Shown here one piece after another: positions 1 through 64,000 of a stretch of 64,000 bases of DNA. How positions within the stretch are numbered: the first letter of the stretch is position 1; each line of letters begins with the position of its first letter. Source of the stretch: Rubrobacter indicoceani (GTDB taxonomy: Bacteria > Actinomycetota > Rubrobacteria > Rubrobacterales > Rubrobacteraceae); contig NZ_CP031115.1 in assembly GCF_003568865.1 (NCBI RefSeq), positions 2,542,001-2,606,000 on the forward strand. The letters run 5' to 3'. Made by a program: the position numbers and the translations under genes. A model generated the notes under the pieces. It had not been told where the DNA came from. It saw nothing but the letters and a program-made list of their open reading frames with translations, and searched no databases.

Positions 1-259
1 GTATCCCGCGCCCGTTGGCCGTTTTCCCGGCGGCCAGCATCGCTTCGACGGTGTTCGGGTCGAGCGTCCCGATGTTTATTACAAGCGCAGAGGCGAGGCC
101 CGTCATCTCCTCGACCTCTTCCCCGGCCTGCGCCATTACCGGGAGCGCTCCGACCGCGAGCGTTACGTTTGCAACGAGGTTGGCGGTAACGTAGTTTGTC
201 AGGTGGTGTATGAGCGGTTTCCTGTCGGAGAGCTTTCCGAAGATCTTCCCGGCGTTCAT
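1..259 (-). CDS. thiM: Hydroxyethylthiazole kinase ThiM, N-terminal part (runs off window)
   Basis: The reading frame starts at an ATG at 259 and continues past base 1, so only about 86 residues are seen. It would phosphorylate the thiazole moiety of thiamin in salvage. The visible sequence carries the typical N-terminal signature of the family: [18 protein letters not shown], followed by [16 protein letters not shown] and [11 protein letters not shown]. Its ATG overlaps the thiD stop codon as ATGA, so it is the promoter-distal gene of the thi operon read leftwards. Product identity is secure; the C-terminal part is not visible. Confidence 0.93.
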
Positions 260-1101
260 CCCGAGCCCTCCGCACGATGCAGACCCCGTCCTGCGGTCTC
301 CGTTACGGGCGGCGCATCCTTCAGAACGGCCCCGAGCGCGTGTACCGGACCGGCTCCGGCTCCGACCCCGGCCAGCCCGTACTCGACGGCCTCCGAGGCG
401 ACGAGCCGCGCTCGCCTGGCCGCTTCTTCGACGCCGAAGCCGAGGGCGAGAAAGCTCGCCAGCGCCGACGAGTGCGTGCAGCCCGAACCGTGCGCGTTGC
501 CGCCGGGGTGGACCGGCCCCTCGATGCGCGTGAAACCCTTGCCGTCGTAGAGAAGGTCCGCCCCGGACTCCGTATGACCGCCCGTTATAACGACCGCCTC
601 GGGGCCGAAAGAGTGGAGTTCTATCGCCGCGTCTTCGATGCGCGCTTCGTCGCGCTCCGCGCCGAGTATCGCGAACGCCTCGTTTGCATTCGGGGTGATG
701 ACCCTCGCAAGTGGGAAGAGTTCCCTGCGGTAGGTCTCGATGGCGTCGTCTTCAAGAAGCGTCGCCCCGCTCTCGGCGACCATCACCGGGTCGACGACGA
801 CGTTCGGCAGCTCGAGGCGACGTATCACCTCCGCAACGGCGGAGATTATCCCGGCGTTAAACAACATGCCGGTCTTTACCGCGTCGGCCCCGATATCCTC
901 GAAGACGGCCTCTACCTGCCCGACAGCGACGGGCGGCGGGAACGGGAATATGGCGTTTACCCCGACGGTGTTCTGGGCGGTCGTCGCAACGATGGCGGTC
1001 GTTCCGTAGACCCCGCAGCGCAGAAACGATTTCAGGTCGGCCTGAATCCCGGCCCCCGCGCCGGAGTCGCTCGTTGCTATGCTCAGAGCTTTCTTCATCA
1101 T
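256..1101 (-). CDS. thiD: Hydroxymethylpyrimidine (phosphate) kinase ThiD
   Basis: A 281-residue ribokinase-fold kinase that phosphorylates hydroxymethylpyrimidine and its monophosphate in thiamin synthesis. The N-terminus has the family motif [17 protein letters not shown], the middle has [11 protein letters not shown], and near the C-terminus [16 protein letters not shown] provides the anion hole and the catalytic Asp/Cys region; here the usual GTGCT appears as GSGCT. Two adjacent ATG codons open the gene, and an AGGAG lies immediately upstream, so the second (1098) may be used. It begins 4 bases after the binding-protein stop and overlaps thiM, indicating one operon. Confidence 0.95.
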
Positions 1102-1105
1102 GCTC

Positions 1106-2176
1106 CTATCCCCTGTCCGGCAGATACTCGTTTGTCATGACCTGCTCCACCTCGACGCTCTGCGGCAGGACGTCGTTCTCGACCGCCCATGCAACGTAGG
1201 CCCTCCACTCGTCCGGCGGCTGGAATCCGACGGGGCGTCCGGGCTCGGAGAAGATCGGCACGGTAAGCTCGGTCGTGCGCCGCGCCGTTTGCTCGTCAAG
1301 CTCCGGGCTGGCCGCGACGAGCGCGTTCGCCGCCTCCTCCGGGTCTTCCGTTGCGGCCCGGTGGCCCTCCACGAGCGCGGCCACGAAATCCCGGACCACC
1401 TGCGGGTTCTCCCCGGCGTAATCGTTCGCCGTTGCAACGACAAGCTCGTTGTAGTTCGGAACGCCGACGTCCTCCAGGCGGATCACGTCCACTTCAAAGC
1501 CCTCTTCCTCCATCTCGACGGCCTCGATGTTCCAGTAAGCGTCTACGATCGCATCCACCCGCCCGCTCGTGAGCGCGGGTCGGAGGTCGTAGCCTACGTT
1601 GATCTTCTCCAGGGAAGCCGGGTCTTCTCCGGCTTCCCTGAGTACCGTATCCAGCACCGCCGACCCGAACGACTGCCCGGCGTACCCGACCTTTCTTCCG
1701 GTGAGGTCGGCGGGGCCGGAGATGCCCGTCCTGCGCAGGCTCATCAGCGAGTTGAGCGGGTGCTGCATAACCGCCATGACCGAGACCACCGGAATATCTC
1801 TTACGGCGGCGTTCGTTATCTCCGTTTCGTAGGAGATCCCGAACTCGCTTCTCCCGGCGGCGACGAGCTGCAGGACCGAGGCCGGGTCCGACGGCTGCTG
1901 TATCTCCACGTCCAGACCGGCTTCCTTGAAGAGCCCCAGGCTCCGGGCCATGTAGATTCCGGCGTGATCGGCGTTCGGGTACCAGTCGAGCGTCAGGGTG
2001 ATGCCGTTCGGCGAGCCCTCCGACGCGCCGGAACTCCCGCTTCCTCCGCACGAAGCGAGCAGCGCGGGCGAGGCCGCGAGCGCGGAGAACGCTGCCGCCC
2101 CTCTAAGGAAATCTCCCCGGGTAAAGCTTTCTCTCCCGGCGGCCCTCGGGTTTCCGTGCCTGTCGTTGCGTTTCAT
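1106..2176 (-). CDS. thiY: ThiY-like (NMT1/THI5) lipoprotein, pyrimidine/thiamin-precursor binding
   Basis: Extracytoplasmic substrate-binding protein of an ABC importer for a pyrimidine thiamin precursor. The N-terminus looks like a twin-arginine lipoprotein signal: a charged stretch with GRESFTRGDFLRG, a hydrophobic segment and LLASC as lipobox. The mature part starts with ITLTLDWYPNADHAGIYMA, which is characteristic of the NMT1/THI5 family. I place the start at 2176 rather than at a longer in-frame start at 2215, because the upstream 90 bases form a TPP riboswitch whose last strand GGGAG also serves as ribosome binding site. The permease and ATPase lie directly upstream. The exact ligand is inferred from family and context. 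Confidence 0.88.
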   Translation of the reverse strand: MKRNDRHGNPRAAGRESFTRGDFLRGAAAFSALAASPALLASCGGSGSSGASEGSPNGITLTLDWYPNADHAGIYMARSLGLFKEAGLDVEIQQPSDPASVLQLVAAGRSEFGISYETEITNAAVRDIPVVSVMAVMQHPLNSLMSLRRTGISGPADLTGRKVGYAGQSFGSAVLDTVLREAGEDPASLEKINVGYDLRPALTSGRVDAIVDAYWNIEAVEMEEEGFEVDVIRLEDVGVPNYNELVVATANDYAGENPQVVRDFVAALVEGHRAATEDPEEAANALVAASPELDEQTARRTTELTVPIFSEPGRPVGFQPPDEWRAYVAWAVENDVLPQSVEVEQVMTNEYLPDRG

Positions 2177-2180
2177 GCAT

Positions 2181-2270
2181 CTCCCTTCCGGTGGGATTAC
2201 CCACATCAGGTTCAAAGCGTCTCGGCGTGTGCCGACTCTCAGCCGTCCGTTCTACCGGACCAGCTCCGCC
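2181..2270 (-). promoter_or_regulatory. TPP riboswitch (THI element) before thiY-thiD-thiM
   Basis: Read on the minus strand this holds the conserved core GGCTGAGAG, then CTTTGAACCTGATGTGGG, TAATCCCAC and GGAAGGGAG, the two sensor arms of a thiamin pyrophosphate riboswitch. The 5' strand of P1 is more diverged than in the second copy at 4562-4645. The terminal GGGAG ends 4 bases before the start region of thiY and can act both as P1 strand and as ribosome binding site, so translational control is the simplest reading. It lies inside the operon, downstream of the permease gene. Confidence 0.93.
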
Positions 2271-2333
2271 GTTCTTGTTTTTCGGTCTGAGGGGTTTCGC
2301 CTCTCTTCCGCAGGCCCTGAGTATAGATACCCC

Positions 2334-3155
2334 TCATCTCCGGCTCAACGTCCAGGGCGCGAGCAGCTTCTGTGCCAGCGCAACCGTCAGGAAAAGCGAA
2401 ACGCCCATCGCAGAGAGCAGCGCGATCTCGGCGAACAGCCTCGGTATCTCGAACTGGTTTTTGTCCTGGATCATAAGAAAACCAAGCCCCTCGCTCGACC
2501 CTACCCACTCCCCCGTTATCGCCCCGATCACACAGTAGGTCACCGACAACCTCATCCCCGCAAAGAGAAACGGCGTGGCCGCCGGGACCTCGACCATGAA
2601 GAACGTCCTCAGCCGCCCCGCCCCGAACGACCTCATCAGCCGCAACAGATCCCCGTCAACCGAACGCAGACCGTCCACCACCCCTACTGTTATAGGAAAG
2701 AAGCAGAACAATACAACAACAAGGACTTTCGGGAACGCTCCGTATCCGAACCAGGTAACGAGCACGGGGGCGATGGCTATAACCGGCAGGGCCTGGGAGG
2801 CTACAAGCCAGGGGTACAGCGCCCGTTCTGCAAGCGAGTAGCGGCTTATCGCGATACCGGATACGCTCCCGGCTGCGAGCGCCCCTGCGAACCCGATCAG
2901 AGCGACCTTTGCGGTCGGAACGGCCTGTGATAGCAGCATCCCTCTTGACTCCCAGAACGCTCCGGCTATGGACATCGGTCCCGGAAGCAGGTACTCGGGG
3001 ATGGCGAAGGCCCGAGCGAAGCCTTCCCACAGAACAAGCGCGAGAACGGCCAGCAGGGCCGCCGGAAACGCCCGCCCGAAGGTCGAAGTCCGGCGGGAGG
3101 AGCTTTTCCCGATCGGGTCGTTCGCTTGCTCGTTCTTGCCGATGGCACCGATCAC
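2334..3155 (-). CDS. thiX: ABC transporter permease (ThiX-like, BPD_transp_1)
   Basis: A 273-residue inner-membrane permease of the SsuC/TauC/ThiX type with about six membrane segments. The EAA-like loop is visible around DGDLLRLMRSFGAGRLRTF, and the segment GLGFLMIQDKNQFEIP is typical of this permease group. Its ATG overlaps the stop of the ATPase gene (ATGA), which indicates translational coupling. Downstream is the TPP riboswitch and the cognate binding protein. Transport of a thiamin pyrimidine precursor is inferred from this setting. Confidence 0.88.
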   Translation of the reverse strand: MIGAIGKNEQANDPIGKSSSRRTSTFGRAFPAALLAVLALVLWEGFARAFAIPEYLLPGPMSIAGAFWESRGMLLSQAVPTAKVALIGFAGALAAGSVSGIAISRYSLAERALYPWLVASQALPVIAIAPVLVTWFGYGAFPKVLVVVLFCFFPITVGVVDGLRSVDGDLLRLMRSFGAGRLRTFFMVEVPAATPFLFAGMRLSVTYCVIGAITGEWVGSSEGLGFLMIQDKNQFEIPRLFAEIALLSAMGVSLFLTVALAQKLLAPWTLSRR

Positions 3156-3958
3156 GACTTCGTGCCCCCGGCGTCGGCGTCAAGCATGGAGACTATCCGC
3201 GACTTCAGGCAGACAAATTCCGGGGCGGACTCATCTCTTTGCGCGCGGTCGAACGGGACGTGGATATCGGCGGAGATGCGGGCCGGACGGCGGCTCAGAA
3301 CGATCACCCGCTCCGAGAGCATCAGGGCTTCGTCAACGTCGTGGGTTACGAGCACGACGGTCGCGGATATCTCATCGCGCACCTCCAGAAGCCAGGATCG
3401 CAGGTCCCGGCGGGTGATGGCGTCGAGCGCGCCGAACGGCTCGTCCAGCAGCAGTACGTCCCGCCCGAGAAGCGCTGTCCTCAGCAGGGCGACCCGCGAA
3501 CGCATCCCCCCCGAGAGCGACTCCGGCGACAGGCGGGCGAAGTCCTGAAGCCCGAACCGGAGCAGCGCGTCCGTCGCCCGGCGCCGGGCGGTATTTCTGT
3601 CCGTTCCCGTGGCCTCCAGCCCGAGGGCGACGTTCGCCCGCACGTCGCGCCAGGGCAGTAGCAGGTCGCTCTGCGGCATAAACGAGACCGACTCCGGCCT
3701 GAGCAGCGGCTCCCCGTCCTTTTTCACCGAACCGGAGTCCGGCCTCTCAAGACCGGCAAACAGGCCGAGCAGCGTAGACTTCCCCGCCCCCGAAGGGCCG
3801 ACGATCGAGAGGAACTCCCCGCTCTCTACTTCGAGGTCTATCCCGTCGAGGATGTGTACGCCGCCTTTCGTGACGCTCACGCCCTCGGCCGAGATCTTCG
3901 GCGCGCCGCTGCGAAATCTCCGCCCCGACTTCTTTTCCGTGCCGGTTTTGGAGTTCAT
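3152..3958 (-). CDS. thiZ: ABC transporter ATPase (ThiZ-like)
   Basis: A 268-residue nucleotide-binding subunit. Walker A is GPSGAGKST, the Q-loop region is SFMPQSDLLLPWRD, the signature is LSGGMRSRVALLR, Walker B with D-loop is VLLLDEPFGALD, and the switch histidine is in VLVTHDVDEAL. These match the nitrate/sulfonate/taurine/ThiZ subgroup. About 25 charged residues precede the domain. It overlaps thiT upstream and the permease downstream by 4 bases each, so all are one transcription unit. Confidence 0.9.
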   Translation of the reverse strand: MNSKTGTEKKSGRRFRSGAPKISAEGVSVTKGGVHILDGIDLEVESGEFLSIVGPSGAGKSTLLGLFAGLERPDSGSVKKDGEPLLRPESVSFMPQSDLLLPWRDVRANVALGLEATGTDRNTARRRATDALLRFGLQDFARLSPESLSGGMRSRVALLRTALLGRDVLLLDEPFGALDAITRRDLRSWLLEVRDEISATVVLVTHDVDEALMLSERVIVLSRRPARISADIHVPFDRAQRDESAPEFVCLKSRIVSMLDADAGGTKS

Positions 3959-4497
3959 CGGGCAGCCAGTTGCCTTGAGGAAGGTCGAGCCGAATCAAGG
4001 GCCTTTAAAAGCGCGATAACGGCTACAAGGGCGATCACCGCGCTCGGCACCAGGTAGGCGAGGTTGTATGCTGCCGAGTATACGAGCGGGTTCCAGCCCT
4101 CCGGCGCGTAGGAAGCGAAGAACACGACCCCCGAGACGAAGTGGCAGGCGAAACGGGCCAGTACGGCTACCACCGTACCAACGACCGCACCGCGCACCGT
4201 CGGGTGGAAAAACCCGGCCAGCCCAAGCGCGGCGAACGGCAGCGGATAATCAAAGAGCACCTGCACCGGATGCACGATAAACGGGCTGACGATCAGCTGC
4301 AGAACCCCGTAGACCGCCCCCGCCGTTATGCCCACCACCGGCCCCTGCCGCAGGGCGAGCAGCACAAGCGGGACCATCTCAAGGGAGACAGACCCACCGA
4401 GCGGCATCTGAAAGACTTTTATAAGCCCCAGCACGAAAGCCAGCGCAACGGCGAGCGCGGCCTCGGTCAGTACCCGCGTATCCCGAAATGAGTTCAT
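3955..4497 (-). CDS. thiT: Thiamin transporter ThiT (ECF-type S component)
   Basis: A 180-residue membrane protein with about six hydrophobic helices. It carries nearly all family landmarks: GGSVSLEMVPLVLLALR, YGVLQLIV, HPVQVLFDYPLPF, and HFVSGVVFFASYAPEGWNP, the last forming the thiamin-binding region. ThiT captures thiamin and works with an energy-coupling EcfAA'T module, which is not in this window. I choose ATG 4497, preceded by AAAGGTG, over a longer frame to 4560 that would run through the leader hairpin. It is the first gene after the upstream TPP riboswitch. Confidence 0.93.
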   Translation of the reverse strand: MNSFRDTRVLTEAALAVALAFVLGLIKVFQMPLGGSVSLEMVPLVLLALRQGPVVGITAGAVYGVLQLIVSPFIVHPVQVLFDYPLPFAALGLAGFFHPTVRGAVVGTVVAVLARFACHFVSGVVFFASYAPEGWNPLVYSAAYNLAYLVPSAVIALVAVIALLKALDSARPSSRQLAAR

Positions 4498-4510
4498 GGT
4501 GCAGCACCTT

Positions 4511-4529
4511 TCCCCGGTTTCGCCGGGGA
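4511..4529 (-). promoter_or_regulatory. Leader hairpin between TPP riboswitch and thiT
   Basis: A 7-base-pair GC-rich stem (TCCCCGG paired with CCGGGGA, 5-base loop) lies directly before the AAAGGTG ribosome binding site of thiT. It has no U-tract, so it may be part of the expression platform of the riboswitch rather than a classical terminator. Confidence 0.55.
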
Positions 4530-4561
4530 GGTTCGACCACCACTCTCCCGAAAATCCCACA

Positions 4562-4645
4562 ATCCCTGCGCCGGCATTATCCGGATCAGGTTCGATGGGT
4601 CGGAGCGGGTCTTTCCGCTCCCTCTCAGCCTCTCGGCTCCCCGGA
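4562..4645 (-). promoter_or_regulatory. TPP riboswitch (THI element) before thiT operon
   Basis: On the minus strand the sequence reads GGGGAGCC, GGCTGAGAGG, then GACCCATCGAACCTGATC, CGGATAATGCCGGCG and CAGGG, a close match to the thiamin pyrophosphate riboswitch consensus including both sensor helices. It sits between the Nudix gene and thiT and is expected to lower expression of the whole uptake/salvage operon when TPP is plentiful. Confidence 0.97.
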
Positions 4646-4672
4646 GTATCTTTGTTTGTTGCTCAGGTTACT

Positions 4673-5227
4673 CTACGTCCGTCCCGAAGACAACTCTAAC
4701 CCCCGATCGAACCACACCAGAGCCAGCACCGTCGTGGCCTCCGTTATGCCACCCGCCGAAACGGCGTCCCGGGCCTCCTCCCGGGTCAACTCGATCACCT
4801 CGATAAACTCCGTACCGTCCGGCCCGCTCGCGCCCCTGCCGGAGACCCGACACGTAAAGATGCTGCATACCTCGTCGGTGCGACCGGGCGAGGCATGTAC
4901 CCGGAAGGCTCGCTCAAGCCCCTCTGCAACGTAACCGGTCTCCTCGCGCAGCTCGCGCCCGGCGGCCTCCTCCGGCGTCTCTCCGACCTCGACCATCCCG
5001 CCCGGAAGGCTCAGAACGAACCCGCTGAGCGGCTGCCGCCACTGCCGCACGAACACGACCTTCTCCTCCGGCGTAACGGCGAGCACCTGACAGATCCCCC
5101 GCCCCTCAAAGACGCCGTATTCTATGCGTTCGCCGTTGGGCAACTCCACGTTGTCCAGCCGGAAATCAAACCACGGGCTGCGGTACACGTACTCCCGCCC
5201 GTGCGTCTTCCACGAACCATCCGTCAC
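4673..5227 (-). CDS. Nudix hydrolase (ADP-ribose pyrophosphatase type)
   Basis: A 184-residue protein with a complete Nudix box at about residues 77-99: GGMVEVGETPEEAA followed by GRELREETGY, matching GX5EX7REUXEEXGU. The N-terminal strand-rich region (SPWFDFRLDNVELPNG) and the conserved RQWRQP are typical of ADP-ribose/NudF-like enzymes that cleave nucleoside diphosphate sugars to AMP and sugar phosphate. It lies upstream of the thi riboswitch on the same strand, but the riboswitch separates it from the thi genes functionally. Substrate is not determined. Confidence 0.9.
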   Translation of the reverse strand: MTDGSWKTHGREYVYRSPWFDFRLDNVELPNGERIEYGVFEGRGICQVLAVTPEEKVVFVRQWRQPLSGFVLSLPGGMVEVGETPEEAAGRELREETGYVAEGLERAFRVHASPGRTDEVCSIFTCRVSGRGASGPDGTEFIEVIELTREEARDAVSAGGITEATTVLALVWFDRGLELSSGRT

Positions 5228-5301
5228 GGCCTACCCCCGGCTGCGAAACGGCATGAAAAAGGGGCCGAAGCCCCTCCCTGAAACCGACCTCCGCTGAAAG
5301 C

Positions 5302-5538
5302 CTACTCGAAGTCGTGCTCGGCGGCCTTCGAGATGTAGCTCTCCATCTCGTCGGGAACCTCGTCCTCCGGGTAGATGGCCTCCACCGGACACTCCGGCTC
5401 GCAGGCTCCACAGTCAATGCACTCCTCGGGGTTGATCATGAAGTGATCCCCACCGTCGTAAATGCAGTCCACCGGACAGACCTCGACGCAGCTCTGATCC
5501 TTTGTACCGATGCACGGCTCCGTTATGACATAGGCCAT
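5302..5538 (-). CDS. fdxA: 7Fe ferredoxin ([3Fe-4S][4Fe-4S])
   Basis: A 78-residue acidic electron carrier. Start ATG 5538 is preceded by GAGGAGG; a longer frame to 5679 is ignored because the protein from MAYVITEPC onwards is the complete family length. Cysteine spacing is that of FdxA-type 7Fe ferredoxins: C-x7-C-x3-CP near the N-terminus and CIDCGACEPECP in the middle, followed by the acidic C-terminal helix. It stands alone on its strand with an FNR-like box about 150 bases upstream. Confidence 0.92.
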   Translation of the reverse strand: MAYVITEPCIGTKDQSCVEVCPVDCIYDGGDHFMINPEECIDCGACEPECPVEAIYPEDEVPDEMESYISKAAEHDFE

Positions 5539-5687
5539 ATTGCAAATCCTCCTCTCGAAGAAACTTCTCTGAAAACGAACCTTCGTCCGTGAAATCTTTA
5601 TACCAGCGCACCCCTCACCCGAAAACGCTCCGCCCCTCCGCCGTTGATGCCCGTCATCCCACCCCATGACCGCAGTCATGCCCGGCT

Positions 5688-5701
5688 GTGATCCAGATCA
5701 A
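5688..5701. promoter_or_regulatory. Candidate FNR/Crp-type operator upstream of ferredoxin
   Basis: GTGATCCAGATCAA matches the FNR-type half sites (minus strand TTGAT-N4-ATCAC) in 9 of 10 positions. It lies between the Crp/Fnr-family gene and the ferredoxin. A second TTGATC half site lies a few bases further on. Function is inferred from the match and position only. Confidence 0.5.
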
Positions 5702-5800
5702 ATAGATCAACTACTGCGAAAAGCTCCCATTTGCAGGATATTTTTAGTGCGTTATGGGGAACGGTTCTCAGTAATATTCGTAACCTGCGAGGGTCTCCGG

Positions 5801-6553
5801 CTAGGTCCGGGAGCGGAGTTCGGCGGGTTTGACGATGGTGATGCTCTTGCCGTCGAGGTTCAGGATGTCTTCCTGAGCAAGCCTCGAGAGGGCGCGGGAG
5901 AGGGCCTCGCGGGAGATGCCGGTTGCTTCGGCCATCTCTTGGCGCGACAGCGACGGGACGAAGACGACGCCGCGTTTGGTTACGCGACCTTCCTCGGTGG
6001 CGAGGGCGAGAAGGAGCCGGGCGACGCGCTGGGGGGCGGAGTGGAAGACGAGGTTCGAGACAAGGTCTTCTAGTTCCCGGGAGCGGGCCGCGAGGTTCTG
6101 GGTGAGGCGGAGGGCCGCTTTCGGGAAGCGTTCCATGACGGCGAGCAGTTCATCGCGAAAGACAGCGTGGAGGGTGCAGTCTGTGAGGGCGGTCGCCGCC
6201 TGGGACTGCGGGAGGCCTTCGATCGCCGAGGCGAAGCCGAGAACGGAGCCGCCACCGAGGACGCCGAGGATCTGGTCGCGGGGTTTCGGGCCGCCGAGGG
6301 AACGGAAAAGCTTGACCCGGCCTTCGCGCATAAAGTAGACCGCGCCGGAGGGTTCGCCCTCGCGGTAGAGAGGGGTTCCGGCGCCGATCTCGATAACCTC
6401 GGAGGCGATCGAGAGCGCCTGGAAGAAGTCCTCTTCGAGACCCTGCAGGGACTCGAACTCCTTCAGTCCTTCGAGCTTGGCGAGGTGTTCTACCGCTCTG
6501 CACCGCGCACCGGGCAGTCGCGCCCAGGCCGGGACAGCGTTCTCACCGTACAC
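5801..6553 (-). CDS. Crp/Fnr family transcriptional regulator
   Basis: About 250 residues: an N-terminal cyclic-nucleotide-binding-like beta barrel (PLYREGEPSGAVYFMREGRV, typical GE/G spacing), a dimerisation helix, and a C-terminal winged helix-turn-helix with LSRQEMAEATGISREALSR as recognition region. There is no cluster of N-terminal cysteines as in oxygen-sensing FNR, so the signal is unknown. The frame starts with GTG at 6553; no strong ribosome binding site is visible and a later start is possible. It stands alone, upstream of the ferredoxin whose promoter has an FNR-like box. Confidence 0.88.
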   Translation of the reverse strand: MYGENAVPAWARLPGARCRAVEHLAKLEGLKEFESLQGLEEDFFQALSIASEVIEIGAGTPLYREGEPSGAVYFMREGRVKLFRSLGGPKPRDQILGVLGGGSVLGFASAIEGLPQSQAATALTDCTLHAVFRDELLAVMERFPKAALRLTQNLAARSRELEDLVSNLVFHSAPQRVARLLLALATEEGRVTKRGVVFVPSLSRQEMAEATGISREALSRALSRLAQEDILNLDGKSITIVKPAELRSRT

Positions 6554-6630
6554 GGGCAGGGCTTCCGGGCTTCGGGTTTTCGAGATAGTTCTTCACGGTT
6601 CCTTTATACGCTACGCCGCGTTCATTGTCA

Positions 6631-8097
6631 TTATTCCGGGGCGCCGGGTATGGTCCCGGCCTGAGCCTGTGGAGGCGGGGATTTCCTGCGGTACCCGCGC
6701 CGGACGAGGCTTGCCAGCGCGCCGACAAGGGCGACGGCGGCTGAGAAATAAAGGGCTTCGTGGACGGAGTAGATTATCGCCTCGCTGCGGGCGGCGGCTT
6801 CGGGGAGCGAGCCGGAGAGCTCGCGGAGGTGTTCGGGGATACGGGCCGAGAGGATGGCGCCGCTCGCCGCTACGCCGAGAACCTGACCGGTGATCCGCAT
6901 CTGAGCAATAGTGCCGGAGGCCGTTCCGAGCCTCCGGCGCGGGACGGAGCCGATGATCGCGGACTGATTCGGGCTGTTGAAGACGCCGAGGCCGAAGCCG
7001 ATAAGCACCATTCGCCACACCACGCCCAGGCCGGTCGTGCCCGCGTCCATCGTCGTCAGGGAGAAGACGCCGAGCGCGATAAAGCCGAGGCCGACTGTAG
7101 GCAGGACGGTCGTCCCGATGCGGTCCGAGAGCGCGCCGCTGAACGGGGCCACCACGAGCGTCGTCAGGGAGAGCGGGGTGATAAGAAGCCCGGCCTGAAG
7201 AACCGTAAGACCCTGACCGTTCTGAAGAAAAAACGGCATCAGGTACAGGGCGGAGAGCAGCGCCACAAAGGCTACAAGGAGGCTGAAGCTCCCGGCGGCG
7301 AAGGGCCGGACGGCGAAGAGCCGGAGATCGAACATCGGTTGCTCCATCCGAAGCTCCACGACGATAAAGGCGATGAAAAGGACAAGGGCCAGGGCGAGAA
7401 GGGTGATGATAGTCGGGCTGGACCAGCCGAGGTCGGCCCCCTCCACGAGGGCGAAGAGAAGGGCGAAGAGCATCCCCCCGGCGATCACGGCCCCGGTTGG
7501 GTCGAAGGTCTGGTCTGAGCTGGTCGAGCTTCGGGGGAGGACGCGCATGACCCAGACAAGGCCGATAACCCCGATAGGGAAGTTTATAAAAAAGATCCAG
7601 CGCCACGACAGAACCTCCGCGATGAGGCCGCCGAGCGTCGGGCCGAGCGCAAGCCCGACGGAGACGCTTATGGCGTTGATCCCGAGCGCCTTGCCCCGCT
7701 CCGAGTCGTCGAAGGTGGAGGAGACTATCGCCGGGCCGACGGCCTGGACCGCTGCGGCCCCGATGCCCTGCACGACCCGAAGCCCGGTGAGCGTCCCGAT
7801 CCCCCCGGCGAAGCCGCAGACCGTCCCCGCCACGGCGAAGACCGCGAAACCTGCTACGTAGAGCCTGTGGTAGCCGAGCACGTCCCCGAGCCGCCCGAAG
7901 GTCAGGAGCAGCACCCCGGTCGAGAGCAGGTAGGCGATGACGATCCACTCCACCTCCGTAACCGCGACCCCGAGGTCTGCGGCTATGGTCGGCAGGGAGA
8001 CGTTGACGATGCTTGTGTTCAGGGTCGCCATGAACGTCCCGACCGAAACCGCCGAGAGTACGAGCCACTTGCTGGAAACGCCACCGACGGAGTTCAT
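6631..8097 (-). CDS. MFS exporter, DHA2 (EmrB/QacA) family
   Basis: A 488-residue membrane protein with about 14 hydrophobic helices, the DHA2 drug:H+ antiporter layout. Visible motifs include LNTSIVNVSLPTIAADL in TM1, motif A as GRLGDVLGYHRLYVAG, RVVQGIGAA, and motif C-like GLALGPTLGGL in TM5. It probably exports a lipophilic or cationic compound; the substrate cannot be read from sequence. It is divergently arranged with the SDR gene at 8203. Confidence 0.9.
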   Translation of the reverse strand: MNSVGGVSSKWLVLSAVSVGTFMATLNTSIVNVSLPTIAADLGVAVTEVEWIVIAYLLSTGVLLLTFGRLGDVLGYHRLYVAGFAVFAVAGTVCGFAGGIGTLTGLRVVQGIGAAAVQAVGPAIVSSTFDDSERGKALGINAISVSVGLALGPTLGGLIAEVLSWRWIFFINFPIGVIGLVWVMRVLPRSSTSSDQTFDPTGAVIAGGMLFALLFALVEGADLGWSSPTIITLLALALVLFIAFIVVELRMEQPMFDLRLFAVRPFAAGSFSLLVAFVALLSALYLMPFFLQNGQGLTVLQAGLLITPLSLTTLVVAPFSGALSDRIGTTVLPTVGLGFIALGVFSLTTMDAGTTGLGVVWRMVLIGFGLGVFNSPNQSAIIGSVPRRRLGTASGTIAQMRITGQVLGVAASGAILSARIPEHLRELSGSLPEAAARSEAIIYSVHEALYFSAAVALVGALASLVRRGYRRKSPPPQAQAGTIPGAPE

Positions 8098-8202
8098 CCG
8101 CGTAACTTTACCCCCGTTGCGCCCCCCGGACTATTAGACCCGGCCCCTTGCGGGAACGAAGTACGAAAACAGGAGCAAGTAAAAACCGAAAGGAACCCGG
8201 CG

Positions 8203-8925
8203 ATGTCCTATAACGGAAGGCTTGCAGGTAAGGTCGCGGTTGTAACAGGGGCCAGCAAGGGACTCGGCAGGGCGCTTGCCGTCGCTTTTGCAGACGAGGG
8301 CGCAAAGGTTGTTGTCAACTCCCGCAGCGAAGAAAGCCTCCGTCCCGTCGCGGAAGAGGTAGAGGCGGCGGGCGGAGAGGCGCTGGCCGTTGCGGCGGAC
8401 GTATCGAAGCCGGACGGGGCAAAGAAGCTGGCCGACAGAGCCGCGCGGAAGTTCGGGAAGATAGACGTTCTGGTGAACAACGCGGGGCTGCTCGGCTCAA
8501 GGGTCGCCATCGAGAGCTACCCGGACGATGAGTGGGTAGCGGTCATGGAGGTCAACGCCAACGGGGTCTTCTTTGTCGCCAAGTACGCGATCCCGCACCT
8601 TGCGGAGAACGCGTCCGTCATCAACCTGGTGAGCGGGGCGAGCATCGGGGCGCGGGCCGACTGGGGGGCATACTCGGTGAGCAAGTTCGCGGTGGAAGGG
8701 TTCACGGGCAACCTCGCCCTCGAACTCAAAGACCGGAACATCCGGGTCAACGCGGTGGACCCCGGCGGGATGCGAACGGATATGCGGGCCTCCGCCTACC
8801 CGGACGAAGACCCCGGGACAAAGATCGCCCCGGAAGAAAACACCGCCGTCTTTCTCTACCTCGCCTCCGACAGCTCGAGGGGGGTAACCGGGGAGCGGTT
8901 CAAGGCGCAGGAGTTCACCGGCTAG
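8203..8925 (+). CDS. Short-chain dehydrogenase/reductase (SDR)
   Basis: A 240-residue NAD(P)-dependent oxidoreductase of the classical SDR type. The cofactor motif is TGASKGLG near residue 17, NNAG follows, and the catalytic Ser and Tyr-x3-Lys appear in LVSGASIG and YSVSKFAVEG. The arginine after the first strand (NSRSEE) favours NADP(H). ATG 8203 is preceded by AAAGGA and gives the normal family length; a longer frame upstream lacks SDR sequence. It ends 16 bases before the convergent sortase gene. Substrate unknown. Confidence 0.9.
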   Translation: MSYNGRLAGKVAVVTGASKGLGRALAVAFADEGAKVVVNSRSEESLRPVAEEVEAAGGEALAVAADVSKPDGAKKLADRAARKFGKIDVLVNNAGLLGSRVAIESYPDDEWVAVMEVNANGVFFVAKYAIPHLAENASVINLVSGASIGARADWGAYSVSKFAVEGFTGNLALELKDRNIRVNAVDPGGMRTDMRASAYPDEDPGTKIAPEENTAVFLYLASDSSRGVTGERFKAQEFTG

Positions 8926-8941
8926 AGAAGCCCTGCGTTCC

Positions 8942-9598
8942 CTACGTCTGCTCGACGAGTTCGGCCTGCACTATAAGCCGCTGGGAGTAATCCGGTAGGG
9001 TGCAGGTCTGGAGGGTGAGCACGCTCTTGCCCTCCACGGGTTCGGTTACGGAGAGATCGGTCGGGCTTACGGTCTTCTCCTGAAAGACCCGGTAGGTGTA
9101 CTCGGTGCCTTCAGCGTCGGTGAGGGTTACCTCGTCGCCATTCTCTAGGTTGGTGAGGTCGTAGAAAGCAAGAAAGCTGTCGGAGCCGGGATATCCGAGT
9201 CGGTGTCCGGCGATGTAGACGTTCGCGCCCTCTTCCCAAGGGAAGCCGGTCCCCTGAAGGTGAACGGCTTTGTTGGAGTCGAGGGCTTCGGTATCGGTGC
9301 CGGAGGCGCTGGGTATCTCGGCTTCGTCCACCCGCGCCATCTGCGGGATGCTCAGGCGCATGGTGCGGTCCTGCGGTCCTCCGACGCTGGCGTTGCTCTC
9401 GTTTTCAAGGGTCGGTACGTTGAACCCCGCCGCTCCGTTGCCACCCGCCGAGGCGGGCGAGAGGCCACCGGCCAGAAAGAAAGAAGAGATCAAAGCAATC
9501 CCCGCCGCCAGCAGGGTGATGCTCAAGACCCCGAAAAACACCGACTTCAAACCGGAACGCTCTTCACCGCCGGATGCACTCTGGATGTATCTCGTCAT
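8942..9598 (-). CDS. Class E sortase
   Basis: A 218-residue membrane-anchored transpeptidase. One membrane helix spans about residues 18-42, followed by a Gly/Ala/Asn-rich linker and the sortase barrel. The catalytic triad is visible: His in VYIAGHRLG, Cys in LTLQTCTLP and Arg in YSQRLIV. Sortases of this type attach LPXTG/LAXTG-like proteins to peptidoglycan in Actinobacteria. ATG 9598 is chosen because AAGGAG lies just upstream; a longer frame to 9778 has no signal-like start. No substrate gene is adjacent, so it is likely a housekeeping enzyme. Confidence 0.9.
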   Translation of the reverse strand: MTRYIQSASGGEERSGLKSVFFGVLSITLLAAGIALISSFFLAGGLSPASAGGNGAAGFNVPTLENESNASVGGPQDRTMRLSIPQMARVDEAEIPSASGTDTEALDSNKAVHLQGTGFPWEEGANVYIAGHRLGYPGSDSFLAFYDLTNLENGDEVTLTDAEGTEYTYRVFQEKTVSPTDLSVTEPVEGKSVLTLQTCTLPDYSQRLIVQAELVEQT

Positions 9599-9735
9599 CT
9601 TCTCCTTGTCTGCGCCCGGGTTTTTCCGGGCCTCCTGCGCTTTGCCTGAAGGTATGCCTGCACCAGGGTATACGCCCCCGAGCGTTTTTTGTTGCCGGAC
9701 CGATTTTACACGACTCTCCCCGGAGCCCGACGCCG

Positions 9736-10644
9736 CTACCCGGTCGGGAGGTCTTCCCGAACGCCCCATTCGTTCCACGAGCCGTCGTAGTTGGAGAGGT
9801 TCCTGTAACCGAGGCGGTACATAGCAAACAGCGTTACCGTCGCCGCCACGCCGCCATTGCAGTAGGCGACGACGGGGCTTTCACGGTCTTCGGGTACGCC
9901 GGCCTCCCGCAGTCTGGCCTCGGCCTCCGCCCCGGAGAGAATACCGCCGCCGGGCGCGAAGAGCGCGTCGGCGTGCAGGTGCTTTGCGCCGGGTACGTGG
10001 CCCGGACGCCCCTCACCGCGCGTCACCTCCCCGGTGTACTGCCCGGCGTCGCGGGCGTCGAGGATGGTCCGGGAGCCGCTCCGGGAGGCGGCGAGCATTT
10101 CATTGGCGTCGGACCGCCAGCCGGGACGGGTCTTCGGGGTAAAGGTCGCGGGCTCCGGTTCGGGGGTTTCATCTGTTGCGGGCCGCCCCTCTTCCCGCCA
10201 GCGGGTCCACCCACCGTCAAGAACGGAGGTGTGCTCGTGTCCGTAGTACATCATCGCCCACCAGAGGCGGGTCGCGAACTGTCCCCCGGCGTGGTCGTAG
10301 ACTACGATGTGCGATCCGTCGCCGATGCCGAGCGACCCCATAAGTTCTTTGAAGCGCTCCGGCGGAGCGACCTGCGCGGGGACGGGGTCGTCCGGGTCGG
10401 TTATATCGCGGGTCCAGTCAACAAAGACCGCGCCGGGGATGTGGGCTTCGTCGTACTCTTCACGGGCCGCGACGTACTCGGCCCCCTGCCGACCCTCTCC
10501 GAGGTCGGTCTTTCTCACGTAGCCCCGGATGTCCACGATGCGGAGGTCCGGCCTGTCGAGGTTCGCCGCAAGCCAGTCGGTGGTCGCGAGCGGGTCGAAG
10601 TCGGTCACGCCATCCGGGCTGCCTGCGTTTTTCGGTCCGTTCAT
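9736..10644 (-). CDS. Sulfurtransferase, tandem rhodanese domains
   Basis: A 302-residue thiosulfate/3-mercaptopyruvate sulfurtransferase-like protein with two rhodanese domains. The C-terminal domain holds the catalytic cysteine loop in VVAYCNGGVAATVTLFAM (C-x2-G-x2-A); the N-terminal domain, with VDIRGYVRK and PGAVFVDW, is inactive as usual. The C-terminal stretch NYDGSWNEWG is diagnostic for the family. Its start codon overlaps the CCA-adding enzyme stop (ATGA), so both are cotranscribed. The in vivo sulfur donor is unknown. Confidence 0.92.
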   Translation of the reverse strand: MNGPKNAGSPDGVTDFDPLATTDWLAANLDRPDLRIVDIRGYVRKTDLGEGRQGAEYVAAREEYDEAHIPGAVFVDWTRDITDPDDPVPAQVAPPERFKELMGSLGIGDGSHIVVYDHAGGQFATRLWWAMMYYGHEHTSVLDGGWTRWREEGRPATDETPEPEPATFTPKTRPGWRSDANEMLAASRSGSRTILDARDAGQYTGEVTRGEGRPGHVPGAKHLHADALFAPGGGILSGAEAEARLREAGVPEDRESPVVAYCNGGVAATVTLFAMYRLGYRNLSNYDGSWNEWGVREDLPTG

Positions 10645-12197
10645 CTCTGGCTCCTTCTTTGAGCTTCCGGCTTTCCGGCCTCCGGTTTTCCGGCTTCGTT
10701 CAGGTATCGCTGTGCCAGCCGCCGGGCGGTTTCCTTATCGTCCTTGCCGAGCCGTCCCTCGACGACCTCGTTCTCGAGGTGGTCTTTGACGGCTTTGATC
10801 CACGGCCCCGGCTCCCGGTCGAAACGGGCCATCAGCTCGTTGCCGTCCAGCGGGCTTTCAAGCTTCTCGACAGCGTCTTCGGAGCGCACTTCTTCGACCC
10901 GGTTGTAGAGGCTCCGCCAGCTTGCCTGCGCGACGTTTCTGCGTCTCGGGTTGCCGCCGGTTATGTCGGCGCGGGCGAGCTTCATGAGGTCTTCCACCGT
11001 GGAGAGCACCCGCTCGCCCTTTGCAAGGTACGTGTCGCGGATGAAACGTCTGACGGCGGAGTCGCTCCACGGGTCACGGGCCATCGCGTAGCTCATCGGG
11101 CGCATGTGGTTCGATACGAGATGAACGACGGCGGCCGTGCTGTCTTTCGGGTAGGCGAGGCGGTTCATGGCGCGTCTCGCTATCGTCGCCCCGACGTTCT
11201 CGTGGCCGTAGAAGTGGACCTGCTTCGGGAGCGTCCTGCCGCCGCATTCCGGGCATTCCCCCTCGCCGGAGGTTCTCTGAATGCTCTTTCTGCCGCAGTA
11301 CGTGCAGCGGTGTTCGTAGCCCAGGGTGCGCGGCTTGCCGATATCATGGAAAAAAGCGGCCTTTCTGAGAACCGGGTCGGCCTCGACGCTCTCGACGACC
11401 ATAAGGGTATGCTCAAAGACATCCTTGTGGTGGAACTCGCTGTCCTGCTCTACGGCTACCGTCTCCATAAACTCCGGGACGATGAACTCCATCAGGCCCA
11501 GCCGGACAAGCGTCTGAATCCCGGCGGCGACGTTGGTGCTCAAGAGGATCTTCTCGAACTCCTCCCGAATGCGTTCGGCGGAGATGCTTTCGAGCCACCC
11601 GGCGTTCTCCCGGATGGCTGATTCGAGATCCGGGGTCATCGCAAAGGGCTTTTCGTCGGTGGAGAGCGTTGTCTGGAAGCGCACGGCGCGGAGCATCCTG
11701 AGCGGGTCATCGCGCATCCGGTCAAGCGGAACCCCGACGGCCCGTAGCACCCCCGAGGCCAGGTCCGGGATGCCTCCGAACGGATCGCATACCCCGCCCG
11801 TTACCGCGTCGGCGGCGATGGCGTTTATGGTGAAGTCGCGCCGGGCGAGGTCGTCTTCCAGCGTCTCTCCGAAGGAGACCTCCGGATGCCGGCTCCCCTC
11901 CGTATAAAGATCGCTGCGGTAGGTCGTTACTTCGACGCCGTAGTCGTCGATAAACGCCCCGATGGTCCCGAAGCGCTCACCCACATCCCAGAGACCCCGG
12001 GCGCGCTTTTTGAGCAGCGGCTTGAACTCGTCGGGCCGGGCCCCGGTCGTGGCGTCCACGTCGTGAGGCTCACCGCGCCCGGAGAGGGAGTCCCGCACGA
12101 ACCCGCCGACAAGGTAGAGCGCGAAACCCGCCGCCCGGAACTCCTCGCCGAGCCGGACGAGCGGGGCCGGAACTTCTATTTTCTGGTGAGCGGTCAT
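10641..12197 (-). CDS. cca: CCA tRNA nucleotidyltransferase with HD domain and inserted zinc ribbon
   Basis: A 518-residue class II nucleotidyltransferase. The head domain has LVGGFVRDSLSG and the catalytic Asp pair in HDVDATTGARPDE, then ARRDFTINAIAAD and the downstream RMLRAVRF. The C-terminal half has an HD phosphohydrolase core (EHTLMVV, FFHDIGKPRT). Inside the HD domain, at about residues 300-325, is an inserted four-cysteine ribbon (CTYCGRKS and CPECGG). It adds or repairs tRNA 3' CCA; poly(A) polymerase activity is a possible alternative. The C-terminus contains a small GKPEAGKPEA repeat. It is followed by the overlapping rhodanese gene. Confidence 0.92.
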   Translation of the reverse strand: MTAHQKIEVPAPLVRLGEEFRAAGFALYLVGGFVRDSLSGRGEPHDVDATTGARPDEFKPLLKKRARGLWDVGERFGTIGAFIDDYGVEVTTYRSDLYTEGSRHPEVSFGETLEDDLARRDFTINAIAADAVTGGVCDPFGGIPDLASGVLRAVGVPLDRMRDDPLRMLRAVRFQTTLSTDEKPFAMTPDLESAIRENAGWLESISAERIREEFEKILLSTNVAAGIQTLVRLGLMEFIVPEFMETVAVEQDSEFHHKDVFEHTLMVVESVEADPVLRKAAFFHDIGKPRTLGYEHRCTYCGRKSIQRTSGEGECPECGGRTLPKQVHFYGHENVGATIARRAMNRLAYPKDSTAAVVHLVSNHMRPMSYAMARDPWSDSAVRRFIRDTYLAKGERVLSTVEDLMKLARADITGGNPRRRNVAQASWRSLYNRVEEVRSEDAVEKLESPLDGNELMARFDREPGPWIKAVKDHLENEVVEGRLGKDDKETARRLAQRYLNEAGKPEAGKPEAQRRSQR

Positions 12198-12280
12198 CGG
12201 GGTGGCATTCTATTACGTCTGTCGGGGATAACGGGAGAAGAGCCGCCGGGGCCGCAGAACGCACAACGCTCCCGAGGGGT

Positions 12281-12619
12281 TCAGGAGATCGCGGCCTGCC
12301 GGTCGAGGTAGATGTCGAAGTAGTCCCGGAAGCCCGTTACGGAGAAGATGCGCTCGACGGCTCTTGAGGGCGAGGCGAACCTCAGGGAGGCCCCCCGTTT
12401 TTCAAGGGTGTCCTTGCAGCGGGCGAACATGGAGAGCGCGGTCGAATCCATGAAGTCTATGCCGCCCATGTCCACGACCACGACTTTTCCGCCGCCGTTC
12501 TCCTGAGCGCGCTCTATGGCGTACTGAACCTTTGGAGCCGTATGGAGGTCCACCTCACCGCGAACGGTTACGATCGAGTACTCCTCGGCGTGTTCGTCTA
12601 TGCTAACGTCGAAGTCCAT
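12281..12619 (-). CDS. STAS-domain anti-sigma factor antagonist
   Basis: A 112-residue single STAS domain of the SpoIIAA/RsbV type. The phosphorylation site Ser lies in GIDFMDSTALSMF, after KVVVVDMGG, and the opening EVDLHTAPKV is typical. Such proteins bind an anti-sigma kinase when unphosphorylated and free an alternative sigma factor. No partner kinase or sigma gene is adjacent. Identity of the family is secure, the regulatory partner unknown. Confidence 0.9.
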   Translation of the reverse strand: MDFDVSIDEHAEEYSIVTVRGEVDLHTAPKVQYAIERAQENGGGKVVVVDMGGIDFMDSTALSMFARCKDTLEKRGASLRFASPSRAVERIFSVTGFRDYFDIYLDRQAAIS

Positions 12620-12880
12620 AGACCCCGGCCCTCTTTTCTGATCTCAAACTCCTGATCCCAAACCAACTACTTTCCGCCTCTGGCTTGCGTCTCTGACCTT
12701 CTTGCGGCGTGGTACCTAAATATAGCCTATAACCCGGCTTTTGCCTCACCCGCCGGGCTTTGCGGGCGTGCGTTACCGCCCGGGGCTTCTGCGGGCCTTC
12801 TGTCCGACGCCTTGAGCGAACCTGATCTACGCCACGTTGCGTGTCGCCGTGGTGGATGATTCTGGTAACATCTCAGCGTT

Positions 12881-13498
12881 ATGTATGAGAAAGGTACAAA
12901 GGCCTCCGCCGCAGGGCGGACCGCAGTTTTCATAGACGGTGCGAACCTCTACCACTCCATAAAGAGCTACTACAACGCGGTTCTTGACTACGATCGGCTG
13001 CTCTCTGCGGCGGTCGGCGGGCGTTCGCTGCTGCGGGCGACCTTCTACATCGTCGAGAAGGTCGAGAGGCCGGACGTGGAGGAGATAGGACAGGGCGGTT
13101 CGGCCCGCTCTTTTGTCTACAACCTGAACAAGTTCGGCTACAAGGTCCGTTCGAAGCCGCTGACGGTCTTTGAATCCTTTTCGTCGAGCGGAGAGCGGAC
13201 GGTTACCCACAAAGGCGACTGGGACGTCGGGATAGTGGTGGATATGTTCCGGCTGGCCCCGCACGCGGATACGTTTGTTCTTGTCTCGGGCGACGGCGAC
13301 TACATAGAGGCGATAGACGTGCTGCAGAGCGAGTACGGCATCCGGGTAGAGGTGATAAGCGCGCTGCAATGCACCTCGCAGGCCCTGCTCGACATCTGCG
13401 ACTCGCACACGGACCTCTCCGAGATCCCGGACCTCTTCAAGAACCGCCCGGCCAGAACCCAGACCCCCGAACCGCTTGAAGGTTCACGCCGGGGCTAA
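12881..13498 (+). CDS. NYN domain protein (LabA/DUF88-like)
   Basis: A 205-residue protein with a PIN-like NYN nuclease fold. The acidic residues expected at the metal site are visible: FIDGANLYHSI near the N-terminus, KGDWDVGIVVDM in the middle and LVSGDGDYIEAIDVL near the C-terminus. These proteins are predicted or shown RNases in RNA processing. No strong ribosome binding site precedes the ATG. The gene is convergent with and overlaps by 4 bases the small membrane protein gene at 13495. Confidence 0.85.
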   Translation: MYEKGTKASAAGRTAVFIDGANLYHSIKSYYNAVLDYDRLLSAAVGGRSLLRATFYIVEKVERPDVEEIGQGGSARSFVYNLNKFGYKVRSKPLTVFESFSSSGERTVTHKGDWDVGIVVDMFRLAPHADTFVLVSGDGDYIEAIDVLQSEYGIRVEVISALQCTSQALLDICDSHTDLSEIPDLFKNRPARTQTPEPLEGSRRG

Positions 13499-13758
13499 CA
13501 GGCTCCGTCACCATCGCCGTCGAACCCGCCGTACGCGGAGGATCTGTAGAGGTGGGAAGCCATCAGGTGGAGGGAGTTGTACCTCCCGACGCCCGCGGCG
13601 AGGCCGACTATCGCACCGAACTGCACCCCGACCACCGCATCACCCGCGAAATATCCGACCGCGCCGCCGATGATGCCGCCGGCCCCGGTGAACTCCAGGA
13701 TTCCGGCTGCGATCCTTGAAACCGAAGCCTCGAACGAAACAGCGTTTGTACTCTCCAT
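13495..13758 (-). CDS. Small glycine-rich membrane protein, unknown
   Basis: An 87-residue protein with a central Gly/Ala-rich hydrophobic stretch (about residues 17-58, with GGIIGGAVGYFAGDAVVGV) that could form two membrane helices of glycine-zipper type. The C-terminus is Asp/Gly-rich. The ATG is preceded by AGAGGAG at good spacing, which supports translation. I do not recognise a named family. It overlaps the end of the NYN gene on the other strand. Confidence 0.6.
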   Translation of the reverse strand: MESTNAVSFEASVSRIAAGILEFTGAGGIIGGAVGYFAGDAVVGVQFGAIVGLAAGVGRYNSLHLMASHLYRSSAYGGFDGDGDGAC

Positions 13759-13850
13759 CTGTCGCTCCTCTTGCCGAAAAACGCATCCCTGCTCCTGAAG
13801 TTATTATAACATCAGGCACTTTTGTCGGAAAGCGGAACCTCCGGCGGTGG

Positions 13851-14759
13851 TCAGAGAGGTTCGCCGATGATGCGGACTTCGAGTTCGAGGTCTACATCGA
13901 GGCGTTCCTTGACGGTCTGCCTGACTTTTTCGATCATCTGCAGGGCGTCGTCGGCCTTTGCGCCGCCGAGGTTGACAAGGTAGTTGGCGTGTACGGGCGA
14001 GACCTGTATGGAGCCGATGGTCGTTCCTTTGAGGCCGGCTTCTTCGATGACGCGGCCGGGGAAGTCGCCGGGCGGACGTTTAAAGGTGGAGCCGCAGCTC
14101 GGTTTGCTCGGTGAGCCGGTCATGCGCTGGGTGCGGAACCCGCGGATACGCCTCTTGAGTTCTTCGGCGTCGCCGGGGTGGAGTCGGTAGCTTGCACGAA
14201 CCACCGTCCAGTCCGGATGGTCGTGCAGGATGCTGTGGCGGTAGGAGTGTTCGAGTTCTCTGGAGGTCATGGAAACAAGCTCGCCGTCTTTCAGGATGTC
14301 GGCTGAGATCATCACCTCCTTTGTCTCCGAGCCGTAGGCCCCGGCGTTCATGCAGACCGCGCCGCCGACGGTACCGGGAATACCGGTGGCGAACTCTATT
14401 CCGGCGAGTCCTTTCGCGGCGGCGGCGTTTGCGAGAACGGGGTAGAGCGCGCCCGCCTCGGCCACCAGAAGCGGGCCTTCGTCATCTTCGGAGAAGGTTA
14501 CGCTTTTAAGGGACTTTGCGAGGCGGATGGTGAGGCCGCGAATGCCGCCGTCGCGGATAAGGACGTTTGTACCGCCTCCGAGAACGGTGACGGGGACGGA
14601 GTTCTCACGGGCGGTGCGAAGAGCTTCGAGCAGTTCGTCCGTGGACTTCGGTTCGAGAAGAAGGTCTGCGGGGCCGCCGATCTTCCACGCCGTGTAGCGG
14701 GAGAGCGGCTCTTCCGGCTTTGCCGCCGGGAAGAGGTGGTGTAGAGTTGCATAAGACAC
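13851..14759 (-). CDS. murB: UDP-N-acetylenolpyruvoylglucosamine reductase MurB
   Basis: A 302-residue FAD/NADPH enzyme of peptidoglycan precursor synthesis. The FAD-binding domain shows TAWKIGGPADLLLEP, VLGGGTNVLIRDGGIRG and GIPGTVGGAVCMNAGAYG; the C-terminal part has the substrate loop PSCGSTFKRPPGDFPGR and GSIQVSPVHANYLVNLG. Ser in CGSTFKRP is the proton donor position. The presence of the Tyr-loop-lacking short form cannot be judged by eye. It is divergent from the pyrophosphorylase gene at 14814. Confidence 0.96.
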   Translation of the reverse strand: MSYATLHHLFPAAKPEEPLSRYTAWKIGGPADLLLEPKSTDELLEALRTARENSVPVTVLGGGTNVLIRDGGIRGLTIRLAKSLKSVTFSEDDEGPLLVAEAGALYPVLANAAAAKGLAGIEFATGIPGTVGGAVCMNAGAYGSETKEVMISADILKDGELVSMTSRELEHSYRHSILHDHPDWTVVRASYRLHPGDAEELKRRIRGFRTQRMTGSPSKPSCGSTFKRPPGDFPGRVIEEAGLKGTTIGSIQVSPVHANYLVNLGGAKADDALQMIEKVRQTVKERLDVDLELEVRIIGEPL

Positions 14760-14813
14760 GGGAGAGACTATAGATCAGGCCGCGAGGGCTTGCACGAAAG
14801 GCTGGAGCAGATC

Positions 14814-15848
14814 ATGAAAGCGATGACGCTTGCGGCGGGCAAAGGCACGAGGCTCTTCCCGCTCACCGGTGAAGTCCCGAAGCCGATGGCCCCGGTCGTG
14901 GACCGTCCGATCATCGAACACATCTTCGAGTTGCTGGCCTTTCACGGGGTGAAGGAAGTCCACGCCAACGTTTTTTACCTCGCCGACGCGCTGCTCGAAG
15001 CCTACGGGGAGAAGTCCGAGTTCTCGGGGATGGAGATCAACCTCAGCCGCGAGGAGAAACTCCTCGGCACCGCAGGCGGGGTGAAACGGCTTGCGGATCG
15101 CTTCGACGAGACTTTCGTCGTGATCTCCGGCGACGCTCTCACGGATATAGACCTGACGGAGATGCTCGCCCTGCACCGGGAGAGAGACGCCCTTGCGACC
15201 ATCGCCCTCCGGCGCGTGAACGACACCTCGGAGTTCGGGGTGGTCGAGCTCGACGAGAATGACAACATCCTCGGCTTCCAGGAGAAGCCCGACCCGAAGG
15301 ACGCTATAAGCACCCTGGCGAACACGGGCATATACATCTTTGAGCCGGAGGCTCTGGCGTATATCCCGGAGGGTGAGTTCTTTGACTTCGCCACCGACGT
15401 GTTCCCGAAGTTCCTTGAGAACGGCGAGCGGTTCATCGGCTACGAGGGGTCGTTTTACTGGTCGGACATCGGGACGCTCGCGGCTTACCGTCAGGCCCAC
15501 TACGACGCGCTTTCGGGACGGGTGCGGGTGCGGGTTCCGGGTGAGAAGCGCGGCGAGAGCGTCTGGGTCGGCCCGGATGCGATGATCCACCCGTCGGTGG
15601 ATTTCGCCGGGTACGTCGTGGTCGGCGGGGAGGCGGTCATCGGGCGGGACGTAACGCTCGCCGGGGACGTTACGGTCGGGCGGGACTGCTGGATCCGCAA
15701 GGGCGCGACGATAAAGAGCAGCATCCTGCTTCCGGGGGCGTCGGTCGGGGAGAACGCCTACCTGGAGGACTGCATCGTCGGACACGGCTACGACGTGCGG
15801 GCCGGTGAGATCATCCGCGGCGGCGCGCTGATCCGCAACCCGAACTAA
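14814..15848 (+). CDS. NDP-sugar pyrophosphorylase with left-handed beta-helix domain
   Basis: About 344 residues. The N-terminal nucleotidyltransferase domain has AMTLAAGKGTRLFPLT, the signature loop with conserved Lys in EVPKPMAPV, ISGDALTDIDL and GFQEKPDP. The C-terminal part (from about residue 260) is hexapeptide-like (IHPSVDFAGYVVVGGEAVIG). The combination fits mannose-1-phosphate guanylyltransferase/GDP-mannose pyrophosphorylase or glucose-1-phosphate thymidylyltransferase-like proteins that make nucleotide sugars for the envelope. ATG 14814 is preceded by GGAG; a TTG at 14790 is less likely. Confidence 0.87.
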   Translation: MKAMTLAAGKGTRLFPLTGEVPKPMAPVVDRPIIEHIFELLAFHGVKEVHANVFYLADALLEAYGEKSEFSGMEINLSREEKLLGTAGGVKRLADRFDETFVVISGDALTDIDLTEMLALHRERDALATIALRRVNDTSEFGVVELDENDNILGFQEKPDPKDAISTLANTGIYIFEPEALAYIPEGEFFDFATDVFPKFLENGERFIGYEGSFYWSDIGTLAAYRQAHYDALSGRVRVRVPGEKRGESVWVGPDAMIHPSVDFAGYVVVGGEAVIGRDVTLAGDVTVGRDCWIRKGATIKSSILLPGASVGENAYLEDCIVGHGYDVRAGEIIRGGALIRNPN

Positions 15849-15861
15849 CCGACGGGCTTTC

Positions 15862-16554
15862 TCAGGCCGGTTTCACGAGCCTGTAGCCGAACCCCCGAAC
15901 GGTCTCTATGATGCGGGGCTTTTCGGAGTTGTCGCCGAGCTTGGTCCTGAGCCGCTGGACGTAGACGTTGACGGTGCGCTCGTCTATGTAGTCGTCCTGA
16001 CCCCAGACCTGCCGCAAGAGGGCGGACCGCTCAAAGACCCGCCCGGGCCTGCGAGCCAGAACGCAGAGCAGGTCGAACTCCCGGCGGGAGAGGCTTATCT
16101 CCCGCCCGCCCTTCGTGACCTGAACCTCGTCCGGGTCTATCTCGAGGTCCCCGACAAGGATCCTGCTGGAAGAAGAGTTCTCCCGCCCGGCGCTGTCTTT
16201 CCTGCGGAATATCTGCTTTACCCGCGCCACCAACTCCCTCGGGTTGACGGGCGAGCGCATGTAGTAGTCCGCGCCGAGTTCTATACCGACTATCCGGTCC
16301 ATCGTATCCTCATCGCGGAGGAGCGCAACGGTATAGACCCCCGGCCTCTGCACCGCCGAGATAACCTGAAAGCCGCGTTCGTCCGGCAGACGGTTATCCA
16401 CGACCGCAACGTCGAACTGCTGCCGCTCGGACATCTGCCGGGCATGGGAACCGGTACCGGCCGGGATCACCCGCCACCCCTCGGATGCGAGCGCCCGCCG
16501 CAAGCGCAACCGTTCCTCGTCGTTCCCGATCACAAGCAAAACAGCCCCGCTCAA
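15862..16554 (-). CDS. OmpR/PhoB-type response regulator with atypical receiver
   Basis: About 230 residues. The receiver domain has the Asp in AVVDNRLPDERGF, but the conserved Thr/Ser strand reads VALLRDEDT and the conserved Lys position reads MRSPVNPREL, so two switch residues are missing. The C-terminal winged helix is normal: LSRREFDLLCVLARRPGRVF and ERTVNVYVQRLRTKLGD. Start is set at a TTG (16554) preceded by GGGAGGG because the upstream frame lacks receiver sequence. No kinase is adjacent. It may act without phosphorylation. Confidence 0.85.
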   Translation of the reverse strand: MSGAVLLVIGNDEERLRLRRALASEGWRVIPAGTGSHARQMSERQQFDVAVVDNRLPDERGFQVISAVQRPGVYTVALLRDEDTMDRIVGIELGADYYMRSPVNPRELVARVKQIFRRKDSAGRENSSSSRILVGDLEIDPDEVQVTKGGREISLSRREFDLLCVLARRPGRVFERSALLRQVWGQDDYIDERTVNVYVQRLRTKLGDNSEKPRIIETVRGFGYRLVKPA

Positions 16555-16723
16555 ACCTCGAAAACCCTCCCGCAGATCTACAGAACATCCCGTCAAGTAT
16601 AGCCCCGACCGCAACCCCGGATAAAGTACCCCGAACCCACGGCCCGTCCGGAGCCAGAGTCCACCTTGAGTAACCCCCCTCCAGGCGATATGATAGGGGC
16701 TTCGGGGATACAAACCCTGACAC

Positions 16724-16797
16724 GCGCTCGTAGCTCAGCCGGATAGAGCGTCTGACTACGAATCAGAAGGTCGCAGGTTCGAGTCCTGCCGAGCGCG
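16724..16797 (+). tRNA. tRNA-Arg (anticodon ACG)
   Basis: A full cloverleaf can be drawn: acceptor GCGCTCG with CGAGCGC, D arm around GCTCAGCCGGATAGAGC, anticodon stem TCTGA/TCAGA with loop CTACGAA (anticodon ACG at 16758-16760), and T arm GCAGG-TTCGAGT-CCTGC. The CCA end is not encoded. Its 3' half is the likely insertion site of the element to the right. Confidence 0.97.
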
Positions 16798-16807
16798 CAA
16801 AGGAAAG

Positions 16808-16836
16808 CCCCGCAAACGGCGGGTTTCTTGTTTTTC
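16808..16836 (+). terminator. Rho-independent terminator after tRNA-Arg
   Basis: CCCGC and GCGGG form a stem around AAACG, followed by TTTCTTGTTTTT. It lies 11 bases after the tRNA and probably travels with either the tRNA or the left attachment site. Confidence 0.8.
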
Positions 16837-16910
16837 TCTATCTCGAAAGTTACCGAGTTTCCTGCAGAATACCACCGTGTGTACCACCGAGTGACTCTGA
16901 AACAGACGTT

Positions 16911-18107
16911 TTAGCTGTCTTTGGAGGGGTGCAGATTGCGTCCGAAACGCTCCATCGCGAGCCTTCTCGGGGCATCTCCGGTATGGACGTAGACATCTGC
17001 GGTGGTCTTTATGGAGGTGTGGCCGAGGATCTTCTGGAGGAGGGACAGATCCTCCCCCGACTCTACCCACAGTGTCGAGAAGCTATGACGGAGATCGTAG
17101 AGTCGGATGTCTGGCAGTCCGGCAGATTCCAGAAGCGGTTTGAAGTGGCGTCTTCGGATGTTGTTCGGATTCATGATTCCACCGTCCTGATTCGGGAACA
17201 CGAGGTCATGTTCTTCCCAGGTGTCGCTTCGCTGCGACTTCTCTTCGAGTTGGCGAGTACGATGAACCTTCAGAGCATCCACAACCTCTGGAAACAGAGG
17301 CACGGTTCTACGCATCTTGGTCTTTGTATTCTCGCGTAGCACGAAGCCCTGCTCCCTCGTGTGCTCGACCCTCCGCCCGATTCGAGCGGAGCCGGAGATC
17401 CCGGCTTCCTCCGGCAAGACAAGATCCGACCACTTCAGAGCGAGGATCTCTCCGGGCCTGAAACCAGAGCACGATGCAACAAAGAAGAATGCTTCGAAAC
17501 GATTCTGGGTCTTCGAAGCTTCTCTGAAAAAGATTTCCAGTTGTTCGAAGGATAGCGTCTTGCTCTCTTCTCGCTCCGGCATCTTCGGGGCATCCGCATC
17601 TCGCGCCGGGTTGTACGGAATCAATCGCTTCTTGACCGCATTCTGCAGGGCGGCTCTCCCAGTCGTGTGGACGTAACGAACGGTCGCAACACCCACACCT
17701 CTATCCAGAAGGATCTCGTAAAGATTTTCCAGATCCTCGGCGGTTAACTCGTGGAGCTTGACGTACCCGATGCAGTCAACCGGGATCAGGTATTTCTCCG
17801 CATGGTAGCGATAGTCCTGCAAGGTTCGCGCCGAGACCCGTCGCTTGAGGGGACCATCAAGCCACCTTTTCATATACGCTGCAACGGTGAGTCTGCGAGA
17901 CTCCAACGAGTATCCCTTTTCGAGGTCCTTCTCGAAGAGCTTTTTCTTTTTGAGGGCTTCGGACTCATTTCGACCGTAAAAACTTACCCGCTCTCTGCCT
18001 CCGGTCTTATGACGAAGCTCTTTCGGGATGTACAGACGGGCCTCTACCAGACCACCCTTGTGACTCCTGATGGTCCCCTCTCCGCGAGTTCTCTTCGTGC
18101 CAGACAT
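16911..18107 (-). CDS. int: Tyrosine recombinase / integrase
   Basis: A 398-residue site-specific recombinase. The N-terminal arm-binding part opens with GTIRSHKGGLVEARLYIPKE, then a SAM-like core-binding domain (about residues 70-165) and the catalytic domain. Catalytic residues visible: Arg in SCSGFRPGEILAL, YDLRH (the His of HxxR is Tyr, a common variant), LGHTSIKTTADVYVH with the second His, and the nucleophile Tyr in the last motif. It integrates the element into the adjacent tRNA-Arg. The 3' end of the gene faces the tRNA. No typical excisionase gene follows. Confidence 0.93.
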   Translation of the reverse strand: MSGTKRTRGEGTIRSHKGGLVEARLYIPKELRHKTGGRERVSFYGRNESEALKKKKLFEKDLEKGYSLESRRLTVAAYMKRWLDGPLKRRVSARTLQDYRYHAEKYLIPVDCIGYVKLHELTAEDLENLYEILLDRGVGVATVRYVHTTGRAALQNAVKKRLIPYNPARDADAPKMPEREESKTLSFEQLEIFFREASKTQNRFEAFFFVASCSGFRPGEILALKWSDLVLPEEAGISGSARIGRRVEHTREQGFVLRENTKTKMRRTVPLFPEVVDALKVHRTRQLEEKSQRSDTWEEHDLVFPNQDGGIMNPNNIRRRHFKPLLESAGLPDIRLYDLRHSFSTLWVESGEDLSLLQKILGHTSIKTTADVYVHTGDAPRRLAMERFGRNLHPSKDS

Positions 18108-18201
18108 ATGCGCCCTCCAGACAGCATCTGCTCGTCCTTGTAAACAGATGCTTCCATAGAATTTTACACCGAATATTTCGGTACAACTAGGCTCTTATTT
18201 G

Positions 18202-18621
18202 CTACGTTTCGCGCTCGGGAATGTGTAGCAGTCGTAGATTTCCTTCGTAGATCGAGACATCTGGAAACCTTTCTGCGAGGCTGCGTGAGATGTCGCCGCG
18301 AACCTGCTCGTATGCACTCTGCTGCCTCTCCTCCATGCTCTTCACAAGCTCCGGCAGCTCCACGATGCTCGAAGTCGCTACCCTGTAAGAGACGAGATCC
18401 CGTCCGTATACAAAAGATGCAACAACGTACCTCCTCACCGAGGGAAAGCCAAACCTCGAAGTACGTTTCTCCGAGATCCGTGCGATGAATACTCCTCTTC
18501 TCACACACTCTCCGCTGTCCCGGCTCACAGCGGAAGATTCCCGCTCGTCCAGTAGTCGTAGGAACTCCTCGATGGTGGCAACCTCTACCTCGTAAACTGG
18601 AGTACGTTCGTCATCTTTCAT
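18202..18621 (-). CDS. Hypothetical protein next to integrase
   Basis: A 139-residue mostly soluble, charged protein of no family I recognise. The ATG is preceded by AAGGA at a slightly long spacing. Its N-terminal part reads VYEVEVATIEEFLRLLDE; the middle has a beta-rich stretch RRYVVASFVYGRDLVSYRVA. It lies just upstream of the integrase on the same strand but separated by about 95 bases. A strong stem-loop at 18670-18704 lies in its leader. Position would suit an accessory recombination or control gene, but this is not shown by sequence. Confidence 0.6.
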   Translation of the reverse strand: MKDDERTPVYEVEVATIEEFLRLLDERESSAVSRDSGECVRRGVFIARISEKRTSRFGFPSVRRYVVASFVYGRDLVSYRVATSSIVELPELVKSMEERQQSAYEQVRGDISRSLAERFPDVSIYEGNLRLLHIPERET

Positions 18622-18669
18622 CGGCTGACCGTCCTTTGCTCGGGTCTATCGAGTCCCATCTCCAAAGTC

Positions 18670-18704
18670 GTTCGGGGACTCTCGCAAGAGAGGAGTCCCC
18701 GAAC
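18670..18704. promoter_or_regulatory. 12-bp perfect stem-loop in leader of 18202-18621 gene
   Basis: GTTCGGGGACTC and GAGTCCCCGAAC form a perfect 12-base-pair stem with an 11-base loop. It starts 48 bases before the ATG on the minus strand and has no U-tract. Similar but sequence-unrelated stems precede genes in the conjugation module. Confidence 0.75.
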
Positions 18705-18866
18705 GGCGGCACTTGGGCTACTTGGTCTGCTCTGCACGAACTTCCGATAGACCCCACCGCAAGCCATCAGGCTCAACGCTCTGAACCCCGATCTTTCCGA
18801 GACTTTCTTCGTTTTATTATATTTAGTCTATAAACCTTTGAGGCCGCGCTCTCTACGCTCGACTGC

Positions 18867-19142
18867 ATGGCCGATGAGGAGTTAGCTAGGCGGTTTGGCA
18901 GCTTGATGCGACGTTTGAGATTGGAGAAGGGTTTTTCTCAGGAGGAGTTCTCTTTCAGGGTCGGGCTGCACCAGACCTACGTGAGTTCACTTGAGCGGGG
19001 TGAGAGGAACGTCACCATCGGTACTGCGAGCCGGATCGCCGAGGCTATGGATCTCACGCTTTCGGAATTCTTCGCAACTATGGAGAAGAAGACCGAACCT
19101 ACAGAGCATCCAGAGGATAGACAGGGCGGGTCACGTTCTTAA
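18867..19142 (+). CDS. XRE-family helix-turn-helix regulator
   Basis: A 91-residue protein that is almost entirely one Cro/C1-type HTH domain: FGSLMRRLRLEKGFSQEEF, then GLHQTYVSSLERGERN and a C-terminal helix. The C-terminal tail is charged. No ribosome binding site is evident, but an AT-rich promoter-like region lies upstream, so a leaderless transcript is possible. The gene's end overlaps the convergent M81 peptidase gene by 44 bases. Likely controls element functions; target unknown. Confidence 0.85.
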   Translation: MADEELARRFGSLMRRLRLEKGFSQEEFSFRVGLHQTYVSSLERGERNVTIGTASRIAEAMDLTLSEFFATMEKKTEPTEHPEDRQGGSRS

Positions 19143-20493
19143 AGAACAGACGTTCCAGATGCAGTTGTGTCGCCCCCGGTGAATCGAGTACGAGTGTATT
19201 CCAGTGAAAAGTATCGTCGAGTGGATTGAGTCTCTTCGATGATTTCAACACGATTACCGAGTAATCTTCTGGCTCGATACCAAAGGCTCTGAGGCGTTCA
19301 AAACTGTCCATCGGCGTTCTTGTTCCGATCATCAACGCAGTTACTCCATACACTTTCACTACTGCATGAGAGTCTTCTTTCGAGATCAACCTACCTCTTG
19401 TGCTCCGAAGCTCTTTATCTCCAATCAACTCGATAACATTTCCAAGCTTAAACTCTTTCAGATTGTCTTTAACAGCAGTATCGTGGATTACTACGAGAGC
19501 ATCCTGCGCATCTTGTTTTACGAGAGCATTCAGTACGATCCTGCTGCTTCCGAACGCACCATTCTCTACGTCATCCGATGCTTCGAGAAACAGTGTCTGC
19601 TCCGGAATCCGGCCCTTCGACCTAGCTACTGCCTCACTGGCAGTCAAATCTTCGATGTGGAGTTTGCGTTTGGAGGAGGCAAGCACGTTGAGTTCTCTGA
19701 GAGCAGAGCGAGCGAGTTCGAGGTCTCCGTCTGCGATAGCGGTGAAGCTGACCCCGGCCTCCGGAACATCCGAATACGGGAACCCGGCGAAGACATTGAT
19801 GAATGACATGTCGGGAATCTCATGCTCTAGTATGCGGGCGCGGCTCTGTAGAGTGAGCATGGGTTCTCTGTTAGATGTCGCTACCGCTGGCGGCCAGAGG
19901 AGCGGAGGATGCTCTCTAAGTGTCACAGGCCTGCTCTCCGTTTCCATCAAGTCATTGAGTAGCAATGCTGCATCGTAAGTAGTCTTCCGGGCGTCTTCAC
20001 CGGATTCGTTTCGGCACGCGATCAAACCATCCGCCTCCCGGCACATGGTCTCGGTGAAGTTGGCATGGAGATCCAGAACGCCGCAGATCGGCACGTCAGA
20101 AAATCTTTCGAGGCTCCGAATGCGTCGCAGAACTTCACCCTCTACATCCGGGAATGACTCGCTGACCATTGCACCGTGCATCGACATAAATACACCGTCT
20201 ATATCCGCCCCAGACCCATTCTCTACGGTTGAGAGAAACAGATCCCAAAATAGCTCGACAACGATGTCTGAAACCACTGGCCCAGACGGTGCGGTGGCGA
20301 AGACAGCGGGTAGCAACTCCCACCCTTTCTCGCTGCCAAGACTTCTCACACCGTCGAGTCCGGGAACCCCATCTCTCACAGCGTCCTCACCGCTCTCGAA
20401 CCGGAAATCCTCGATACCTGTTCTCCCGGCACTAAAGGTGTTGGTCTGATGCCAGAGGCTGGCCAGAAGAACTCTTTTTATCGAGCTTTTCAA
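19099..20493 (-). CDS. M81 family metallopeptidase (MlrC-like)
   Basis: A 464-residue MlrC-type protein. Family landmarks are LWHQTNTFSAG (usual HETNTFS region near the N-terminus), VFMSMHGAMVSESFPDVEGE, GVLDLHANFT, and the C-terminal FGSSRIVLNAL-like segment. Zinc-binding residues of the His/Asp type lie in these motifs. MlrC degrades linear microcystin fragments, but most family members act on unknown small peptides or amidated substrates. Start is a TTG with GGGAGGG upstream. It sits alone on its strand before the ImmA/membrane pair. Confidence 0.85.
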   Translation of the reverse strand: MKSSIKRVLLASLWHQTNTFSAGRTGIEDFRFESGEDAVRDGVPGLDGVRSLGSEKGWELLPAVFATAPSGPVVSDIVVELFWDLFLSTVENGSGADIDGVFMSMHGAMVSESFPDVEGEVLRRIRSLERFSDVPICGVLDLHANFTETMCREADGLIACRNESGEDARKTTYDAALLLNDLMETESRPVTLREHPPLLWPPAVATSNREPMLTLQSRARILEHEIPDMSFINVFAGFPYSDVPEAGVSFTAIADGDLELARSALRELNVLASSKRKLHIEDLTASEAVARSKGRIPEQTLFLEASDDVENGAFGSSRIVLNALVKQDAQDALVVIHDTAVKDNLKEFKLGNVIELIGDKELRSTRGRLISKEDSHAVVKVYGVTALMIGTRTPMDSFERLRAFGIEPEDYSVIVLKSSKRLNPLDDTFHWNTLVLDSPGATQLHLERLFFKNVTRPVYPLDAL

Positions 20494-20750
20494 ACCGGGT
20501 AGCCCTCCCGATCGCTACATTTATCTCCAAGCTGAAGATTGAGCGGTAAGGCTGAGGTTTAATCCACAGAACCAGGCGCGCACTTCTGGCTCCATCGCAC
20601 CTGCTCCACCTACTGAACCTCGACCCACCGACGCAGCACCGCTCTCAACGACGCTTCCTTCAGTTGCCCCGGCAAGATACAACAGACTTGACCTTCAATC
20701 AACCTATAGAAAATTGTTTTTTATATGTTTCACAGCCGAAGAGCTGTGAG

Positions 20751-22142
20751 TCAGATATTCAGGTGTTCTGCAGTGCCGGACAACTGGAGTGAGGCCTGGC
20801 CGTTGGCGTAAGCCCTGTGTACTCGTTCTTTCAGACAGCGACCTGTGAGGACATAATGCGAGAGTTTTGGGTCAAGGAGACCAGTATCCGCGGCAGCGAT
20901 TACTGCCAGTTGAAACCATTGAGGTTCTGCTATTAGGTTCGGTCTGGATAGATCACAGGAGTTCAGACGGTGTATCTTGAGTAGGGAATCGTGAAGTGGG
21001 TCGCGATCCAGGCAGTAGACAACAGGAAAGCCGCTATTTCCGTCCGCTATGCGCCACGACACGGCAGACGTGGCATGGTTCCTAGCGAGGTAAAGATGCA
21101 GATGGTTCAGGGTCTGTATGAGCCTATGCGGCTTCAGCCCTCGTGAGGAGTGTATTTCAGAGTTCAGTAGTATCAGGACTCTCAACGTATCTTCCGCTCT
21201 TCTGACGTCTCCTGTCGAGAATGCACGTGATGAGCCTTCTTCGGTTTCTTCCTCCGAGCGTCTCTGTAGATCTCTCGCAGCAGCAGACAGTTTCACAAAA
21301 GCTGCTGAATACCCTCGATAAGCAGGCCCGCTCAGCTCCCATAAAGCATGTTCGAGAGTTCTGCGCTGCACCGACCAGCGGACAAACCTCTCTACTATCT
21401 TGTCTCGTTCTTTCTTGGTATAGTGCAGAACGGCTCCGGTTACGAAGCAAAAAACGAACGCGATGGTAAGCGCGAACTCGGATCTCAGGAGGAGTGGAAT
21501 CAGCAGTTCTCTGTAGCGCTCCGGGGCAAACACCCTGATGAGTGCGTTGAGCATAGCCTGAAGGCCGACCGCTACCAGCACTGCGCTGCCTAGGGCGAAG
21601 AAGAAGTTCTGGAGACGAATCCTCAGCACCTGTACCGAAGGTCCGGCTGATTTCAGGAAAACACGTGCAGAGAGTCCCACGTAGAACGTCTCCGGTAGCA
21701 GCAGAGCCAGCTTGTATGGAACGTATTGCGGTGGTGCCTCAGCGTGAAATTCCAACACCGGCACGGGAAAGAGCATGCCGAGTGCAAGGTTGATAACGAT
21801 AGCGATGCCCAAGACGTATGGGCAAGATCTGAGCAGGAACCTCTCTGCAGGCGAGATCTCAGCCGCCCACAGATGGTTTGCCTGCTTTATGGAGAGAATA
21901 GACCACCCGGTACACACCGCAATCCCCACCATGGACGAGCCGAGTACCTGCGACCTCAGAGACCCGTCACCCAGGTAGGCCGTGCCGAAGAAGCCCGCGC
22001 TGATGAGGGCACAGAGCAGCGAGAAAGCAAGAACCGTATCCGGCCGCGAGTCAGGTTGGGCGTATCTGTAGATCAGCAGCATTCCGAAGGCCAGCGAGAA
22101 GACCACTGCTATCTGAAGCTGATGTACGCTGTCTACGCTCAA
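20751..22142 (-). CDS. MAB_1171c-type multi-spanning membrane protein
   Basis: A 463-residue protein with about seven membrane helices in residues 8-240 and a soluble C-terminal domain of some 220 residues. It resembles the actinobacterial MAB_1171c putative transporter family, whose C-terminal cytosolic domain starts after an ERxxxVERFVR-like helix. Its TTG start overlaps the stop of the ImmA/IrrE-type gene (TTGA), so the two are translationally coupled. The family's biochemical role is not known; transport or signalling has been assumed from topology only. Confidence 0.72.
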   Translation of the reverse strand: MSVDSVHQLQIAVVFSLAFGMLLIYRYAQPDSRPDTVLAFSLLCALISAGFFGTAYLGDGSLRSQVLGSSMVGIAVCTGWSILSIKQANHLWAAEISPAERFLLRSCPYVLGIAIVINLALGMLFPVPVLEFHAEAPPQYVPYKLALLLPETFYVGLSARVFLKSAGPSVQVLRIRLQNFFFALGSAVLVAVGLQAMLNALIRVFAPERYRELLIPLLLRSEFALTIAFVFCFVTGAVLHYTKKERDKIVERFVRWSVQRRTLEHALWELSGPAYRGYSAAFVKLSAAARDLQRRSEEETEEGSSRAFSTGDVRRAEDTLRVLILLNSEIHSSRGLKPHRLIQTLNHLHLYLARNHATSAVSWRIADGNSGFPVVYCLDRDPLHDSLLKIHRLNSCDLSRPNLIAEPQWFQLAVIAAADTGLLDPKLSHYVLTGRCLKERVHRAYANGQASLQLSGTAEHLNI

Positions 22143-22798
22143 GCAAGCTGCCCCTGCGACTCGCTTTCCAGATAGAGTTCCCCGAGTGCCCCGGCCGTCA
22201 AGGCGAACCCCTCACGCAGATTCGCCTCCCTCTCTGCCTCAAGTTCGTCGGTGACGGGAAGATTACGGGCAAGAGACTTTACAAGAGCTTTTCTGGCCCC
22301 TGAAGCAACGCCTTGTGAATCGTAGACGGCGAGCCGATGACCTGCGGCAAGATGCCCAAGCTCGTGATAGATAGCGGCTGTCATTTCCAGAGGCCGTAGG
22401 CTGCTCAGTACCAGGATACGGGCTATTCCGGCTCGCTCGTCGTACCAGAGACAGGCGGTGTGTCCAGACTCTACAAAGCGTCCGAGAGCTTCGGGGTCGT
22501 CTGCATCCAGCACGAGTTCTATACGTATCTCGATGCCCAGGTACAGGGCGAGACGATGAGCGTACTCTTCAGGTCCGAAACACTTGCCTTTCAGACCCAG
22601 GATCTCCAGCTCCTCAAGGAAAGTATGGAAGGTACAGTAACCTCGACCGGACGATCCCCATAGGCGGCGATCAAGAGTCCTCTTCGCGAGAGCTTCAAAG
22701 ACTTCGGCTATCCACCGTATCAGTCGGATGGGAGCTTGTCGCGTCAAGAGAATGAACCTCTCTGACTTCGCGTGAGCCTGCGCCCCGCAGGATAACAA
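22139..22798 (-). CDS. ImmA/IrrE-like zinc metallopeptidase
   Basis: About 219 residues. The zinc site HELGHLAAGH lies near residue 147 and is preceded by an alpha-helical region with a nearby E-rich patch; the upstream part contains LGIEIRIELVLDADD and a typical strand before the HExxH helix. ImmA/IrrE proteases cleave XRE-type repressors. The start is uncertain: the first ~30 residues are poorly conserved in style and a TTG is possible later. It is coupled to the membrane protein downstream; an XRE-type regulator lies at 24056-24721. Confidence 0.82.
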   Translation of the reverse strand: MLSCGAQAHAKSERFILLTRQAPIRLIRWIAEVFEALAKRTLDRRLWGSSGRGYCTFHTFLEELEILGLKGKCFGPEEYAHRLALYLGIEIRIELVLDADDPEALGRFVESGHTACLWYDERAGIARILVLSSLRPLEMTAAIYHELGHLAAGHRLAVYDSQGVASGARKALVKSLARNLPVTDELEAEREANLREGFALTAGALGELYLESESQGQLA

Positions 22799-22858
22799 GA
22801 TCCGAGATAGTAATAAAGTTTTCTTGAGCCTTACGCGGAATAGTAGTATGTCCCTGCT

Positions 22859-24052
22859 GTGTATTCAAAGTCGCCACTCCGACCTCGAAAGATGCTGAAG
22901 GCCTTGTGCGCATGCCTCAGCGTATCTGGCACATCGGCGTTCGGGATCGCTCACCTGCCGTCTCGAAACCGCAAGATGATGAACCTCTCTGTGGCAGTTC
23001 GAGAGTACGGTTACTGGTTGGGAATTATCAACCTGCTGCTCGGCGCTCTCTGTTTGCTATCGGGCCGTCCGGCACGTAGAGTTTTGGGTCTTCTCAACCT
23101 GCTCTCGGGGGCACTGCTGTTTGTTCCCGTACTCAGGGCTCTCGGGATGTCCGACCGTCTCCACCAGCAACTAGTGAAGTCTTTTGGAGATTCGAGCGGC
23201 GTCTCTGACAGAGCTCCCTTCAGTATCATCAGGCTGTTTGGCTCCGCCGCAGAGAGACTACGAGGTGTTGAAATAAGCACGCACGTCTACAGTAGAGCTG
23301 CCGGGCAGGAGCTGAAGCTGGATTTCTATTCGGATGGCGACCTTGCTCTCCGACAACCGTGCGTCGTGGTTCTGGCCGGAGGTTCCTGGCAACGCTCGGA
23401 CAGGAAAAGGTTTGCTGCTTTGAACCCTTACCTGGCTTCGCTTGGCTACCGGATCGCCGTGGTCGAGTACAGAACCGCCCCTGAGTTCCGCTTTCCGAGC
23501 GCGCTCGATGACGTGCGATCCGCTTTGAGCTACCTGAAGGAGAACGCAGACATTCTCGGTCTGGCTCCAAACCGTTTCGTGCTTCTCGGGAGATCCGCGG
23601 GGGCGCAGCTCGCACTGCTTGAGGCTTATACCGGCACTGACGACCACATTTCCGGTGTCGTTTCTTTCTACGGAGCGATAGATCTGCCATACGCTTATGC
23701 AAATCCACCGAATCCAAAAATCGTAGATGTCCGCAGGCTGCTGGAAGATTACCTGGGAGGATCTCTGACCACGGACGAAGAGGTCTACCGGGAAGCCTCA
23801 CCGATCAACTTCGTAGGTTCCGATTCCCCACCGACCCTGTTGCTTCACGGTAGCCGCGACGAGATGGTTTCTCACGAGCAGAGCGAGCGTCTTTCACGGC
23901 AGCTGACGGAGTCTTCAGTGGCGCATCTGCTGATAAGCTTGCCCTGGGCAACGCACGGCTTCGATCACAACCTCTACGGACCTGGAGGTCAGATCAGCAC
24001 CTACGCTGTCGAGGCGTTTCTGTCAGCCGTGACGCGGAGTGAAGTACGGTAG
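22859..24052 (+). CDS. Alpha/beta hydrolase with N-terminal membrane region
   Basis: Up to 397 residues; the start is uncertain (candidate ATGs at 22859, 22892 and 22976). Residues ~45-95 contain two hydrophobic helices (GIINLLLGALCLLSG and LLNLLSGALLFVPVL). The catalytic domain is of the BD-FAE/hormone-sensitive-lipase type: oxyanion region VVVLAGGSWQRSD, nucleophile elbow GRSAGAQ, Asp in HGSRDEMVS and His in THGFDHN. It would be a membrane-anchored esterase or peptidase. It is divergent from the ImmA gene (60-base gap) and convergent with the XRE gene. Confidence 0.83.
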   Translation: MYSKSPLRPRKMLKALCACLSVSGTSAFGIAHLPSRNRKMMNLSVAVREYGYWLGIINLLLGALCLLSGRPARRVLGLLNLLSGALLFVPVLRALGMSDRLHQQLVKSFGDSSGVSDRAPFSIIRLFGSAAERLRGVEISTHVYSRAAGQELKLDFYSDGDLALRQPCVVVLAGGSWQRSDRKRFAALNPYLASLGYRIAVVEYRTAPEFRFPSALDDVRSALSYLKENADILGLAPNRFVLLGRSAGAQLALLEAYTGTDDHISGVVSFYGAIDLPYAYANPPNPKIVDVRRLLEDYLGGSLTTDEEVYREASPINFVGSDSPPTLLLHGSRDEMVSHEQSERLSRQLTESSVAHLLISLPWATHGFDHNLYGPGGQISTYAVEAFLSAVTRSEVR

Positions 24053-24055
24053 AGT

Positions 24056-24721
24056 TCAGTCGGGATTGCCTTTTGGTCGCTCACCCAACTGCTCCATCAG
24101 AACTAGAAGCATGTTCTTCTGGTCGGCGGAGAGCCTCAGGCTTCTGTGGAGCAGTAATCTGTTCTCCTCGCTCTTCAAGGCTTCGATCACCTCCCGGTCA
24201 ACAAGCGGCTTCTGTCTACCTCTCCCGAGCCAGTAGGCGGGATCCACGTCGAAAGCATCCGACAGTGCAATCACCTGCTCTACGGTGAAATTTTCCAGAG
24301 TTCCGGAGCGTATGGAGTCCAGATCCTCTACGGTCACCCTGCCTGAAGTCCTGCGAGAGATCTCCGCATCGGTGACAGGCTCTCCTGTTTGCGTATCTAT
24401 GACCGATTCGAGCAGGTTGTCGAGCAGCTCTTTCATAGAAGCCCCAGCGAGAGCCTGTTCTGATACATCGGGTAATCCGAGCCTGTCGGTCTCCTCCAGC
24501 CAAAGCTGCGGCGGGAATTCCATGGCGTCTGCTATGGCCTTCAATTTGTCCAGACCCGGCTGTTTTATGCGCCCGGACAGAAGGTTGGAGAAGTAAGCCG
24601 CGTTCACGAAACCGCTCGTAGCTCGCTGCATTCGCGGTCCCGTCCATCTCCCCCCTTCGGGATGAGGGTACAGATCGATAAATCGAACGAACATCTGCGT
24701 GTATCTCGGAACCTTCGCCAC
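24056..24721 (-). CDS. XRE-type regulator paired with ImmA/membrane genes
   Basis: 221 residues. I choose GTG 24721, preceded by GGAGG, because the protein then begins MAKVPRYTQMFVRFIDLYPH as expected for this actinobacterial regulator type. An N-terminal HTH shows GRWTGPRMQRATSGFV, AAYFSNLLSGRIKQPGLDKL and AMEFPPQLWL; a second HTH-like domain follows at about residues 120-190 (DAEISRRTSGRVTVEDLDSI and DAFDVDPAYWLGRG). The two-domain layout suits a repressor cleaved or tuned by an ImmA/IrrE protease; this pairing is inferred from proximity. Confidence 0.78.
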   Translation of the reverse strand: MAKVPRYTQMFVRFIDLYPHPEGGRWTGPRMQRATSGFVNAAYFSNLLSGRIKQPGLDKLKAIADAMEFPPQLWLEETDRLGLPDVSEQALAGASMKELLDNLLESVIDTQTGEPVTDAEISRRTSGRVTVEDLDSIRSGTLENFTVEQVIALSDAFDVDPAYWLGRGRQKPLVDREVIEALKSEENRLLLHRSLRLSADQKNMLLVLMEQLGERPKGNPD

Positions 24722-25074
24722 CTTCGAGATCCTCCACCGACGGGATGGTTTTGATCTCCATTCTAGAGGAATATCCCACCAGCCGATCCCCGATCTGCGG
24801 AGCAAGTCTCAGCACCTTGTCGAACAAAGCTCTCGATCACAATATTGCGAGAAATTCTCATTATGTGCTGTCTGGGTGTATATGCAAATTTTTCTCAGCC
24901 AGACAATTTTATAGAACAGACTACATATAGAGACAGACTGGCAAACACTGGCGAGCCTGGAATGATCATAAACGAGCATAAGATATTGCTCTTTTTCGCT
25001 TTTGCGTGTATTTTGAGCGTGTGTTTATGGAAGATACGTTCGGTACAGTTTTTTAGTGGAGCGGGACTTCTGAG
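24722..25074. other. Intergenic region before agaR-type gene
   Basis: AT-rich, 353 bases. Repeated ACAGACT/CAGACA half-sites occur around 24898-24950 (GCCAGACA, ACAGACTA, ACAGACTGGC), a pattern that could be operator sites for the DeoR-type regulator. A short open frame at 24845-25156 overlaps the regulator in another frame and looks non-coding. Confidence 0.4.
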
Positions 25075-25872
25075 ATGCGGGAGTGGGATTTGCTGGATTC
25101 GGGACGTAGGAGCAGAATCGTCGAATATGTTGAGAAGAGCGATGGTGCCCGGGTAGATGACCTTGCTGATCGGTTTGGAGTCAGTCGGGCGACTATCAGG
25201 CGGGATCTCACCCGTCTGCATGAGGAAGGTTTGATCGAGAGAGCCCATGGTGGGGCCACTCCGAAGCGTCACGGAAGGATTGGGGGCATGATGGAGCCAC
25301 CGATACTGAGCAGGTCTTCGATCCAGCCGGAGGAAAAACGGGCGATCGGAGAACTCGCGGCGAAGTTCGTGGAGGATGGAGACGTCATCTACGTAAGCGG
25401 CGGTTCCACCACGGCAGAGATGATCCCTTATCTCTCCAGCCATCGTAACCTGACGGTCATAACCAATGCTTTGAATATAGCGACACTTCTGGCACCGCTT
25501 GCAAACATCAACGCCATCATAGTCGGAGGAACTTTGCGGCACTCTGAAATGTCCATGCTCGGGGCACTTACAGAAGACGCTCTGCGAAACCTGCGCGTGG
25601 ATCGTCTCTTCACAGGTACACCGGCCATACATCCGGAGCACGGCCTCTCGGCGGATGACCTGACCGAAGTGCAGAGCGACAAGAACATAATGTCCATCGC
25701 GCGAGAAATCACCGTTCTGGCGGACCACACAAAGTTCGGCTGCATCGCGACAATGATACAGGCGAGGCTAGAGGAAATAGACCGCGTAGTGACGGACTCC
25801 GGAACCGGAGTTTCCGACGTAGAGAGGATCCGCGAAAGAGGGATCGAGGTCCATGTTGCAGATATGGACTAG
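25075..25872 (+). CDS. DeoR-family regulator (AgaR-like)
   Basis: A 265-residue repressor. The N-terminal HTH reads VDDLADRFGVSRATIRRDLTRLHEEGLIERAHGG split as VDDLADRFGVSRATIRRD and LHEEGLIERAHGGA; the sensor domain has the DeoR C-terminal phosphosugar-binding features VYVSGGSTT-like IYVSGGSTTAEM and VLADHTKFG. It is the first gene of the amino-sugar cluster and probably represses it until a sugar phosphate accumulates. A weak GGGA precedes the ATG. Confidence 0.88.
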   Translation: MREWDLLDSGRRSRIVEYVEKSDGARVDDLADRFGVSRATIRRDLTRLHEEGLIERAHGGATPKRHGRIGGMMEPPILSRSSIQPEEKRAIGELAAKFVEDGDVIYVSGGSTTAEMIPYLSSHRNLTVITNALNIATLLAPLANINAIIVGGTLRHSEMSMLGALTEDALRNLRVDRLFTGTPAIHPEHGLSADDLTEVQSDKNIMSIAREITVLADHTKFGCIATMIQARLEEIDRVVTDSGTGVSDVERIRERGIEVHVADMD

Positions 25873-25902
25873 GACTCTGAGAATTGCTGCCGGAGGTCTG
25901 TG

Positions 25903-27204
25903 TTGAGTTCCCTGCTCGCAGATATCCTCCGACGTCACGACAGAGGTGAAGCAGTCGGTATCTACTCGGTCTGTTCGGCACACCCGCTGGTGATAGAGAC
26001 GGCGGTCATACAGGCGCTCGAAGACGGCAGTCCCCTGCTCGTAGAGGCCACTTCCAACCAGGTGGATCAGTTCGGCGGGTACACCGGCATGAAGCCGGAG
26101 GACTTCCGGGATCTCGTGCTGGAGATAGCTCGCGAACACGGGCTGGAGCCGGACAGGATAATCCTCGGCGGGGACCATCTCGGCCCGAATACCTGGCAGG
26201 CCGAACCCGCAGAACAGGCGATGAAGAAAGCCGAAGCCTTGATCGAATCGTACGTCCGAGCCGGGTTCACGAAGATACACCTCGACTGCAGCATGCCCTG
26301 CGCGGATGATCCCACGACCCTCGACGATAGCGTAACCGCAGAGCGTGCAGCGAGGCTCGCTGCCGTCTCGGAGAAAGCTGCAACGGAGGTTGCGCTAACG
26401 GAGAAGCCTCTCTATATCGTCGGAACCGAAGTACCCGTCCCCGGCGGCGCGAGTGAGACTCTGACCGAGGTCGAGCCAACGGACGAGGCTGCTGCCCGTG
26501 CCACCATCGGAGCGCATGAGAGAGCCTTCCGGGACGCTGGGGTAGGAGAGGCGTGGGAAAGAGTCGTCGGCCTGGTCGTGCAGCCGGGCGTCGAGTTCGA
26601 CCACACCCGTGTAATAGCCTACGAACGAGGACTCGCGAGAGGTTTGAGTCAGGTTACAGAAGACCACGACGGGCTCGTATTCGAAGCGCACTCGACCGAC
26701 TACCAGACCTCGCAGAATCTGAAAGAGCTTGTTGAAGACCACTGGGCCATTCTCAAGGTCGGTCCAGCCCTGACTTTCGCGCTCCGGGAGTCTCTGTTCG
26801 CCCTCGAAGCTCTCGAAGCCGAACTTATTCCAGAGGAACGCAGATCCAACCTCCGCGAAGTCGTAGAGGGGGTGATGCTCTCCGAACCGGGACGCTGGCA
26901 GAAGTACTATCACGGCAACCAGGATGAGCAGCGCCTGCTGCGTAGCTACAGCTACAGCGACCGCATTCGCTACTACTGGAACGTCCCGGAGGTCCAGGCT
27001 GCACAGGAGCGACTCTTCTCCAACCTCTCAGAGACGAAGTTGCCGCTGCCGCTCATCAGTCAGTATCTACCGCTTCAGTATCAGAAGGTCAGAGACGGGG
27101 GGGTGAGTGCGGAACCGAAAGCACTCGTTCTGGATCACATAAGAAGTGTCTTGAAGGATTACGTCTTTGCGTGCGACCCGAGAGCCGAGGAGGCCCGAGT
27201 ATGA
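25903..27204 (+). CDS. gatZ: GatZ/KbaZ-like protein, stand-alone
   Basis: About 433 residues of the GatZ/KbaZ TIM-barrel family. Typical segments: GIYSVCSAHPLVIEAA-like GIYSVCSAHPLVIETAV, EATSNQVDQFGGYTGM, LGGDHLGPNTWQ, IHLDCSMPCADDP, VIAYERGLARGL and FEAHSTDYQT, with LISQYLPLQY near the end. Classically it is the non-catalytic subunit of tagatose-1,6-bisphosphate aldolase, but no GatY/KbaY partner is present here. Some lone relatives are described as hexose 4-epimerases. TTG 25903 is chosen (GGAGG at 6 bases); GTG 25900 is the alternative. It overlaps the SIS gene by ATGA. Confidence 0.88.
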   Translation: MSSLLADILRRHDRGEAVGIYSVCSAHPLVIETAVIQALEDGSPLLVEATSNQVDQFGGYTGMKPEDFRDLVLEIAREHGLEPDRIILGGDHLGPNTWQAEPAEQAMKKAEALIESYVRAGFTKIHLDCSMPCADDPTTLDDSVTAERAARLAAVSEKAATEVALTEKPLYIVGTEVPVPGGASETLTEVEPTDEAAARATIGAHERAFRDAGVGEAWERVVGLVVQPGVEFDHTRVIAYERGLARGLSQVTEDHDGLVFEAHSTDYQTSQNLKELVEDHWAILKVGPALTFALRESLFALEALEAELIPEERRSNLREVVEGVMLSEPGRWQKYYHGNQDEQRLLRSYSYSDRIRYYWNVPEVQAAQERLFSNLSETKLPLPLISQYLPLQYQKVRDGGVSAEPKALVLDHIRSVLKDYVFACDPRAEEARV

Positions 27205-28364
27205 CCGATAGTTCAGGCTACTCCCAGACCGACGTGAAGGAGCGCGGCGCAGAGTGGACCGCTCGCGAAATATCTCAGCAGCCTTCTATGTGGCGGCGCA
27301 CAGCCGAGATCCTGGAAGGGCGTTCATCTGAGATAAAGAGCTTCATCCAGCCTCTGATGTCCCGCAGAGAGCTGCGGATCGTCCTCGCCGGAGCCGGAAC
27401 CTCGGCCTTTGCCGGGGAGATACTCGCTCCTGCTCTGACCCGGCATCTGCGCCGGAGAGTGGACGCCGTCGCCACCACGGACATAGTCTCGAACCCGGCG
27501 GAATGTTTTGCGGAGGACGTACCCACGCTACTCGTGTCGTTCGCGAGGTCCGGCAACAGCCCGGAGAGCATCGCAGCGACGGATCTCGCCGGTCGCTACC
27601 TCTCCGAGTGTCATCAACTCATCATAACCTGTGCCGAAGACGGCAGGCTTTACCGGGATCACGCAGACGCCGAAAATTCTCTTGTAATGCTCATGCCTCC
27701 CGAGACGAACGACCGGGGATTCGCGATGACCTCGAGCTTCACCTCGATGATGCTCACCGCCTGGGCGGTTCTCGGCGGGACAGAAGACGTAACCGGGCTT
27801 GCGGCACGACTCTCCGCAGCGGCGGAAGGGATGATCTCAGAAGATCGCGAGCGCACGGATTCCCTTGCAGCCCGGGGATACGAGCGGGTTGTCTACATCG
27901 GAAGCGGTTCTCTGAAAGGGCTTGCTCACGAATCTTCCCTGAAGCTTCTGGAGCTGACGGCGGGACACATCGTGACGTACTTCGAGTCCCCTCTTGGTTT
28001 TCGGCACGGGCCAAAGTCCATTCTCAACGATAAAACGCTCGTCGTTGTCTACCTGTCCGCCGACCCGTACACCCGTAAGTACGATCTCGACCTGGTAGCT
28101 GAAATCCGGAACACGATGTCTTCGGGGAGCGTGGTCGTCCTCGACACCCTCGGCACCGGTGAACACCCGGACACCTGGACAATCGAAGGTCTCGAAGGTC
28201 TGCAGGATGTGGAGATAGCGCTGCCGTACGTGGTCGCCGCGCAGATGATCGGCCTCTCCTTCTCCCTTGCCCTCGGTTACACGCCGGATAATCCGTTCCC
28301 CGGAGGCGAGGTCAACAGGGTCGTCGAAGGGGTCACCATCTACTCTCCGGTCCGAGGAGCTTAA
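27201..28364 (+). CDS. agaS: SIS-domain sugar isomerase/deaminase (AgaS-like)
   Basis: 387 residues with two SIS domains. The first has VLAGAGTSAFAGEIL and VSFARSGNSPESIA; the second has RVVYIGSGSLKGLAHESSL and ESPLGFRHGPKS, the latter a hallmark of the AgaS/GlmS-isomerase group. AgaS converts galactosamine-6-phosphate to tagatose-6-phosphate and ammonia. ATG 27201 overlaps the gatZ stop; a longer in-frame extension to 27171 lies within gatZ and is ignored. Substrate class is inferred from family and neighbours. Confidence 0.9.
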   Translation: MTDSSGYSQTDVKERGAEWTAREISQQPSMWRRTAEILEGRSSEIKSFIQPLMSRRELRIVLAGAGTSAFAGEILAPALTRHLRRRVDAVATTDIVSNPAECFAEDVPTLLVSFARSGNSPESIAATDLAGRYLSECHQLIITCAEDGRLYRDHADAENSLVMLMPPETNDRGFAMTSSFTSMMLTAWAVLGGTEDVTGLAARLSAAAEGMISEDRERTDSLAARGYERVVYIGSGSLKGLAHESSLKLLELTAGHIVTYFESPLGFRHGPKSILNDKTLVVVYLSADPYTRKYDLDLVAEIRNTMSSGSVVVLDTLGTGEHPDTWTIEGLEGLQDVEIALPYVVAAQMIGLSFSLALGYTPDNPFPGGEVNRVVEGVTIYSPVRGA

Positions 28365-28365
28365 A

Positions 28366-29322
28366 GTGTTTCTCGGCGTAGACGGCGGTGGTTCAAAGAC
28401 CGCGTTCTGCGTTCTCGACGAGCGGGGAAGCGTCAGGGCACGGGCCCGGACGGAAAGCCTCTACTACTTCAGCGAAGGTATAGAGCTGGTCGAGAGGGTC
28501 CTGGAGCGTGGAGTACGTGAGATCTGCGAGACGGCCGGAATAGACAAATCGGAGATCGCAGGCGCCTTCTTCGGGCTCCCCGGATACGGAGAGGCAAGCG
28601 CAGATCTCAACAGCCTAGACGCGATTCCGGGCGGGGTTCTCGGGCACGACAGGTACGCCTGCGGGAACGACATGATCTGCGGCTGGGCCGGATCCCTCGG
28701 AGCTGTGGACGGCATAAACATTATCAGCGGCACAGGCTCCATGACCTATGGAGAGCGGGGCGGTTTCGGTGTCAGGGTCGGTGGCTGGGGCGAGCTTTTC
28801 GGAGACGAAGGCTCGGCATACTGGATAGCGACGCGAGGACTCAACGCTTTTACTCGGATGAGCGATGGAAGACTAGAACCCGGACCGCTCTACGAGACGA
28901 TTCTGAACCACCTCGATCTCGAAGGCGATTTGGATCTCATAGACATCGTCCTTAACCGTTGGAAGGGCAGTCGCAGCGAGATAGCAGCCCTGAGTCGTGT
29001 TGTCGTGGAAGCTGCGGAAGCCGGCGACGAGTGCGCAGCGGAGATCCTGTCCGAAGCGGCTGGTGAACTCGCCGAACTGGTCCACGCCACCCGAAGACAG
29101 CTGGACTTCGCGGCCGGAGAGAAAGTGCCCGTCTCTTACTCCGGCGGCATGTTCACTTCGGGGGTGATGCTCGATCTCTTCGGAGCCGCGCTCACCGAAG
29201 GTTACGACCAGTACGAGTTACGAAAACCCCTGTTCGCGCCGGATATCGGGGCGGCGCTTTACGCCGCCCGACTTTTCGGAAAGCGTATAGATCCAGAGGA
29301 CATCGTCACAAGCGCACTGTAA
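28366..29322 (+). CDS. BadF/BadG/BcrA-type amino-sugar kinase (NAGK-like)
   Basis: 318 residues of the ASKHA fold. GTG 28366 is preceded by GAGGAG and gives FLGVDGGGSKTAFCVLDE at the start, the phosphate-1 loop. Further motifs are GLPGYGE, NIISGTGSMTYG (phosphate-2) and GGWGELFGDEGSAYWIATRGL, which is characteristic of N-acetylglucosamine kinase-like proteins; VSYSGGMF is the adenosine motif. It probably phosphorylates the amino sugar that AgaS then processes. It follows agaS by one base. Confidence 0.87.
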   Translation: MFLGVDGGGSKTAFCVLDERGSVRARARTESLYYFSEGIELVERVLERGVREICETAGIDKSEIAGAFFGLPGYGEASADLNSLDAIPGGVLGHDRYACGNDMICGWAGSLGAVDGINIISGTGSMTYGERGGFGVRVGGWGELFGDEGSAYWIATRGLNAFTRMSDGRLEPGPLYETILNHLDLEGDLDLIDIVLNRWKGSRSEIAALSRVVVEAAEAGDECAAEILSEAAGELAELVHATRRQLDFAAGEKVPVSYSGGMFTSGVMLDLFGAALTEGYDQYELRKPLFAPDIGAALYAARLFGKRIDPEDIVTSAL

Positions 29323-29363
29323 AGCAATATCTGGCCTCGGCCAGAAAAGGGGAAAGGGACGAG

Positions 29364-30344
29364 ATGAATACGAGAAGCTGGATACCTTTTGCGGCACTGC
29401 TGGTGTTGTTCTGGGGAGTCTGGGGAGCATTCTCCAGCCTTCCTACGGCTCAGTATGGCTACCCGGACGAGATGGTGTACGTGATCTGGTCGATTACCAT
29501 GCTGATACCCGCGTTCTTTATACTTCGAAGCGAGCGAGTTTTCGACCGACGTCCTGTTGCGGCCTTCTACGGTTTGCTGATCGGCCTGACGGGGGCTGGC
29601 GGACAACTCATACTCTTCAAGACCCTGACGATAGGTCCTGCGTACCTTATATTTCCCCTTATCGCCCTCTCTCCGGGTATTACCGTTCTTCTGGCAACGT
29701 TTCTCCTTCGTGAAAGGCTGCTCGGTCTCACCAAGGTCGGGATCGTAGTTGCCCTTCTTGCTCTACTTTTCTTCAATATTTCCGGCAGCGGCGGAGATGC
29801 CTCCGTCGGACCGTGGCTCTTACTTGCCCTGATCATCACTGCTTGTTGGGGTGTACAGGCGTACTTCATGCGCAAGGCCGCAACCGTCGGGGTCAACGAC
29901 GGCACCACCTTCGGATACATGACCTTCAGCGGACTGCTGCTCGTACCGGTGGCGTTCATCATGATGGGTGGTCTACCAGAGAGCGCACCGTGGCAGGCTC
30001 CGGTTCTCGCGTTCGGCACGCAGCTCCTAAACGCGGTCGGCGCGCTCTTCCTGGTAATGGCTCTGAGCCGTGGCAAGGCTTCGATCGTCGCCCCCACTAC
30101 CAACGCTCTGGCTCCTGTCCTGACCGTGGTGGTCTCGCTCGTCTTCTACCAGACCTTCCCGAGCGTTTTCGGAGCTATCGGCATATTGCTCGCTATTCTC
30201 GGGTCCACCCTCATGGTCTACGGTGACGAGAAGCGTGGCGAAGTCTCGGCAGCGGAACAGGCTCGTATCAGTGGAGACGACTCCTTGGCTGCTGATGCAC
30301 CTGCCGAGAGCAGACCCGAATCAACCAGAAAGCGCGTAATGTAA
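29364..30344 (+). CDS. EamA/DMT-superfamily permease
   Basis: 326 residues with about ten membrane helices in two EamA repeats (WIPFAALLVLFWGVWGAFSS; LLLALIITACWGVQAYFMRK). The second half ends with GIGILLAILGSTL-like AIGILLAILGSTLMVYGDE. The charged C-terminal tail is cytosolic. It closes the amino-sugar operon and may take up the substrate; this is inferred from position only, as DMT proteins have very diverse substrates and drug/metabolite export is also possible. Confidence 0.82.
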   Translation: MNTRSWIPFAALLVLFWGVWGAFSSLPTAQYGYPDEMVYVIWSITMLIPAFFILRSERVFDRRPVAAFYGLLIGLTGAGGQLILFKTLTIGPAYLIFPLIALSPGITVLLATFLLRERLLGLTKVGIVVALLALLFFNISGSGGDASVGPWLLLALIITACWGVQAYFMRKAATVGVNDGTTFGYMTFSGLLLVPVAFIMMGGLPESAPWQAPVLAFGTQLLNAVGALFLVMALSRGKASIVAPTTNALAPVLTVVVSLVFYQTFPSVFGAIGILLAILGSTLMVYGDEKRGEVSAAEQARISGDDSLAADAPAESRPESTRKRVM

Positions 30345-30362
30345 CGATAGAGTATTCTGAAC

Positions 30363-30390
30363 GGGGTGCATACTGCAAATTATGCACCTC
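30363..30390. terminator. Inverted repeat between convergent operons
   Basis: GGTGCATA and TATGCACC pair perfectly around an 8-base loop, extended by a G-C pair and a wobble. It lies between the 3' ends of the permease gene and the lexA gene, so a bidirectional terminator is likely, although there is no clear T-tract. Confidence 0.6.
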
Positions 30391-30455
30391 GATCAATTGA
30401 GGGTCTAGAAGCCACAAAACTCGGTTGGCTAACCGGCGTCAATGACCGTTATCTT

Positions 30456-31094
30456 TCATCTTCTCGGCGGGTGGATCACGAACACCACCTCACCCTGCAC
30501 CCTCACCTCATCCGCAGGAAGCATGATGTCGCGGTGATCCCCGTTCTTCGGCACGAGCCTCACCATCTCCCCGTCCTCGCCCCTCTCCCGGTAGAGCTTC
30601 TTCACCGTTACCTCATCGCCTCCACCTATCAGGGCAACGACCACGCTCCCGTCCGGTGGGTCTTCTCGCTCCTCCACGACGAGCAAGTCCCCATCCTCTA
30701 TCCCGGCCCCCGTCATGGACTGCCCAACCACCCGGAGCAGATAACGCCTTCTACCACCGAGAGTACCGAGCACCTGATTCAGGGAGTAGTAGTCATCCTC
30801 AGCAACCGCTTCGAGACCCCGTCCCGCCGCAACCCGTCCGGGCATCGGAGCCTGACCAACCACCTCCCAGCCCCTCCCGGTAAGCCTCAGAGGACGACGC
30901 TTCCTCGACGGTGCATCGCCACGCTCTATGTAACCTTCTTCCTCCAGTATACCGAGATGGTAGTGAACGGTCTGAGCACTCGAAAGCCCTACAGAATCAG
31001 CAAGCTCCCGCACCGTAGGCATCTCTCCCCCACCTGACGATCTGGCAACAGCCCTCAGAATAGCGAGCCGCTTCGGATGAATAGAGTCACTCAA
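30456..31094 (-). CDS. lexA: LexA-type repressor
   Basis: 212 residues. The N-terminal winged helix has MPTVRELADSVGLSSAQTVH, YHLGILEEEGYIERG, matching LexA. The C-terminal S24 peptidase has the self-cleavage Ala90-Gly91 pair (RVAAGRGL), catalytic Ser126 in VVGQSM and Lys165 in EVTVKKLYRE. It is divergent from the DUF6504/dnaE2 operon by 364 bases, which suggests it regulates that operon. A housekeeping lexA probably exists elsewhere, making this an element-borne copy; that is an inference. Confidence 0.92.
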   Translation of the reverse strand: MSDSIHPKRLAILRAVARSSGGGEMPTVRELADSVGLSSAQTVHYHLGILEEEGYIERGDAPSRKRRPLRLTGRGWEVVGQAPMPGRVAAGRGLEAVAEDDYYSLNQVLGTLGGRRRYLLRVVGQSMTGAGIEDGDLLVVEEREDPPDGSVVVALIGGGDEVTVKKLYRERGEDGEMVRLVPKNGDHRDIMLPADEVRVQGEVVFVIHPPRR

Positions 31095-31458
31095 CTGTCT
31101 GTCCCAACGGATCCGTCATCCAAGACCGTCCCTTCAAAGTCTCACGAATGCAGATTAGCGCAATTTGCTCTGGACATCAAACAATTGTGTGATGTATGCT
31201 GAAAAAGGAGAAGTAAGGAGAAAAGAGAAGCTACGTAGGAGCCATGTAGAAGCGAAGCAGAAGAAAGCCAGGAAAAAGAACAGAGCGCCCTCACACCCGG
31301 ACTCTTCGAGGCCGACCGGCGACCAACCAGTATCCGGTCTCGAAGGGCATTTGCGGGGGTCATGAGAACGCCCGTCCCTGTAGGGTATTTTACTCCGGTA
31401 CGGCGGCTTTCTCGACCCCTCTCTTCCGGTCTTTTCGAGGCGCAGGGAGAGGAGAAGT
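31095..31458. other. Divergent promoter region lexA / dnaE2 operon
   Basis: 364 bases. I see AT-rich stretches (CAAACAATTGTGTG near 31179) and an AGGAG-containing leader before the TTG at 31459, but no convincing LexA box of the actinobacterial GAAC-N4-GTTC type. The short open frame around 31165-31365 is Lys/Arg-rich and has no recognisable domain. Confidence 0.4.
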
Positions 31459-31935
31459 TTGAGGCAGACTGCTGTCAATACCGTCAGTACAACCAGTGCG
31501 AAAGAGATACACCGCTATCCTTTGAAGCCGTCCGGGGTGGAGGAGCCGCTCTGGATGACTCTCGAGTGGCGGAGGACTGTTCTGGACCACCTCTGCGAAT
31601 CGTCGTGGCTGTGCAGGGCATCGGAGCTTCCGGTACGAACTGAGAGTACCGAGACAGCCCACAGAGCTTCGGAGCGCATCTACATACTCAGGAGAGCGTC
31701 TGAACTATCGGTGATCCGCTATGACCGTCCTCTACATGGTGCGCGAACATCTCGCTCTCTCTGGCGAAGGAAGCTCATCGTCGAGGTAATAGACCTGTGG
31801 CGGGAGATCAGAGGATGGTGGTCCTGTGAGGCCGTGGATCGCCTCGTCGTCAGGGTGATGCTTGCAGGAGGTGCGGTAGTGGATCTCGCCCGCTACGAAG
31901 AGGACGAGTGGAGACTTGTAGGGATAGTGGACTGA
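31459..31935 (+). CDS. DUF6504-like protein upstream of dnaE2
   Basis: About 158 residues from a TTG preceded by GGAGAGGAG. The C-terminal half is the recognisable part: IVEVIDLWREIRGWWSCEA followed by VRVMLAGGAVVDLARYEEDE, matching the short conserved protein found between imuB and dnaE2 in many actinobacterial mutagenesis cassettes. It ends two bases before dnaE2. Function is unknown; it probably accompanies the translesion polymerase. The N-terminal ~60 residues are unlike typical family members. Confidence 0.7.
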   Translation: MRQTAVNTVSTTSAKEIHRYPLKPSGVEEPLWMTLEWRRTVLDHLCESSWLCRASELPVRTESTETAHRASERIYILRRASELSVIRYDRPLHGARTSRSLWRRKLIVEVIDLWREIRGWWSCEAVDRLVVRVMLAGGAVVDLARYEEDEWRLVGIVD

Positions 31936-31936
31936 G

Positions 31937-34900
31937 GTGTTCGCTCACCTGCATGTGAGAAGTGGATACTCTTGGGGATACGGCACGGCAACGCCAGGGG
32001 AGCTGGTCGCTTTGGCGGCAGAGATAGGGATGAAGTTTCTGGCCCTCACAGACCGGGACTCCCTCTTCGGAGTGCCAACCCTCCTTGCAGCCTGCTCTAA
32101 GTACGGGGTATCACCCATCGCAGGGGTTGAGATCACGATGGAGGGAGACGGAGGATGCCCCGGCGGACATCTTGTGCTGCTCGTAGAGAGCGAGGCGGGC
32201 TACCGCAACCTGTGCCGGCTCATCACGAGCTACCGATGCTCCTCTGAAAATAGACGAAGACCATGCTGTAGGCTGAAGACTTTGCTCGAACACGCAGAAG
32301 GCCTCATCTGCCTTGCCGGAGCCATCCCGTTCGGCTACATTCCTGCCCCACTTCTCTCTGGGAACCTGAAGACGGCGAGACACCGCGTAGACGCTCTAAG
32401 GGAAGCGTTCGGGGATGGTCAGCTGTACGCGGAGATCACGAGCGACCTTACCCTCGGCAGCCGCCGCAGAGTACGCGCCGTCCACCAGTTCGCGAGGGAG
32501 TGCAATCTACCGCCCGTTGCCACGAACGAGGTCGCCTACCTCACGCGAGAAGACCACCGCCTGCACGAAGTACTCGCAGCAGCGTTTAGCCTCTCCCCCC
32601 TTCCACCATCGGACTACCGCCCCACAGACCAGCTCTACCTGAAAGACTCCCGAAGGATGACGAAGCTCTTCGAGGGATACCCCGGTGCTCTACGCAACAC
32701 CGAAGCCATCGCAGAACGGTGTGCGGGGGTCGTGAAACGTTCAAACGGCGTGCATATGCCGACGGCGAATCTGAAATACGGAGACACCGCAGAGAAGAAG
32801 CTCATCGGACTAGCGACCGCCGGAGCCAGAAGGAGATACTCAGAGGGCGAGATGTCGGAGGTGAAGAGAAGACTGAGACGGGAACTTTCGTGCATCTTCT
32901 CTTTAGGCTTCGCCCCCTACTTCCTCCTCGCCCGTGAAGCGGTAGAGATAGCGAAGACCGAAGGCTTGCCCGTTACCGGACGGGGGTCTTCCGCAAACTC
33001 TCTCGTCGCCCACTGCCTCGGCATCACCCGGCCCGAGCCTCTCTCAAACCGGCTGCTCTTCGAGCGGTTCCTCCACGAGGAACGTATAGACCCACCGGAT
33101 ATAGACCTCGACTTCTCCTCCACAGGACGCGAGCTCGTCAGGAACGAGCTGGTCCGCCGCTACGAGCGGCTCGGGGTAGCCGAGGCCGCAACCGTCAGCA
33201 CGCTATCCTTACGGGGAGCAGTTCGGGTAGCCGCACGCGCCCTCGGCCACTCTCCCCAGGAGATAAACGCTCTTTCGAAGGGAGTCCCCTCAAGGTTTAG
33301 AGACAGGGAGCGCATCTACAACTCCGTCTCCGGCTGGAACGAGGCTCTCCGGGAACCGTCCATGAGGAACCATCGCCTGCAAGATAAAGAAGAGCACTCC
33401 CTGCTCCTCGACCTGTCGTGGAGACTCCGGGGCAAACTGCATCAGGCGGGTACTCATTCTGGAGGTCTGGTATTCGGTACGGACTCGCTGCACCTCTCTG
33501 AGATAGTCCCTCTCGAACCATCCGGTATAGACGGCCTCCTGCGGGTGCAGGCGGACAAGGACGACCTGGAACTACTCGGCCTCCCGAAGCTCGACCTGCT
33601 CGTGCTGCGGATACACGATGCTCTGCACCACGCAGGAGAACTGGTCTCCAGGCGTCTTGCGGATGAAGGGAAGATAGAAGACGGTCAGAAGATAAATCCG
33701 CTCTCACCTCCCCCGGGAGATAAGGAGACCTACGCCCTCATCCGCACGGGGAAGAACATAGGGATGTTCCAGGTCGAGAGCCCGGGGCAGATGCACCTTA
33801 GTCAGAGGCTCAAGCCCCGCCGATTCGAGGACCTCGTCGCCCAGATATCCCTCTTCCGCCCCGGCCCTGTAAGGGGAGACTTCGTGACCCCCTATGTTCT
33901 GAGACGGAACGGCATCGAACCCTACCGGGCGATCACGGAGAAACTGGAAGAAGTCCTGAGACCGACCTACGGTGTCCTCATCTACCAAGAGCAGGTGCTC
34001 GAAGTAGCGCAGGCCGTCGCAGGGTTCTCTTTCAAGGAGGGTGACCTGCTGAGAAGGGCGATGACGAAAGACCGGGGTCCGGGGGCTATAGACTCCATCC
34101 GGGAAGAGTTCACAGGACGAGCGGCGGAGCGCGGTGTACCGGAGGAAGAAGCAGGTAAGGTCTTCGGATGGATCGAAGGTTTTAGTGGCTACGGCTTCCC
34201 GAAGGCGCACGCCGCCTCGTTCGCCGCTATCACCTACGCCTCAGCGTACATGAGACGCCACTACCCGGCGGAGTTCTTCACAGGGATACTCAACTCTCAG
34301 CCCATGGGCTTCTTCTCTCCGAGAACCGTCCTCAACGAAGCAAGGAGGGTGGGGGTCGGGGTACTGCCGCCGGACGTACATCTCTCCGGCAGAGGCTTTA
34401 CGGTGGAAGAAGATGGGGCGTCCGTCCGCGTCGGCCTCTCCTACTGTAAAGGACTCTCCCTGAGAGCTATGGACTCCATCCTCGAAGAGAGGGAGAAATC
34501 TCCCTTCGTCTCCGTAGCGGATCTCTACAGGAGAACGGATGTGGAGCGGGATTCTCTTGTGAACCTGATCCGGGGAGGCTACCTGGACACTCTGGCTATC
34601 GGGTCACCGTCCCGTGCTCGCGGGAAGCTCCTTGCAGAGGCATCACGATTACCGAAGAAGAAGCGTAGGTCGGGACAGGACGAGATCCCCGCTCACCCCG
34701 CAAGCTGGTGGTTCTCGTCCAAGAGCAGCGTGAAGTATCTTCCATCTCTTACTGAGGATACTGAGCAGGATCAATGGCGGGTACTAGGTCTGAACGTAGC
34801 CTGCCATCCCCTCACTGCAAACAGAAAAGCTCTGACCAGTCTCGGGGCCGTGGCGGCATCTGAGGTCATGTCTTTTCCCAGCGAAACCACCAAGAGTCGG

Positions 34901-35239
34901 TTCCGGGTAGCGGGGCTGCTCGAAACGCTACAGAGACCGCCTACGAAATCCGGGGCTGTCGTTCATTTCCTTCTTGTAGAGGACGAATCCGGGGTACTTC
35001 AGACGACGATATTCGAGGATGTGTACAGAAGGTACGGATACGTCCTGCACGAGTCCGGCTCGTACCTGCTCGATGGGGTCGTAGAGCGTGACCGCAGGCG
35101 TGGCGCGAGCTATCTGGTGAGCAGGATACAGAGCCTCGATGCGGTACTCCAGGGTACTGCAGGAACTGTGCCGGATGTGGTGGCGGCCGGCTCCGGAGCT
35201 TTTGTACGAGCGAGGCGGCGCGGCAGATGGGCTGGATAG
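31937..35239 (+). CDS. dnaE2: Error-prone DNA polymerase III alpha subunit DnaE2 (ImuC)
   Basis: 1100 residues. An N-terminal PHP domain opens with FAHLHVRSGYSWGYGTATP and contains ALTDRDSLFG; the C-family polymerase core has GRGSSANSLVAHCLGIT and the catalytic PDIDLDF at about 387-393, then QVESPGQMHLSQRLKP and the finger region GFSGYGFPKAHAASFA. HhH and OB domains follow (FRVAGLLETLQR; FLLVEDESGVLQTTIF). The length is that of DnaE2 rather than replicative DnaE. It starts with GTG right after the DUF6504 gene. No ImuB is present in the window. Confidence 0.94.
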   Translation: MFAHLHVRSGYSWGYGTATPGELVALAAEIGMKFLALTDRDSLFGVPTLLAACSKYGVSPIAGVEITMEGDGGCPGGHLVLLVESEAGYRNLCRLITSYRCSSENRRRPCCRLKTLLEHAEGLICLAGAIPFGYIPAPLLSGNLKTARHRVDALREAFGDGQLYAEITSDLTLGSRRRVRAVHQFARECNLPPVATNEVAYLTREDHRLHEVLAAAFSLSPLPPSDYRPTDQLYLKDSRRMTKLFEGYPGALRNTEAIAERCAGVVKRSNGVHMPTANLKYGDTAEKKLIGLATAGARRRYSEGEMSEVKRRLRRELSCIFSLGFAPYFLLAREAVEIAKTEGLPVTGRGSSANSLVAHCLGITRPEPLSNRLLFERFLHEERIDPPDIDLDFSSTGRELVRNELVRRYERLGVAEAATVSTLSLRGAVRVAARALGHSPQEINALSKGVPSRFRDRERIYNSVSGWNEALREPSMRNHRLQDKEEHSLLLDLSWRLRGKLHQAGTHSGGLVFGTDSLHLSEIVPLEPSGIDGLLRVQADKDDLELLGLPKLDLLVLRIHDALHHAGELVSRRLADEGKIEDGQKINPLSPPPGDKETYALIRTGKNIGMFQVESPGQMHLSQRLKPRRFEDLVAQISLFRPGPVRGDFVTPYVLRRNGIEPYRAITEKLEEVLRPTYGVLIYQEQVLEVAQAVAGFSFKEGDLLRRAMTKDRGPGAIDSIREEFTGRAAERGVPEEEAGKVFGWIEGFSGYGFPKAHAASFAAITYASAYMRRHYPAEFFTGILNSQPMGFFSPRTVLNEARRVGVGVLPPDVHLSGRGFTVEEDGASVRVGLSYCKGLSLRAMDSILEEREKSPFVSVADLYRRTDVERDSLVNLIRGGYLDTLAIGSPSRARGKLLAEASRLPKKKRRSGQDEIPAHPASWWFSSKSSVKYLPSLTEDTEQDQWRVLGLNVACHPLTANRKALTSLGAVAASEVMSFPSETTKSRFRVAGLLETLQRPPTKSGAVVHFLLVEDESGVLQTTIFEDVYRRYGYVLHESGSYLLDGVVERDRRRGASYLVSRIQSLDAVLQGTAGTVPDVVAAGSGAFVRARRRGRWAG

Positions 35240-35243
35240 AAGA

Positions 35244-35549
35244 TTACGTGCCGAAACAGGGGCTGGACCTCGCCCCAGCGTTAGAAGTTTCACTCCGACG
35301 CTTCTTTATAGTCGCGATGGCCTCGAACGAGCCGAGCAGCTTCCATGAAACCCTCGCAGCATCCTCCACCGCATCGCAGAAGACAATCCCGTTGACTCTG
35401 AAAGCTCGTTGAAATACAACCGGTGTCTTCCCTGAGTACTGTAGCGTGGCTGCGCGTATCTCCCTGTCAACCGCAATAGGCTGCAAACAGAAGATCTTGG
35501 CTGCGTTACCGTAGGTAGAGAAGATGGCTGTCGGGTGGAGTATGATCAC
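35244..35549 (-). CDS. Possible small protein, unknown
   Basis: A 101-residue open frame starting with GTG, without a clear ribosome binding site. The central stretch FQRAFRVNGIVFCDAVEDAA looks protein-like but belongs to no family I know. It is convergent with dnaE2, 4 bases away. It could be a gene remnant, as neighbouring sequence is decayed. Confidence 0.3.
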   Translation of the reverse strand: MIILHPTAIFSTYGNAAKIFCLQPIAVDREIRAATLQYSGKTPVVFQRAFRVNGIVFCDAVEDAARVSWKLLGSFEAIATIKKRRSETSNAGARSSPCFGT

Positions 35550-35570
35550 TATTCAGCAGATTTTTCTTGT

Positions 35571-36363
35571 TTAAGCTGTTTGTCGTAAATTTTTTTCTCG
35601 GGTTAGAAGCTCGGATGTTTCTGCCTCGCTCATCTCTATACGGTCAGCTTTTGCGAAGCTCAGAAAGAGAACGAGGAAAAATATGGTGCCGAGGAAGATC
35701 GCATTCGCCTCAACCGTCCCAAGCTGGAGGCCGCCCGCGCTGTGCTCCTGTGAGAGGTAGTCTCCGATGGATGCCCCCAATAGTCGCAGTAAAACGTAGG
35801 CGGTAAGGCGGGCACCGTATTCATCCTGCCAGTGCTACAAGCCCGATAGCCCTGGCAAACAGCAGCGCAGATGGCAGGAATCCGAGAGCGAGTCCTTCGA
35901 CGAGAGGGTCGTCCGTCGCTGTAACGAGCGCGAACGTGAACAGGATCGCCAGCCAGTAAAATGCTTTTCGCTTCGGTGTGCGAATGCTATGGACGGAGAG
36001 CGTCCTCTCGCTCATACACCAGATGGCGCATGTTATAGCCAGCGCGACGCTGAAAGCCACCGTCGTCATTCACAACGGAACTCCGAAATTATCCACCAGG
36101 TTATCGGTAGTGAGAGTGCCACCGATGCTGATGGGAAAACACCGCGAGCCAGTAGACGCTCGGCATATAGCGGTCAAGCCGGAACTGGGTGGCAAGTGCA
36201 ACGGCGAGGAACATGCTTATCACGACGGTCGAGATGAGCAGTCCGAGGTCGAGGTTCACGTTCAGGAAACCCGCAAACGTCTCGCCAACGGTGGTGCAGA
36301 GAACTTGATAATCCAGGAATAGGTCGTAACCTCTGGGACTTTACATAAGAGCTTTTTCACCAT
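35571..36363 (-). pseudogene. COG4705-type membrane protein, broken
   Basis: The minus strand encodes in pieces a COG4705 multi-spanning protein: an ATG at 36363 opens MVKKLLCKVPEVTTYSWIIK, then a one-base deletion shifts to VLCTTVGETFAGFLNVNLD, another shift occurs before SISIGGTLTTDNLVDNFGV, and the Trp expected before MTTVAFSVALAITCAIW is a TGA stop. A further internal deletion separates ALLFARAIGLVALAG from GASIGDYLSQEHSAGGLQLG. Four independent lesions make a sequencing artefact unlikely. The original gene would have had about 260 residues. Confidence 0.85.
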
Positions 36364-36877
36364 ATGCGATCGGTCGGTCGCGGGTTGCCAGCAGCTACGC
36401 TCACGGTCCCGTCCTCTTCACGTAGGGGGTCTGCTCTGTTCTGATACTTCACGTCTTCACGCCGTACCCATTCCGCGAAGAAAGGATCCTCTGCCCCTCG
36501 ACTGCGATCACGATAGAGTCGTCTTCCAGTAATCTGATGAGAGTGTTTGTCGGATGCTCTTCGTAATTGGTCTGAGATACGAAGGATACCCCGGACAAGA
36601 ATTCTCCGGGTGCGGCGATGTTTCTCTGACCGGTTAATCAGTAAGAATTTACTTAAATGCTGACGCTGTTCGTATCCAAAGTCACCTTGTCAGAAGCGAT
36701 GAGCACGACTGCTCGACCCCTTGTGCAAACGGTCTCGTCCAACCCGAAGACAACACCCGCCTACAGCGTCGTGGACGCGTTACTCACGTCTAATCACTGC
36801 AAGTGGTCGCTGGCTCTCTTTAGTGAGGCTAGATTCGAGCTGACTTCGATCCAGTCATCTGACTCCTCGGTTTCTCC
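36364..36877. other. Non-coding/decayed stretch
   Basis: No intact gene is visible. On the minus strand around 36470-36625 an open stretch encodes NYEEHPTNTLIRLLEDD and neighbouring residues but has no start codon and ends at a stop, so it looks like a remnant. The AT-rich part near 36630-36660 could hold the promoter of nothing identifiable. Confidence 0.4.
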
Positions 36878-37501
36878 CTACATGTCCATGTCCTGCATGT
36901 CGTTCTGTGTCGGAACGGGATCTTCACCCATACGACGGAGCATATTGTTCATCACAGAAATCTCGGTTCGTTGAGACGATACTATTGCTCTGGCGAGAGT
37001 CTCCACTTCGGGACGATTTGTTTGGTCTAGAACGGCGTTCGCCATCGGGATAGCAGCACTGTGGTGTTCAACCAAGAGCCGCAGGAACTCCGTGTCCATA
37101 TCGTCCGGTGGCAATTTTGAGAGCGAGATGATCTCATTTCGTGTTGCCATGCCAGGCATAAGTTCTCCGGCTTGCATTTCGTGTCCCATCCACGCCATCT
37201 GCTCTTCGCTGCCAGTCTGGGGCAGCTCCCAAACCGCGAGCCATCCCTGCATCTGCCCGATCTGGGCCTGCTGGGTCAGCACGATGTCGCTCGCCAAAGT
37301 GCGAACTTCCTCATTTTCCGTTCTGCTCTCTACAATAGAGGCTATTTCTACAGCTTGAGCGTGGTGAACGGCCATGTCGCGGGCGAATCCAGCCTCCGCT
37401 GAGGAGTCGTCCGGCATCCTCTGGGTTACAAACAAGACAACAGCGGCAGCCACGAGGACTGCCGCTGTTGCGAGGATCACATAAGGCACGCTTTTATACA
37501 T
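36878..37501 (-). CDS. DUF305 protein, membrane-anchored
   Basis: About 207 residues with one N-terminal membrane helix (YVILATAAVLVAAAVVLFV) and two ferritin-like DUF305 half-motifs: FARDMAVHHAQAVEIASIV and LVEHHSAAIPMANAVL. The Met-rich C-terminus (MLRRMGEDP and MQDMDM) and His/Met content suggest metal, possibly copper, binding outside the membrane; this is inference. ATG 37501 is chosen; a GTG at 37519 is possible. It follows the DUF3105 gene by about 30 bases in one operon. Confidence 0.88.
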   Translation of the reverse strand: MYKSVPYVILATAAVLVAAAVVLFVTQRMPDDSSAEAGFARDMAVHHAQAVEIASIVESRTENEEVRTLASDIVLTQQAQIGQMQGWLAVWELPQTGSEEQMAWMGHEMQAGELMPGMATRNEIISLSKLPPDDMDTEFLRLLVEHHSAAIPMANAVLDQTNRPEVETLARAIVSSQRTEISVMNNMLRRMGEDPVPTQNDMQDMDM

Positions 37502-37530
37502 TATCGTCCGGCCTCTCACTATTCGAAGTA

Positions 37531-38148
37531 TCAGGAAGGCGTGCCTACACCGCCTGTGCAGGGTGCGCCGGGTTCGGGCGACTGCGGTCCCTGACTGAAG
37601 GCGCGGACGAATTGTTCAAGCTCCGGGTCGCTCGCATCGTTTAGCTGGAGTTGTTTGCCCCAGGCGGAAGCGACTATCGGAGAGGCAAGGTCTTCGACAG
37701 GACTCGCGAGGATATAAGTCTGTTCGCGGGCGAGATCGCTGATGGTCTGTATCTGTTCACTCGGAAGTCCGGGCGCGTAGGAGATCCAGACCGCACCGTG
37801 TTCGAGTGAGTGGACGGCGTTCTCATTCCTGACGGGCTCTGTGTAGGAGCCACAGTTCTGCCACGCCGGGTCATGTTCGCCCCCGACAGGCGGGGTGCGG
37901 TCGTAGTCAACGTTTGCAGTGGTGTGCTGCGCGCCGGGCACGTCTATCGTCTCGGTTCCGGCTGGTTCGCCGCTTGCGGCCTGCTGGTTGACATCTAGGT
38001 AGATCACCACGGCGAGCGCAATCATCACCGCGATCACAAGCCCGGCAGCAACAATCAGACCGACCGGGAATCTACGTTCGGGCATCGTGATAAGCCGCCC
38101 TGATCCGGAGCGGTTTCGCCCGCTACTTCCTCCCGAAGAGTTCGTCAT
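37531..38148 (-). CDS. DUF3105 protein, membrane-anchored
   Basis: 205 residues. A polar N-terminus is followed by a membrane helix (VGLIVAAGLVIAVMIALAVV) and the extracytoplasmic DUF3105 domain: TPPVGGEHDPAWQNCGSY, NENAVHSLEHGAVWISYAP, with conserved Cys and His residues. A last CxGG lies near the end. DUF3105 is often next to DUF305 in Actinobacteria, as here. Function is unknown; a role in metal handling would fit the island. Confidence 0.88.
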   Translation of the reverse strand: MTNSSGGSSGRNRSGSGRLITMPERRFPVGLIVAAGLVIAVMIALAVVIYLDVNQQAASGEPAGTETIDVPGAQHTTANVDYDRTPPVGGEHDPAWQNCGSYTEPVRNENAVHSLEHGAVWISYAPGLPSEQIQTISDLAREQTYILASPVEDLASPIVASAWGKQLQLNDASDPELEQFVRAFSQGPQSPEPGAPCTGGVGTPS

Positions 38149-38280
38149 TCTGTTCTACCTCCGATAAATTCATTCTACTTATCAGGTCATCCGTGCTCAT
38201 ACCGTGAGGCTCTCTACGGGCGGGAAACGACACGTCAAGCGGATCCCGAAAACACCACAGAAGGACTTACGGCTTAGGGT

Positions 38281-38598
38281 TCAGACCCTCGGAGGCCGAA
38301 ACAGGGTAGACACACAGGTCTGACTGGACATCGCAGCCAACCCGAAACGCAACGAAGAGAGACTTCTCAAAACATCCGGTAGAGCGAAGGAGACTACGCT
38401 GAGTACCCCGACGACACAGGCAGCGGAAGTCGCACCGAGAGCGGAGTGAACCGCGTTCGGGCATCCGCGAGCCTCGCAGTCCACTACCGGGTACAGCGAC
38501 ACGAAAACCGCCACGACGATGGCCACCATCACGATGGTAATGTTCTGTTTGAGGCTCACGCAGAGGTCAGTATACCGCTCGTCGCCACTTTCTCTCAT
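38281..38598 (-). CDS. Small membrane protein, unknown
   Basis: 105 residues with two hydrophobic stretches (TIVMVAIVVAVFVSLYPVV; ACVVGVLSVVSFAL) and two cysteines between them (VDCEARGCPNA). No ribosome binding site is obvious before the ATG, and a later start is possible. It lies between the DUF3105 gene and the broken arsenic transporter. I do not recognise a family. Confidence 0.5.
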   Translation of the reverse strand: MRESGDERYTDLCVSLKQNITIVMVAIVVAVFVSLYPVVDCEARGCPNAVHSALGATSAACVVGVLSVVSFALPDVLRSLSSLRFGLAAMSSQTCVSTLFRPPRV

Positions 38599-38614
38599 TG
38601 AAATAGTGAGGGTC

Positions 38615-39604
38615 TTATTGGGCGTCGGGCATAATCCAGACGGGTATCATCCGCACGTAAACGAGCATGCCGACGAGCTCGACAAGCGTCTGAGTGATGA
38701 TTATTGCGGGCGCGATCTCATACCCTGCGGGAAGCGCGAGCGCGAGTGGCAGCACGACGAGCGAGTTACGCGTGGCACCAGTGAAGATGAGCGCCCGCCC
38801 GCTTGTCACCCCTAGAGAAAAGAGCCGCGCTGTCGCTCGTCCGACGAAGACCATGATGAGTAAAAACGCTACGTAGATCGGGACTACAGCCACGACCTAA
38901 TCAAGCACGCCTTCGAGCCTCGGGATCTGCGAGGCAACCATCGCGAGGAGCGTGAAAGCGAGAAAAGGAACCGGTAGATACCCCGCGAACGAGGTCCAGC
39001 GGTTCGTCAAGGTACCCGCCTTGGAGTTGCTTCCGGCGAGGTACTGCGTCCCGATGGCAAACCCGAGCGGCAGAACCACGAGGATAAAGAACGCCTCCAG
39101 AAACGGTCCGGCGCTGAAGATGGACAGAGCCTCCGACCCCAGGAAAAGCCAGAGGTAGACCGGGAGTGTGGCTATCTGGGAGATCATCAAGAGCGGTGTA
39201 GCGGCGGTTACCTTCTTCGCGTCGCCGCCGCCAAGCTCTGAGAAGACGATGACGTAATCTATGCAGGGCGTAAGCAACACCAGCAGAACCCCGATCAACA
39301 CCGCAGGCTCAGACGCGACGAACCTCGTAAGCCCGAAGACCAGAATCGGAACGAAGACAAAGTTCAGAGCGAGCACCGCTGCGAGGAACCTTCCGCTCGT
39401 GATGGAACCCTTTAGCTCCGTGAACGGAACTTGCAGGAAAGTCACATAAAGCAGGACGCCGAGAACAGGATAAATCGCTCTCTCGAAGAACGAATCCGCG
39501 CCGGGAGCGACCAGTCCCACCGCCGTACCGACAAACAATGCCGCAGCGTAGATCCAGACCTGGTAACGCTCAAGCCTCTCCTTGAGATTCGGCGAATTGA
39601 GCAT
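38615..39604 (-). pseudogene. ACR3/BASS-type arsenic resistance transporter interrupted by an amber codon
   Basis: Two segments in the same frame give one ten-helix transporter of 330 codons: MLNSPNLKERLERYQVWIYA... to QIPRLEGVLD, then TAG at 38897-38899, then VVAVVPIYVAFLLIMVFVGR to the natural end. Helices such as VLLYVTFLQVPF, LLTPCIDYVIVFSELGGG (with the Cys expected in arsenite transporters) and FTGATRNSLVVLPLALALP are typical. The stop is a single substitution, with no frameshift, so readthrough or recent inactivation are both possible. Confidence 0.82.
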
Positions 39605-39629
39605 TGGAAGAGTTTATCAAACACTATTT

Positions 39630-40925
39630 CTAGCCAAAGAACGTCTGGTAGAGTAGAAACACGTTCAGGGAGACTATGAGGGCGACCACGACCGTCGCAA
39701 CGACTGTAGTAAGGCGATGGTTGACGAGCGACCCCATGATGTTTCGGTTGCGGCAGAAGATCAGAAGCGGTATCAGAGCGAACGGAATGCCGAATGACAG
39801 CACGACCTGACTCAGTATCAGCGCCCGACTCGGGTTCAGACCGATGGCGAGGACGACGAGCGCAGGGGCCATCGTGATCGCCCGCCTGAAAAACAGCGGT
39901 ATCCGGCGGTTTATGAATCCCTGCATCACGACCTGCCCAGCCATCGTCCCTATCGAGGAACTAGAAAACCCGCTCGCAAGAAGCGCGATGCCGAAGAGTA
40001 TGGCGAACCAGCTACCTTCCAGCCGCGCAAACTGCTCGAAGGCCACGTCTATGTCCGTAACGTTCGTCAGGCCGCGCGAGTTGAAGACGGCAGCGGCGAT
40101 GCTGAGCATGCTTATATTTATAGCCCCGGCTATGCCCATTGCGATCACCACGTCCACAAGCTCGAAGCGAAATATCTTTCGCTTCTCTTCTTCCGTACGC
40201 CCGACGACGCGCCTTTGCGTAAGCGCGGAGTGCAGGTAGATGACGTGCGGCATCACCGTCGCGCCGAGAATCCCCGTCGCGAGCAGGACGCTCTCCGTCC
40301 CGGCGAACTGCGGCGTGAAAAGCCCGGCGAGAACCCGGTCGGCCTCCGGCTCCGCATAGAATACCTGGATGGCGAATGCGACCACAATCACCCCGACCAT
40401 CCCGCTGATGGCGGATTCGAGCGGTCTGAACCCGCGCCGCTGCAACTCGAGTATCCCGAACGCCGCGACAGCCGTTATGAGTCCTGCCGGGAAGAGTGGT
40501 ATCCCAAAGAGCAAGTTTAACGCCAGGGCCGCCCCGATGAACTCCGCGAGGTCGGTGGCCATAGCGATGATCTCCGCTTGAACCCACAGCAGGAACGAAG
40601 TCGGCTTAGAGAACCGCTCCCGACACACTTCGGGCAGGTTCTTCCCGGTAGCTATCCCGAGCTTCGCCGACATGCTCTGCACCAGCATCGCCATCAGGTT
40701 TGCGCCGAGAACCACCCACAGAAGCAGATAACCAAACTGCGCCCCGCCAGAGACATTTGTCGCGAAGTTTCCCGGGTCAACGTACGCTACTGCAGCGATG
40801 AAAGCCGGCCCCAGAAACGGCAGCAACCGCCCGAACCCGCGCCTCTCACCCTTCAGCGAAGCGTGCGCCGCCCGCGCAGTCGCACTCTCCCCCGGTAATA
40901 CGCTCTCCAGAGTTCTGTCATCCAT
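39630..40925 (-). CDS. mntH: NRAMP-family Mn2+/Fe2+ transporter MntH
   Basis: 431 residues, about eleven membrane helices. The metal-binding motif DPGN is in AAVAYVDPGNFATNVSGG, and the second site in TGILGATVMPHVIYLHSAL. The family also shows QAEIIAMATDLAEFIGAA. It imports divalent manganese with protons. An inverted repeat of the DtxR/MntR operator type lies 40 bases upstream, so manganese-dependent repression is likely. The gene precedes no other transporter on its strand. Confidence 0.95.
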   Translation of the reverse strand: MDDRTLESVLPGESATARAAHASLKGERRGFGRLLPFLGPAFIAAVAYVDPGNFATNVSGGAQFGYLLLWVVLGANLMAMLVQSMSAKLGIATGKNLPEVCRERFSKPTSFLLWVQAEIIAMATDLAEFIGAALALNLLFGIPLFPAGLITAVAAFGILELQRRGFRPLESAISGMVGVIVVAFAIQVFYAEPEADRVLAGLFTPQFAGTESVLLATGILGATVMPHVIYLHSALTQRRVVGRTEEEKRKIFRFELVDVVIAMGIAGAINISMLSIAAAVFNSRGLTNVTDIDVAFEQFARLEGSWFAILFGIALLASGFSSSSIGTMAGQVVMQGFINRRIPLFFRRAITMAPALVVLAIGLNPSRALILSQVVLSFGIPFALIPLLIFCRNRNIMGSLVNHRLTTVVATVVVALIVSLNVFLLYQTFFG

Positions 40926-40964
40926 AACAACCCCACTCAGTATAACTTTTGCCTCAATTTTTAT

Positions 40965-40978
40965 TTAGCTTTGGCTAA
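40965..40978. promoter_or_regulatory. Candidate MntR/DtxR-type operator of mntH
   Basis: TTAGC-TTTG-GCTAA is a perfect 5+5 inverted repeat, resembling DtxR-family boxes, 40 bases before the mntH start. A -10-like TATACT lies between box and gene. The regulator is not in the window. Confidence 0.6.
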
Positions 40979-41034
40979 TATACAGTGACGAAGTAGTGTA
41001 GTGCAACGTTAAGCACCGTTTTCTAGCTACTTGA

Positions 41035-41997
41035 TTACCTTATGGCGTTGCGATTCAGGAACGTGAGGTTACGTCTTTCGGAGGGGTGATCTCCGATGTG
41101 ATCTACCTGAAGCGTGGTATGCGCGATGTCGTAGTTCTTCTGGAGAAGGGCCTCTAGTTCCCGACGGCGGGCGTGGCAGTTTTCCTCTTCGCCGACGAGG
41201 ACGTGAGCCGCGAGGGCCGGGAATCCAGACGTAACGGTCCAAACATGCAGGTCGTGGACTTCCGCAACTCCTTCATGGTCGGCCATAGCGTGGCCGACCT
41301 CTGCGGCATCGAGGCCGGGGGGAGAACCTTCTAAGAGGATGATCACGGAGTCTCTAAGAAGTTTCCAGGAACTGAAAAGAACAAGAACACCGATGAGTAT
41401 GCTGATGATGGGGTCTGCGTATACCCAGCCGGTCAGGATGATGATGACCGCAGCTACGATAACCCCGACGGAGCCGAGGAGATCGGCGAGGACGTGGCGG
41501 AGAGCGCCCTGCATGTTCAGGTTCTCTCCCGCCGAGCGAGAGAGGATCACAGCTCCGGTAACGTTCACCAAGAGGCCGATGATCGCAACGATCATCATCC
41601 AGCCGCCGAGGATCTTCGGCGGGTCTCCAAATCTCCCGAACGCTTCCACGAAGATCCAGATAGAAACCGCTACGATGGTCGCTCCGTTGAACAGAGCGGC
41701 CAGGATCTCACCCCGCTTGTACCCGAAGGAACGGTTCGGCGTCGCGGGCTTCGATGATAGCCAGAAGGCGAAGAGTGCTAGCCCCAGAGCTACGTTGTCT
41801 GAGGCCATGTGCGCCGCGTCAGCCAGTAGTGCCAGAGACCCGGTAATAAGCCCTCCGATGATCTCCGCGACCATGTACAGGAGCGTGAAGGAAAGTACGA
41901 TCGCCAACGCCTTTTTGTTCGCCCCGGCACCGTGCGAGTGCTCACCCGCCCCGTGAGAATGTCCCTCGTGGGAATGCTGACCGCTTACATGAGACAT
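41035..41997 (-). CDS. Cation diffusion facilitator (CzcD/ZitB-type)
   Basis: 320 residues. The N-terminus is His-rich (HSHEGHSHGAGEHSHG), followed by six membrane helices with the metal-site motifs LLADAAHMASDNVAL and HVLADLLGSVGVI, and a cytosolic C-terminal domain (HDLHVWTVTSGFPALAAHV). It exports Zn2+/Cd2+/Co2+ in exchange for protons. ATG 41997 has GGAGAG upstream; a longer frame to 42057 runs through the operator. It lies downstream of an ArsR/SmtB gene and carries an SmtB-type operator in its own leader. Confidence 0.93.
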   Translation of the reverse strand: MSHVSGQHSHEGHSHGAGEHSHGAGANKKALAIVLSFTLLYMVAEIIGGLITGSLALLADAAHMASDNVALGLALFAFWLSSKPATPNRSFGYKRGEILAALFNGATIVAVSIWIFVEAFGRFGDPPKILGGWMMIVAIIGLLVNVTGAVILSRSAGENLNMQGALRHVLADLLGSVGVIVAAVIIILTGWVYADPIISILIGVLVLFSSWKLLRDSVIILLEGSPPGLDAAEVGHAMADHEGVAEVHDLHVWTVTSGFPALAAHVLVGEEENCHARRRELEALLQKNYDIAHTTLQVDHIGDHPSERRNLTFLNRNAIR

Positions 41998-42026
41998 ATT
42001 GCTCTCCAGATGTCGTAGACCACATT

Positions 42027-42048
42027 CATATGAACAAGTACTCATATG
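42027..42048. promoter_or_regulatory. ArsR/SmtB-type operator before the CDF gene
   Basis: CATATGA and TCATATG flank an 8-base centre; the core ATGAACAAGTACTCAT is close to the ATGAACA-N2-TGTTCAT-type sites of zinc-responsive ArsR proteins. It lies 30 bases upstream of the CDF start codon and downstream of the arsR gene. Confidence 0.75.
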
Positions 42049-42143
42049 ATAGCGCATATCTCAGGTTGGCGAGACTCAGAAAATGCCTGTAGCGGGACGC
42101 AAATTTCTTCCGCTCCGTTATCCGCGCTGAAGGACTTGCCGGT

Positions 42144-42527
42144 TCAGTCGTGGCGGACGTGGGCGAGTGTAAAGATGAGGAGTTCTTCCACGTGTTCGTC
42201 GTAGAGTGAATAGTACGCCATCTTCCCCTGGCGACGGTACTTGACGAGCCGAGCCTTGCGGAGAACTTTGAGCTGATGCGATACAGCCGACTGGCTCATA
42301 TCGAGGACTGCTTGCAGATCGCAGACACAGAGTTCGCCGGTGGAGAGGGCCAGAAGCAGACGCATTCTGGTGGAGTCTCCTACAGCTTTGAGCAGTTCCG
42401 TCGCTACAACAACTTCACTCGGCGGAGGCATGGAGTCCACAGCATGCTGTACTCGCTGGGGATGCGGGTGGGTTTCCTGACAGGCGGTTGCTTCCGTCTG
42501 TCTAACGTTAGCTTCGCGTGTTTCCAT
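42144..42527 (-). CDS. ArsR/SmtB-family metal-responsive repressor
   Basis: 127 residues. After a ~30-residue His-containing N-terminus (ETHPHPQRVQHAVD), the winged helix shows DSTRMRLLLALSTGELCVCDL, SQSAVSHQLKVLRKARLV and YRRQGKMAYYSLYD. ELCVCDL is the alpha-3 metal site; the C-terminal DEHVEELLIF with AHVRHD matches the alpha-5 zinc site. It probably senses Zn/Cd and represses the CDF gene downstream. It appears leaderless (see promoter entry). Confidence 0.93.
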   Translation of the reverse strand: METREANVRQTEATACQETHPHPQRVQHAVDSMPPPSEVVVATELLKAVGDSTRMRLLLALSTGELCVCDLQAVLDMSQSAVSHQLKVLRKARLVKYRRQGKMAYYSLYDEHVEELLIFTLAHVRHD

Positions 42528-42563
42528 GTGGAAATTATACGCTCACACGAGGATGCTGGTAAA
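42521..42563 (-). promoter_or_regulatory. Leaderless arsR promoter with overlapping palindrome
   Basis: TATAAT (42534-42539) sits 6 bases before the ATG and TTTACC (42558-42563) 18 bases further upstream, placing the transcript start at the A of ATG. The start codon lies in a perfect palindrome TTTCCA-TG-TGGAAA (42521-42534), a possible autoregulatory site. Confidence 0.65.
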
Positions 42564-42633
42564 AGCTCTAAGGACGTCGCAGCAGAATGTACGTTTCAGT
42601 CATGGTGGGCGAGACGGTGCTATTCTCGCAATC

Positions 42634-43365
42634 ATGGAAACCTCATCTGGTACGATGCGGACGTTGCTTCTGGTTCTTGTACAGAACGCGCTGTTACTGG
42701 TTGCTACGGTTGTGGTTTTCTGGGCCGGAGTGTTCGTGTTGAACCGTTTAGGTTTCGGTCGCGGGTACGGGCTGTCACCGCTCGGTTTCGCACGGCCTGA
42801 AGGTGGTTTCCCAGCAGGCATAGGTCTAGGAGTTCTGGTCGGAGTCGGGGCGATTTTAGTCAGTTTTCCTGTGAATCTGCTGAGCGTTTGGGTACTGGAG
42901 CTTGCGGGGCGTCCCGTTGACTCCACCAGTCAGGAGCCGCTCATGAGGGGGATAGAGTCTTGGATCTCCGAAAGCCCGCTCACAGCTATCGTGGCGTCTT
43001 TCCTGATCGTCGGCCTCGTCGGCCCGGCTGTTGAGGAGCTTGTTTTCAGAGGAGTTCTGTTCAACGGACTCTACCGTCTGGGTAGGGCCGTTGGCGGCAG
43101 GGTACTTAGCGATGAAACCAGCCGGAAAGCAGCAGGACGGGTCATGCTGATGCTTTCTGTCGTGGTAACCTCCGCGTTCTTCGCCTCGCTGCACCTGGAT
43201 CCGGCCATCTTTCTAGCTATCTTCATCCTCGCTGTCAGCCTGTGTGTACTCTACGTGAGAACCGGGAGTCTGATCCCGTCCATCGTAGCGCACGCGACTT
43301 TCAACTCTCTTACGGTTGCGATCCTCGCGTTGTCGGGGCTTGGTGTCTTTCCCACGTCGGTTTAG
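42634..43365 (+). CDS. CPBP-family intramembrane metalloprotease
   Basis: 243 residues from ATG 42634 (42655 is an alternative), with about eight membrane helices. The three family motifs are present: EELVFRGVLFNGLYR (EExxxR), FFASLHLDPAIF (FxxxH) and IVAHATFNSL (HxxxN/B). CPBP proteases act in the membrane; roles include prenyl-protein processing and bacteriocin self-immunity. It is divergent from the arsR gene. No substrate can be named. Confidence 0.87.
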   Translation: METSSGTMRTLLLVLVQNALLLVATVVVFWAGVFVLNRLGFGRGYGLSPLGFARPEGGFPAGIGLGVLVGVGAILVSFPVNLLSVWVLELAGRPVDSTSQEPLMRGIESWISESPLTAIVASFLIVGLVGPAVEELVFRGVLFNGLYRLGRAVGGRVLSDETSRKAAGRVMLMLSVVVTSAFFASLHLDPAIFLAIFILAVSLCVLYVRTGSLIPSIVAHATFNSLTVAILALSGLGVFPTSV

Positions 43366-43386
43366 AAGAGCAAGGTTACCCTTCGA

Positions 43387-44214
43387 TCATCCGCCAACGC
43401 CGAGTGTCAACAGCATGGCGACGACCGCGGCTAGTGTGAAACGGTAGTACGCAAAGACTTTGAGCGAGTGTCGAGACAGATAACCGATGAAAAACCTTAT
43501 CGCCAGGTAGCCTACGATTCCCGAAGAGGTCAGACCTACAACGAACAGCAGCGCACCCCGACCATCCATGCCGACGGAGGCCAGCTCTGACAACTGTAGA
43601 ATACCCGCACCGAGTATGATGGGAACGCTCATCAAAAAGGAAAACCGTGCTGCCTCATCCCTCTTCAGACCCAGAAAGAGGCCAAGTGTGATGGTAGCCC
43701 CGGAACGCGATACACCGGGGATCAGAGCCGCTGCCTGAGCCACACCGATACCCGCAGCCTCGCGAAACTTTAGCCGCGAAGCCAGACGGCTCTTCCGCCC
43801 TAGCGACTCCCCTACTAGGAAAAGAATGCCGACGAGCGTCAAAGTCGCTACGACGATCCAGGGAGATCTAACAGAGCTTGCGAAGAAATCTTCAAAGAGG
43901 TATCCGATCAGGGCGGCTGGGACGGTCGAGACCAGGATCAGACATGCCAGCCTTCCGTCCGGGTTCGTGAAATCGCGAGTTCTAAAGGACCTCACAAGCG
44001 CGCTAGCCATGCGTAGGAGATCATGCCGGAAAAACCAGACAACGGCGAGCAGAGTTCCGACATGTAGCGCTACGTCGAATGAAAGGCCAAAAGTCTCCCC
44101 TTTCACTCCGAAGAAGTACTGGCTCAGTAGCAGATGGCCGGAACTGGAGACAGGCAGGAACTCCGTCAGACCTTGAACCACTCCGAGAAGCAACGCAGCC
44201 ACTACCTCAAACAC
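43387..44214 (-). CDS. uppP: Undecaprenyl-diphosphatase UppP (BacA)
   Basis: 275 residues, eight membrane helices. Both catalytic motifs are present: VQGLTEFLPVSSSGHLLL and ALIPGVSRSGATITLGLFLG. It recycles the C55 lipid carrier for peptidoglycan and can give bacitracin tolerance. GTG start with GGAGG six bases upstream. The core chromosome presumably has its own copy, so this is an accessory one carried with other envelope genes. Confidence 0.95.
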   Translation of the reverse strand: MFEVVAALLLGVVQGLTEFLPVSSSGHLLLSQYFFGVKGETFGLSFDVALHVGTLLAVVWFFRHDLLRMASALVRSFRTRDFTNPDGRLACLILVSTVPAALIGYLFEDFFASSVRSPWIVVATLTLVGILFLVGESLGRKSRLASRLKFREAAGIGVAQAAALIPGVSRSGATITLGLFLGLKRDEAARFSFLMSVPIILGAGILQLSELASVGMDGRGALLFVVGLTSSGIVGYLAIRFFIGYLSRHSLKVFAYYRFTLAAVVAMLLTLGVGG

Positions 44215-44381
44215 GTATAACCTCCGTAAGCTCTCTGCTCGAAATTATCAGTACTACTCCTCATCGAAATCCGCTTCGATAAAATTCCGGGCATATCTCT
44301 ATCAGCATTGATGAAGAAGTCTCGCAAACAAAGCAACCCCTACGCAACATCGGAGCTTGCGCTGGTCGCTTCTTCGAAAAG

Positions 44382-46229
44382 ATGACGCTCAGTACATCGT
44401 GTGTACAATGGGAGCTTCACAACAGTGCTTGTTCATACGATAAGCGAAAATCCTGGTTCGCTTTTGCGGGAGAGTTGTTGAGATACAGACGCCGAGGGGG
44501 AAAAGTAGGCAAGTGGGAGAAGAAGCGCAGCCGCTCCCTACGGAAATCAACCAAGCGCGATGACGTCGGCGTTCTTGCAGCAACCGCACAGAGGGCTAGG
44601 GCATCACGTATAGCAATAGTCGTTATGATAGCGGCGGCGGCCCTGTCCCTGCTTGTAGCCTTCGACTCCGGTATAGACTCGGGAAAGATACACCGGGGTG
44701 TTTCGGTCGGGGAGACACCCCTCGGCGGCAAGACTCCAGAGGAGGCCGGGGAGGTACTGAGGAAGAGATCCGACACGCTCACCGGAGTTCGGCTCACAGG
44801 AGAGGACACCGACATTACCCTGACATCTCGCCAGTTGGGGTTGTACTTCGACATCGAAAAAACGGTGAAAGACGCCTATGCTGTCGGACGCGAGGGCAAC
44901 TTCTTCGAGCGGTTGTCCGGCAGGTTCGGAGGCGAGGTTAGACCGGAGATAAGCTACGAACCGGAGACTGTCAGGGCTTCGGTAGCGGATCTGGCAGACA
45001 GGAAGAACGCTGCTCCGCAACCCGCCAGCGTCAGCGTCCGAAACGGTGAGGTAGCCGTCGGGAAGGCGAGTGTCGGATACATCGTTGATCAGAAAGCTAC
45101 GATCGAGAACGTCGAGGACGCCATTGTCGGACTGACCGGACAGGCTACGGTGGTCGGAAACGAAATCGAACCAAAGATCCACGACCAGGCCGCCGAAGAA
45201 GCCGCAAGCACCACTCGCGAGGCTATGTCCTCTACGGTTACGCTCACGGCAGGCGACAGAGAGTGGCGACTATCCGGTGAAGCTCTTGGCGATAATCTCA
45301 CCTTCGAGCCGGGGGAGGAGAAGATAGACGTCGGCCTGGATCGAGACGATCTACGCCGAAGCCTGTCCGAGCCATTCGGAGCGCTGACGGTCCGGCCCGT
45401 CGAAGCGGACTACAGAGTGAACGGCACCGAGGTGTCAGTGATTCCCGGCAAGATTGGCCAAAGGGTCGAGGAGGAGAAGCTCTTCGACGCGATGTCCGCC
45501 GGGATCTTCGAGGGGGATCGCTCGTACGAAATCCCGGTCGTCGAAGCCCGCCCGGAACTGACGACGACCGAGGCCCGCGAGATGAAGCCTACGACGCTGC
45601 TCGGCGAGTACTCCACGAACTACATGACCTACGATGACTCGCCGGGTCGGGTGAACAACCTCGAAATCGCCTCTGGAGCCATCAACGACACGATGCTCGC
45701 TCCGGGCGAGGTATTTTCCTTCAACGCGCTTGCAGAACCGCTCGACTATTACGAGACAAAGGTTATTCAACGAGGTCGAGTGGACACTGCAGAGGGTGGC
45801 GGGCTTTGCCAAGTTTCCTCCACGCTCTACATGGCCGTCAACCTCGCCGGTCTCGAACCGATTGAACGGCAGCCGCACTACGCCGAACTGCCCTACATTC
45901 GGCCCGGCTTCGACGCTACGATCTGGTTCGGAGCGATAGACTTCAAGTTCCGCAACAACAACGACTCTTACGTGCTGGTAAAGGAAGGCGTAGATCGCAG
46001 CACGGGCGAGGTTTATTCCCAGATCTGGGGCAAACCCAATGGTCGGGAAGTCGAGATGTCATCCCAGAAGGTCCGCGAGTGGAACGATGCCGAAGGAAAC
46101 CCGGCCACGAAGTGGGTTACCTATAAGACCGTTACAGAGAACGGCCAGGTCATTCAGGACGGCGTGTTCCACACGGACACCTACAAGTATTTGAAACCCG
46201 AAGCTTCGTCTGACCGTCCGGCGAACTAA
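44382..46229 (+). CDS. VanW-family protein with peptidoglycan-binding-like and G5 domains
   Basis: Up to 615 residues; a TTG at 44475/44478 after GGGAGAG is a better start than 44382. One membrane helix (RIAIVVMIAAAALSLLVAF) anchors it; outside are repeats of a PG_binding_4-like domain (GVSVGETPLGGKTPEEAGEV), the VanW domain at about 430-560 (YSTNYMTYDDSPGRVNNLEI, GEVFSFNALAE, EGGGLCQVSSTLYMAVNLAG) and a C-terminal G5-like segment. VanW proteins occur with vancomycin-resistance loci but their role is unknown. Likely cell-wall associated. Confidence 0.87.
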   Translation: MTLSTSCVQWELHNSACSYDKRKSWFAFAGELLRYRRRGGKVGKWEKKRSRSLRKSTKRDDVGVLAATAQRARASRIAIVVMIAAAALSLLVAFDSGIDSGKIHRGVSVGETPLGGKTPEEAGEVLRKRSDTLTGVRLTGEDTDITLTSRQLGLYFDIEKTVKDAYAVGREGNFFERLSGRFGGEVRPEISYEPETVRASVADLADRKNAAPQPASVSVRNGEVAVGKASVGYIVDQKATIENVEDAIVGLTGQATVVGNEIEPKIHDQAAEEAASTTREAMSSTVTLTAGDREWRLSGEALGDNLTFEPGEEKIDVGLDRDDLRRSLSEPFGALTVRPVEADYRVNGTEVSVIPGKIGQRVEEEKLFDAMSAGIFEGDRSYEIPVVEARPELTTTEAREMKPTTLLGEYSTNYMTYDDSPGRVNNLEIASGAINDTMLAPGEVFSFNALAEPLDYYETKVIQRGRVDTAEGGGLCQVSSTLYMAVNLAGLEPIERQPHYAELPYIRPGFDATIWFGAIDFKFRNNNDSYVLVKEGVDRSTGEVYSQIWGKPNGREVEMSSQKVREWNDAEGNPATKWVTYKTVTENGQVIQDGVFHTDTYKYLKPEASSDRPAN

Positions 46230-46325
46230 ACGGCCTGTAAACCTCGGTTTTTCCAGCTCCCGCCCCTTTTAAGATCTACACATGAGCCGTTATTCATTAA
46301 ACGTCTGTTAAAATGCTCGGACCGC

Positions 46326-48260
46326 ATGAAGACTTTCGTAATCAGATCCGACCAGCAGCAACGCACTGGATTCATTTTAGATCGGTATGACTGGCTGTAT
46401 CTGCTGCTTTTGCTGATTCCGATCTCTCTTTACGAACTCTCTCTAAAGGCGGTTCGTATAAATACGCTTCCCGAATCTGTCGGTCTGCTCGGAACGGTTG
46501 CTCTGATGCGGTCGGATGTACTCTTCGATCTCGGCTTTGGCTTGTTCTGGATCGGTCTCTTCGCTGCGACCGATGGTCTGGCCAGGAAGTGGCTTGTCGT
46601 CCCGGTGTTTCACGCAGCCTCACTCTTGCTCGTGCTGGTATCCACCGGGGCGCACGGCTTCTACCAGACCACCGGGTCTTCTCTGGACTTCGGAACCGTC
46701 AACTTTTTTCTCACCTCCCCCGAAGAGGTCTGGCCAGTCGTCGAGAGCGAACTCAGTCTCGGAGCGGCACTCCCCGGTCTGGTCGCTCTGCTCTACATCC
46801 TCTTCGGGCCTGCACTTGTAGTGCGTGCGCTCCGAAAAAGAACTGTAAGGGGAGCGGAACCAGTCAGCGCTCCATCCCCGCGTCGGCGTCTATCTTCTCC
46901 GCTCTACCTTGCGGGCATCTGCCTGGTGACTTACGCCCTCATCTCTTTCTCTTCACTGCCGGGTGGCGTATCGAGCGGCGTGGCTGACGAGTCGTTTGCC
47001 AGGGACACCTTCGTGAACGTGGCGATGTCAGAGATCGAAGCTGCCGGAGATAAGCCGAAAGTAGACGCCGAGGCGATACGGGCCGGTCTCCCGACCGATA
47101 CCGAGCTTGTCGAAACCGATGGCACGCAGAGAAAGAACGTGGTCATGATCGTTCTTGAGTCAACGAGGGCGCAGTCGGTAACACCTTACAACCCGGACCT
47201 CGATACGACCCCGTACCTGGACGATCTATCCAAGCAGAGCCTCTTCGCTGAGGAGGCTTACGCGGTCGTACCACACACGACGAACGCGCTCACGGCATCT
47301 ATCTGTGGCATCGTTCCTCCTGACAGGAAAGACACGGAGTCGCTCGGTGACGAAATACCGGGCAGGTGCCTGCCGGAGTTGCTCAGCGAGCAGGGCTACA
47401 ACTCCGCGTTCATACAATCCCCCACCGAGAACTTCGAGCGTCGCCCGCAGGTCGCGTCCAACATGGGTTTTCAGGACTTTCTTTCCGAGGAGGATCTCGA
47501 CACGGAAGGGTTCCAGCGAGCCAACTACTTCGGCTACGAGGACGACGTGCTGCTCGAACCGAGCCGCCGGTGGCTCGAAGAGAACGCGGACGATGGGCCG
47601 TTTATGGTCACGTACAACACGATCACACCGCACCATCAGTATCTCGCACCCGATACCTACGGTCGTGAGGAGTTTTCTGAAGACGAGATCGTGGACGACT
47701 ACCAGAACTCCGTTCGCTACATGGATTTTTTCGTGAAGAACTTGATCTCTCAGTACAAGGAGATGGATCTTTACGACAATACGATCTTCGTTATACAGGG
47801 AGATCACGGCGAGGGCTTCGGCGAGCACGGCAGATATCAGCACGACAACGTACTCTGGAACGAAGGAATACAGATCCCGCTCATAGTCCTCGACCCGTTG
47901 CGCGAAGCAAGGAACGTACAGCCACCCGCGAGCGAACTCGACATCCTCCCCACCGTCGCGGATCTCCTCGGCTACCGGATAGAGGGTGGCGAGTACCCCG
48001 GAAGCTCCCTGACAGAGCTCCCCGAGGACCGCACGCTCAGGTTTAGTTGCTGGTACGAGAACAAGTGCGTCGCCAGCCTTAGAAGAGATCTCAAATACAT
48101 CTACAACTACGGTACACAGTCTGACGAGGTCTATGACCTTTCCAGAGACCCCGAAGAGAAAAACAACATCATTGACAGCCTGCCCGCCGAAGAGATCAAC
48201 GCCCGTCGGGAAGACCTGCTCAGATGGGACGCCGAGACAAGCGCCGCCTACGACGAGTGA
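46326..48260 (+). CDS. LTA synthase-like/sulfatase-fold phosphoglycerol or phosphoethanolamine transferase
   Basis: 644 residues. Five or so membrane helices in the first 230 residues, then an extracytoplasmic alkaline-phosphatase-type domain. Motifs: NVVMIVLESTRAQSVTPYN with metal Glu, nucleophile Thr in VVPHTTNALTASICG, and GDHGEGFGEHGRYQHDN for metal binding; NEGIQIPLIV follows. It resembles LtaS and related envelope transferases. No strong ribosome binding site is seen before the ATG. It is next to the VanW gene on the same strand, suggesting joint modification of the surface. Confidence 0.85.
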   Translation: MKTFVIRSDQQQRTGFILDRYDWLYLLLLLIPISLYELSLKAVRINTLPESVGLLGTVALMRSDVLFDLGFGLFWIGLFAATDGLARKWLVVPVFHAASLLLVLVSTGAHGFYQTTGSSLDFGTVNFFLTSPEEVWPVVESELSLGAALPGLVALLYILFGPALVVRALRKRTVRGAEPVSAPSPRRRLSSPLYLAGICLVTYALISFSSLPGGVSSGVADESFARDTFVNVAMSEIEAAGDKPKVDAEAIRAGLPTDTELVETDGTQRKNVVMIVLESTRAQSVTPYNPDLDTTPYLDDLSKQSLFAEEAYAVVPHTTNALTASICGIVPPDRKDTESLGDEIPGRCLPELLSEQGYNSAFIQSPTENFERRPQVASNMGFQDFLSEEDLDTEGFQRANYFGYEDDVLLEPSRRWLEENADDGPFMVTYNTITPHHQYLAPDTYGREEFSEDEIVDDYQNSVRYMDFFVKNLISQYKEMDLYDNTIFVIQGDHGEGFGEHGRYQHDNVLWNEGIQIPLIVLDPLREARNVQPPASELDILPTVADLLGYRIEGGEYPGSSLTELPEDRTLRFSCWYENKCVASLRRDLKYIYNYGTQSDEVYDLSRDPEEKNNIIDSLPAEEINARREDLLRWDAETSAAYDE

Positions 48261-48561
48261 AACATCTTCACAGCTAGCTTCATGCTCTCCGGTCATCCTT
48301 CTCAGACATCGGCGGTGAGTTTGAAGGCGACCGTAGGCAACTTTATGAAGTACGCGAGATACCCGGTGTCTGTTGCTTGCTCGCTCGTCTGGTGATACGG
48401 GTCGCCGACCAAAGCGCCCCCAGAGAGGCCGAGAATCTTGGAGTGCGTAGAACACGGTGGGATCGCGGATCCGGCAGCCAACCACCTTGGGCTTGCCGAC
48501 GAACAGCCCCGACTGAACCACTTTGGACTTGAGCAACGGCGGTCGAATGTCTGCTGCCCGT
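48261..48561. other. Intergenic region with residual coding appearance
   Basis: 301 bases between convergent genes. On the minus strand two overlapping frames encode protein-like pieces (VVQSGLFVGKPKVVGCR; HQTSEQATDTGYLAYF) that do not join into one gene, so a decayed gene is likely. No named family recognised. Confidence 0.4.
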
Positions 48562-49170
48562 TTATCGTCCCAGCCTCCCGATGCCCGGCGCGAACCTGCC
48601 GACTCGCGAGGCGTACTGGCGGTAACGGTCTCCATGAGTCCTCAAAAGGTACGGTTCCTCCACAAATCTCACCTGCAACTCGACCGCGGCTACCAGAACC
48701 GCGAAGCCCGCGAGGGCGAGCATGTTCGGCACCAGGAGTATCAGACCGAGGGAAGCGACGAACATTGCGGAAAATATGGGGTTGCGGACGATCGCAAAGG
48801 GACCGCCGGTCACAAGGTTCGTCCTCTCGGCTTCATCCACACCAATGCGCCACGAAGTGCCCATCGACGCCTGGGATAGCAGCGTCGCCGCCAGCCCGAC
48901 GCCGAAAAGGGCGAAGCCGAGGACGCGCCAGAGACGGCCTTCCAGAGACACGATGGGGAGGATCACTTCCGCGAGCTGGAGCGCGGGTGCAACGAAGAGA
49001 AGCGCGAGGAACATCGCGAACAGAACGCCCGCGATCCATTCGAGTGAGCCAGGCCGGCCGCTAATGCCCTTGAAGCCCGACGATCCGGTTCGCCTAAGGT
49101 GAATGATCGCTCTAAGTCCGAAGGCTAGTACTGCATAGATGACGAATAGCACAAGAGCGAGCGCGGCCAT
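48562..49170 (-). CDS. Isoprenylcysteine carboxyl methyltransferase-family (ICMT/PEMT-like) membrane protein
   Basis: 202 residues, about five membrane helices. The conserved C-terminal half has SWRIGVDEAERTNLVTGGPF, AIVRNPIFSAMFVASLGL and VRFVEEPYLLRTHGDRYRQY with the RxP and E-E motifs that bind S-adenosylmethionine. The start has GGAG upstream. It lies downstream of the cadA gene on the same strand; such proteins recur beside metal ATPase genes in bacteria. The methyl acceptor is unknown. Confidence 0.85.
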   Translation of the reverse strand: MAALALVLFVIYAVLAFGLRAIIHLRRTGSSGFKGISGRPGSLEWIAGVLFAMFLALLFVAPALQLAEVILPIVSLEGRLWRVLGFALFGVGLAATLLSQASMGTSWRIGVDEAERTNLVTGGPFAIVRNPIFSAMFVASLGLILLVPNMLALAGFAVLVAAVELQVRFVEEPYLLRTHGDRYRQYASRVGRFAPGIGRLGR

Positions 49171-49379
49171 CTATTCGACTCCAGGGGAGGTTACTGCGAT
49201 CCGGCACGAGCAGACAGGTACCGGGGGTGTTCGGCACAATCCGAGTGCTCGGCCCCGATCAAGTCCCACCCCGCGGTCAGCGGTTTCCTGCTGGAGTGGG
49301 GAACCCCACCCGCAACCAGCCGCCCGGACTCGACCCCGGAGAGTCGCCAGACAAGGCCACCCTTTCGCCACAGCCTCGC

Positions 49380-51578
49380 TTATTGTTTCGCCACAGGATT
49401 CTTGTGTCGACCGAACAGCCTCAGACCGTTCGCGGTAACTGCGATAGAAGTACCCATATCCGCTAGAACTGCAAGCCACAGCGCGACTAGTCCGAAAGGG
49501 GCGAGAAGGACTAAAACTCCCTTTATAGCAAGCGACACGATGACGTTCTGGCGAATGATCTTCTCTGCCGAGCGCGAGAGCGCGACGGATCCGGCAAGCT
49601 TTGAGAGATCATCCTTCATCAGTGCCACGTCCGCCGTCTCCAACGCCACGTCCGAACCCGCAGCTCCCATTGCGAAACCGACCGTCGCCGTCGCAAGCGC
49701 GGGCGCGTCGTTGACGCCGTCCCCGACCATCCCGACCTCGCCGTACCTCCTGACAAGATCCCTGACGGCCTCGACTTTCTGCTCCGGGAGCAGCCCGGCT
49801 CTGTACGAGATGCCCAGTTCCGTCGCCACGCGCCTCGCGGGGGCTTCGGCATCGCCGGTGAACATGACGATCTCCTCGATGCCGGAGTTTTTCAAGGACT
49901 GAATGGCGGCGGGCGCGTCGTCTCTGATCTTGTCCGCAAGCCCGAAGACCGCGATCGCCCGCGTCTCATCTCCGAGTATCACGGGGGTCCCTCCGGCTTC
50001 CTCCACCTGACCCAGAGCATCCGAAGCCCCCGCAAGCGACACATCGCGTTCCTCAAAGAATCTTGGGCTTCCGATGAGAAACTTCCCACCGTCTATACGC
50101 CCCTCTGCGCCCCGTCCGGCGACAGAATTAAACCCAGACACCTGCGGAAGCTCCAGACTATCGGCCGCGCTGAGGATGGCGTACGCGAGGGGGTGCTCCG
50201 AGCGGCGTTCGAGAGCGGCGGCTATCTTCATCGCTTCGTCTTCGCTCCTGGTAAGCACTGCAATGCTCGAAACGACGGGCCTTCCCTCCGTCAGCGTCCC
50301 GGTCTTGTCGAGGGCGAGAGCCTTTAGCCTCCCGGCGCCTTCGAGGGCGGCCCCGCCTTTGATGAGTATCCCGAGCCTCGACGCAGCGCCGATCCCCGAT
50401 ACCACCGTTACCGGGGTCGAGATGACCAGAGCGCACGGGCAGGCGATGATGAGCAGCGCAAGCGCACGGTAGAACCACTCCCCGAAGTCCCCTCCAAGAA
50501 GCGGCGGAACGACCGCCAGGATCCCCGCCACCCCGACCACTATCGGTGTGTAGACCCGCGAGAACCTGTCTACGAGTACCTCGACCGGGGCTTTCGTAGC
50601 CTGCGCCTCTTCGACCATACGGGTGATCCTCTGCAGCGTCGAGTCCGCAGCGGCCTTCGTCACCCGGACCAGCAGCCCGCCTGCGCCGTTCAGACTACCG
50701 GAGTAGACCTCCTCGCCGACAGACTTCTCCACCGGGACGCTCTCGCCCGTTACAGGCGACTCGTCCACCGTCGTCCGACCCTCTATCACCTGACCGTCCA
50801 AGGCGACGCGCTCGCCGGGCTTCATCACCATTACGTCACCGACCACGACCCGCTCGACCGATATCCGCTCTTCGATGTCACCGCTCTTGATCACCACTTC
50901 GTCGGGAGCGAGCCGGGCGAGTGCCTGCACCGCTCCTCTGGTGCGATCCACCGCGTAGACCTGCAGGGCGTTTCCGACGGCGAACAGCACGACCACCGAA
51001 GCAGACTCAGCCCACTCTCCTATCGCGACACCACCGATAACGGCGAGGCTCATCAGGACGTTCATGTCCAGATGCAGCGAACGAATACCGACCAGGGCAG
51101 ACCGGAAGATAGGCAGTCCGCCCGCCAAGATGGCCGACATGTATACCCCGACCCGTAAAACGTCCGGTGCACCGGTAACCCCCAGCGTCAGACCGAGTAC
51201 GAACAGCGCGGCGGACGCAACGACAGAGAGGGTTCGCGATGTCTTCCAGAACGATCCCTGCTCCGCCTGACCGCTTCGCTCGACGGTGTAGCCCGCAGCT
51301 TCTACAGCTTTTTCTATCCGCTCCGCACCAACTTCAAAGCCGTGTTCGGCGTCGAGCCGACCGACGGCGAAGTTGACCGTAGCTCTCCGCACTCCGGGTA
51401 TCCGGGCGACGCTCTTCTCGACGGTAGCGGCGCAACTGGCGCAGTCCATCCCTCCTACTCGCAGGACGGTTCTGTCGAGGTCACTGGGGTCGCCGTTCCC
51501 GGAGGGATCATCCACGACAGGCTCCGCTGCGCCGATCTCCTGACCGAGTACCGGAAGCATTTTCCTTTTCCCGCTCAC
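49380..51578 (-). CDS. cadA: Cd2+/Zn2+-exporting P1B-type ATPase CadA
   Basis: 732 residues. An N-terminal HMA domain has GMDCASC at about residue 44; the membrane metal site is CPC in LLIIACPCALVISTPV; phosphorylation site DKTGTLTEGRP; P-domain GDGVNDAPALATA; and SEHPLA histidine. The HMA plus CPC and the final helix with conserved Asp (LADMGTSIAVTANGL) fit Zn/Cd/Pb pumps rather than copper ones. The start overlaps the cadC stop by GTGA, so the two genes are coupled. Confidence 0.95.
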   Translation of the reverse strand: MSGKRKMLPVLGQEIGAAEPVVDDPSGNGDPSDLDRTVLRVGGMDCASCAATVEKSVARIPGVRRATVNFAVGRLDAEHGFEVGAERIEKAVEAAGYTVERSGQAEQGSFWKTSRTLSVVASAALFVLGLTLGVTGAPDVLRVGVYMSAILAGGLPIFRSALVGIRSLHLDMNVLMSLAVIGGVAIGEWAESASVVVLFAVGNALQVYAVDRTRGAVQALARLAPDEVVIKSGDIEERISVERVVVGDVMVMKPGERVALDGQVIEGRTTVDESPVTGESVPVEKSVGEEVYSGSLNGAGGLLVRVTKAAADSTLQRITRMVEEAQATKAPVEVLVDRFSRVYTPIVVGVAGILAVVPPLLGGDFGEWFYRALALLIIACPCALVISTPVTVVSGIGAASRLGILIKGGAALEGAGRLKALALDKTGTLTEGRPVVSSIAVLTRSEDEAMKIAAALERRSEHPLAYAILSAADSLELPQVSGFNSVAGRGAEGRIDGGKFLIGSPRFFEERDVSLAGASDALGQVEEAGGTPVILGDETRAIAVFGLADKIRDDAPAAIQSLKNSGIEEIVMFTGDAEAPARRVATELGISYRAGLLPEQKVEAVRDLVRRYGEVGMVGDGVNDAPALATATVGFAMGAAGSDVALETADVALMKDDLSKLAGSVALSRSAEKIIRQNVIVSLAIKGVLVLLAPFGLVALWLAVLADMGTSIAVTANGLRLFGRHKNPVAKQ

Positions 51579-51940
51579 CGCAGCACGCTCTCTTCGGCGA
51601 AGTCACCGACGACCGCCGCAATGAGCCGCCGTCCTTCCCCGGTGAGTGAATACATGACCATCTTGCCATCCCGTCGCGAGGAAGCTATTCCGGCGGATCG
51701 CAGAGAACGCATATGGTGCGAGACCAGATTCTGAGGACGCGAAGAGATCCAGGCTAGATCGCACACGCACAACTCCTCCGCTCGCGTCAGTGCCACAGCG
51801 AGCGTTAGCCTTGTTGGATCTGAGAGCGCCCGCGCCCTCTCAGCCGCCGCCTCTGCGACCCGCAACTCTGGTAGACAGGACCGGATACCCTCCGCCACCG
51901 GAGCGTCTATGCACAGGAGATCACAGCGATCTTCACTCAT
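51575..51940 (-). CDS. cadC: CadC-type ArsR-family repressor
   Basis: 121 residues from ATG 51940 with AAGGA upstream; a longer frame to 52171 lacks family sequence. The N-terminal DRCDLLCIDAP with two Cys and the alpha-3 EELCVCDLAW supply the four cysteines of the Cd/Pb/Zn site seen in CadC. The HTH reads SRPQNLVSHHMRSLRSAGI, and the wing has SRRDGKMVMYSL. It should repress its own operon with cadA until metal binds. Confidence 0.93.
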   Translation of the reverse strand: MSEDRCDLLCIDAPVAEGIRSCLPELRVAEAAAERARALSDPTRLTLAVALTRAEELCVCDLAWISSRPQNLVSHHMRSLRSAGIASSRRDGKMVMYSLTGEGRRLIAAVVGDFAEESVLR

Positions 51941-52300
51941 GATTACATCCTTATGTTCGTTGGTATGTTGTTTTGAATAGTAGCATCCGGAAGTCTCGGG
52001 TACAAGCCGGGTGATCTTCGGAACTGGTGTTCTAAATCCAATTGCGACCGACGCTGCACATGGCGTTTGTCTAGATGCGTGGATTTTGGGGAACGTCCGG
52101 GGAACTATCTCTTCTGCCAAGAGATGGTAACCAGAAACGGTATGTAGCATGGGTCTATTTCCATAACCCATTACGCAGCGTCAGCTGAAGGGGTTGCGCC
52201 CGGCGTGGAAAGCGGGCGAGCATTAGAGGTCGCTAATGTCTCACAACAACGCATTTACGTAATAGCATTCTTCAGTAACGAATTCTGCGGGTTGCAATGT
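51941..52300. other. Intergenic region upstream of cadC
   Basis: 360 bases, AT-rich near cadC (TATGTTGTTTTGAATAG around 51963-51985), where the cad promoter should lie. I see no clear CadC box and no gene. Confidence 0.4.
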
Positions 52301-53002
52301 TCATGTAGAACCGAGAATCGGCTCCACACACTTCTTAATGTCTTTGCCGGGCTGTTTACGATCCTGCTTACCTTGTAGGTCTCCATAGCGAAGGGTGGAT
52401 ACGGACGGAGCATGTCCCACAGGATATCGGTGTCATCGAAGTCCGAGTCGATCCAGGCGGTGTAACTCTCCCCGTGGAGGATGACGGGCATCCTGTTGTG
52501 AATCCTCTTCATCAGGGCGTTTGCTTCCGTCGTGAGGCTCGTGCAGGTCAGCTTTCCTTCCTCTTCTTCGTTGCCCGGCCAGCTCTCGCAGAGCCCAGGA
52601 AAGCTAAGGGAGTCTCGTCGCCGAGGCCGATATAGTGGGGTCTCTTTCCATCCGGGGTCTTCATCATTCGTAGAAGCCGTCGGCGGGAATCAGGCACCGA
52701 TGTTTTCTAAAGGCACTTCTGAGCGAGGGCTTCTCGTGAGCGGTTTCGCTCCGGGTGCTGATCAGCTTCTCGCCCATACCTGTGTTCTTTCCCCACGAAG
52801 GCACGAGACCCCACTCGAAGAGCGCAATCTCCCTCACCGTTCTCCTCATTTCCTCTGAACCCTCGATGTTCTCGACGACCGAAGCCACCAAGCTTCCAGA
52901 AACGATGTTGTATCTCGGTACTAGATCCTCCGGATACCTTTCCACTCCGAAGATCACTGCGAGATCCTCTACGCCGGTTGTGAGGGTGAACCTTCGGCAC
53001 AC
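52301..53002 (-). pseudogene. SRAP (YedK/HMCES) protein gene with multiple frameshifts
   Basis: A GTG at 53002 opens MCRRFTLTT, retaining the catalytic Cys2 of SRAP proteins (canonical MCGRF). The frame continues through YNIVSGS, FEWGLVPSW and RCLIPADGFYE, then a missing G before MKTPDGKRPHYIGL creates TGA. A second shift occurs before GLCESWPGNEEEEGKL, and a third near the end before KDIKKCVEPILGST. Protein function was DNA-abasic-site crosslink repair. At least three independent lesions show it is dead. Confidence 0.85.
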
Positions 53003-53246
53003 ATCAGCCTCCCCTGTCTGGCTCTCCAAAATGCCCTACCGGACAACCCTTGTATGACAACTGTACGAGTGGGTATCTCTCCGACACCGATAGATTTATC
53101 CTTCTTCGAACCAAAGGACATCGACCCGGCTCACCAGGCCGACTGAAAAAGAGTCCCGTTGTGCGTTTCTCTAGTGTCATCTACTTTGAATTGGGCTTCT
53201 TGATCTCGCTTGGCTAACCGAGGTCATTGGCAGACAGGACTGCACT

Positions 53247-54149
53247 TTACGTCTCCAGGGATTCAGCGGCGATTCTGGCTCCGGCCATGGATTCCAAATT
53301 GCGGATGATCCTGCCGACCGTCCCTTGGATCTTCACTAGTGCCAACCTGACTACTTCCTTGTCTTCCGTCCAGTGTGCGACGTAGGCGAACGAGTATCCC
53401 GAGGTGTCCAGACCAAAGTAAGAAAGCACGGCGTAGGCGGCACCTTCAGCTTCGGCTTCGATCAGCGGTCGCTCGACTCCGGTTCGGATCGCATCCCGGT
53501 GCATCACGTGATGGACGTACTCGTGTAGGAGGCTCTTTGTCTTCTGGTCGCCCGAGAGAGTCTCCTTCAGGAGTATGAGCTTCTTCACAGGAGAGTAGAG
53601 AGCGTTCGCGGTCGGGTAGCGGGCGTTTATCTCGTCGTCGCTCTCGCGCACTTCGAGACCCTCATCACGGCACATCTTCTTCAACGCCACTATTAGATGC
53701 GCCGCTGTCGAAGACGAGCCTGAAAGTGTCTCTGGATGCGGCTTTTCAGGAAGAGGTTCGGCTCCGGGTAGCGCGATAGTCTGAGAAATATCGAATACCC
53801 TGACGACCTTGAAGGCGCAGATCGCGCGAATCTTCTCCCCGGTTTCTTCGTCTTCTACGGTTCTGAAGACCGGAGCGAGGATGTCTATACCCCTCTCATC
53901 TCGCTTAACCTGACGACCGAGACCCCGCCAATTCCCGTATCCGGCGACCCTGGTTGCCGAAGGTTTCTGTAGGAGTATCAGCATGCAGTTGTTTGCCGAG
54001 TAGACGTGGAACCGTGCGGCGAACGCGAGATACCGCTTGAAGCTCTCGCTATCGAGTATCTTCTCGACACCTTCATCGAGCATCTGCATGGCGACGCCTA
54101 TCCTGTGCTCACGCAACCCGGTCCCGGCACGTCCGTCCTCATTCCTCAT
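53247..54149 (-). CDS. ArdC-like anti-restriction/zinc metallopeptidase-domain protein
   Basis: 300 residues from ATG 54149 with AAGGAGG upstream. The N-terminal ArdC-type domain has AFAARFHVYSANNCMLILLQ, RVAGYGNWRGLGRQVKRDER and GIDILAPVF; the C-terminal part has the metallopeptidase motif LLHEYVHHVMH and EAEAEGAAYAVLSYFGLD. ArdC homologues protect incoming conjugative DNA from restriction and bind ssDNA. It sits in the conjugation module, coupled (ATGA) to the zinc-ribbon gene. Confidence 0.85.
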   Translation of the reverse strand: MRNEDGRAGTGLREHRIGVAMQMLDEGVEKILDSESFKRYLAFAARFHVYSANNCMLILLQKPSATRVAGYGNWRGLGRQVKRDERGIDILAPVFRTVEDEETGEKIRAICAFKVVRVFDISQTIALPGAEPLPEKPHPETLSGSSSTAAHLIVALKKMCRDEGLEVRESDDEINARYPTANALYSPVKKLILLKETLSGDQKTKSLLHEYVHHVMHRDAIRTGVERPLIEAEAEGAAYAVLSYFGLDTSGYSFAYVAHWTEDKEVVRLALVKIQGTVGRIIRNLESMAGARIAAESLET

Positions 54150-54403
54150 GATTCCTCCTTCGCGTTTTCGGTTAGCGAGCGACGTACACCGCTCTTCTTC
54201 GGAACGGCGGGTATGCACGGTGGCCAGATTCCCCGGTAGCCCTTCGGTTTCGGGTAGAGGTACGCACTGAAAAGCTTGGTTCCGTGACACGCCGGGCAGA
54301 TGGAGAGCCTCACCTCATTCGGTGTTCCAACGTGGATCCAACCCTCAAAACATCTGACGCATTCCCGCTCTTTGTAGAGTCCGGAGTCGTAGTCTTCGGA
54401 CAT
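54146..54403 (-). CDS. Small zinc-ribbon protein
   Basis: 85 residues. Two CxxC pairs (ECVRCFEG and ICPACHGTK) form a likely zinc knuckle between residues 15 and 39. The rest is basic and proline-rich. AAGGG lies before the ATG. The stop overlaps the ardC-like start, so it is cotranscribed. No named family. Confidence 0.7.
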   Translation of the reverse strand: MSEDYDSGLYKERECVRCFEGWIHVGTPNEVRLSICPACHGTKLFSAYLYPKPKGYRGIWPPCIPAVPKKSGVRRSLTENAKEES

Positions 54404-54464
54404 GACCCTTCACCCCCAGAGCATTCTTATTTTGTGTTGACTCGTTCAGACAGTAGAGGGGAGT

Positions 54465-54746
54465 TCAGATCGAACTTTGCTCCTCCATCTGCAGAGCGAG
54501 TTGCTGGCAGATGTGTGTTGCTCTGGATACCTCAACGAAGATGCGCTCGGTAGCGCCAGCGTCGCAGAGTCGCACCCGGTATCCGCCAGGGATTACCGTT
54601 TCTTCTACCTGCCGGGTTTCTCCCAGGTACAGGAGTAGGATTTCCTCGTTGGACTCGATCCTGTCAAGCACCCACTTGAGATGCTGACGGTGGTAGTAGA
54701 GTTGTCTGGCAGCTCGTGCAGCCTGCCGCTCCGTCGGCTTGTTCAT
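54465..54746 (-). CDS. Hypothetical helical protein of the conjugation module
   Basis: 93 residues from ATG 54746, which overlaps the upstream gene's stop (ATGA). The N-terminal half is a charged helix (RQAARAARQLYYHRQHLKWV, then DRIESNEEILLLYLGE), possibly a short coiled coil; the C-terminal half is strand-rich. A longer frame to 54845 lies inside the upstream gene. Function unknown. Confidence 0.65.
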   Translation of the reverse strand: MNKPTERQAARAARQLYYHRQHLKWVLDRIESNEEILLLYLGETRQVEETVIPGGYRVRLCDAGATERIFVEVSRATHICQQLALQMEEQSSI

Positions 54747-55147
54747 GTCGGGGCTGCTTCCCGGCTCAGAAGTTTCGTCCTGACAAGCTCGAGGTCTCGG
54801 GCCGAGATCTTCCTCCAGCGACGGCGTGCGAGCTGTACGAACCAACTCCTACCGTAGCGTGAAAGGGTTGTTCTGCCTCCCTGCTGACCCCACATCCGCC
54901 AGTCGGATTCGTGCAGACTTCGATGATCCTCCCTGTCCAACTCCACGCAGGAACTCTCTATGAGTACGACAAGCTCATCACGGTTCACAGAATCGGGAAC
55001 GCCGTACTCCAGCGCGAGGTGCATGAATCGGAGGGCTATTTCGATCCCTTCGCCGTCTATCTCGGTGTGGTTCTCCATCCTGTCGTAAGCAGCGAGCAGA
55101 TACCTCGGCACTTGGTGGTGAACCTCTGTCTTCTTCCTGCAGGCCAT
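54743..55147 (-). CDS. Hypothetical protein of the conjugation module
   Basis: 134 residues; ATG with GGAGG at good spacing. It opens MACRKKTEVHHQVPRYLL, reminiscent of the first half of an HNH motif, but no second half is seen. The C-terminal part is Arg-rich (FVQLARRRWRKISARDLEL). A 9-bp inverted repeat lies in its leader at 55171-55218. Function unknown. Confidence 0.65.
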   Translation of the reverse strand: MACRKKTEVHHQVPRYLLAAYDRMENHTEIDGEGIEIALRFMHLALEYGVPDSVNRDELVVLIESSCVELDREDHRSLHESDWRMWGQQGGRTTLSRYGRSWFVQLARRRWRKISARDLELVRTKLLSREAAPT

Positions 55148-55170
55148 CAGGCAACCTCCATTTCAGAGGC

Positions 55171-55218
55171 AGCACGAGGACGCAGGAAACCGACGCTTCG
55201 CTCGAATGACCTCGTGCT
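55171..55218. repeat. 9-bp inverted repeat in leader of 54743-55147 gene
   Basis: AGCACGAGG (55171-55179) and CCTCGTGCT (55210-55218) pair perfectly with a 30-base spacer, ending 23 bases before the start codon. One of a series of stems in this module. Confidence 0.7.
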
Positions 55219-55297
55219 ACCTTCGGGGTTGTGGGAAATCAGGGATGTGAGTTATCTGGAGAGCCGAACACAGGATTCAGCCTGACTCTCAGAATTA

Positions 55298-55711
55298 TCA
55301 GTAGGTTGCGGAGGTGATGTGTTCGCCCCAACCGGCTTCGCGCACCCGCTCGTAGATGTCGTCTATCGAGACCGCGATCCGCTCGCCGCTGCTGTTCACC
55401 GCTACCGCGTAACCGACCAGATAGCGGAGCTTCTCCGCCCCGACTTCTTCGAGGATCGCAACCTCGCCGGGGGCTAGATGTCCGGCAAGTTCCCCGAAGA
55501 GGTCGAGGTCGCTACAGTCTCCTTCTTCATCGAAGCGGCAAGTCAGCCAGCCGCCATCATCTCCCGTTTCGACCAGCAGGACGAACTGGTCGGTAGCGTC
55601 CTCTTCCCTGTCAATCACGACACCCGGCAGAGTCTCGACCCACCGCCGGAATTCACCCTCGTCACGCACGCGGAAGTAGTTGCTCCTTGCGGAGCCTACG
55701 TAGTTAGCCAT
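55298..55711 (-). CDS. Hypothetical acidic protein
   Basis: 137 residues, strongly acidic. It opens MANYVGSARSNYFRVRDEGE and continues with WVETLPGVVIDREEDATDQ; the middle WLTCRFDEEGDCSDLD and LVGYAVAVNSSGERIAVSI look beta-rich. This type of small protein is typical of plasmids and conjugative elements, but I know no function. GGAGGAATCA precedes the ATG; a perfect stem-loop is in the leader. Confidence 0.7.
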   Translation of the reverse strand: MANYVGSARSNYFRVRDEGEFRRWVETLPGVVIDREEDATDQFVLLVETGDDGGWLTCRFDEEGDCSDLDLFGELAGHLAPGEVAILEEVGAEKLRYLVGYAVAVNSSGERIAVSIDDIYERVREAGWGEHITSATY

Positions 55712-55732
55712 TGATTCCTCCTTTTGGAAAGC

Positions 55733-55766
55733 CGGGCGGGGAACCTAAACGGGAACTCCCCGCCCG
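55733..55766. promoter_or_regulatory. 10-bp GC stem-loop in leader of 55298-55711 gene
   Basis: CGGGCGGGGA and TCCCCGCCCG form a perfect 10-base-pair stem with a 14-base loop, 21 bases before the ATG. It lies between ssb and the next gene, so it could also end ssb transcription, though only TTTCC follows. Confidence 0.75.
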
Positions 55767-55781
55767 ACGGTTGAAGATCAT

Positions 55782-56135
55782 TCAGGGAATTGCGGGGTCT
55801 TCACCGCTCTCTCCTCCACCTCTGCCGAGGAACTGGACGTTGTCAGCGATGACATCCACCTTGGAGCGTTTCGAGCCGTCCTCCGCCTTCCAGGTTCGGT
55901 ACTGGAGTCGGCCTTCGACTAAGATGGGATCTCCCTTCTTTTTGTAGTTCGCCACGGTCTCTCCGAGTTCACGCCAAGCACTCACGTCGAAGAAGTCCAC
56001 AATGTCCCTGTCCCGCGCCCTGACCCGGTTGACCGCCAACCCGAAGGAACACACGGGGACACCGTCTCCGACGATCTTCAGCTCCGGGTCTCTCGTTACG
56101 TTTCCGGCCAGGATCACCCTGTTGTAGCCAGCCAT
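55782..56135 (-). CDS. ssb: Single-stranded DNA-binding protein
   Basis: 117 residues, an OB fold: NRVILAGNVTRDPELKIVG, FGLAVNRV, FFDVSAWRELGETVANYKKKG split as DVSAWRELGETVANYKKKG, PILVEGRLQYRTW and VIADNVQFLG. The acidic tail ends GEDPAIP, shorter than the usual DDDIPF tip. It would coat single-stranded DNA in transfer and replication. RBS GAGAGGAGG; a leader stem-loop at 56168-56200. Confidence 0.92.
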   Translation of the reverse strand: MAGYNRVILAGNVTRDPELKIVGDGVPVCSFGLAVNRVRARDRDIVDFFDVSAWRELGETVANYKKKGDPILVEGRLQYRTWKAEDGSKRSKVDVIADNVQFLGRGGGESGEDPAIP

Positions 56136-56167
56136 CTTTCCAACCTCCTCTCATTCGTTTGGCCCTT

Positions 56168-56200
56168 TCGGAACCTCCTTCAAAAACTGGAGGAGGTTCC
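56168..56200. promoter_or_regulatory. 11-bp stem-loop in ssb leader
   Basis: CGGAACCTCCT and AGGAGGTTCCG form a perfect 11-base-pair stem, 11-base loop, 32 bases before the ssb ATG. Both strands read AGGAGG-like sequence, so on the ssb strand a decoy ribosome site is buried in the stem. Confidence 0.75.
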
Positions 56201-56242
56201 GTCGGGCTGAACGCAGACTTCTCTCAGGCGCATCAATCAGTC

Positions 56243-57715
56243 CTATCCGGATATCTCCTCGATCTCCCGAGCCGCGCTCTCGTCTTCGAGCGAATCGAGC
56301 ATTACTGCATGCCCAGTTTCCTCGACAGGCTTCTCGACTTCGGTTGTTTGAGATTCTTCAGGCTTTGCAGGGGTACGGTCAGGATCGTAGAGATCGCGTA
56401 CGATCCTGGCGAGATCCCTTCCGAACCCCTGGCGATTCAGCTTCTCCGTCGCCGCCAGATAGATTCTTCCAGACTCGTGCCTGCGAAGCCTTCGTACCTT
56501 TCCGGCTCCGGCAAGCTCTCTCAGCGCAGCGGTCAACTCCGTCTTCGGGTCTGCTGCGTCGGAAGCGCAGAGTTTCGTGTGCCGCTCCAGGAACTCGCTC
56601 TCTGGAACCGGCTCCCCGGCACGCCTCAGCAGGTAAAGCAGCTTGTGAGCGAGGGTGGGTAGCCTCTGGAGGTAGATCGCCCTTGCGGTGTCGTACTTCA
56701 CCCGACCCGAACGCCTCCTGGCTTCGATCTTCAGGCGAAGCTCCGGCTCTTCCGTCCAGTGCCGCTTTCTAGATCTCTCGCGTGCGTCGTCTATCTCTCG
56801 GGCGGTTCGAACTACGAGTTCTTCTCCGCTCCTGCGACGGGCGATGAACTCCACCCGCATCCGTCTACGGTTGGTCTCTATTCTCCGTCGTTCGGTGTTG
56901 CTCTCCACAACGGCGAGGGAACCCTGCCGTGAAGCTCTGAACATCTGCGCTGCAGCGGCCGTCTCGGCCTCTCGGCCTCCTCTGCTCTCGACGCTCAGGC
57001 CCCAGTCGCGCTGCTCCGAGTAGTGGCTACCTGTCTCCGAAGCGGAGATCAAGACCCCACGGTAACGTCCCGACACTACCTGTCTGTCGAGGAGGATGGC
57101 CAATCTACCTACCGCCCTGCCCCTGTCTCCGTCCGTTGAGCCGGACATCGCCAGCACCAGACCTCCGCCCTCGAAGAATAGATGGGCGACGCCTCGCTCC
57201 GATAGCCTGGATATCCGGGCCAGTGTCTCTGACGGAAGATCGTCTACCCGGCGGGCAGCGGCGACCGCCCAGCCGGACTCTTTGATGTGCTCGATCAGGG
57301 CTGCGTCGCTCTTATCCAGAACACCGTCGTGGTCGCAAGAGCAAGGCTGCTTGATCCGAGGCTCTTCCAGGCGTCCGAAGAGCGCGTAGGCTGCGGCGGT
57401 GCGGGCGGAGTAGTAGCCGACGAGCGGCTCGTCGTTGCATCCGACTGCGAAGGTGCAATTGCCGTCGGGGTCGAGAGCGAGGCCCACGGACTTCAGGCAG
57501 TTGTGAGCCGTCGGTAACCAGAGATCGTCTCCCCTCTCGACAGCTCGGGACAACGCTTCGCGTCGTTCGGGAACGGGTAGTCTCAAGAGCATTGCTTCGA
57601 GGCTTTCGAGTTGTTCGACGACGTACGCGAACTCCTCTGGCGTGGGATCCGAGAACCTCGGAGGGTCGAGATTCTCCACTACCGACCGAACGATCGGCAC
57701 GTTAAACTTCATCAT
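56243..57715 (-). CDS. Large unknown protein with C-terminal winged helix
   Basis: 490 residues from ATG 57715 (AAGGAG upstream; a longer frame to 57772 crosses the leader stem-loop). A globular N-terminal half holds a Cys/Asp cluster (KQPCSCDHDGVLDK) and strand-rich segments (GVAHLFFEGGGLVLAMSGS). An Arg-rich helical middle (RRRIETNRRRMRVEF) leads to a winged-helix-like part (LAHKLLYLLRRAGEPVPESE, ELAGAGKVRRLRR). The tail is acidic. Not a family I recognise; DNA binding is plausible. Confidence 0.75.
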   Translation of the reverse strand: MMKFNVPIVRSVVENLDPPRFSDPTPEEFAYVVEQLESLEAMLLRLPVPERREALSRAVERGDDLWLPTAHNCLKSVGLALDPDGNCTFAVGCNDEPLVGYYSARTAAAYALFGRLEEPRIKQPCSCDHDGVLDKSDAALIEHIKESGWAVAAARRVDDLPSETLARISRLSERGVAHLFFEGGGLVLAMSGSTDGDRGRAVGRLAILLDRQVVSGRYRGVLISASETGSHYSEQRDWGLSVESRGGREAETAAAAQMFRASRQGSLAVVESNTERRRIETNRRRMRVEFIARRRSGEELVVRTAREIDDARERSRKRHWTEEPELRLKIEARRRSGRVKYDTARAIYLQRLPTLAHKLLYLLRRAGEPVPESEFLERHTKLCASDAADPKTELTAALRELAGAGKVRRLRRHESGRIYLAATEKLNRQGFGRDLARIVRDLYDPDRTPAKPEESQTTEVEKPVEETGHAVMLDSLEDESAAREIEEISG

Positions 57716-57740
57716 GGTGGTTCTCCTTTCATGGGAGAAG

Positions 57741-57769
57741 AAGGTCGGGAGATTGCAGCTCCCGACCTT
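57741..57769. promoter_or_regulatory. 11-bp stem-loop in leader of 56243-57715 gene
   Basis: AAGGTCGGGAG and CTCCCGACCTT form a perfect 11-base-pair stem around a 7-base loop, 25 bases before the start codon. No gene lies directly upstream that it could terminate. Confidence 0.78.
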
Positions 57770-58550
57770 CAACCTTTCAGACAGCTATTCTTTCGTCGGT
57801 GTCAGCCCAGAGCTTTCTCCTTTCTCTCTGAAATCGTGTCTGCTTCGTCTGACCTGTGGGGTTGTCTTCGTAGGTGATGATCGGGGCACTCAGCGGTAGG
57901 GTTCACCGTCGGAGCGTGAGGTTTGCATTCTGTTGCTAGTAAGAGCGGAGCGAATTCGACCGATCAAGCGTCGAGTGGAGCAGCACGGCTGGCAACATCG
58001 AGGGCCTCTACTAACGGCCAGCTTTTCTCTGTTATCGCATCATGCGGTGTGTCATGTAGATCTTTTGGGCGAAAGATCTAGAAACCAGAAGTACCGGGGC
58101 TTTTGTGGCGAAAACCCCCAAAACCTGCGTGCCTATCTTTTTCTCTTGGCCATCAACTTACCTTCGTATGAGTGTTCTGTAAAGGACGGAACACCGAGCT
58201 TCGACTCAGACTTCAAGCAGGGGGCGGAAAGTAGCTTTGCTATCTACGGAAGATACGAAACCTGGTGTTTGTCGGAATGTATAGGGGCTTTCCTGAACGA
58301 CATTGCAGCGTCCTGCCAATAGCTCAGATCCCTCTCATAGCACGGTAAACACAAGCCCGGGGGTGTGGCATCCGCACCAGCAGGCGATCCTCATCAGACG
58401 TACCGGGTAGCCCTCCGGCTGCGACGAGCATGCCCTGCCCTCGAAGTGTTGCATCCGGGGACGTTTCGGATGTGAAGTATGTACTTCGGAGTGTGGCACC
58501 CGGGCATCGAATTCTTGCAAAATACAGCGAATTTTCCTCACCTTCAGGCT
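57770..58550. other. 781-base largely non-coding region with paired stem-loops; oriT candidate
   Basis: Between two leftward DNA-processing genes. It holds two similar stem-loops at 58057-58080 (TAGATCTTT/AAAGATCTA) and 58096-58118 (GGGG-c-TTTT/AAAA-CCCC) that share CTTTTGxGGCGAAA across loop and stem, and a GTGTGGCAYCCG direct repeat near 58365 and 58492. Such a structure beside a replication-relaxation gene would suit an origin of transfer or replication; this is inference. An open frame at 57933-58322 on the plus strand looks non-coding. Confidence 0.5.
58335..58541 (-). CDS. Possible small Cys-rich protein
   Basis: A 68-residue frame starting with GTG, ending in RIACWCGCHTPGLVFTVL with a CxCxC-like group. 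It begins 10 bases after the replication-relaxation gene. No convincing ribosome binding site; it overlaps direct repeats. Could be real or incidental. Confidence 0.3.
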   Translation of the reverse strand: MRKIRCILQEFDARVPHSEVHTSHPKRPRMQHFEGRACSSQPEGYPVRLMRIACWCGCHTPGLVFTVL

Positions 58551-59315
58551 TTACGAGAGGCGTTCGGCGGCGTTTCTCAGGTACTCGACGATATGCGGGA
58601 CGTCGCCCGCCTCAACTCGAATTCCGAGCTGCTCGCCTGCTCGGATCGCCTGTTGCGCGAGCGGCGATCTTCCACCGTCCAGAGCGAAGAGGACTTCGGT
58701 GGGGGCTTTCAGGCGGAGGACGGCGAACCGCCTGTGATCCTCGACCTTCCGGTAAAGCTTCTTAGGCCCGATCTTCGATTCCGCCGTCTGCCGCTCCAGA
58801 ATGAACGTGTGTCCTCGAAACACCACGTGGGCATCCGGCTTGTGAAGGTACGCGGAGTTCTCGTACTCACCGGCGTAGGTAGCCCGCTTCTCGTGTCTCC
58901 ATTCCCACTCCGGGTAGGAACCGAGTTCCCCGTCCAGGATGTCTTTGACCCCGACGTATACCTCGGCGGTCTTGACGTAGTGCAGGGCCTGAGCCGGGAG
59001 CAGCGGCTTCGTAGCGTAGGTCTCCTCGACGCCGAGGCTCTCTGACACGGATTCGAAGCCGGCTTTCGTCAGGTTCCAGATCCCCTGCGCAGCGACGCGA
59101 TCCTCCCAGCTCGTCGGCTGCTTCAGGTACATCGTCCTAGCCGTCACGTAGCCCTTCGCCTTCAGCTTGGCAAGGCGAGTGCGGGCCTTGCCTCTGCTCG
59201 GAAAGAATAGCCCAGCGAGCTGATTTGTGGAGAGATACCGGCAGAAGAACAGTGCTTCGAGAACGTCTCTGTCCCGATCGGTGATGGTACCGGCTCTGCC
59301 CGTCGCGAGCGCCAA
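58551..59315 (-). CDS. Replication-relaxation family protein (mobilisation/initiation)
   Basis: 254 residues from TTG 59315 with AGGAGG upstream. An N-terminal winged helix (DRDVLEALFFCRYLSTNQLA; RTRLAKLKAKGYVTAR) precedes a nuclease-like core with KPDAHVVFRGHTFILERQ and a following TAESK, resembling a PD-(D/E)xK arrangement with Q variation. The family occurs on actinobacterial plasmids and conjugative elements beside the transfer genes. It lies downstream of the primase. Confidence 0.82.
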   Translation of the reverse strand: MALATGRAGTITDRDRDVLEALFFCRYLSTNQLAGLFFPSRGKARTRLAKLKAKGYVTARTMYLKQPTSWEDRVAAQGIWNLTKAGFESVSESLGVEETYATKPLLPAQALHYVKTAEVYVGVKDILDGELGSYPEWEWRHEKRATYAGEYENSAYLHKPDAHVVFRGHTFILERQTAESKIGPKKLYRKVEDHRRFAVLRLKAPTEVLFALDGGRSPLAQQAIRAGEQLGIRVEAGDVPHIVEYLRNAAERLS

Positions 59316-59324
59316 CTCTTCCTC

Positions 59325-62183
59325 CTAATGACGTATCTCTCCCCGCAGCATCCGAGCCTGCTGCAGACGCATAGATATCCTCCGCCACAGTACGAACCCG
59401 GCTGAAGCGGTCGCCAGCAACAGGGCGATATGCAGGGACTCAGCATCCGAAACCACAGTCAGGGGAGCCGCCTGTAGCAGGGAGAAAGTAGCGAGGGCGT
59501 TCTCCGCTAGAGACGAAGCAGAACGGAAAGCCGCGAAGACCGCAAGCCACACCGTGACCGTCCACAGGAGGTCGCTCTTCATTACGAAGTGATCTGCTCC
59601 GGGATGATTCCGGTGTCGGACAGGCTTCTTCTTTTGATCCGCTCTGCTTCTCCGAATTCTGTAGCAGGAGATTGATCCGAGCGTCAGGGAGATGCCGAAC
59701 AGCAGAACAACCGGTTCTCTGAACTCGCAGACAAGGTTTACCGGTGTAGAGTCGAGCAGCCTTCTGACGTGTCCTGTACGTCCGGCGTAGACGATCTGCT
59801 CCCCTCCGATCCCAACGCTCACATACCCGGCAAACGCCTGAACTCGAAGAATCGCGGCGTCAAGCGTCGCAGTAAGAGCCGCCGAGATGAGGAGTGAGGA
59901 GTAGGCGACTCCGGCGGAGATCGGTGCTCTTCGCTCCTCAAAGTCCCGTCCACCGCGTTCTATTGCCGGCAAGTCGTTTTCGATGCCGAGTAGATCGCGC
60001 AGACGGTCTCCTGCTGCGTTCTCGGGCTGGGCGAGCATCCACTTCCCCAGGGAGACCGGATGCCCAGTGTTCTGCATCTTGTCCGGGAACAATTCCTTGA
60101 CCACGACCCGTCCGTTTAGACCCTCTATCGAGTTTCGCGCTTTCAGGGAGGTATAGCCGCGCTCGGGATCTCCGGCAAACGATAAGTACGTGATTTTTCT
60201 CGTCCCGAGGTCAACGTTCTCGGGTCGGAAAAGCATTGTCCGATGTTGGTCTGTTTCGTGATCCGGGGTCGATCCACGATGTATTTCAGAGCTACATATC
60301 GCTCCGACAGCGATATCTTCCTGAGCGGCGAGTAGCGAGCCGAGTAGACCGTGGCAGAGGCCGACGACCTGTTCGTAGCCGTAAGGAGCGAAAACGTACA
60401 GGCACGAGCCACAGCCGGAGAACGGGACGCTCTCGTCTGGAGAGACCACCCCGGTCGCACCGTCGAAGGGTACGGCTACGAGGTTTGAGATCATACCCTC
60501 CGAGTCGAAGCAAGGTGCCAGCACGAACTCCCCCGCTGCCGCCAGCGGAATGCGAACCGTGCCATCCTTGTCAAGCTCGAAGCCAGGAACGAAGCGCAAC
60601 CGTCTAGCCCCGAATCTGGTCACAAGCTCTGATACTGCCTTCTCTGCACTGCGGTTGTCTATGGACACGAAGCAGCCCGCATCGAGTGTCTCCTCCCAGA
60701 CCCCGAGTTTCGAGAACGCCTCTGCGTGTGCGCTCTTCAGAGGGAGCAGGCCGAGTAGCTTTCCGTAGACCTCGTGGTGAAGGCGACGCGCACCCCCCGA
60801 TGCGGTTTTCTCCTTTTCGCTGTCCGGTGAACGAGGCGGAGCTTCTGATCCCGAATCCAGCACGGGCGATTCTTTGCGATCCGCTGTATCAGAAGACGAA
60901 ACTCGAAGTCCATCTTCTGGTGGAGGTGCGCTTGCGAGCAGCTCGGCGAAGCGTGCGACGCGGTTCTCCGGCTCGATGCTCAGGAGCCACTCGTCCATAT
61001 CCTGTCCCGTCGGCAGTAGACAGAGCGCGGGTTTCCCATTTTGGGGTTCTGATATCCAGCGCGCGGCCTTCGGCGCGGCTCGCAGCACGGTCGGGTTCGG
61101 CGGATCATCCGCGTCGGGTATGTACGGAACAGTCCTCCCCCCGAAATCCACCCCCCGCAGTTCCGGGAGCGGTGCGTATGATGCGCCAGACTCCCCAGCC
61201 GAGACGCGCGACCGGAATCGCTGGCAACCCTGTATCGAACCGACCGAGAGACCTGACTCAGCCGCTACGATAGCTCCCATCACACCCTCGCAAACAGCCT
61301 GCAGCTTTTCGGGGTCGTGTCCGGGGAAAAGGTAGAGGTGATTTCCGGCATCCCGGAGGGATACGTACTTACCCATCCTCCCGTGTGCTTCGCCGACCGA
61401 GCGTCCCTCGATGGTCGAGATGCGCCCGTATCGGTCGTGGTACGGGATCAACAGATAGTTCCCGCTCAGGGTGAACTTGAGATGTCCGTCACGCTCGTCC
61501 TCTGAAAAACCGGGAACCCGCAGCAGAGCCTCACAGTCGAACTCGCTCTGAAGCGTGGCCTTGGCCTTTCGCGACCGCGCCGGGGTCATGCTTCCGAAGC
61601 GGCCTTCCCTTATCGTTTCCAGAGAGACGCCGCGAGACCTCAGGTAGGAACGATCACGGCTCTCCAGAGGACAGAGACCCATGATTCGACCGTAGATTCG
61701 CGCTGCGAGATCCTCGTCGCTCTCAGATGCTTCCGGCTTCCTATATCCTTTTAGCGTTCCAGTATGTTTCCCAGACGTTCTTATACTGGGCACATCTGAT
61801 TTGGACTTGCCGGAAGTCTTTGCGGCTTCCTTCTCCGAAGGCTGGAGTCCAAGAAGATCGTAGGCTTTCACGAGTACGGAATGAAAATCGAAGTAGTAGT
61901 CGAGGTCGTGGATCTTCGCCAGCATCAGGAGGATGTCGTCGTATCCGGCGAGGCGACAGCCCTCGACCATACACCCGCCGCGCCGCTCGTCCTTCTTTAC
62001 CGAATACTTGTCCCGCTTGCCGCAGGCCGGACAATCCCAGACTAGCCTTGCGCCCTGATCCCTTCCTGCCCCGGAGAGGCTTATAGCGAGGAGATCGAAC
62101 GTCCTGTCGCGTATGAGATCCTTGTCGTAGTGCTTCCGCTTCGGTTTCGCGGAAGCCACCGTGCGGGTTCTGGAGGCTGTCAC
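59325..62183 (-). CDS. Zinc-finger/TOPRIM primase-like protein with duplicated module and membrane tail
   Basis: 952 residues. Residues 51-83: DnaG/CHC2-like zinc finger (CPACGKRDKYSV, GGCMVEGCRLAGYDDIL). Residues ~160-415: module 1 with YGRIMGLCPLESRDRSYLRS, LIPYHDRYGRISTIEGRS, the TOPRIM Glu in VCEGVMGAIVAAESG, Asp in YIPDADDP and QDMDEWL. Residues ~470-735: a second, degenerate copy (YGKLLGLLPLKSAHAEAF; VVGLCHGLLGSLLAAQ with Glu replaced by His). The C-terminal ~190 residues contain about four hydrophobic segments (e.g. REPVVLLFGISLTLGSIS; LLWTVTVWLAVFAAF). GTG start overlaps the upstream stop. Confidence 0.85.
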   Translation of the reverse strand: MTASRTRTVASAKPKRKHYDKDLIRDRTFDLLAISLSGAGRDQGARLVWDCPACGKRDKYSVKKDERRGGCMVEGCRLAGYDDILLMLAKIHDLDYYFDFHSVLVKAYDLLGLQPSEKEAAKTSGKSKSDVPSIRTSGKHTGTLKGYRKPEASESDEDLAARIYGRIMGLCPLESRDRSYLRSRGVSLETIREGRFGSMTPARSRKAKATLQSEFDCEALLRVPGFSEDERDGHLKFTLSGNYLLIPYHDRYGRISTIEGRSVGEAHGRMGKYVSLRDAGNHLYLFPGHDPEKLQAVCEGVMGAIVAAESGLSVGSIQGCQRFRSRVSAGESGASYAPLPELRGVDFGGRTVPYIPDADDPPNPTVLRAAPKAARWISEPQNGKPALCLLPTGQDMDEWLLSIEPENRVARFAELLASAPPPEDGLRVSSSDTADRKESPVLDSGSEAPPRSPDSEKEKTASGGARRLHHEVYGKLLGLLPLKSAHAEAFSKLGVWEETLDAGCFVSIDNRSAEKAVSELVTRFGARRLRFVPGFELDKDGTVRIPLAAAGEFVLAPCFDSEGMISNLVAVPFDGATGVVSPDESVPFSGCGSCLYVFAPYGYEQVVGLCHGLLGSLLAAQEDIAVGAICSSEIHRGSTPDHETDQHRTMLFRPENVDLGTRKITYLSFAGDPERGYTSLKARNSIEGLNGRVVVKELFPDKMQNTGHPVSLGKWMLAQPENAAGDRLRDLLGIENDLPAIERGGRDFEERRAPISAGVAYSSLLISAALTATLDAAILRVQAFAGYVSVGIGGEQIVYAGRTGHVRRLLDSTPVNLVCEFREPVVLLFGISLTLGSISCYRIRRSRADQKKKPVRHRNHPGADHFVMKSDLLWTVTVWLAVFAAFRSASSLAENALATFSLLQAAPLTVVSDAESLHIALLLATASAGFVLWRRISMRLQQARMLRGEIRH

Positions 62184-62722
62184 CGCACGTCCCCCTTCGC
62201 CGGTCTGACGAACGGTGGTCTGCCGTAGGCTTTCCTTATCTGAGAAGCCATCTCGTAGACCTCACCGATGGAGCATTCCTCGGGAGCTTCGGCGAAGGCG
62301 AGCGAGAGATCCCAGACCGGGCTAATTCCTTTCAGCACGTCCTGATCTTCGCCAAGATAAAAGAGTTTGGCTCGGGTGAAGCAGATGATGTTCTGGACAC
62401 GCTTTGAACCCGAGCCCAGCTTTGCATCAACATCGTCACAGAGCTCCGAGGCCTGATCTCTGGGATCATCCTTGAAGCACCGATGGTTCAGGTAGAGAGT
62501 CCCGTATTCGTCCGCAGTAACCTCTCCTTCCTCGTCCCGAACGACGATCACACACGCCCCCGAAGGTCCAATCGCGAGGAAGTCGATCATCCCGGCCTCC
62601 TCGGTTATTAGCTCGTCGAATACATAGAAACCGTGCGCCGCAGAAGACCTCAGAGCCGCCCGTACCAGCTCCCACCTCTCGGAGCGGGCGATCCTCTCGT
62701 CCTTTGTCTTTTTCGCACTCAA
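62180..62722 (-). CDS. NERD-like nuclease-fold protein, probably inactive
   Basis: 180 residues from a TTG that overlaps the VirB6-like stop (TTGA). The core resembles the NERD domain: GFYVFDELITEEAGMIDFLA, then IGPSGACVIVVRDEEGEV. The Asp of the usual ID site is kept, but the expected catalytic E/D-x-K reads VVRDEE, so activity is doubtful. The rest (FTRAKLFYLGEDQDVLKG) fits the restriction-fold family. Its place between T4SS and primase genes suggests a role in DNA handling. Confidence 0.65.
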   Translation of the reverse strand: MSAKKTKDERIARSERWELVRAALRSSAAHGFYVFDELITEEAGMIDFLAIGPSGACVIVVRDEEGEVTADEYGTLYLNHRCFKDDPRDQASELCDDVDAKLGSGSKRVQNIICFTRAKLFYLGEDQDVLKGISPVWDLSLAFAEAPEECSIGEVYEMASQIRKAYGRPPFVRPAKGDVR

Positions 62723-64000
62723 TTCTCACGCACCGATGTCTCTGACTTCCAATCGTTCAGACCCGGAGCTGTGGCATCTCTCTGTCGCTTCTGCATGAAC
62801 CTTTCCCGGCTCTCATCTCCGTCCTCTCTCTGCTTCAGGTATTTGAGAGTGTTTTTGGAGAGGTTCTCAGCCCGTCGAGCCTGCTGCATCTGATGACGCA
62901 AATGCTGCATTTTGAGGATCTCGTTGCGACCCTTACCGCCCACCGAGTTATCGGAACCCTTGCTAGTATCACGCGCACCGGATGAGGCTGCCGCTGCTCC
63001 GGCGATGCTTCCGCCCGCAGACGATCCGCTCATCGCTCCCTTGACGGCGGTTGCGATAGCGGTCTTGGCCGGAACCATAACGGCGAGCGTAGTCGCGGCC
63101 TTCGCAAGCCCTCCGAGACCTCCCCGCCCCGGTAGCTGGACGTTGAAGGCCCACTCCACGACCTTGAACGGTGTCTTGTACATGATCCACATTGTAACTA
63201 TCGCACCTATCGAAACCACCGCTCCGCTTGAGATAAAGCCCAGCGCGTCGGCCTGATCTCCGAAGATAGCCTCCGGTGAGCGCACGACAAGCGTACCTAT
63301 GCCGAGTTCTATAGACCAGAGGGCCGGGATCGCCGCGCAGGCAAGAACACCCCTGAACCACGATCCGGCGAGCGATGAGAGTCCGGGTACGAGCGACGCC
63401 ACGAGGGCAAACGGTCCGGCGATGAAGAGGATCACGTACAGAATGTTCTTCAGCAGAGAGACGATCAGCACCAGCCCACCAACCCAAACCGCTGCAATCA
63501 GGAGAACGATGTTGAAGACGTTCGCGATGGAGACTTGGTTTCCAACGGCGGCCTTGAACAGCTCCCTACCGGCGGAGTCCACATTCCCACCGCTCGGGGA
63601 GAACGCGCCGCTGATCCCGGCCGTTATGTCGGCGAACTCGCCCATAAACTGCGGTAGAAACGCCATCGCCATCCCGACGCCGAGCAGCTTCGGCAGACCG
63701 TGAAAGCCGGCGTAGGCGAGGTCGTAGCTGTCCCCGCGCACCATCAGGAGAATGCCCAGCAGGAGGATGCCGACGAGTATGGCGGGTCTGAGCTTCTCCA
63801 CCCCCTGTGTGTAGAGGCCGATGAGGTCGGAACGCCCCTGGAGATCCGGGAGCGCAAGGACGCTCGTCTCGAAGGCCTCGGACATCGTCTCCAAGGCAAA
63901 CCCGAAAGTGTTGTCCCAGAGCCACTCCAGTATGTCCGTGAAGAACCCGAGTACCATCCCACCGAGACCACCCGCGTCTGGAACCGTCTCGGGAGCTTCG
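62719..64000 (-). CDS. VirB6/TrbL-like T4SS inner-membrane protein (N-terminus may be outside)
   Basis: At least 412 residues from ATG 63957; the frame stays open to the window edge (EAPETVPDAGGLGG before MVLGFF), so the true start may lie further right. Six or more membrane helices in the first 290 residues (LRPAILVGILLLGILLMVRG; IANVFNIVLLIAAVWVGGLV; ILYVILFIAGPFALVASLV), then a Gly/Ala/Ser-rich soluble tail and a charged C-terminus. This layout fits the channel component VirB6/TrbL of conjugative type IV secretion. It heads the leftward module. Confidence 0.85.
   Translation of the reverse strand, partial: EAPETVPDAGGLGGMVLGFFTDILEWLWDNTFGFALETMSEAFETSVLALPDLQGRSDLIGLYTQGVEKLRPAILVGILLLGILLMVRGDSYDLAYAGFHGLPKLLGVGMAMAFLPQFMGEFADITAGISGAFSPSGGNVDSAGRELFKAAVGNQVSIANVFNIVLLIAAVWVGGLVLIVSLLKNILYVILFIAGPFALVASLVPGLSSLAGSWFRGVLACAAIPALWSIELGIGTLVVRSPEAIFGDQADALGFISSGAVVSIGAIVTMWIMYKTPFKVVEWAFNVQLPGRGGLGGLAKAATTLAVMVPAKTAIATAVKGAMSGSSAGGSIAGAAAASSGARDTSKGSDNSVGGKGRNEILKMQHLRHQMQQARRAENLSKNTLKYLKQREDGDESRERFMQKRQRDATAPGLNDWKSETSVREN

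What the first reader, a model, noticed from the sequence alone, without database searches (positions are those of the whole stretch)
30456..35239. Element-borne LexA plus DnaE2 without ImuB
DnaE2 and the DUF6504 partner form a complete two-gene unit divergent from a LexA with intact cleavage site and Ser/Lys dyad, yet the usual ImuB (and ImuA) gene is missing. The mobile element could bring an inducible mutator that borrows a host ImuB, or the polymerase could act alone. The upstream 364 bases show no ordinary actinobacterial LexA box, so this LexA may use another site.
Basis: partly seen in the sequence, partly recalled or inferred. Interest (0 to 1): 0.52.

Follow-up and report, generated by a model that had tools for sequence, protein, structure and literature searches.

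The report
ImuB-less mutator cassette with RNA leader
A mobile piece of DNA in a Rubrobacter-type bacterium carries its own DNA-damage switch (LexA) facing a two-gene error-prone polymerase unit that lacks the usual ImuB partner, and a previously uncatalogued folded RNA leader, kept across the family, sits between switch and polymerase as a possible second control step.

Summary
LexA faces a two-gene unit: a small DUF6504-type protein and a DnaE2-like polymerase. The genome has no Y-family gene by two Pfam models, so 'borrows a host ImuB' fails. The cassette is element-borne: a 44-bp repeat of the tRNA-Arg 3' end bounds a ~91-kb ICE-like element; a published strain comparison found a chromosomal lexA on an 87-kb strain-specific segment (PMC4148983).

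It is not a one-off: DnaE2-like genes occur in 23 of 39 family genomes. The LexA site is CAAAC-N4-GTTTG, exact in 16 of 26 leader-bearing loci and also before stand-alone lexA genes. Between operator and first gene lies a ~130-nt covarying RNA (0 of 500 shuffles reach it), absent from Rfam and from 313 genomes outside the family.

Best reading: a LexA-controlled two-subunit mutasome of the published DnaE2-[ImuB-C] kind, whose polymerase keeps a clamp-motif-like loop, with a structured leader as probable second gate. Anatomy is shown; induction, clamp docking, mutagenesis and RNA function are inferred. New variant of a known kind; the leader is the newest part.

The parts
30456..31094 (-). lexA (212 aa): winged-helix domain plus S24 autopeptidase; A90-G91, S126, K165
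   Evidence: TIGR00498 118.3 bits over cut-off 110.95
31152..31180 (-). predicted leftward lexA promoter (-35 TTGATG 31180-31175, 17-bp spacer, -10 TAATCT 31157-31152); -35 overlaps the operator
   Evidence: read from sequence; promoter call is inference
31171..31200 (+). predicted rightward promoter of the polymerase unit (-35 TGGACA 31171-31176, 18-bp spacer, -10 TATGCT 31195-31200); the operator fills the spacer
   Evidence: the same layout (TNGAC ... TAGNGT-like) in most of the 26 loci
31178..31191 (.). LexA operator CAAACAATTGTGTG (1 mismatch to CAAAC-N4-GTTTG) inside a 22-bp near-palindrome 31174-31195
31278..31411 (+). core of the conserved structured RNA leader: P1 (GCG 31285-31287 with CGC 31369-31371), P2 long hairpin with conserved CGACCAACC loop, P3 hairpin with A[UG]U[AGU]UA loop
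31412..31458 (+). C-rich tract and Shine-Dalgarno stretch before the first gene; predicted largely paired (P unpaired 0.21 for -14..-5)
   Evidence: the native-versus-swapped test for this helix was not significant (669 of 5000)
31459..31935 (+). small accessory protein (158 aa, TTG start): N-terminal arm with EEPLW, C-terminal DUF6504-type beta domain
31937..35239 (+). DnaE2-like C-family polymerase (1100 aa): catalytic D388, D390, D553; PHP motif TDRD at 38; Q914-D-E-I-P at the replicative clamp-motif position; no domain matched after the weak OB match (990-1065)
16724..16798 (+). tRNA-Arg (ACG), integration site; left copy of the 44-bp repeat at 16756-16799, right copy 90,928 bp further on (G000:C1:2649684)
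16911..18107 (-). tyrosine integrase of the element
   Evidence: PF00589, 3.2e-22

Best explanation
An ICE-borne, LexA-autoregulated, two-subunit error-prone polymerase. LexA binds one CAAAC-N4-GTTTG operator that overlaps both divergent promoters, so it silences itself and the polymerase unit until RecA-driven self-cleavage. The message carries a ~250-nt leader with a conserved three-helix RNA and a predicted occluded Shine-Dalgarno site, probably a second, translational gate. The two products form a reduced mutasome: a free DUF6504/ImuB-C-type adaptor and a DnaE2 with intact catalysis and a disrupted PHP metal motif. The polymerase reaches the beta clamp through its own Q-x-E-[IL]-P-x motif, perhaps helped by the adaptor's EEPL[FW] arm, instead of through ImuB. 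Shown: gene content, absence of Y-family matches, conservation of operator and RNA, element boundaries. Inferred: LexA binding, induction, clamp docking, the adaptor-polymerase complex, mutagenesis and the RNA's function.
For: No Y-family match in own genome. Family-wide unit: dnaE2-like gene in 23 of 39 genomes, two of them only as fragments; small gene directly upstream in the loci where that stretch could be read. Operator exact in 16 of 26 leader-bearing loci and within one mismatch in 21 of 26; shuffled upstream stretches give 0 and 16 of 5200. Box also before lexA genes that lack a strong leader hit: exact in 5 of 10, <=1 mismatch in 7 of 10, <=2 in 10 of 10, with two near-identical pairs among the ten. 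Leader: 26 sites in 22 of 39 genomes, 25 of the 26 beside a lexA and one at a contig end; covariation score 0.347 against 0.146 in shuffles (0 of 500), 14 of 23 pairs with double changes; P2 and P3 arms fit their own partners better than swapped ones (0 of 5000 permutations reach it, each). Outside inner P1, G-U outnumbers A-C pairs 35 to 9, as expected for RNA of this strand. Q-x-E-[IL]-P in 15 of 17 polymerases at the QF[ASC]MF position of DnaE1; catalytic Asp in 17 of 17; TDH changed to TD[RQ] in 17 of 17. Element: integrase, 44-bp repeat, conjugation-type genes. A DnaE2-[ImuB-C] module is described in PMC12926913 (section 20 read whole).
Against: No expression, binding or mutagenesis data. 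The adaptor's tie to ImuB C-termini was not supported by my own profile comparison (0.9% probability; 0.3% with a single DUF6504 protein) nor by an HMM search; it rests on DUF6504 hits plus the literature. EEPL[FW] lacks the canonical Gln. The polymerase passes neither NCBIfam cut-off (error-prone 705 of 939; DnaE1 707 of 1002). The anti-SD helix shows no partner-specific fit (669 of 5000). MFE z-scores of single leaders are not unusual, and P1's inner helix pairs in only 76.5% of cells; with it included G-U and A-C are 36 and 32. RNAalifold on the plain MAFFT alignment found only 13 pairs and almost no covariation term.
Confidence: 0.62

Rival explanations
1. A host ImuB or other Y-family protein supplied in trans completes a normal ImuA-ImuB-DnaE2 mutasome.
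For: In mycobacteria the polymerase needs ImuB (stated in passages of PMC3919608 seen). PF00817 alone can miss ImuB: the Thermomicrobium protein upstream of its error-prone polymerase matched only PF11799.
Against: Neither PF00817 nor PF11799 matches the own genome; 0 of 23 dnaE2-bearing family genomes have PF00817; tblastn with seven neighbouring Y-family/ImuB-type proteins found nothing convincing in the window (best E 0.46).
Confidence: 0.04
2. The polymerase is not a mutator but a backup or element-maintenance polymerase, and LexA is mainly the element's own switch.
For: Carried on an ICE-like element and on plasmids of two species; neither NCBIfam class fits by cut-off; one Streptomyces dnaE2 mutant had no phenotype (passage of PMC3919608).
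Against: Divergent from LexA with a shared operator; DUF6504 neighbour; disrupted PHP metal motif and no matched domain after the weak OB match; only one other box (<=1 mismatch) in the ~91-kb element, at extended coordinate 94582, not shown to lie in a promoter.
Confidence: 0.18
3. The conserved leader is a DNA-level element or drift of GC-rich repeats, with no RNA function.
For: GC-rich; single-sequence folding energies not exceptional; leaders persist where dnaE2 is not adjacent (L031, L049, L079).
Against: Double changes in 14 of 23 pairs, 0 of 500 shuffles; 35 G-U against 9 A-C pairs outside inner P1; loops conserved while stems change; core lengths 122-140 nt are out of phase and no frame is open in all 26.
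Confidence: 0.15
4. The small protein is unrelated to ImuB-C and regulates or inhibits the polymerase.
For: hhalign and HMM searches did not link it to five ImuB C-termini; PDB fold search of the low-confidence model found nothing.
Against: Two orthologues pass the DUF6504 cut-off; the model's C-terminal half is a run of beta strands, as described for ImuB-C in PMC12926913 (passages).
Confidence: 0.2

Closest known systems
DnaE2-[ImuB-C] association module (PMC12926913, NAR 2026; example Arthrobacter alpinus)
   Same: DnaE2 in a genome without ImuA/ImuB, linked only to a free small beta-rich protein; said there to be found only in Actinobacteria
   Different: Rubrobacter is not named in its main text (word count); here the unit faces lexA, rides on an ICE-like element, has a family-specific N-terminal arm, a changed LexA box and a structured leader RNA
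ImuA-ImuB-DnaE2 (imuABC) mutasome
   Same: LexA-linked accessory DnaE polymerase, expected to be damage-inducible and error-prone
   Different: no Y-family match; no ImuA gene seen; polymerase outside the DnaE2A sample of the tree
Stand-alone ImuB-C superfamily (PMC3765255 and PMC6511836)
   Same: solo ImuB-C gene beside DnaE2 with or without an inactive DinB was already noted in 2013 (passage)
   Different: no Y-family match anywhere in the genome; extra N-terminal arm with EEPL[FW]
Chromosomal lexA segment of Rubrobacter radiotolerans DSM 5868 (PMC4148983, sections 13 and 16 read)
   Same: lexA Rrad_2461 on an extra 87,086-bp integrase-flanked segment absent from strain RSPS-4; probably the same element family as here
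   Different: that paper's main text does not mention DnaE or polymerase (word search), and the sections read do not mention the operator or the leader
Cheo-type LexA box CGAAC-N4-GTTCG (recalled, from no call)
   Same: two half-sites with a 4-bp spacer
   Different: second and second-last bases changed: CAAAC-N4-GTTTG

Membership tests
ImuA-ImuB-DnaE2 mutasome | ImuB (inactive Y-family protein) present | tested here: not met
   no PF00817 or PF11799 match in own genome
ImuA-ImuB-DnaE2 mutasome | ImuA (RecA-like) present | tested here: inconclusive
   RecA plus one weak sub-cut-off PF00154 match (20.4 bits) far away; no ImuA-specific model was run
DnaE2-[ImuB-C] module (PMC12926913) | DnaE2 in a genome without ImuB | tested here: met
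DnaE2-[ImuB-C] module (PMC12926913) | partner is a stand-alone ImuB-C protein | tested here: inconclusive
   DUF6504 in 10 of 19 orthologues at E<=1, 2 over cut-off; direct comparison with five ImuB C-termini gave 0.9% probability
DnaE2-[ImuB-C] module (PMC12926913) | polymerase falls in group DnaE2B | not tested
   tree holds no identified DnaE2B reference; 17 Rubrobacteraceae sequences form one clade (100/100) apart from the DnaE2A sample
DnaE2 (PMC3919608) | no C-terminal tau-binding domain | tested here: met
   no Pfam match after the weak OB match at 990-1065 of 1100 aa; judged from length and Pfam, not from a CTD model
DnaE2 (PMC3919608) | PHP metal site disrupted in most members | tested here: met
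   TDH of DnaE1 is TD[RQ] in 17 of 17
DnaE2 (NCBIfam PRK05672) | curated score cut-off | tested here: not met
   705 of 939 bits; DnaE1 model PRK05673 706.9 of 1002
DnaE2 (PMC3919608) | C-terminal SRDF[HR] motif (about 77% of members) | tested here: not met
   C-terminus ends RARRRGRWAG
LexA | TIGR00498 cut-off, Ala-Gly site, Ser/Lys dyad | tested here: met
LexA regulation | LexA binds the operator and represses | not testable with these tools
   only conservation of the site
Known RNA families (Rfam 15) | match to a family | tested here: not met
   none at gathering score in 18 loci; window 31050-31600 only two chance-level hits at E 1.8 and 4.1
Integrative and conjugative element | integrase, att repeats in a tRNA gene, conjugation genes | tested here: inconclusive
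   integrase and 44-bp repeat met; VirB4/TraG-type ATPase met, TraG-D and TrbL just below cut-off; relaxase only as Replic_Relax

The most novel reading that the evidence does not exclude
A new class of cis-regulatory RNA gates an SOS mutasome: LexA is the transcriptional lock and the leader RNA a second, translational lock on an ImuB-free, self-clamping DnaE2 plus adaptor, the whole double-locked mutator travelling on conjugative elements and plasmids through a bacterial family, with radiation-resistant members, that mostly lacks Y-family polymerases.
Probability: 0.35. Interest if true: 0.82.

Novelty: new variant of a known kind. Interest (0 to 1): 0.62.

Why it matters
It gives a minimal test bed for what ImuB is for: a family in which DnaE2 operates with, at most, an ImuB-C-type adaptor and its own clamp-like motif. 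It proposes the LexA site of Rubrobacteraceae, so their SOS regulon can be mapped; recA loci lack the exact site in the 30 tested. If the leader is functional, induced mutagenesis has an RNA checkpoint that I did not find described in the papers searched. That the cassette rides on a strain-variable element means a damage-inducible mutator may be an accessory trait in this family.

Tried and rejected
Host-supplied ImuB: rejected. LexA regulon including recA: 30 recA loci scanned, 0 exact boxes; one at one mismatch (L086) and three at two mismatches (L093, L099, L110); by position L086 and L093 appear to lie in coding sequence, L099 and L110 further upstream. Leader as a coding region: rejected, lengths not in phase and no frame open in all 26. 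SD-sequestering helix by partner swapping: the first test used overlapping segments and is void; the clean one is not significant. Riboswitch used at several loci: rejected within the genomes searched, since strong hits are only beside lexA or at a contig end. ImuB-C link by hhalign and HMM: negative. PDB fold search with the adaptor model (mean pLDDT 62): no match at E<=0.001. Viral contigs: 27 pattern matches, none a relative. The first RNAalifold run on a MAFFT alignment failed to show the structure because the stems vary in length; the covariation numbers come from a model-guided alignment, which leans towards the model, so the alignment-free arm swap is the independent test. The first alignment had two rows (L014, L017) in wrong frames; one search replaces it. 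The first arm-swap run failed for one locus and left out two; one search replaces it. Dropped rows: L022 (frameshifted) and L021 (shortened) small proteins were left out of A4; other loci whose small gene the regex did not find (for example L060, L061, L056, L024) are also not in A4. Papers: PMC12926913 section 20 whole and passages; PMC4148983 sections 13 and 16 whole and passages; PMC6511836, PMC3919608 and PMC3765255 abstracts or passages only; PMC4151985 (horizontally transferred mutator genes in a legume symbiont) seen in a search listing only. Not-in-print statements rest on searches of an open-access library without most subscription journals.

Full report
What is there. The window (G000:C1:2542001-2606000; genome 3.08 Mb in 3 contigs, 99.99% complete) holds lexA on the minus strand at 30456-31094, and on the plus strand a 158-aa gene at 31459-31935 followed at once by a 1100-aa DnaE-type polymerase at 31937-35239. 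LexA passes the TIGR00498 cut-off and has A90-G91, S126 and K165.

No ImuB anywhere. PF00817 finds nothing in the own genome, nor does PF11799, which I added because one ImuB-type protein matched only that model. In the family, PF00817 hits 1 of 39 genomes (G038, a 470-aa DinB-like frame by eye, and no dnaE2). PF11799 passes its cut-off in 3 of 39: G038 and two weak 53-position matches in G030 and G031, which I did not resolve. A dnaE2-like gene of at least 53% identity is in 23 of 39 genomes, in two only as fragments. So an ImuB-free DnaE2 is the rule here, and the idea of a borrowed host ImuB fails.

The cassette is family-wide. The small gene was found directly upstream of dnaE2 in 21 loci by a motif search, and an HMM of 19 of them recovers further copies, including those on Rubrobacter marinus and R. 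tropicus plasmids. A few loci, such as the R. marinus chromosomal and plasmid copies, have broken dnaE2 frames.

The operator. Between lexA and the small gene lies a palindrome CAAAC-N4-GTTTG. In 26 loci that carry the leader it is exact in 16 and within one mismatch in 21; shuffled upstream stretches give 0 and 16 of 5200. I then looked upstream of 14 lexA loci (of 49 matching stretches). Ten of the 14 lack a strong leader hit; among these the box is exact in five (including this genome's second lexA), within one mismatch in seven and within two in ten; L039/L040 and L046/L048 are near-identical pairs, and L050 is the disrupted cassette of G013. The window's own box has one mismatch. The operator fills the spacer of a predicted rightward promoter and overlaps the -35 of the predicted lexA promoter (inference from sequence). 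Genome-wide the exact box occurs three times, two of them at the second lexA locus: before that lexA, and 1.8 kb away before a DUF5131 gene. Of 30 recA loci none has an exact box.

The leader RNA. From about 31278 to 31411 the sequence is conserved across the family as alternating fixed loops and variable stems. A covariance model from 11 sequences finds 26 sites in 22 of 39 genomes at E<=1.2e-4; 25 of the 26 lie beside a lexA match and one lies at a contig end. In a sample of 346 genomes of the phylum, 18 match, all in this family, so 0 of 313 outside it (stricter filters, weak matches may be lost). Rfam has no match. On the 26 sequences, 14 of 23 pairs show changes on both sides, 62 cells against 17.9 in shuffles, covariation score 0.347 against 0.146 (0 of 500), and slid structures reach at most 0.073. 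That alignment was guided by the model, so I also tested without alignment: pairing energies of the P2 and P3 arms with their own partners beat random reassignment in 5000 of 5000 permutations (P2, n=25; P3, n=26), P1 in 4994 of 5000 (n=26). These permutations ignore relatedness. Outside the poorly kept inner P1, G-U pairs outnumber A-C pairs 35 to 9, as expected for an RNA of this strand; with inner P1 the counts are 36 and 32. It is not coding. The Shine-Dalgarno stretch is predicted mostly paired in the window (unpaired probability 0.21), but the helix that would hide it shows no partner-specific fit. A translational gate is therefore my inference, not a result.

The proteins. The adaptor's C-terminal half matches DUF6504 in 10 of 19 members at E<=1, two over the cut-off; the window's own copy does not match. 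AlphaFold2 gives mean pLDDT 62.3 with the C-terminal half made of beta strands. All 19 rows keep E-P-L followed by F or W in the arm, like the xLPLF clamp motif reported for some DnaE2s (PMC3919608, passage), but without a fixed Gln. The polymerase keeps its three catalytic Asp in 17 of 17, has lost the TDH histidine of the PHP motif in 17 of 17, and carries Q-x-E-[IL]-P in 15 of 17 exactly where DnaE1 has QF[ASC]MF; PMC3919608 reports a related QLPLxL variant in some Actinobacteria. Hence the proposal that it docks on the clamp itself. The tree puts the 17 sequences in one clade (100/100) apart from the DnaE2A sample, without resolving where it attaches.

The element. A 44-bp perfect copy of the tRNA-Arg 3' end lies 90,928 bp from the first, next to a tyrosine integrase and with conjugation-type genes between. 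In G010 of the same genus the cassette lies directly between sequences matching window 24774 and 46443, so this element has extra DNA on both sides. G010 is probably R. radiotolerans DSM 5868 by size and lexA layout (inference); the published comparison puts a chromosomal lexA (Rrad_2461) on an 87,086-bp integrase-flanked segment absent from RSPS-4, in which no lexA was detected (PMC4148983).

Comparison with what is known. A DnaE2 linked only to ImuB-C was described in 2026 with Arthrobacter alpinus as example, and a solo ImuB-C gene beside DnaE2 in 2013; so the protein pair is a new variant of a known kind. What I did not find in print, within the open-access searches listed, is the operator, the leader RNA, the mobile LexA-facing arrangement with the polymerase and the family-wide scarcity of Y-family genes.

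Noticed in passing
L079 (G038:C82:5795-5928, minus): The leader RNA lies beside lexA but upstream of a BTAD-type regulator gene; this genome has a DinB-like Y-family gene and no dnaE2.
   Followed up: partly
L031 and L049: Leader kept beside lexA where the small gene is decayed or not recognised and dnaE2 is not adjacent (R. marinus second chromosomal lexA; G007).
   Followed up: partly
L127 (G000:C1:1866111): Exact LexA box between divergent genes 1.8 kb from the second lexA; one neighbour is DUF5131, suggesting a second small SOS unit.
   Followed up: partly
window 53247-54290: ArdC N-terminal anti-restriction domain joined to an IrrE-like M78 peptidase match on the element.
   Followed up: no
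L136 (G000:C1:2626001-2646000): Cluster with Eco57I-type methylase, SMC-like ATPase, SIR2_2 protein and KAP NTPase near the element's right end; looks defence-like.
   Followed up: no
L008/L050 (G013): lexA and the small gene are about 1.5 kb apart instead of about 0.4 kb, with inserted, transposase-like sequence by eye and only a weak leader relic.
   Followed up: no
L133, L134 (G030, G031): Weak 53-position IMS_C matches of equal score in both genomes, in frames recorded as 319 aa; nature unknown.
   Followed up: no
window 24774-30460 and 35252-46443: DNA on both sides of the cassette that is absent at the same place in G010, including metal-transport genes and, by eye, sugar-metabolism genes.
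   Followed up: partly

Follow-up and report, generated by a model that had tools for sequence, protein, structure and literature searches.

A DnaG-type primase core with a degenerate duplicate and a predicted membrane tail in the transfer operon of Rubrobacteraceae conjugative elements

A single open reading frame in the chromosome of Rubrobacter indicoceani joins a four-cysteine zinc finger, a DnaG-type primase core, a degenerate second copy of that core and a C-terminal tail with predicted transmembrane (TM) segments. It lies in the 64,000-nucleotide stretch analysed here, henceforth referred to as the window (positions 2542001-2606000 of a 2.86-Mb contig). The protein is best explained, with a confidence somewhat above even, as a membrane-anchored DnaG-type conjugative primase carrying a pseudo-enzyme module and belonging to the transfer machinery of ICEs and plasmids of the Rubrobacteraceae. 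Its domain make-up, internal duplication, catalytic residues, conserved predicted tail, operon context and purifying selection were established computationally. A preliminary description of the same DNA had proposed one frame joining a finger, two modules and a hydrophobic tail, and this arrangement was borne out with the corrections given below.

The gene, its element and the transfer operon

The primase gene occurs once in the genome, and the conventional dnaG of the host is found at a separate site. A sister species of the same genus carries a syntenic copy with 85% identity. Searches of genome contigs, viral contigs and phages with the single protein returned no matches, while an alignment-based search returned none among viral contigs and only Rubrobacteraceae among genome contigs. 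The element and the genes that adjoin the primase are as follows:

16756..16799, plus strand: attL, the 44-bp 3' end of tRNA-Arg(acg)
16911..18107, minus strand: tyrosine integrase of the ICE, adjoining tRNA-Arg
58551..59315, minus strand: PF13814 (Replic_Relax) protein, a MOBC-type relaxase candidate, always adjoining the primase
59325..62183, minus strand: primase gene with predicted membrane anchor, 952 aa, GTG start, 4-bp overlap with the NERD gene
62180..62722, minus strand: NERD-domain protein, translationally coupled to the primase, just below the Pfam cut-off
62719..63957, minus strand: VirB6/TrbL-like T4SS protein, 592 aa, with a frame that continues past the window end

The primase-bearing element is an ICE of ~91 kb at tRNA-Arg, identified by its integrase, its T4SS and the flanking direct repeats at the tRNA; the 44-bp attL is repeated at G000:C1:2649684-2649727, beyond the window. 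In correction of the preliminary description, the gene thus belongs to an ICE that has relatives among plasmids. The ICE also contains a DNA polymerase III alpha-type gene (window 31937-35239), encoding 1100 aa with PHP, NTPase, finger and HHH domains.

The products of the operon comprise a VirD4/TraG-like protein, a TrbC/VirB2 pilin, a VirB4 nearest the CD1110 type, an SNase-domain protein, an SLT/M23/CAP wall hydrolase, VirB6, the NERD protein, the primase and the PF13814 protein. Overlaps of 4 bp connect VirB6 with NERD and NERD with the primase, and the PF13814 gene starts 9 bp after the primase. At every locus the primase gene is part of the T4SS operon and shares overlaps with its neighbours. 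Like primases of the TraC/Sog type, it is encoded with transfer genes, here in a conserved cassette. The SNase-domain protein is encoded inside the T4SS operon at L044:3935-5218, and the R. tropicus plasmid encodes a thermonuclease-family protein at the corresponding position. In the R. tropicus and R. marinus plasmid cassettes, NERD is fused to an RDD membrane domain (L031:2204-3277; L032:4153-5280).

VirB6 had been described as the immediate neighbour of the primase. It is encoded upstream in the T4SS operon but two genes away, with the NERD gene in between, and the relaxase candidate downstream bears more on primase function than VirB6 does. This downstream protein matches PF13814 with an E-value of 7.6e-11. 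Among the relaxase families of IMEs, PF13814 is listed as the MobC class (PMC5357655). A relationship to restriction endonucleases is described for MOBC relaxases, of which TraX of pAD1 has a winged helix (PMC12857230). A PDA...ER-x-T motif is invariant in the ten PF13814 neighbours, as are D161 and E174, with no clear E-x-K lysine for a PD-(D/E)XK-like site. The protein is treated here as a candidate MOBC-type relaxase that may nick element DNA. Downstream of it, an ArdC-like anti-restriction gene (53247-54290) and an SSB gene (55782-56135) form an arrangement resembling a plasmid leading region, and the SSB gene is syntenic with the annotated ssb of an R. marinus plasmid. A 509-aa protein encoded at 56243-57772 of the window is conserved in several of these elements and belongs to no Pfam family.

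Zinc finger and the two primase modules

The protein is divided into four regions, all encoded on the minus strand:

61839..62138, minus strand: zinc-finger domain, residues about 16-115, C51-x2-C54-x16-C71-x4-C76
60909..61724, minus strand: module 1, DnaG-type primase core, residues about 154-425, with E299, D357, D359, D395 and D397
59979..60818, minus strand: module 2, degenerate primase core, residues about 456-735, catalytic residues lost
59328..59909, minus strand: predicted membrane tail, residues about 759-952, with four predicted TM segments and a basic loop and C-terminus predicted to be cytoplasmic

The DnaG-type zinc finger of the preliminary description was recovered as an N-terminal zinc-binding domain of the kind found in DnaG-type primases. 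All four cysteines are invariant in 8 relatives and the region is modelled by AlphaFold with a pLDDT of about 90, although the Pfam matches at the N-terminus are weak and below cut-off (Zn_Ribbon_Prim, E 0.068; DNAG_N, E 0.0087).

Module 1, earlier described as a primase/TOPRIM-like module, was confirmed by both fold and residues. Its AlphaFold model shows the DnaG N-subdomain and TOPRIM fold, and the core (residues 154-432) aligned with DnaG structures at Z 16.8-19.0, most rows having an rmsd of 3.3-4.8 A. Foldseek matched the same core to DnaG with E-values down to 1.5e-12. Sequence profiles detect this likeness weakly (TIGR01391, E 3e-4, residues 160-312), and the NCBIfam dnaG model gave 19.7 bits against a cut-off of 283.6, which places the protein outside the replicative DnaG orthologues; the Pfam scan of the protein returned no DnaB-binding C-terminal DnaG domain. 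Assignment of the TOPRIM module to the nuclease or topoisomerase type was rejected, as the DnaG N-subdomain is present and topoisomerases and gyrase reach a Z of only about 5.

The TOPRIM acids E299, D357, D359, D395 and D397, together with K272-Y273 and an EGR motif, are kept family-wide in module 1 despite an overall identity among relatives of 32-45%. The exceptions are an R in place of K in one relative (G065) and, in a copy that an R. marinus plasmid carries apart from the cassette, one missing Asp. Direct reading of residues 361-390 found no D-aromatic-N-acid (DaN-acid) motif. The modelled fold and its full set of acids point to a DnaG-type primase core, which may synthesize RNA primers.

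Module 2 is a duplicate of module 1 by sequence, as had been proposed from parallel motifs. The two share 30% identity over 236 aa in the window protein (E 6e-19) and 31-32% identity in the R. tropicus and Rubrobacter MAG proteins (E 2e-36 and 2e-37). Structural superposition had been suggested for both modules. Module 1 proved DnaG-like, while AlphaFold models of module 2 alone, from 3 sequences, reached a pLDDT of 47, and the likeness of module 2 to module 1 therefore rests on sequence. With this caveat, neither of the outcomes that the preliminary description had named as counting against it, structurally unlike modules or a tail free of predicted membrane helices, was encountered.

The loss of key acidic residues from module 2 holds for both Asp pairs, which are gone in all five copies along with K272 and R261. 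The replacements are F or R for D357, G or T for D359, S for D395, G for D397, E for K272 and V or L for R261. The Glu-to-His change that had been singled out is lineage-specific: the position of E299 is H611 in the window protein, while the sister species has Gln there and the other three copies have Glu. A role for His as a new catalytic residue in place of Glu was rejected on the same comparison.

In the module tree, one group unites the five module-2 sequences (100/100) and a second one the module-1 sequences from intact two-module proteins (95/98), as a single duplication would produce; with an unplaced root and long branches that join, the tree does not order the gains and losses. Simple two-sequence estimates of dN/dS were below 1 in every folded domain and in the tail, indicating purifying selection. 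In the LC3-R. tropicus pair, the values are 0.23 for module 2 and 0.24 for module 1, while the window's own pair gave 0.36 and 0.20. Given the shared residue losses and these values, module 2 looks like an old pseudo-enzyme and not a decaying copy.

Membrane tail and modular variation among relatives

Four hydrophobic segments had been noted in the tail. All four are present in the window protein and the tail is conserved in relatives, but the window's own segments are only marginally hydrophobic (KD 1.47-1.72). As composition-preserving shuffles of this tail yield at least four segments in 6% of cases, the window tail taken alone is only suggestive of a membrane domain. The case is carried by the relatives, because the tail is conserved and reaches KD 2.0-2.9 in them. 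Among two-module proteins, those of R. tropicus, R. marinus and the MAG contain tail segments with KD up to 2.9; in the one-module proteins (from two plasmids and two genomes) a hairpin of two helices precedes a basic C-terminal stretch. These one-module tails are related to the final hairpin of their two-module counterparts (hhalign E 9e-6, probability 83%). Descent of the two hairpins of the tail from one another by duplication was unsupported (hhalign E 0.15).

The loop between helices 2 and 3 has a net charge of +7 and the C-terminus +4, compared with +1 and -2 for the other two loops, and the positive-inside rule therefore predicts an N-in/C-in topology. AlphaFold models the tail as long helices at low confidence, and the tail of the window lineage is less constrained (dN/dS 0.55). 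The tail is best described as a conserved predicted membrane domain that would insert into the membrane.

The cassette was found at ten loci, all from one bacterial family, the Rubrobacteraceae; it is conserved in further chromosomes and in plasmids carried by R. tropicus and R. marinus. The same architecture, which the preliminary description had proposed to seek in other actinobacterial elements, thus exists in other elements of this family, and when 396 genomes of the phylum were searched with a profile (E 1e-8, two candidates scored per genome), no member was found outside it. The number of primase modules varies, with two at five loci, one at four and none at one. The last, at L079:7269-8252, encodes a zinc finger and TM-hairpin protein devoid of the primase core, between VirD4-like and PF13814 genes. 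Whether a member has 0, 1 or 2 modules, the predicted membrane tail is present; zinc finger and tail are the sole parts common to every cassette member.

Three one-module relatives score above the Pfam cut-off for DUF3854 (PF12965), to which the window protein has no match. The other DUF3854 proteins in the phylum have neither such a zinc finger nor a C-terminal TM tail. On the R. tropicus plasmid, a separate replication initiator is encoded within a different group of genes at a distance of about 30 kb. The cassette plasmids NZ_CP045120.1 and NZ_CP045122.1 are typed as 'non-mobilizable' by MOB-suite, likely a blind spot for PF13814-type relaxases. In one R. marinus strain, the two-module copy on the chromosome is interrupted, with its parts in three frames (L049:9989-13268), either a pseudogene or an assembly error, and two plasmid copies are also present. 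The second of these (L051:9962-11134) lies outside the cassette and contains a finger and core with a damaged DxD and no tail.

Proposed function and comparison with known systems

Three ways are known of priming the single strands that arise in conjugation or rolling-circle replication: by the RNA polymerase of the host, by its primase or by a primase that the element itself encodes (PMC4595007). In the favoured explanation, the zinc finger and module 1 would make RNA primers on the single strand of the element. Module 2, having kept structural core residues while losing catalysis, would serve as a structural platform or one that binds ssDNA or a partner. The C-terminal hairpins would keep the enzyme on the cytoplasmic side of the membrane, next to VirD4, VirB4, VirB6 and the relaxase candidate, possibly in contact with the pore. 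Second-strand synthesis on the strand released by the relaxase would then be primed at the site of its production or of its arrival. Such priming would be local because the enzyme appears membrane-fixed and is encoded between pore and relaxase genes. It would take place in the host cell while the element replicates and, after expression of the gene has begun, in the new transconjugant; both are more likely than the transport of a multi-TM protein into the recipient. Several observations count against this explanation. Known conjugative primases go to recipients, which is difficult for a multi-TM protein, and the TOPRIM-less member, whose gene occupies the position of the primase gene, suggests that one lineage can do without priming. 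The marginal hydrophobicity and weaker constraint of the window's own tail, and the low confidence of its AlphaFold model, also weigh against it. More tentatively, and with less than even confidence, the membrane-integrated tandem of primase and pseudo-primase may be a structural part of the conjugation machine itself, so that the transfer pore would have a strand-conversion enzyme of its own, built on a constant finger and TM-hairpin chassis on which the number of cores can evolve.

The TOPRIM-less member also makes a serious rival of a relaxosome-T4SS adaptor, although this is on balance unlikely. The protein would anchor DNA through its zinc finger and present it with the relaxase to VirD4/VirB6, with module 2 as part of the scaffold and priming secondary or vestigial. 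Retention of only finger and hairpin directly between VirD4 and a relaxase-like gene agrees with this role, as do the universality of those two parts in the cassette and the equal constraint on the pseudo-module and module 1 in the LC3-R. tropicus pair. A scaffold would not, however, need the catalytic residues that module 1 keeps invariant across such divergent relatives. A membrane-tethered primase for vegetative replication of the ICE or plasmid, adjacent to transfer genes by chance, is improbable: the gene is inside the T4SS operon with overlapping frames at every locus, and the R. tropicus initiator belongs to a distant gene group. The SSB and Pol III alpha genes within the same ICE speak for such a role, as do the DUF3854 scores of single-module relatives, since titles in the literature link DUF3854-type plasmid primases with plasmid replication. 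It is very improbable that the window-lineage tail is not inserted and that the protein is a soluble primase whose hydrophobic C-terminal domain packs on a partner. The moderate KD peaks, the shuffling result and the dN/dS of this tail would fit, but the homologous tails of relatives have strong TM helices and the basic loop and C-terminus match the positive-inside rule.

The favoured membrane-anchored primase shares with bacterial DnaG (PDB 2au3, 1dd9, 5guj) the zinc finger, the N-subdomain and TOPRIM fold, the five acids and K-Y. It differs in its CX2C-x16-CX4C four-Cys finger, its second degenerate core and TM hairpins, its location in a T4SS operon and the lack of a match to the DnaB-binding C-terminal domain. 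TraC (RP4) and Sog (ColIb/R64) are likewise TOPRIM-type primases encoded with a T4SS and presumed to prime the element strand. TraC and Sog are transferred with DNA to the recipient (PMC5512222), whereas the TM segments predicted for the window protein make its transfer less likely. Unlike these proteins, it has a predicted membrane anchor and a pseudo-primase copy; it also has no DaN-acid motif, a feature described in TOPRIM primases of mobile elements. DUF3854 (PF12965) plasmid proteins share the core region, but those outside the cassette are without the finger and tail. In MOBQ relaxase-primase fusions (RSF1010/R1162 MobA-RepB'), a primase is also tied to a relaxase, physically or genetically, and is needed for mobilization (PMC12857230). 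The primase here is instead a separate, predicted membrane protein with a DnaG-type core, adjoining a MOBC-type relaxase candidate. Element-encoded conjugative primases are already known; a narrow phrase search of a collection of papers found no membrane-anchored one.

The conservation of a catalytically dead primase core under purifying selection is unusual, and the 'non-mobilizable' typing of cassette plasmids implies that such systems may be missed in surveys. If the favoured explanation is true, priming of the transferred or displaced strand would be tied to the membrane transfer site in these elements, and the location of second-strand synthesis in Gram-positive conjugation would become testable.
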